Assembly (NCBI GenBank): GCA_021841795.1
Contig: JAKCDN010000014.1
Coordinates: forward strand, 1-17,575
Source: Acidobacteriota bacterium
GTDB lineage: Bacteria; Acidobacteriota; Terriglobia; Terriglobales; Acidobacteriaceae
Length of the DNA: 17,575 nt
Reading direction: 5' to 3'
Part shown: in pieces, positions 1-17,575 of the stretch
Numbering within the stretch: position 1 is the first letter of the stretch
Layout: every line of letters starts with the position of its first letter
Translations under genes and position numbers: made by a program
The notes under the pieces: generated by a model
The model's input: the letters and a program-made list of their open reading frames with translations, nothing else
Databases searched by the model: none
Told to the model about the DNA's origin: nothing

Positions 1-757
1 CGCGCGTCGTCCGCGCCGCGTCTAATATGGCCTCGCGATCAAGCGGCTTTACGCTGCTCATGTTCAGCACGCGCGCCTCGATGCCCCGCGCCTCCAGAGC
101 ATGCGCTGCCTTCAGTGCACGGCTCACCAGCAGGCCGTTGGCGATGAGCGTCACATCCTTCCCCTCGCGCAGCCGCACCGCCTTGCCGAGTTTGAACTCG
201 TAATCCTCGCCATGCACGCGCGGCACGGGCACGCGCGCGATGCGCAGGAACATCGGCCCCTCATGCGTCAGCGAGAAACGCATCGCCGCCGCGGTCTCCA
301 CCGGATCAGCCGGAACCACAACCGCAAGGTTCGGTAGCACCCGCATCCACGCCAGATCCTCAATCGAGTGGTGCGTCGGCCCCAGCTGGCCATAAGCCAT
401 TCCCGGCGACATGGCGCAAAGCTTCACGTTCAGCTTCGAATAGCAAAGGTCGACCTTCACCTGTTCCGTCGCCCGGCCAGTCAGAAAGCACGCCGCGCCG
501 CAGACATAAGGCGCCATGCCGCCGTTGGCCAGCCCTGCGCCCACGCCCACCATGTTCTGCTCGGCGATGCCCACGTTCACAAAACGTTCCGGAAATCTCG
601 TCTTGAAGTTCTTCAGCTTGGCCGAGGAAATCGAGTCGTTCGCCACTGCGCACACTCGCGGATCGGATGCCGCCATCTCCTCCAGTACGCTCACATAGGC
701 ATCTCGACAGTCGAAGAGTTGCGGACCGCTTGCCGAGCCGGATGCTTCGCTCACCAT
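1..757 (-). CDS. Transketolase C-terminal subunit (partial, runs off left edge)
   Basis: This is the pyrimidine-binding and C-terminal half of a two-gene transketolase, which with the N-subunit transfers two-carbon ketol units using thiamine diphosphate. Translating the minus strand from the ATG at 757 gives about 252 open codons to the window edge, so the 3' end is missing. The pyrimidine-domain signature NVGIAEQNMVG is at residues 61-71; Glu66 is the expected cofactor-activating glutamate. The stretch AMSPGMAYGQLGPTHHSIED and the later EGPMFLRIAR segment are typical of split transketolases and of the related DXP-synthase fold. The start overlaps the stop of the N-subunit gene by 7 bases (ATGGTGA), so the two are translationally coupled. 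Split transketolases are common in sugar loci. One characterised pair, AptA/AptB, acts on apulose 4-phosphate, which would fit the neighbours, but substrate cannot be read from this sequence. Confidence 0.93.
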   Translation of the reverse strand, partial: MVSEASGSASGPQLFDCRDAYVSVLEEMAASDPRVCAVANDSISSAKLKNFKTRFPERFVNVGIAEQNMVGVGAGLANGGMAPYVCGAACFLTGRATEQVKVDLCYSKLNVKLCAMSPGMAYGQLGPTHHSIEDLAWMRVLPNLAVVVPADPVETAAAMRFSLTHEGPMFLRIARVPVPRVHGEDYEFKLGKAVRLREGKDVTLIANGLLVSRALKAAHALEARGIEARVLNMSSVKPLDREAILDAARTTR

Positions 758-1602
758 GCCACCTCCACTCCAAGCTCTCTGGCCGCCGTGACAAGCTGCT
801 CTTTGCTCGGAACCCCGTGGTGCCATGCGGGCTGGTTCTCCGCGAACGAAACCCCTTTGCCCTTCACCGTATGCGCAAGAATGCATGATGGCTTGCCCGC
901 CTCGACCGGCAGTTGCGAAAGCCGATCGTAAAGCGCCTCGGTGGAGTGGCCGTCCACCTCATCGACCGCAAAGCCAAAGGCTCTGAAGCGCTCGGCCAGC
1001 GGCTCCATTCGGATCGTATTCTCGGTGAAATCCCCTTGTTGAATGCGATTGCGGTCCACGATGACCGTCAGGTTATCCAGACCGTAGTGCTGCGCCGTCA
1101 TCGCCGCCTCCCAGTTCGATCCCTCCTGCAGTTCGCCGTCGCCGGTCAGGACAAAAACGCGCCACTGCTCTTTTCTCATGCGCGCCGCGAGCGCCGCGCC
1201 CACCGCGATGGGCAGTCCATGGCCCAGCGGCCCCGTATTCGCCTCCACTCCAGGCAGCTTGTTGCGGTCGGGATGGCCGTTGAGCATCGAGAGCGGATCC
1301 ATATAGGTCTTGAGCTGCTCGACCGGAAAAAATCCCCGCGCGGCCAGCGTCGAATAGTAGGCCGCTGCCCCGTGGCCCTTCGAGAGGATAAAGCGGTCGC
1401 GCTGCGGCCACCGTGGCCCGCTCGGATCAACCTGCAGAATCCCGCCCAGAAACAGAACCGCCAGCACATCGGCTGACGACAGATCGCCACCCGTATGCCC
1501 CAGTTGTGCGTGATGATTCATCGTCATGGCGCTCAGGCGGATCCAGTTGGCTCTCTGCTTCAGCCATGCGGCCCGCTCCAGCCCCTCTCGCGGTGCTTCC
1601 AT
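751..1602 (-). CDS. Transketolase N-terminal (TPP-binding) subunit
   Basis: This 283-residue protein is the thiamine-diphosphate-binding half of a split transketolase, partner of the gene that follows it. Family motifs are clear: HTGGDLSSADVLAVLF near residue 36, RDRFILSKGHGAAAYY near residue 68, and the Mg/TPP motif GDGELQEGSNWEA starting at Gly154. The length matches stand-alone N-subunits. An upstream TTG (1668) would add 22 residues, but I chose the ATG at 1602. It has an excellent ribosome site (GGAGGGAG, 1610-1617, 7 bases upstream), and a good promoter (1634-1662) covers the extension. The gene is divergent from the hybrid regulator. The pair is likely cytoplasmic and links the pathway's product to pentose-phosphate intermediates. 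An apulose-4-phosphate-type role is possible given the RuBisCO-like protein and acid-sugar kinase nearby; that is inference. Confidence 0.93.
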   Translation of the reverse strand: MEAPREGLERAAWLKQRANWIRLSAMTMNHHAQLGHTGGDLSSADVLAVLFLGGILQVDPSGPRWPQRDRFILSKGHGAAAYYSTLAARGFFPVEQLKTYMDPLSMLNGHPDRNKLPGVEANTGPLGHGLPIAVGAALAARMRKEQWRVFVLTGDGELQEGSNWEAAMTAQHYGLDNLTVIVDRNRIQQGDFTENTIRMEPLAERFRAFGFAVDEVDGHSTEALYDRLSQLPVEAGKPSCILAHTVKGKGVSFAENQPAWHHGVPSKEQLVTAARELGVEVAW

Positions 1603-1633
1603 CGGGAATCTCCCTCCAGGCAAGTCCATGCGC

Positions 1634-1662
1634 ATCCTATTTGCCGCGGCCTGAACGGTCAA
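1634..1662 (-). promoter_or_regulatory. Predicted sigma-70-type promoter of the split transketolase operon
   Basis: On the minus strand, TTGACC (1662-1657) is followed after exactly 17 bases by TAGGAT (1639-1634). This is a good -35/-10 pair about 30 bases upstream of the ATG at 1602. It makes the longer TTG start at 1668 unlikely. It lies about 80 bases from the operator at 1742-1758, so any control by the divergent regulator would have to act from an upstream position. Confidence 0.5.
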
Positions 1663-1735
1663 CTGCAATCCGGCCCGCTCAGCCCGTCGTGCTCAAACAA
1701 TCATCTCCTGCCGCCGGCCCACCGCAAAATCGGAC

Positions 1736-1763
1736 TTGCCAATTCCGGAGATCGGAATATACT
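1736..1763 (+). promoter_or_regulatory. Predicted promoter of the hybrid regulator gene
   Basis: TTGCCA (1736-1741) and TATACT (1758-1763) form a -35/-10 pair with a 16-base spacer, about 36 bases upstream of the GTG start. The spacer is filled exactly by the inverted repeat at 1742-1758. A protein bound there would block RNA polymerase, which points to autorepression. The promoter match is read directly from the sequence; activity is inferred. Confidence 0.6.
1742..1758. promoter_or_regulatory. Putative operator 1, ATTCCG-N5-CGGAAT
   Basis: A perfect inverted repeat with 6-base arms ATTCCG and CGGAAT and spacer GAGAT lies between the -35 and -10 elements of the regulator's promoter. The same arms with the same 5-base spacing recur at 3003-3019 and 9574-9590. 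A 17-base two-fold symmetric site is the size expected for an HTH dimer. The neighbouring IclR-HTH/PBP1 protein is the obvious binder. Confidence 0.72.
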
Positions 1764-1798
1764 GTACCGCCTGAAGCTTGCAACCTTTGGAGATCAAC

Positions 1799-3040
1799 GT
1801 GGCACGACGTCAACAGGATAAGTTCTTGGAAGAACTGGAGCCGGATAGCGCTGAAACCAACGGCCGCAACAGCGACCGCAACGAATCGCAGACCGTTCTG
1901 CGCGCCTGCGAGGTGCTGAAAGCATTTCGGCATCTCGGCGAGGAATTGCCCCTCACCGCCGTCATGGAGCGCACAGCGCTGCCCAAGACGACCACCTTTC
2001 GGCTGCTGCGCACTCTTATCCATGGCGGCCTGGTCGAGCGCGTCAGCGCCGGCGTCTATCGCAACAGCTTCGGTCCTGTTACGGCGCGCCCTTTCCGCAT
2101 CGGTTTTGCCACCCAGGGCGACACCGAATTCGCTCGCGAGGTGACACGCAGCATGGTCACTGCGGCCGCGCGTGAACATGTGCAGCTCATCACCCTCAAC
2201 AATCGCTACAGCGCGCGCGAAGCCCTCCGCAACGCCGACGTGCTGATTCGCGAACGCGTCGACCTGGTGCTCGAATTTCAGACCTATGAGCGCGTCGCGC
2301 CCGTCATCGCCTCCAAATTTCTTGCCGCCAATGTGCCCGTCATCGCGATTGAGGTTCCCCATCCCGGGGCAACGTACTTCGGCGCCGACAACTACAAGGC
2401 CGGTCTCATCGGCGGCCGCGCCCTCGGCCGCTGGGCGCGCGAAAACTGGGAGGGCAAGGTCGATCAGCTCGTTCTCGTCGAGCTTCCTATCGCCGGATCT
2501 CTCCTCGAATTGCGCCTCTCCGGCCTCGTTGACGGCCTGCGCGCAGAACTGCCCAAAATCGTCGAAACCCCATTGATTCGCCTCAACGGACGCGGCAACT
2601 TCGAGCAGGTTCTCGATGTGCTGCGCAAATATCTGCGCCGCCGCGGGCCGCGGCGCACGCTCGTCGGCACGGTCAACGACATCTGCGCCCTGGCCGCGCT
2701 GCGCGCTTTCGAGGAGGCCGGCGCATCCCAGCAATGCGCGGTCATGGGGCAGAACGCGCTCCGCGAAGCGCGCTCTGAACTCCGTCGTCCAGGCACCCGC
2801 CTCGTGGGCTCGGTCGCTTATTTCCCTGAACGTTATGGCGATGAGCTTGTTCCTCTCGCCATCAACATTCTCCAGCAAAAACCCGCGCCCGCCGCCATCT
2901 TCGTCAAGCACCAGCTCCTCACGCCGCGCAATGTCGATCTCGTCTATCCTCTCGACGAAGCTCCGGCCGGAACCCCGCGCAAAACCCAGACCGGACTGGA
3001 TAATTCCGCCACGCGGAATCAGCGGGCCGTCGAAGTTTGA
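1799..3040 (+). CDS. Hybrid transcriptional regulator: IclR-type winged HTH fused to a LacI-like PBP1 sensor
   Basis: This 413-residue cytoplasmic DNA-binding regulator presumably senses a sugar. After a polar N-terminal tail, residues about 30-90 resemble an IclR winged helix (SQTVLRACEVLKAFRHL, then ALPKTTTFRLLRTLIHGGLV). From about residue 98 a type-1 periplasmic-binding-protein domain follows. It begins FRIGFATQGDTEFAREV and continues with VDLVLEF, NVPVIAIEVPHPGATYFGADNYKAGLIGG and TLVGTVNDICALAALRAFEEAG, the pattern of LacI/ribose-binding effector domains. Classical IclR proteins carry a GAF-like effector domain and classical LacI proteins a different HTH, so the combination is unusual. 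I chose the GTG at 1799 because GGAG (1789-1792) sits 6 bases upstream; a TTG at 1778 would add 7 residues. The operator in its own promoter suggests autoregulation. The last codons contain operator 2. Confidence 0.88.
   Translation: MARRQQDKFLEELEPDSAETNGRNSDRNESQTVLRACEVLKAFRHLGEELPLTAVMERTALPKTTTFRLLRTLIHGGLVERVSAGVYRNSFGPVTARPFRIGFATQGDTEFAREVTRSMVTAAAREHVQLITLNNRYSAREALRNADVLIRERVDLVLEFQTYERVAPVIASKFLAANVPVIAIEVPHPGATYFGADNYKAGLIGGRALGRWARENWEGKVDQLVLVELPIAGSLLELRLSGLVDGLRAELPKIVETPLIRLNGRGNFEQVLDVLRKYLRRRGPRRTLVGTVNDICALAALRAFEEAGASQQCAVMGQNALREARSELRRPGTRLVGSVAYFPERYGDELVPLAINILQQKPAPAAIFVKHQLLTPRNVDLVYPLDEAPAGTPRKTQTGLDNSATRNQRAVEV
3003..3019. promoter_or_regulatory. Putative operator 2, ATTCCG-N5-CGGAAT
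   Basis: A perfect copy of the operator-1 arms with spacer CCACG lies inside the last codons of the regulator gene, 19 bases before its stop and 74 bases before the GH127 start. It is upstream of the GH127/RLP/kinase operon. I see no convincing -10 hexamer in the register used at operator 1, so the promoter it controls is not located. Confidence 0.68.
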
Positions 3041-3093
3041 CCTTCGCTCCCCATGCGCCGCAACGTAATGTGCAACAGAGTCGTACTTTCCCT

Positions 3094-4881
3094 ATGAGCA
3101 ACCGGATCACAAGACGAGACTTCCTGGCCGGCGCGGCCGCCGCCGCACTCGCACCCACGGCGCGCGCCACCGCCACGCCTGCGGCTGCTGACGTCTTTAC
3201 TGAGTTTGATTATGACGCCGTACAGCTTACCGGCGGACCGCTCAAGCGCCAGTACGACCGCATGCACGCCGCTTACCTCGCGCTCGACAATGATCGTCTG
3301 CTCCGCGTCTATCGCGAACGCGCGGGCCTGCCGGCTCCCGGCGCGCCCATGGGCGGCTGGTACGGACATGACGGCTTCGTACCCGGGCACTCGCTCGGCC
3401 AGTACATCTCCGGCATCGCGCGCATCGGCCGCACCACCGGCGATCCTGCCTGCGCCGCCAAGGTTGACGCCCTGGTCGCTGGTTTTGCCGCAACGCTCGG
3501 CCCCAGCGACATGCCCTTTGCCGCGCCGAACGCTGAAACCCTCTGGCCCTGCTACATACTCGACAAACACCTCGCCGGACTGATGGATGCGTTCCACTTG
3601 AGCGGCGTCGCCTCCGCGCGCGATCTCGTGCCGCGCGTATTTCACGGAGCGCTGCCTTACATCCCGAAAAAAGGGCGCGACCGCGTCGGCAAGAAGAATC
3701 CGCCGTACGACGAGACCTATGTTCTGCCCGAGTCGCTCTTCCTCGCCTACGAGTTAACCGGCGACCGTGCGCTCTATGATCGCGCCATGGCCTATCTGCT
3801 GGATCGCGACTATTTCGACCCGCTTGCCGCGGGGCAGGATGTGCTGCCGGGCCGCCATGCTTACAGCCACGTCATTGCCCTCAGCTCCGCAGGCAAAGCA
3901 AGGCTGGTCCTCGGCGAAGTAAAGTATCTCCGCGCCATGCAGAATGCCTGGGATCTGCTCGCCACAACGCAGCAGTTCGCCACTGGCGGCTGGGGTCCGA
4001 ATGAAACCTTCATCGAGCCGCACAAGGGCCAACTCTATGACAGCCTGCGCTCCACCAACGACCACTTTGAGACTCCGTGCGGCAGCTACGCGGCCATCAA
4101 ACTGGCGCGCTATCTGCTATGCGCCACGGGCGATGCGCGCTACGGCGATGGCCTGGAGCGCGTCCTCTTCAACGGCATTCTCGCCGTCAAGGAACCGGAC
4201 GCTGATGGCGATTATCCCTACTATTCGACCTATGGCGCCGAAGCGCACAAGGTCTTCTATCCCAAAAAATGGCCTTGCTGCTCCGGCACCCTGGTCGAGG
4301 GTGTCGCAGACTATGTCAAAAACATCTACTTCCGCGCGCAGGATGGCGTAGCCGTGAATCTGTACGCGCCCTCACGCGTGCAGTGGATCGAGCGCGGCAT
4401 TCCCGTGCAGCTCTCGCAGCAAACGCACTTCCCGCTGGGCGAAGCTGTCGCCTTGCACGTGCAGTGCGCGGCGCCCGTCGACTTTGCGCTGCGCCTGCGG
4501 CTGCCGGAGTGGGCGCACGCCGCGCCCCAACTTCGCATCAACGGAAAGCCGGCTCGGGCCGATCGGCACGCCGGATTCGCCGTAGTGCGCCGGCGCTGGA
4601 CAAGCGGCGATACGCTCGCCATCACGTTGCCCATGCGCTTCCACGCCGCGCCGATCGACGATCTGCATCCTGAGTCGGTCGCGCTCATGCGCGGCCCGCT
4701 GGTCTACGTGGAACAGAATCCTGCCGGCAACAGTCCCGCGCACGCAAATCCTGCGGCTCTCGAACCTCGGCCCCGGACTCCAGGCGAGTTCTCCGCTCGC
4801 ACCGGCAATCAAACCCGGATCTACGTGCCGTTTTATTCCGTGCGCGGCGATGCCTACACAATGTATGCCCAACAAAGCTGA
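3094..4881 (+). CDS. Tat-exported GH127/DUF1680-family glycosidase (beta-L-arabinofuranosidase-like)
   Basis: This 595-residue protein belongs to the DUF1680 / GH127-GH146 group, cysteine-dependent retaining glycosidases acting on beta-L-arabinofuranosides. The N-terminus MSNRITRRDFLAGAAAAA with a following Ala-rich stretch is a twin-arginine signal, so the enzyme folds in the cytoplasm and is exported. Expected zinc/nucleophile residues are visible: FETPCGSYA (Glu326, Cys329) and KWPCCSGT (Cys395, Cys396; the first or second of these should be the nucleophile, by analogy). The glutamate and first cysteine are spaced E-x-x-C rather than the E-x-C I recall for HypBA1. The start at 3094 is chosen over a TTG at 3037 that overlaps the regulator stop. 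It is first in an operon with a RuBisCO-like protein (8 bases downstream) and a kinase. Related proteins are reported to cleave other furanosides and acid sugars, so the substrate may be apiose or aceric acid rather than arabinose. Confidence 0.88.
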   Translation: MSNRITRRDFLAGAAAAALAPTARATATPAAADVFTEFDYDAVQLTGGPLKRQYDRMHAAYLALDNDRLLRVYRERAGLPAPGAPMGGWYGHDGFVPGHSLGQYISGIARIGRTTGDPACAAKVDALVAGFAATLGPSDMPFAAPNAETLWPCYILDKHLAGLMDAFHLSGVASARDLVPRVFHGALPYIPKKGRDRVGKKNPPYDETYVLPESLFLAYELTGDRALYDRAMAYLLDRDYFDPLAAGQDVLPGRHAYSHVIALSSAGKARLVLGEVKYLRAMQNAWDLLATTQQFATGGWGPNETFIEPHKGQLYDSLRSTNDHFETPCGSYAAIKLARYLLCATGDARYGDGLERVLFNGILAVKEPDADGDYPYYSTYGAEAHKVFYPKKWPCCSGTLVEGVADYVKNIYFRAQDGVAVNLYAPSRVQWIERGIPVQLSQQTHFPLGEAVALHVQCAAPVDFALRLRLPEWAHAAPQLRINGKPARADRHAGFAVVRRRWTSGDTLAITLPMRFHAAPIDDLHPESVALMRGPLVYVEQNPAGNSPAHANPAALEPRPRTPGEFSARTGNQTRIYVPFYSVRGDAYTMYAQQS

Positions 4882-4889
4882 TACCACCG

Positions 4890-6179
4890 ATGACACTCGC
4901 AAACCATTGCACGGACCGCATCTTCGCGCGCTATTGGATTGAAACCGCGTTCCCCCTCGACGACGCCGCAGCCATCATGGCCGGCGAGCAGTCGACCGGA
5001 ACCTTCGTTCGTGTTCCCGGCGAAACCGACGAACTGCGCGAACGCTATGCCGCGCGCGTGGAGCGCATCGTCGAACTGGACAAGGTTGAGGCTCCGTCGC
5101 TCCCTGGATCAGGCCTGCCCAGGAAGCATGCCGGCCCCGTTGTACGCCGCGCGGCCGAAGTCACGCTCTCCTGGCCCATGGCCAACCTGGGACCGTCGCT
5201 GCCCAATCTGCTGGCCACTGTCGCAGGCAATCTCTTCGAGCTGAAGCCGTTCTCGGGACTCAAACTGCTCGATATCGCGCTCCCGCCGGCCTTTCTGTCG
5301 GCCTATCAGGGACCGCAGTTTGGCACGGAAGGAACGCGGCGTCTTACCGGCGTCTACGGCCGTCCTCTCATCGGCACCATCATCAAGCCCAGCGTCGGCA
5401 TGACCCCCGAGCAAACCGCGGCGCAGGTCAAAATCCTCGCCGAGGCCGGTGTCGACTTCATTAAGGATGACGAACTGCAGGCCGACGGACCGCATTGTCC
5501 CTTCGATCAACGTGTTCCCGCCGTGCTGCGCGTACTCAACGAATATGCCGACAAATACGGCAGGCGGCCCATGTACGCTGCCAACATCACCGGCGAAATC
5601 GACCAGATGCTGCGCCGCCACGATCTTGTCGTCGCCTCGGGCGGCATCTGCGTCATGGCCAGCGTGAACAGCATCGGCCTGCCCGCGATGACGGCCCTCC
5701 GCCGCCATGCGCAAGTCGCCATCCACGGCCATCGCAACGGTTGGGGCATGTTCAGCCGCTCGCACGCCACCGGCATGAGCTTCATTGCCTTCCAGAAGTT
5801 CTGGCGGCTTGCCGGCATCGACCACGTCCATGTCAACGGCCTGCGCAACAAGTTCTGCGAAGACGACGCGAGCGTCGTGGCCTCCGCGCGCGAGTGCCTT
5901 ACGCCCATGTTCCCTGCCCCGCACAAAGGCTGTGAGATCATGCCGGTCTTTTCTTCGGGACAGTCGGCAAGCCAGGCTCCGGATACCTACCGGGCCCTCG
6001 GCTCAATGGATCTGATCTTTGCCTGCGGCGGAGGCATCCTTGCCCATCCTGCCGGCCCCGCTGCCGGCGTGCGCAGTCTGCGCCAGGCGTGGCAGGCCGC
6101 CGCCGCCGGCATCTCCCTGGCGGAATACGCGCAGTCTCACGAGGAGCTCCGCGCCGCGCTGGAGGCATTTGCCGCGTGA
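4890..6179 (+). CDS. RuBisCO-like protein (probable 3-oxo-isoapionate-4-phosphate-type decarboxylase or transcarboxylase/hydrolase)
   Basis: This 429-residue RuBisCO large-chain fold is the length of form IV (RuBisCO-like) proteins. Compared with spinach numbering, the carbamylated lysine and metal ligands are intact in IKDDE (Lys192=K201, Asp194=D203, Glu195=E204). Also present are Glu33 (E60), Asn114 (N123), Lys166 (K175), His281-Arg282 (H294-R295), His314 (H327), Lys321 (K334) and Ser356 (S379). The second lysine of the KPK motif (K177) is Ser168 and T173 is Ile, so true CO2 fixation is unlikely. It is immediately followed, with a 4-base overlap, by a DUF1537 kinase. That pairing matches the published D-apionate pathways, where a kinase makes 3-oxo-isoapionate 4-phosphate and an RLP decarboxylates or hydrolyses it. 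Which reaction applies cannot be decided here. The ribosome site is weak, so coupling to the GH127 gene 8 bases upstream is likely. Confidence 0.9.
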   Translation: MTLANHCTDRIFARYWIETAFPLDDAAAIMAGEQSTGTFVRVPGETDELRERYAARVERIVELDKVEAPSLPGSGLPRKHAGPVVRRAAEVTLSWPMANLGPSLPNLLATVAGNLFELKPFSGLKLLDIALPPAFLSAYQGPQFGTEGTRRLTGVYGRPLIGTIIKPSVGMTPEQTAAQVKILAEAGVDFIKDDELQADGPHCPFDQRVPAVLRVLNEYADKYGRRPMYAANITGEIDQMLRRHDLVVASGGICVMASVNSIGLPAMTALRRHAQVAIHGHRNGWGMFSRSHATGMSFIAFQKFWRLAGIDHVHVNGLRNKFCEDDASVVASARECLTPMFPAPHKGCEIMPVFSSGQSASQAPDTYRALGSMDLIFACGGGILAHPAGPAAGVRSLRQAWQAAAAGISLAEYAQSHEELRAALEAFAA

Positions 6180-7471
6180 GCATGCATCTCACACCGCGCC
6201 TGCTTTACGCCTGGTATGGCGACGACTTCACCGGCTCCACCGATGTCCTGGAGACGCTGGCCGTTCACGGCGTCAAGGCGGTCCTCTTCACGCGTCCGCC
6301 GCATACGCGCGACCTGGCGTCTTTCTCCGACTGCCGCGCCGTTGGAGTCGCCGGTGAAAGCCGCAGCCGCGGCCCGCAGTGGATGAGCCGCAACCTCCCT
6401 GCGATCTTTCGCGCCATCCGGCGTCTTGGCGCGCCCATGAATCATTACAAGGTCTGCTCGACCTTCGACAGCTCGTCGCGCATCGGCAGCATCGGCCGCG
6501 CCATGGAGATTGGCCGCGAGATCTTTCGTTCCGGCCCGGTTCCGATCGTCGTCGGCGCCTCCCACCTCGGCCGCGCCGTGGTCTTCGGCAATCTCTTCGC
6601 CGCCGCTGACGGCGCCTGGCATCGCATCGATCGTCATCCCACCATGCGGCGGCATCCTGTTACTCCCATGGCAGAGGCTGACCTGCGTCTCCATCTTGCC
6701 CGGCAGACCGCGCTTTCCATCGGCCTCGTTGACCTGGCTGCATTTCAGTCCCGTACTGTGCGTGAACACTGGCTACAATACGTTCACGCCTGCACGGGCG
6801 CTGTCGTCTTCGACGGCTTTGCCGATCCTATGCTCGAAGAAACCGCGCGCGTTCTCTGCGAGCCCGCCCTGCAACGGCCGATCTTTGCCGTAGGCAGTTC
6901 CGGCCTCACACGGGGACTCTTGCATTACTGGCGCTCGGCCGGCATGGTCGGCGCCGCCTCGCCGCCGCCGCCCCCTCCGTCCGTCGATCGCATCCTCGTG
7001 TTGAGCGGAAGTTGCTCCCCCATAACCGCGCGGCAAATCCGCCGCGCCCGCCAGTTGGGCTTCGCCGCCTGGCGTATTCAGGGCCAGGGGCCGTGGACGC
7101 AAGTGGCCGAAAAAGCCGGCCGCGCGCTCGCCGCAGGGCGCAGCGTCGTCCTCTACACGGCGCTCGGGCCCCAGACTCCGGATGCCATGCACGGCAAAAA
7201 CTTCGGCGTCGCTCTCGGCCGGCTCCTGCATCAGCTCGTTCTTGCAACCGGTGTCCGCCGCATCCTCATCGCCGGGGGCGATACCGCAACCCACGCCGTC
7301 CGGCAACTCGGCCTCGATGCGCTCACATTCGCCGCGCCGCTCGTCTCCGGCGTTCCCCTCTGTCGTGCCGGCGCGAGCTCGCAGCTTGACGGCCTCGAGC
7401 TCGCTCTCAAAGGCGGACAGATGGGCTCTGACGATTTCTTCGTCAACGTGCGCAGCGGCCGCGGCTTTTAG
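6176..7471 (+). CDS. DUF1537 four-carbon acid sugar kinase family (3-oxo-isoapionate kinase-like)
   Basis: This 431-residue ATP-dependent kinase belongs to the family of OtnK, DtnK, DenK and OiaK, which phosphorylate short acid sugars. The N-terminal substrate domain opens with WYGDDFTGSTDVLE (Asp16, Asp17). The C-terminal nucleotide-binding domain has VLSGSCSPITARQ, the GGDT motif at residues 367-370 and KGGQMG at residues 412-417. I chose the GTG at 6176: it overlaps the RLP stop as GTGA and has GGAGG 10 bases upstream. An ATG at 6182 is the alternative, and longer forms only read through RLP codons. Tight coupling to an RLP favours an OiaK-like role (3-oxo-isoapionate to its 4-phosphate) over tetronate kinases, which usually sit with PdxA2 or a class II aldolase; neither is present here. 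The 3' end faces the MFS gene with only 15 bases between. Confidence 0.88.
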   Translation: MSMHLTPRLLYAWYGDDFTGSTDVLETLAVHGVKAVLFTRPPHTRDLASFSDCRAVGVAGESRSRGPQWMSRNLPAIFRAIRRLGAPMNHYKVCSTFDSSSRIGSIGRAMEIGREIFRSGPVPIVVGASHLGRAVVFGNLFAAADGAWHRIDRHPTMRRHPVTPMAEADLRLHLARQTALSIGLVDLAAFQSRTVREHWLQYVHACTGAVVFDGFADPMLEETARVLCEPALQRPIFAVGSSGLTRGLLHYWRSAGMVGAASPPPPPPSVDRILVLSGSCSPITARQIRRARQLGFAAWRIQGQGPWTQVAEKAGRALAAGRSVVLYTALGPQTPDAMHGKNFGVALGRLLHQLVLATGVRRILIAGGDTATHAVRQLGLDALTFAAPLVSGVPLCRAGASSQLDGLELALKGGQMGSDDFFVNVRSGRGF

Positions 7472-7486
7472 CCTTCCGCCCGGCCT

Positions 7487-8719
7487 TCATCCCGCGTCAA
7501 CGCTCTCCGTGCAGTCGATCCGCGTAAAAAGTGCGGCGCTTGCCAGCACCATTCCTGCGATGAACCACAGCGGCATGTTGTAGCTCCCGGTCAGGTGCAC
7601 CACATAGCCAAACAGCACCGTGCACAGAAAACCTCCCGCCTGACCCGCCGTATTCATCATCCCTGTCGCTGTCCCGCTTAGCCGGCCCCCAATCGCCAGG
7701 CACAGCGCCCACGCTGAAGGCAGCATCAGGTCCATCGCGCCAAATCCGGCGCTCGACAGCGCCACGACAGCCACCTTCCCGTGCACCAGGGCCATGGCCA
7801 TCAGCAGCAGTGCCGTTGCCGTTAGGCACGTCGCCGGAATCCAGCGCAGCGCGCGGCGCGCCCCCCAGCGAACCGTCAGGCGGTCTCCCAGTTGTCCTCC
7901 CGCCAGGTTCGCCGCCAGGCCCACAACAAACGGCAGCGACGCAAACAGCATCCCATCCAGCGAAAAACCGGCAGTATGCATCATCCAGGTGGGAAACCAG
8001 GAAAAGTAAAACCAGCTTCCACACCCATAGCAGCCGTAGGCAAGAACGATCAGCCACAGCGATCGCGAACGGAACAGTCGTCTCCACGGCACGGCGGTTG
8101 CGTGCGCCCCATACCCTTCGCCGATCTCCGCCAGCTCCGTGCTGGTCATCCCGGGATCGTCCTGCGGCCGGTTGCGAAACCGCAACCACCACACACCGGC
8201 CCAGGAAAACCCCGCCAGCGCCAGAAAACGGAAGACCATGCGCCACCCGAAGTAGTGCACCATGGGAACGATCACAACTGGCGCCAGCGCTCCGCCCAGC
8301 CGGCTTGCCGCCCACACCAGCCCCTGGCAGCGCGCGCGCTCCCGCATCGGAAACCAGCGCGCGATGACGCCGGCGATGTTCGGGTAGGCCCCGGCAGCCC
8401 CCAGTCCAAAAAAGAATCGCGACGCGCACAACTGCCAGAAGCTGCGCGCCCATCCCGTAAGCGCATTGAAACTGGACCACCACACCACGATGCGCGTCAT
8501 TTCACCGCGCTGTCCGCGCCGGTCGCCCATCGCCCCCGAAGGCACTTCGAAGACTCCGTTTGCCAGCACGTACGCGCTCAGGATCCAGCCCCATTGCTGC
8601 GGCTGAATCTTCAGATCGGCTTGGATTGCGGGCCCTGCAACCGCGATCGCAAGGCGGTCCAGAAACGTGAGGACTGAAAGCAGGCCGAGGAGCGCAAGCA
8701 CCCTGTAGCGCAACTTCAA
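7487..8719 (-). CDS. MFS transporter, anion:cation symporter (ACS) type
   Basis: This is a roughly 410-residue inner-membrane carrier with about 12 hydrophobic segments. Loop motifs are those of the ACS family (hexuronate, galactonate and glucarate carriers). TM1 carries FLDRLAIAVAGPAI, the TM2-3 loop carries GAMGDRRGQRG, and TM4 has RFFFGLGAAGAYPN followed by ARWFPMRERARCQG. The N-terminal half ends in a cytoplasmic loop with PQDDPGMTSTE. Such carriers import sugar acids with protons, which fits an acid-sugar pathway. Translation appears to start at TTG (8719), overlapping the stop of the racemase-family gene as TTGA, so the two are one operon. It converges on the kinase gene with a 15-base gap and no visible terminator hairpin. 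Confidence 0.9.
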   Translation of the reverse strand: MKLRYRVLALLGLLSVLTFLDRLAIAVAGPAIQADLKIQPQQWGWILSAYVLANGVFEVPSGAMGDRRGQRGEMTRIVVWWSSFNALTGWARSFWQLCASRFFFGLGAAGAYPNIAGVIARWFPMRERARCQGLVWAASRLGGALAPVVIVPMVHYFGWRMVFRFLALAGFSWAGVWWLRFRNRPQDDPGMTSTELAEIGEGYGAHATAVPWRRLFRSRSLWLIVLAYGCYGCGSWFYFSWFPTWMMHTAGFSLDGMLFASLPFVVGLAANLAGGQLGDRLTVRWGARRALRWIPATCLTATALLLMAMALVHGKVAVVALSSAGFGAMDLMLPSAWALCLAIGGRLSGTATGMMNTAGQAGGFLCTVLFGYVVHLTGSYNMPLWFIAGMVLASAALFTRIDCTESVDAG

Positions 8720-9414
8720 GCGCCGACCCTCGCCGGCGTCGGCAGCTTGAGCGCATTGCGCGCGCTCAACACGGCGAGTTCGGGGCTGGAGATCACGGGC
8801 GCATGCACCACGTCGGCCGCAAGCGTAGTCAGAACCCGCGCCATCGACGCTTGTGCCAGCACAATCAGGTCCACTCCCTTCAGATCCTCCACCAGCGCCT
8901 TCGTCAACAGCCGGTCGTGCGTCGCCGTGTCCCCGGCGAGCACTGCGGGAAACGCATCCTTACACAGGCACTCTACCAGTTCTACCTTACGTCCCGCCTT
9001 GGCAGCCTTCTCATGTAACAGCGCCGTGGTTGGGTCCAGCGTTGTCTGCAGCGTGGCCAGCACGCCGATGGTGCTGGCCTGCCGCACCGCCTTCTCGGCC
9101 ATGGCTTCGTCGATGCGCAGCACCGGAACTTCAAAAAGCTGCTGCGCCAGCGTTACCCCGGGCCCGATTGAAGAGCACGTCACCAGCACCGCATTCGCGC
9201 CTGCCGCCTCCGCCGAGGCAATTTGCTCGATCAGCCGCCTGATCGTCACCTTGCGCAGGCTGCCGGCCTTCACCGTGTCCTGGATCAGGCTTTCATCCAC
9301 CATGTGGAACACTTTGGCCTCGGGAATGTGATGGTGACACAGCTTGGTAAAACCAGGCGCAAGCGTAGGACTCGTATGAATCAGTGCAAGGGTCGGTGCG
9401 GTTTGAGTAGACAA
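8716..9414 (-). CDS. Asp/Glu/hydantoin racemase-family enzyme with only one of the two catalytic cysteines
   Basis: This 232-residue cytoplasmic enzyme has the Asp/Glu racemase fold (two Rossmann-like halves, each normally supplying a catalytic cysteine). The first is present in AVLVTCSSIGPGV (Cys80). At the second site, where family members have a cysteine in an LGC-type motif, this protein reads IVLAQASM (Gln188-Ala189-Ser190). Racemases need both residues. One-cysteine relatives such as arylmalonate decarboxylase do decarboxylation, and isomerase relatives are also known, so racemisation is unlikely here. The start is a TTG at 9414 preceded by GAAAGG; no in-frame ATG lies before His37. It overlaps the MFS gene by 4 bases. 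It diverges from the GH42 operon, with operator 3 in between. The reaction is unknown; a sugar-acid step linked to the RLP pathway is inferred from context only. Confidence 0.85.
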   Translation of the reverse strand: MSTQTAPTLALIHTSPTLAPGFTKLCHHHIPEAKVFHMVDESLIQDTVKAGSLRKVTIRRLIEQIASAEAAGANAVLVTCSSIGPGVTLAQQLFEVPVLRIDEAMAEKAVRQASTIGVLATLQTTLDPTTALLHEKAAKAGRKVELVECLCKDAFPAVLAGDTATHDRLLTKALVEDLKGVDLIVLAQASMARVLTTLAADVVHAPVISSPELAVLSARNALKLPTPARVGA

Positions 9415-9646
9415 CTTTTAGCCTTTCCATGCGTCGGGCTCAGCGCTCCATCGAGTCCCCACGGGCATCATAGCGATACCGCGGCCCGTGCTCCGAGCCG
9501 GAGCTTGATTTGCTCCTCAAGTTAGCGCAACTACATCGCCCGCTGCGAAGCGTAACAGCCTCGCCGGTTTCTGATTCCGGTAAGCGGAATGCAATCGGCC
9601 GCTCATCCTGCTCCTCGCCAATGCCTTTGTGATACAAAAACCTCGC
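9415..9646. promoter_or_regulatory. Divergent intergenic control region (racemase operon / GH42 operon)
   Basis: These 232 non-coding bases separate the two divergent operons. They hold operator 3 (9574-9590) and a separate perfect inverted repeat GCTCCG-N3-CGGAGC (9490-9504) of unknown role. A good minus-strand -10 hexamer, TATGAT (9472-9467), lacks a convincing -35. A short symmetric element TTTGT-GAT-ACAAA lies just before the GH42 start. The functions are inferred. Confidence 0.45.
9574..9590. promoter_or_regulatory. Putative operator 3, ATTCCG-N5-CGGAAT
   Basis: This is the third perfect copy of the repeat, with spacer GTAAG, 56 bases before the GH42 start. Its last T could be the first base of a TGCAAT -10-like hexamer (9590-9595). 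That is the register seen at operator 1, though the -35 position (TTTCTG) is poor. It could repress the GH42 operon and, being in a divergent region, also the racemase/MFS operon. Confidence 0.7.
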
Positions 9647-11755
9647 ATGAGAAAACCGCCAGCAACCGGTCCAGCCGCCTCCAAAGACAGCCGCAGGTTC
9701 ATCTCCCTGGCCGTCCTCTTCGCCATGCTCTTCTGCGCGCTCGGCCAATCCTCCGCGCAGGCTGCGCCTACGGCTCCGCCGCCGTGGCTCGGCGCTGCCT
9801 GGTACCCCGAACAATGGCCCGAATCGCGCTGGGATGCCGACCTGCAGCTCATGCAGAACGCCCACCTCGACGTCGTGCGCGTGGGTGAGTTTGCCTGGAG
9901 CGCATTGGAGCCCGCCCAGGGCCGGTACAACCTGGATTGGCTCGCCCGCGCAGTCCGGCTCGCGGAAAAGCACCACATCGCGGTCGTCATCGGCACCCCC
10001 ACTGACGCCCCGCCCGCCTGGCTTACCAGACTCCATCCCGGCACCTTGCGCGTCGACGCTGCGGGCCGCACTGCGGAACACGGCAGCCGTCGCCAGTTCA
10101 ACTATGCAAGCCCCGAATATCGCGGATTCTGCGCCCAAATCGCCGCGCAGCTCGCCCGGCGCTTTGGGCACGACCCCAACGTCATCGGCTGGCAGATCGG
10201 CAATGAGTACACGGACGAGTCCTTCGACCCGGCAACGCGCCGCCGGTTTCAGCTTTGGCTTCAACGCAAATACAAAACCCTCGACACCTTGAATCGCGCC
10301 TGGGTCACTGCTTATTGGAGCCAGACCTACGATCGCTGGAATGAAATTCCCCTTCCCGCATCCGCCGGCAATCCCGGGCTGCTCCTCGATCACCGCCGTT
10401 TCGTCAGCGATACCTGGCGCGATTTCCAGCAGGTGCAGATCGACGCCATCCGCAGATTCGCCGACCCGCGCCAGTTCATTACCACCAACATCGGCGGCCT
10501 GGGCTGGAGTGACAACTGGGATCACTATGAGATCACCCGCCCGCTCGATCTCGCGGCCTGGGACGACTACGTGGGTGAAGGTCATCTGCATGTGGACCGC
10601 AACGCCGCCATGCACGACTTCGTGCGCGGGTGGAAGCGTCGGAACTTCTGGGTCATGGAAACCCAGCCCGGCTCGGTCAACTGGGCTCCCGTCAACACCA
10701 CGCTCGATCGTGGCGAAACCCGCGCCATGGCCTGGCAGGCCATCGGTCATGGCGCCGATGCTGTTCTTTACTGGCAATGGCGCGACGCGCTGAACGGCCA
10801 GGAGCAGTATCACGGTGCCATTGTCGGGCCCGATGGCTCGCCGCTGCCCATCTACTCTGAGATCGGCCGCATCGGCGGCGAGTTTCAGCGCGCCGCTCCT
10901 GCGCTGCACGGCACGCAACCCGCCGCCCAGGTTGCGCTGCTCGTCACCTACGACAGCCGCTGGGCCATCGACTTTCAGCCGCACAGCAAGTACTACGACC
11001 AGCTCGAGCTTCTCCTCGACTACTATCGCCCGCTGCGGGATGAGCAATTGACCGTAGACATCGTCAGCGCCGACGCCCCGCTCGACGGCTACAAACTGAT
11101 CCTGGCGCCAAGCCTGAATGTCATCTCCCAGAGCCTCGCCGCGCATCTGCTCGCCTATGTGCAGCAGGGAGGCCAACTGCTTCTTGGCCCCCGCTCCGGC
11201 ATGAAAGACGAGCACAATGCCCTCAATGTTCAACGCCAGCCCGGCCCTCTGGCCGCGCCCCTCGGCGGTCGCGTCGAGCAGTATTACGCGCTCGATCATC
11301 CCCTGCCTGTCGCAGGCTCGCTCGGCGCCGGCAGCGCATCGCTCTGGGCCGAGCAGCTCTCCGCGGCCGCGCCCGATGTGCAGGTTCTCCTGCGCTATGG
11401 CCAGTCGAACGGCTGGCTCGATAACCAGCCGGCCATGATGACTCGCCGCGTTGGCAAAGGCAGCATCACCTATCTCGGCGCGGTGCTCGATCCGGAACTG
11501 ATGCGCCAGGTAACCGCATGGGCCATCGCGCGCGCGCAGGTTCATGCGGAGTTTCCCGGCGTGCCTGCCGGTGTCGAAGTCTGCCGCCGCGCCGGTGCGG
11601 ACCACATGGCCTTTATCCTCATCAACCACGGTGCCGTGGCGGCGCACGTCGCTCTGCCTGGCCCAATGAGCGACGTCCTGCACGGCGATCGTATCGTGAC
11701 CGCCGTCGATTTATCCCCACAAGGCGTCGACGTGCTGGCGACCGGCAAACCCTGA
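9647..11755 (+). CDS. Secreted GH42 beta-galactosidase
   Basis: This 702-residue retaining glycosidase of clan GH-A cleaves terminal beta-galactosides. A Sec signal is visible (basic start, then SLAVLFAMLFCALG, likely cleavage after SAQA). The TIM barrel opens with LGAAWYPEQWPESRWDADLQ, typical of GH42. The acid/base is Glu187 in IGNEYTDESF and the nucleophile is Glu338 in WVMETQPGSVNWAPVN. A trimerisation-like domain follows (VALLVTYDSRWAI, YYRPL, then a segment like a glutamine-amidotransferase fold), and a short beta domain ends the protein, as in the family. The ATG at 9647 is taken; an in-frame GTG 6 codons upstream is possible, and neither has a strong ribosome site. The next gene starts 39 bases after the stop, so it is probably co-transcribed. 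Most GH42 enzymes are intracellular; the signal peptide implies periplasmic or external action. Confidence 0.92.
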   Translation: MRKPPATGPAASKDSRRFISLAVLFAMLFCALGQSSAQAAPTAPPPWLGAAWYPEQWPESRWDADLQLMQNAHLDVVRVGEFAWSALEPAQGRYNLDWLARAVRLAEKHHIAVVIGTPTDAPPAWLTRLHPGTLRVDAAGRTAEHGSRRQFNYASPEYRGFCAQIAAQLARRFGHDPNVIGWQIGNEYTDESFDPATRRRFQLWLQRKYKTLDTLNRAWVTAYWSQTYDRWNEIPLPASAGNPGLLLDHRRFVSDTWRDFQQVQIDAIRRFADPRQFITTNIGGLGWSDNWDHYEITRPLDLAAWDDYVGEGHLHVDRNAAMHDFVRGWKRRNFWVMETQPGSVNWAPVNTTLDRGETRAMAWQAIGHGADAVLYWQWRDALNGQEQYHGAIVGPDGSPLPIYSEIGRIGGEFQRAAPALHGTQPAAQVALLVTYDSRWAIDFQPHSKYYDQLELLLDYYRPLRDEQLTVDIVSADAPLDGYKLILAPSLNVISQSLAAHLLAYVQQGGQLLLGPRSGMKDEHNALNVQRQPGPLAAPLGGRVEQYYALDHPLPVAGSLGAGSASLWAEQLSAAAPDVQVLLRYGQSNGWLDNQPAMMTRRVGKGSITYLGAVLDPELMRQVTAWAIARAQVHAEFPGVPAGVEVCRRAGADHMAFILINHGAVAAHVALPGPMSDVLHGDRIVTAVDLSPQGVDVLATGKP

Positions 11756-11794
11756 ACGCAAAAAAATCCTCCGCCTCGACATGGAGACGTATCG

Positions 11795-12886
11795 ATGAAT
11801 ACACCGTTGACCCGCCGCCGATTCCTCAATTCGCTCGGCGCCTCGCTTGCCGGGCTGCCGCTGCTGTCAGGTCCAGGCCTCTGCGCCGAAGCCTTCACCA
11901 GCGCCCAGGTCGCTCCCTTTCGCACCCCGTACAAATACGGCAAGCTCGTGCTCTCCGCATCGAACGATCCCGGCGCCTTCGACGCGAAATCTGTCGACGA
12001 CCCCTTCGTCTTCCTCCACAACGGGGCATTTCATATGCTCTACATCGGATTCGACGGCATCGGCTATCAGACCGGGCTCGCAAAATCCTCTGACCTCGTC
12101 CACTGGGAGCGCCTGGCCTGCGTAGCCCGCCGCGATCCCAGCTCAAAGTACACCCGCTATAACATCGCGCTCAGTTGCCTGCTCCGCGAACACGGTCTCA
12201 CTTCGAAGGGACGCCTCAAGAAAGTCCATGGCCGTTTTCTCGGCGCATGGAACGCCTATCCCGGCGCGGGTTACGAGGCTGGCGCCGCCGTCATTGGACT
12301 CGCCTGGAGCGACGATCTGCTGCACTGGGAGCTCACTGAGCCCATTCTCTTCCCTGCCGACGGCGCGCCCTGGGAGCATGGCGGCCTTTACCGGCCCAAC
12401 CTCATTGAGGTGAACGGCATCTTCTACCTCTACTACAACGCCAAAACCGATCCTCTCCCCCGGAGCAAGGGCGGGGGATGGCGCGAGCAGAGCGGCGTCG
12501 CCACCTCGCGCGACCTGAAGCACTGGACGCGTTTCGCGGGCAACCCCATCCTGCCCAATGGCGGACCCGATTCCTGGGATGCGCGTTTCGCCAGCAATCC
12601 GTTTGTTGTAAATCACAAACATCTTTTTGGAATGTATTACTTCGGCCTCGACCGTCACGGCATCGCGCGCGAGCTCCTCGCCCTCGGCCGCGATCCCTGC
12701 CACTTCGAAAAGGTGCATGAAGTCATGCTTGACCGCGGCTCGCCCGGTTCCGTCGACGAAGACTATGCCCACAAACCGTGCGTGATCTTCCACCACGGCG
12801 CGCTCTACCACTTCTATTGCGCCGTCTCCGGAAAATGGCCCCATGACAGCCGCGGCATCTCCGTCGCGCGTTCCACGCCCTGGTAA
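11795..12886 (+). CDS. Tat-exported five-bladed beta-propeller glycosidase-like protein (GH43/GH32/GH130-like)
   Basis: This 363-residue protein starts MNTPLTRRRFLNSLGASLAG, a twin-arginine signal. The mature part repeats the propeller blade pattern of GH43/GH32/GH62/GH117/GH130-type enzymes: VDDPFVFLHNGAFHMLYIGFD near residue 67, LAKSSDLVHWER, LAWSDDLLHWELTEPIL, LYRPNLIEVNGIFYLYYNAKT, VATSRDLKHWTRFAGNPIL and a last HKPCVIFHHGALYHFYCAVSG. Asp68 or Asp69 in the DDP motif is the likely first acid, by analogy. I cannot assign a CAZy family. GH137, a five-bladed arabinofuranosidase of rhamnogalacturonan II breakdown, is one possibility worth testing. The start has GGAG 8 bases upstream. It follows the GH42 gene by 39 bases and shares operator 3 if they are one operon. 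Confidence 0.85.
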   Translation: MNTPLTRRRFLNSLGASLAGLPLLSGPGLCAEAFTSAQVAPFRTPYKYGKLVLSASNDPGAFDAKSVDDPFVFLHNGAFHMLYIGFDGIGYQTGLAKSSDLVHWERLACVARRDPSSKYTRYNIALSCLLREHGLTSKGRLKKVHGRFLGAWNAYPGAGYEAGAAVIGLAWSDDLLHWELTEPILFPADGAPWEHGGLYRPNLIEVNGIFYLYYNAKTDPLPRSKGGGWREQSGVATSRDLKHWTRFAGNPILPNGGPDSWDARFASNPFVVNHKHLFGMYYFGLDRHGIARELLALGRDPCHFEKVHEVMLDRGSPGSVDEDYAHKPCVIFHHGALYHFYCAVSGKWPHDSRGISVARSTPW

Positions 12887-12926
12887 TTCCGCATCCGCAT
12901 CGCAGGAGGCGCCGGGCTGCTCTGGG

Positions 12927-12949
12927 CGGGCGCTTCCATGTCGCGCCCG
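12927..12949. terminator. Possible hairpin between convergent genes
   Basis: CGGGCGC (12927-12933) pairs with GCGCCCG (12943-12949) around a 9-base loop, in the 85-base gap between the convergent propeller and rhamnosidase genes. The position suits a bidirectional transcription end, but there is no T-tract on either side, so this is weak. Confidence 0.3.
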
Positions 12950-12971
12950 TGCCGGCCCGCGCAACACAGAA

Positions 12972-15752
12972 CTACCGCGCAGGATTCTCCGCGTGCACCG
13001 CGAATCTTCCCGAGCCAACCGTCAGCACAAGCCGTGCGCCCTCGATCTGCGCATTGAGCACTCCCGCAGCTCGATTCGCCGCAACTCCATCGACCGTCGC
13101 CATTCCTGCCGACGAAGTATCAATCTCGATCGTCGCCGTCGCATTTGCCGGCACCGCAAACGTGTAATCCGTTGCTGCCGCGCCGCGATGCCACTCGCTG
13201 GTGATCGGCCCCAGCGCGGACAGGTAGGTAGCCCGCGCCCGGTTCACCCCGCCCACGACTGCCGGATGCAGAGTCAATCGCCGCGCCCCGACTTTCGCCA
13301 TATCCACATTGATTCCACCCAACCCGCGATAAAACCACTCCTCCGCGCTGCCCAGCATGAAGTGATCCTGCGAGTGCCCGCCGTCCCACGCCTCCGTCAA
13401 CGCGGTCGCGCCCTGCGCAAGAATGTAGCCGTAGCTCGGCGCGTCCGTGCGCTCCAGCATATCCAGCAGCACATCGGAGCGCCCGCCGTTGAGCAGGGCT
13501 TCCACCTCGTAGTGGTACCCCACCTCCCCGCATGTGGTGTGATTCTGATGCGCGCGGATGTCTTTCACCAGCGCTTCGAGCACTGCCGCCCGTTCGCCCT
13601 CGGGAACGATCCCCAGCGCCAGCGCAATGGCCTGCGCCGTCTGGCTGCCTTGATCGTAGCGCCGCTGCCCGGCATCGTAGAACCTCCGGTTGAACGCATC
13701 GCGCACGCGCGCCGCCTGTTCCGCATATGCCGCGCGATCTTCGCTCTTGCCCAGCACTGCCGCGGACTCTTCCAGCGCCTTCAGATCCTGGTAGTAAATT
13801 GCCGTCCCCGTCACACCGGCCGTCGTCAACTGCGAGATCCCCGGTGCCCCCGGACCGATATCGAACCAGTCTCCAAGTCCGTAATCGACAATCCCGTCGT
13901 GTGTCCGCGTGCCAAGATACCGCGCGTAAGCGCGCATCACGTCGTACTGCGCGGCCAGAAACCCGCGGTCGCCGGTGCGCTCGTACACCTGCCACGGCGC
14001 CAGCACCGCCGCGCTGCCCCACTCCGGCGAGTCGTTGAAGATGGCGTACTGGGGCTCGAATACCACGTACTGCGGCGCAATCGTCGGCACCATCCCCGCA
14101 TCCGGTCCGCTCCTGCGCTGCACATCGGCGATGTTGCGCGCTGTGGCCGCATAGAGCCCGGAAAAATCAAAGTCGTACAGCAGCGACGGCGCCATCAGGT
14201 GCGTCTGCTCCAGCCATCCCAGCTTCTCGCGATGAGGGCAATCGGTAAACAGGCTCATGGCGTTGTTTTCCATCGCCCGCAGTATCAGCCTGTGAATGCG
14301 GTTCAGCATCGCGTCCGACGAGTCAAACTCACCCACCGGCTCTGAAGTCGAATGCACCGCCTCGCCGCGCAGGCTCGCCAGGCGCACCGCGCTCTCCGCC
14401 GCGCCCTCCACCTGCACATAGCGGAATCCATAGTAGCTGAACCGCGGATGCCAGCTTTCAATGCGCCCCCGCGTGCCGCGCAGCGTGTATGAAAACCACT
14501 GCGGGCTTCCCGAGCTTCGCTGCCAAACCAGACCATTCTTGTCGAGCAGCTCGCCGGGAATCAGCTTCACCGTCGCCCCCGCTTTGCCGGAGACGGCAAT
14601 CTCCGGCCAGCCCGCAAAGTTCTGCCCCAGGTCGTAAACCGTCACGCCAGGCCGCGGATGCGTCACCGCCACCGGCGTATAAACATGCATCACCCGGATC
14701 GGCGGCGCTATCTCCGGCATCAGCTCCCCGCCCGGGCCATCCACCTCGGCAGCCTCGTGCCATGCCCTGTCGTCAAAGCCCGCCCGGTCCCATCCTTGCG
14801 GCGCCAGGCGCGCATCGTAATCCTCCCCTCCGTACGTCGACGAGAACACAATCGGGCCCGGAGCCGTCTTCCAGGATCCGTCGCTCAGAATCTCCGCCGA
14901 ACTGCCGTCGCTCATCTCGATGTGGAGCTGCACCGTACACTTCAACTCCCCGAAGCTGCCCACAAACTTGGTAAAACGATGGGGCGTCTTCAGCACGCGA
15001 TACATCCCGTTGCCCAGCATCACGCCCAGCGCGTTTGGCCCCGCATGCAGCAGCGATGTCACGTCGTACGCGTCGTAATATACCGTCTTGCGATAGTCGC
15101 TCCACCCCGGGGTCAGCTCATCGTCCCCCACTTTACGGCCGTTCAGCCGCAGCTCATCCTGTCCAAGGCCTGAGGCGTACAGCAGCGCCCGCGTCACGCC
15201 GTGCGACAACGTGAAGGTCTTGCGAAACAGCGGCAGCGGCTCGTGATCCACCGCGTCCACCGGATGCGCCGCTATCCAGCCGGCCCGCCACACGGGAGCT
15301 TCAGTCCAGCGCCCCGCATCGCTCCAGCCGCTCCCATGGTGCTGTTCGTCCCACACCTCCACCTGCCACCGGTATGTGCCACCCGCCTGCAGTGCCGGCC
15401 CCATATAGGCAACACCGGAGGTTGCCGCGCTCGACACCACCCCGCTGTCCCATAGGATCTTCCGCAATGGCCTTGAGCTCCCTGCGTCCGCCATCACTTG
15501 AATGCGGTACGCAGACTGGCTCACGCCATGAATGGCTGGCGAAGCCGCCATCAGGCGCCATGAGAACTCCGGATGCGCGTCTGCGACCGCCGCCGGCTGT
15601 CTCCAGTTGTTGCAGCGCAAATCGAACGGCTGCTTCAAGTGGGATTCGCTCGCCGCGGTTCCGGCGGCCATCGCATGGCCCGCCACCCCAAGAAGCAGGA
15701 CGGCGCACAGTAAACTGCGCTTGCGCAATCGGGAAAATCCCGGAAATTTCAT
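12972..15752 (-). CDS. Secreted GH78 alpha-L-rhamnosidase
   Basis: This inverting glycosidase of about 926 residues releases terminal alpha-L-rhamnose. The start MKFPGFSRLRKRSLLCAVLLLG and cleavage near AMA-A form a Sec signal. The mature protein opens with the usual GH78 Ig-like domain (PFDLRCNNWRQPAAVADAHPEFSWRL, shown here in part). Two beta-sandwich domains follow (ALLYASGLGQDELRLNGRKV), then the (alpha/alpha)6 catalytic domain. TDCPHREKLGWLEQ holds the likely general acid Glu509. ALTEAWDGGHSQDHFMLGSA holds the likely base Glu787, followed by EWFYRGLGGI. A C-terminal beta domain ends it. The reading frame is open far upstream, to 16148, but that stretch lies antisense to the fucosidase; the signal peptide fixes the start at 15752 or possibly 15764. 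It is divergent from the fucosidase, with 85 bases between, where I found no copy of the ATTCCG operator. Confidence 0.92.
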   Translation of the reverse strand: MKFPGFSRLRKRSLLCAVLLLGVAGHAMAAGTAASESHLKQPFDLRCNNWRQPAAVADAHPEFSWRLMAASPAIHGVSQSAYRIQVMADAGSSRPLRKILWDSGVVSSAATSGVAYMGPALQAGGTYRWQVEVWDEQHHGSGWSDAGRWTEAPVWRAGWIAAHPVDAVDHEPLPLFRKTFTLSHGVTRALLYASGLGQDELRLNGRKVGDDELTPGWSDYRKTVYYDAYDVTSLLHAGPNALGVMLGNGMYRVLKTPHRFTKFVGSFGELKCTVQLHIEMSDGSSAEILSDGSWKTAPGPIVFSSTYGGEDYDARLAPQGWDRAGFDDRAWHEAAEVDGPGGELMPEIAPPIRVMHVYTPVAVTHPRPGVTVYDLGQNFAGWPEIAVSGKAGATVKLIPGELLDKNGLVWQRSSGSPQWFSYTLRGTRGRIESWHPRFSYYGFRYVQVEGAAESAVRLASLRGEAVHSTSEPVGEFDSSDAMLNRIHRLILRAMENNAMSLFTDCPHREKLGWLEQTHLMAPSLLYDFDFSGLYAATARNIADVQRRSGPDAGMVPTIAPQYVVFEPQYAIFNDSPEWGSAAVLAPWQVYERTGDRGFLAAQYDVMRAYARYLGTRTHDGIVDYGLGDWFDIGPGAPGISQLTTAGVTGTAIYYQDLKALEESAAVLGKSEDRAAYAEQAARVRDAFNRRFYDAGQRRYDQGSQTAQAIALALGIVPEGERAAVLEALVKDIRAHQNHTTCGEVGYHYEVEALLNGGRSDVLLDMLERTDAPSYGYILAQGATALTEAWDGGHSQDHFMLGSAEEWFYRGLGGINVDMAKVGARRLTLHPAVVGGVNRARATYLSALGPITSEWHRGAAATDYTFAVPANATATIEIDTSSAGMATVDGVAANRAAGVLNAQIEGARLVLTVGSGRFAVHAENPAR

Positions 15753-15837
15753 GATCGAATGCATCAGCCCCGTGATACAGCACCCGGGCTTCACAACGCA
15801 ATCCTCAAATGTCACGGCATCTGCTAGCTTGTATGGC

Positions 15838-17448
15838 ATGAATCGCAACCGCTGCGCACACCGCGCGCTACTCGTCCTTGCAGCAGCCGTCATCGCCCTT
15901 GCCGCGGGCCCCGCCGTTGCGCAGCAAAAGTCCGCAAATGAACAGCGGCAGCTTGCTCGCGTCGATGCTGCTGCACAGACCGGCCCCTTTCGTCCCGCCT
16001 GGGATTCGCTCGCCGGATATCGCGCCCCCGATTGGTTTCGCGACGCCAAGTTCGGCATCTTCATCCACTGGGGCGTGTATTCCGTTCCGGCATTCGGAAA
16101 CGAATGGTATTCGCGCAACATGTATGTCGAGGGCAGCGCAGCTTTCAAGCACCACCTCGCAACCTACGGCCCCCAGTCCAAATTCGGCTACAAGGATTTC
16201 ATCCCCTTGTTCCGTGCCGAGCGCTTCGACCCCAATGCCTGGCTTGATCTTTTCGTTGCCGCAGGCGCCCGTTACGTTGTCCCCGTAGCCGAGCACTGTG
16301 ACGGCTTCCCCATGTACGACTCCAGACTCACCGATTGGGACGCCGCCAGGATGGGGCCCCGGCGTGACATCGTCGGCGAACTTGAAGCCGCAACCCGCCG
16401 CCACGGCCTCCGCTTCGGCGTCTCCTCGCATCGCGCCGAACACTGGTGGTGGTACGACGGCGGAATGAAGTTCGACTCCGACGTCCGTGATCCCCGCTAC
16501 GCCGGCCTCTACGGACCCGCAGAGCCCATGGCCCTGCCCGGCGAAAACACCTCGAAGGAGCCGGACCCCGACCACCTCGAGCGCTGGCTGCCGCCCAACA
16601 AGGCATTCCTCGACGACTGGCTCGCCCGCAGCTCCGAGCTCGTCACCATGTACCACCCCGATTTCCTCTACTTCGACTGGTGGATCGGGCAGCCCGCCTT
16701 TCAGCCCTATCTCCAACGCTTCGCCGCCTACTATTACGATCAGGCCGCAAGCCGCCATCAGGGCGTCGTGCTCACCTACAAGGGCTACGATTTCCCTGAG
16801 AACGCAGCCACCCTCGACATTGAGCGCGGAAAACTCGACACGCTCCGCCTGCTCCCTTGGCAGACGGATACATCGGTCAGCATTCATTCCTGGGGCTACG
16901 CCGACAACGACCAGTACCGCAGCGCAAAATCTCTCATCGACGAACTGGTCGACGTCGTCAGCAAAAACGGTAACCTGCTGCTCAATGTTGGCCCCCGCTC
17001 CGACGGCACCATTCCCGATCAGGCTCGCGCCATCCTGCTCCAGATGGGCGCATGGCTCAAAACCAACGGCGAGGCGATCTACGGCTCGCGGCCGTGGCTC
17101 GTCTACGGCGAAGGTCCAACCAAGGTCACCAGCTCTTCCAAGCACTCCGACGAACAGCAGTTCACTGCCGAAGATATTCGCTTCACCACCCGCAGCGGCG
17201 CCCTCTACGCCATCGCCCTGGGCTGGCCGTCAAGCGGCGATCTGCTCATTCGCTCGCTCGCCGCCGGGCTCCCTTACCTCGGCGACCCGGTTTGCGGGGT
17301 AAAGCTGCTGGGCTCCAGCCAGCCGCTCTCCTGGCATCAGGAGGCCGACGGCCTGCACATCGCGCTTCCCGCTCAACCTCCAGATGAGCCCGCCTGGACG
17401 TTCCGAATAGTGGAATGGCAAGGCCGCACCGGCCATTGCGGCAACTGA
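15838..17448 (+). CDS. Secreted GH29 alpha-L-fucosidase
   Basis: This 536-residue retaining glycosidase removes terminal alpha-L-fucose. The signal peptide MNRNRCAHRALLVLAAAVIALA is likely cut after AVA. GH29 hallmarks follow: WFRDAKFGIFIHWGVYSVPAFGNEW, AGARYVVPVAEHCDGFPMYDS, then YFDWWIG with the expected nucleophile Asp280. LLLNVGPRSDGTIPDQA closes the barrel, followed by GEAIYGSRPW and a C-terminal beta domain, as in the family. The ATG at 15838 fits the signal peptide; the frame is open back to 15532, but that part is antisense to the rhamnosidase. The gene is divergent from GH78, forming a two-enzyme deoxysugar-removal pair. An imperfect copy of the operator repeat lies near its 3' end (17400-17416). 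Confidence 0.92.
   Translation: MNRNRCAHRALLVLAAAVIALAAGPAVAQQKSANEQRQLARVDAAAQTGPFRPAWDSLAGYRAPDWFRDAKFGIFIHWGVYSVPAFGNEWYSRNMYVEGSAAFKHHLATYGPQSKFGYKDFIPLFRAERFDPNAWLDLFVAAGARYVVPVAEHCDGFPMYDSRLTDWDAARMGPRRDIVGELEAATRRHGLRFGVSSHRAEHWWWYDGGMKFDSDVRDPRYAGLYGPAEPMALPGENTSKEPDPDHLERWLPPNKAFLDDWLARSSELVTMYHPDFLYFDWWIGQPAFQPYLQRFAAYYYDQAASRHQGVVLTYKGYDFPENAATLDIERGKLDTLRLLPWQTDTSVSIHSWGYADNDQYRSAKSLIDELVDVVSKNGNLLLNVGPRSDGTIPDQARAILLQMGAWLKTNGEAIYGSRPWLVYGEGPTKVTSSSKHSDEQQFTAEDIRFTTRSGALYAIALGWPSSGDLLIRSLAAGLPYLGDPVCGVKLLGSSQPLSWHQEADGLHIALPAQPPDEPAWTFRIVEWQGRTGHCGN
17400..17416. promoter_or_regulatory. Degenerate operator-like repeat GTTCCG-N5-TGGAAT
   Basis: Each arm differs by one base from the ATTCCG/CGGAAT operator, with the same 5-base spacing. 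It lies inside the last codons of the fucosidase, much as operator 2 lies in the last codons of the regulator. If real, it would control a gene beyond the right edge. No clear promoter hexamers flank it. Confidence 0.3.
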
Positions 17449-17575
17449 TACAACCGCTGCGCTTGTGGCTCTGCTTGTCTCTTTGCTTGTACCCTGGACC
17501 GATGCTCGTTCCAGGCCTCACCCCTAACCCCTCACCCGCAGGACGGGTGCCACAGAACATCTTTTCCGTTCCTTT
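17449..17575. other. Non-coding right edge with two short hairpins
   Basis: These 127 bases after the fucosidase show no gene. CCTGGA/TCCAGG (17493-17498 with 17510-17515) and CACCCG-N5-CGGGTG (17533-17549) can each form a 6-base-pair stem; the second is followed about 12 bases later by TTTT. They may be a transcription end or part of a dispersed intergenic repeat. The window ends here. Confidence 0.3.

Follow-up and report, generated by a model that had tools for sequence, protein, structure and literature searches.

Does a palindrome that recurs beside the carbohydrate genes of an Acidobacteriota bacterium mark out a local regulon, and which protein would read it, with what effect at each promoter? 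We investigated this in a 17,575-nt stretch of DNA, here called the window. A pattern scan of the window identified three perfect copies of ATTCCG-N5-CGGAAT, just where a sequence-only reading had placed them. These putative operators and the genes around them are as follows.

1742-1758, no strand assigned: operator 1, ATTCCGGAGATCGGAAT, a perfect motif in the regulator's own promoter
3003-3019, no strand assigned: operator 2, ATTCCGCCACGCGGAAT, ahead of GH127 and within the regulator gene's variable 3' end
9574-9590, no strand assigned: operator 3, ATTCCGGTAAGCGGAAT, between racemase-MFS and GH42
1799-3040, plus strand: regulator with an IclR-type HTH and a PBP1-type sugar domain (Pfam HTH_IclR, 6.7e-14; Peripla_BP_4, 5.1e-16)
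3094-4881, plus strand: GH127-type glycosidase with a twin-arginine-like leader (Pfam GH127 catalytic, 6.6e-46)
4890-6179, plus strand: RuBisCO-like protein (RLP), nearest NCBIfam model OiaX, under cut-off
6182-7471, plus strand: DUF1537-type four-carbon acid sugar kinase, nearest NCBIfam model OiaK, under cut-off
7487-8719, minus strand: MFS transporter (Pfam MFS_1, 3.2e-48)
8716-9414, minus strand: Asp/Glu racemase-family protein, leading the racemase-MFS unit (Pfam, 4.1e-20)
9629-11755, plus strand: GH42 beta-galactosidase, a doubtful target
11795-12886, plus strand: GH43-like propeller protein after GH42, a doubtful target

For the regulator we chose the GTG start at 1799, which follows GGAG and gives 413 residues (the longest frame begins with TTG at 1778); the kinase start, ATG 6182, was counted by hand from the open reading frame, and searches used 6179-7471. 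The sites accompany the regulator's own gene and the adjacent operons. Site 1 lies 41 bp ahead of the chosen regulator start, and site 3 between divergent genes. Contrary to the earlier description of each copy as lying just upstream of a gene, site 2 falls within the final codons of the regulator ORF, which ends at 3040; the GH127 ATG at 3094 follows 75 bp later.

In 200 dinucleotide-preserving shuffles of the window, perfect matches averaged 0.01, with a largest count of 1 and none reaching 3. Three copies are indeed far from chance, as previously claimed, although the expectation of 0.001 given with that claim was about ten times too low. With up to three mismatches, the window contained 13 matches versus a mean of 7.7 expected, and 9 of the 200 shuffles reached 13, indicating a mild enrichment. 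The draft genome to which the window belongs (2.85 Mb, 380 contigs, 71% complete) holds exactly three perfect copies, all of them inside the window, and five one-mismatch copies outside it. Two-mismatch places numbered 135 in the same genome, versus 33 for the reversed pattern, and because this looser pattern is so common only near-perfect copies are informative.

Among 298 genomes of the order, 156 encode a relative of the regulator (E <= 1e-20), and in 22 of these the identity reaches 70% or more. Named records gave 65 regulator loci, and 80 further upstream regions were added for the helix-group comparison described below. Loci repeating an included contig (L004-L012, L014, L016, L018, L019) and L001-L003 were dropped before counts; L037, L055 and L097, with too little upstream sequence, and L094, L096 and L098, below 40% identity, were dropped from the upstream, de novo and helix counts. 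Across 28 close loci (at least 60% identity, 486 kb) we found 20 perfect and 57 one-mismatch sites, compared to means of 0.02 and 0.96, and maxima of 1 and 9, for 179 re-orderings of the arms; spacers of 0-4 or 6-11 gave no perfect site. The 33 loci with distant regulators contained no perfect and four one-mismatch sites, versus 0.03 and 1.37 for re-ordered arms. Directly upstream of the regulator, a copy with at most one mismatch was present in 26 of 36 close relatives (window included), leaving 10 without, and in none of 41 distant ones; in L020, L022 and L047 this region holds three-mismatch or unlike sites only.

Sites 1, 2 and 3 recur at equivalent places in orthologous clusters. Site 2 is found with at most one mismatch in 16 listed loci and is missing at that level in L046, L087, L015 and L055, while site 3 is lost or strongly degenerate in L043, L045, L046 and L087. 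The motif is thus conserved at orthologous promoters, the outcome that the sequence-only reading had set as a check. Perfect copies occur in 17 of the 22 close-regulator genomes (36 copies), and 11 of the 15 copies listed for eight of these lie within 10 kb of the regulator. Genomes without a close regulator carry perfect copies in 104 of 276 cases, about 140 copies by hand tally and therefore a background of roughly one per two genomes. This low background speaks for chance palindromes or a dispersed repeat, but such an origin for the three sites is negligibly probable, since shuffling yields so few copies per window, since arms and spacing are kept across the close loci while spacers and flanks vary, and since the sites are conserved at orthologous promoters. 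The proposal of a local regulon is well supported at the sequence level by the absence of perfect copies elsewhere in the draft genome, by this conservation and by the lack of sites upstream of the 41 distant regulators.

The regulator scores 51.8 bits against HTH_IclR (PF09339; cut-off 22), placing its DNA-binding domain in the IclR family. HTH_IclR is the sole HTH match at E <= 1e-3 in Pfam, where no LacI-type HTH was found, and at the same threshold the C-terminal IclR effector domain PF01614 is absent among the matches, with Peripla_BP_4 matching there instead. The sensor matches solved sugar-binding proteins at up to 3.1e-08. By its domain composition the regulator is a non-canonical IclR-family member, because its effector domain has been replaced, and it looks like a LacI-type sensor set on an IclR-type DNA reader. 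LacI/GalR proteins likewise join a PBP1-type sugar sensor to an HTH, whereas here both the HTH and the operator are of IclR type. AraR of Bacillus subtilis, which carries a GntR-type HTH on a LacI-type sensor, is alike in kind, having a PBP1-type sensor joined to an HTH, with the HTH here being of IclR type. GenR of Corynebacterium glutamicum belongs to the IclR family and is not known to carry a PBP1 sensor. Our searches of open-licence PMC papers gave no description of IclR-HTH/PBP hybrids.

The operator itself belongs to a known class. Within group 1 of the IclR family, the subgroup WTT-11-AAW is described by WTTYCRYW3RYGRAAW (Suvorova and Gelfand 2021, PMC8222616), and the sites here fit it in their arms, in the 11-base gap between outer triplets and in their odd length; the spacer ends also lean towards Y and W (69 sites), as in that subgroup. 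Table 1 of the same source gives the GenR site as ATTCC-N7(5)-GGAAT, with the same half-sites as here and equal spacing for N7, although GenR serves an aromatic-acid pathway. The systems differ in that the phyla table of PMC8222616 does not include Acidobacteria, and in that the IclR proteins it describes are of about 250 aa with their own effector domain, compared to the 413 residues found here. What is new is the combination of sensor and HTH, the two promoter geometries and the subfamily operator letters set out below.

Searching de novo for gapped palindromes upstream of the regulators (at most one mismatch), we recovered ATTCCG-N5 in 22 of 27 members of subfamily A1, TTCCGC-N3 in 7 of 9 of A2 and TTTCGC-N3 in 9 of 13 of B1, with at most 2 in the shuffled control (one shuffled set per subfamily). 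We then grouped regulators by recognition helix and compared them in one 7-3-7 frame with up to two mismatches, counting identical upstream regions once here and in the half-site counts. The leading half-site was ATTCCGC for PKTT (21/27), GTTCCGC for x[KR]TT (7/10), ATTTCGC for PKTM (10/14), ATTTCAC for RPT (11/14) and GTCTCGC for HKAT (11/20). The operator of the SKTTVYR group (18) was not clear, scoring 10 versus 8 in shuffles, and the search was weak or empty for the xRTI, xKG[ML] and HKATASR groups. Among 145 regulators (13 ambiguous, 20 without a site), position 4 of the half-site was C in 37 and T in 4 with a [KR]TT helix, versus C in 3 and T in 68 without one; this link follows clades, being mostly one split in the tree, and the counts ignore descent. 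One candidate independent case is the SRTTAFR group, whose protein L075 groups with L070, apart from the close clade. The case for full convergence of this group is weak, with mixed half-sites in three of its four members, and the group gives only partial support to the link between helix and operator.

The distribution of the RLP cluster also bears on the identity of the binder. Of the 298 genomes, 21 carry an RLP gene (E <= 1e-100), and 20 of those 21 also belong to the set of 22 with a close regulator; G220 and G088 have a close regulator and no RLP match. The genome G278 (91% complete) holds the racemase, MFS, kinase, RLP, GH127 and propeller genes together without a close regulator, and this cluster contains no site with at most one mismatch, its single two-mismatch copy lying in the MFS gene. 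In G093, G044 and G178 the cluster is on a contig other than that of the regulator, and sites in register with a predicted -10 box (see below) are present, before RLP and perfect in G093, and before GH127 with one mismatch in G044 and G178. Out-of-register sites also occur in these loci, including a perfect one before the racemase in G093, and in G155 and G008 the site pattern is weak.

Taking together the contrast between close and distant regulators, the co-variation with the helix, the G278 cluster without a site and the three unlinked clusters with one, we conclude that ATTCCG-N5-CGGAAT is very probably the operator of the adjacent hybrid regulator. The candidate binder named by the sequence-only reading thereby gains support from helix co-variation, RLP co-occurrence and the contrast of G278 with the unlinked clusters. 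The motif is of a general IclR group-1 type, and one of the genome's one-mismatch copies has a canonical IclR gene nearby, so that the true binder could be some other protein, such as a canonical IclR-family regulator encoded elsewhere, with the hybrid a bystander. We consider this very unlikely, as the motif accompanies close hybrids and is missing with distant ones, its letters track the hybrid's own helix, and where the G278 cluster lacks the hybrid it also lacks the site.

We identified the following predicted promoter elements around the three operators.

1736-1741, plus strand: predicted -35 box TTGCCA, directly before operator 1
1760-1765, plus strand: predicted -10 box TACTGT (TANNNT), 1 bp past operator 1; an alternative is TATACT at 1758-1763
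3066-3071, plus strand: TAATGT as predicted -10 box for GH127-RLP-kinase, lying 46 bp past operator 2
9519-9524, minus strand: TAACTT as predicted -10 box for racemase-MFS, at a distance of 49 bp from operator 3

Orthologous sites were listed for this comparison only if they had at most one mismatch, and a single -10 match (TANNNT) fixes only three bases. Of 22 listed site-1 orthologues, 17 have a TANNNT starting 1 bp past the operator and 12 have TTGCCA abutting it; from these box positions, operator 1 would span about -30 to -14. After sites 2 and 3, TANNNT falls 45-49 bp away in 26 of 30 directions, with 0-2 in each of the other 5-bp bins, which would put the operator centre near -67 to -70. 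The same register was found in A2 loci (13 of 54 site-directions versus 1.2 expected), in the RPT subfamily, which has a different operator (9 of 30 versus 1.3), and in B1 (4 of 16 versus 0.6, which are small numbers); it was weak in B2 (1 of 8). No consensus -35 was found in 37 promoters, where only four single positions reach half between -32 and the -10 box; this set was chosen for sites already in register and omits L039 of the site-2 list.

Site 3 had been placed just upstream of the GH42-propeller genes, which diverge from the racemase-MFS pair. On the racemase-MFS side the -10 box is in register, at 49 bp in the window, and also in 7 of 7 orthologous sites. The GH42-propeller assignment is doubtful, because the GH42 side has no in-register -10 box in the window or in L034; on this opposite side such a box occurs in 3 of 7 sites, and the downstream gene there is GH29, not GH42. 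The arrangement fits a racemase-MFS promoter rather than a GH42 promoter. For site 1, the split transketolase pair gained no support as a target, there being no -10 box in register on its side. We rejected the five one-mismatch copies elsewhere in the genome as regulon members, as neither register holds a -10 box at any of them, and all but one are internal to ORFs of at least 100 aa. The GH78/GH29 pair of the window was likewise rejected, with nothing better than a three-mismatch match in 15640-15860, as were the two-mismatch copies at 16084 and 17400, which lie within the GH29 ORF without a -10 box in register.

These geometries suggest that the regulator represses itself from site 1 and activates from sites 2 and 3. 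In the mechanism that we propose, the regulator would bind ATTCCG-N5-CGGAAT as a dimer, each half-site being read by one recognition helix. Bound at site 1, the dimer would occupy the gap between the -35 and -10 boxes, repressing the regulator's own gene. Sites 2 and 3 have their centres about 67-70 bp ahead of the predicted start point, and from there the dimer would aid RNA polymerase at promoters without a consensus -35, activating GH127-RLP-kinase from site 2 and racemase-MFS from site 3. Control would presumably be exerted by a sugar, perhaps branched or pectin-derived, bound in the PBP1 domain. We regard this account as a whole as quite probable. Four points were not foreseen by the sequence-only reading: the opposite geometries, the doubt over GH42, that site 2 is intragenic and that the operator is of a published IclR type.

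LacI-like proteins with a PBP1 sensor usually act as repressors, and site 1 is in a classic repressor position. The same regulator might therefore act through the same operator as a plain LacI-like repressor released by sugar, with sites 2 and 3 repressing via looping or by hindering polymerase from upstream. This is rather unlikely, as a fixed spacing of 45-49 bp to the -10 box is shared by three promoters and recurs in other subfamilies, and as the site-2 and site-3 promoters lack a consensus -35; both features favour activation. On the preferred reading, of self-repression with activation of the neighbouring operons, each promoter's geometry predicts whether it is repressed or activated, and the three palindromes become a testable regulon of an IclR-type HTH with a PBP1 sensor.

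The wider regulator family comprises 2,428 proteins at E <= 1e-40 among 7,999 candidates scored, and many of 120 listed relatives are annotated as 'ribose transport system substrate-binding protein'. We give an even chance to a broader proposal, that such 'ribose transport' sensors of Acidobacteriota constitute a family of hybrid transcription factors, in which subfamilies would use variants of one IclR-type operator and geometry alone would set the sign of control (self-repression for an operator between the -35 and -10 boxes, activation for one whose centre is about 67-70 bp ahead of the start), with the present branch running an RLP-dependent branched-sugar pathway. Operator rules of this kind could assign sensors to many carbohydrate clusters in soil Acidobacteriota.

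Finally, the link to an OiaX-like RuBisCO-like protein provides a handle on a sugar pathway; a literature search for an apiose/RLP pathway, or for a regulator of one, found nothing direct. The best NCBIfam matches of the RLP and kinase come from the D-apionate pathway, at 447.6 bits for OiaX (NF042437; 3-oxo-isoapionate-4-phosphate decarboxylase) and 420.3 bits for OiaK (NF042436; 3-oxo-isoapionate kinase), both below the equivalog cut-off of 700. The best model for the GH127 protein is aceric acid hydrolase, again below the curated cut-off. Because these sub-cut-off models are the best matches, the substrate of the cluster is likely to be an apiose-like branched sugar or a pectin side chain.

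For the regulator (window 1799-3040, forward strand), both PF09339 and PF13407 were present in all 120 relatives listed, many of which carry the database name "ribose transport system substrate-binding protein". Divergent from the regulator gene, two adjacent genes (window 2-1668) form a split transketolase, relatives of which are followed by a Gfo/Idh/MocA-type dehydrogenase at the orthologous locus L034. At another locus, L036, which lies in a draft genome, one in-frame stop falls within the regulator frame (L036:2744-3970), and about 0.9 kb interrupts the MFS match, leaving it in two parts (L036:8455-10519).

Elsewhere in the window's own genome, a one-mismatch copy of ATTCCG-N5-CGGAAT precedes an outer-membrane barrel gene (L179, G000:C53:2000-7500), and is neighboured by a canonical IclR regulator (HTH and IclR_C) and a divergent apiosidase-like glycosidase. 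No -10 box accompanies this copy at either of the two registers checked, 1 bp or 45-49 bp after the motif.

In the A2 clade, a regulator subfamily with its own operator letters (TTCCGC-N3), the predicted operators are paired at a spacing of 76-77 bp, as follows.

L051:11119 and 11196, operator pair near an outer-membrane barrel gene
L053:3559 and 3636, operator pair near an outer-membrane barrel gene
L063:9873 and 9949, operator pair

We additionally identified an in-register site (L051:2937) 93 bp upstream of a DUF5060 glycosidase-like gene, which was scanned by Pfam, and another (L052:5485) at the same distance from a putative DUF5060 glycosidase-like gene, assigned by position only.
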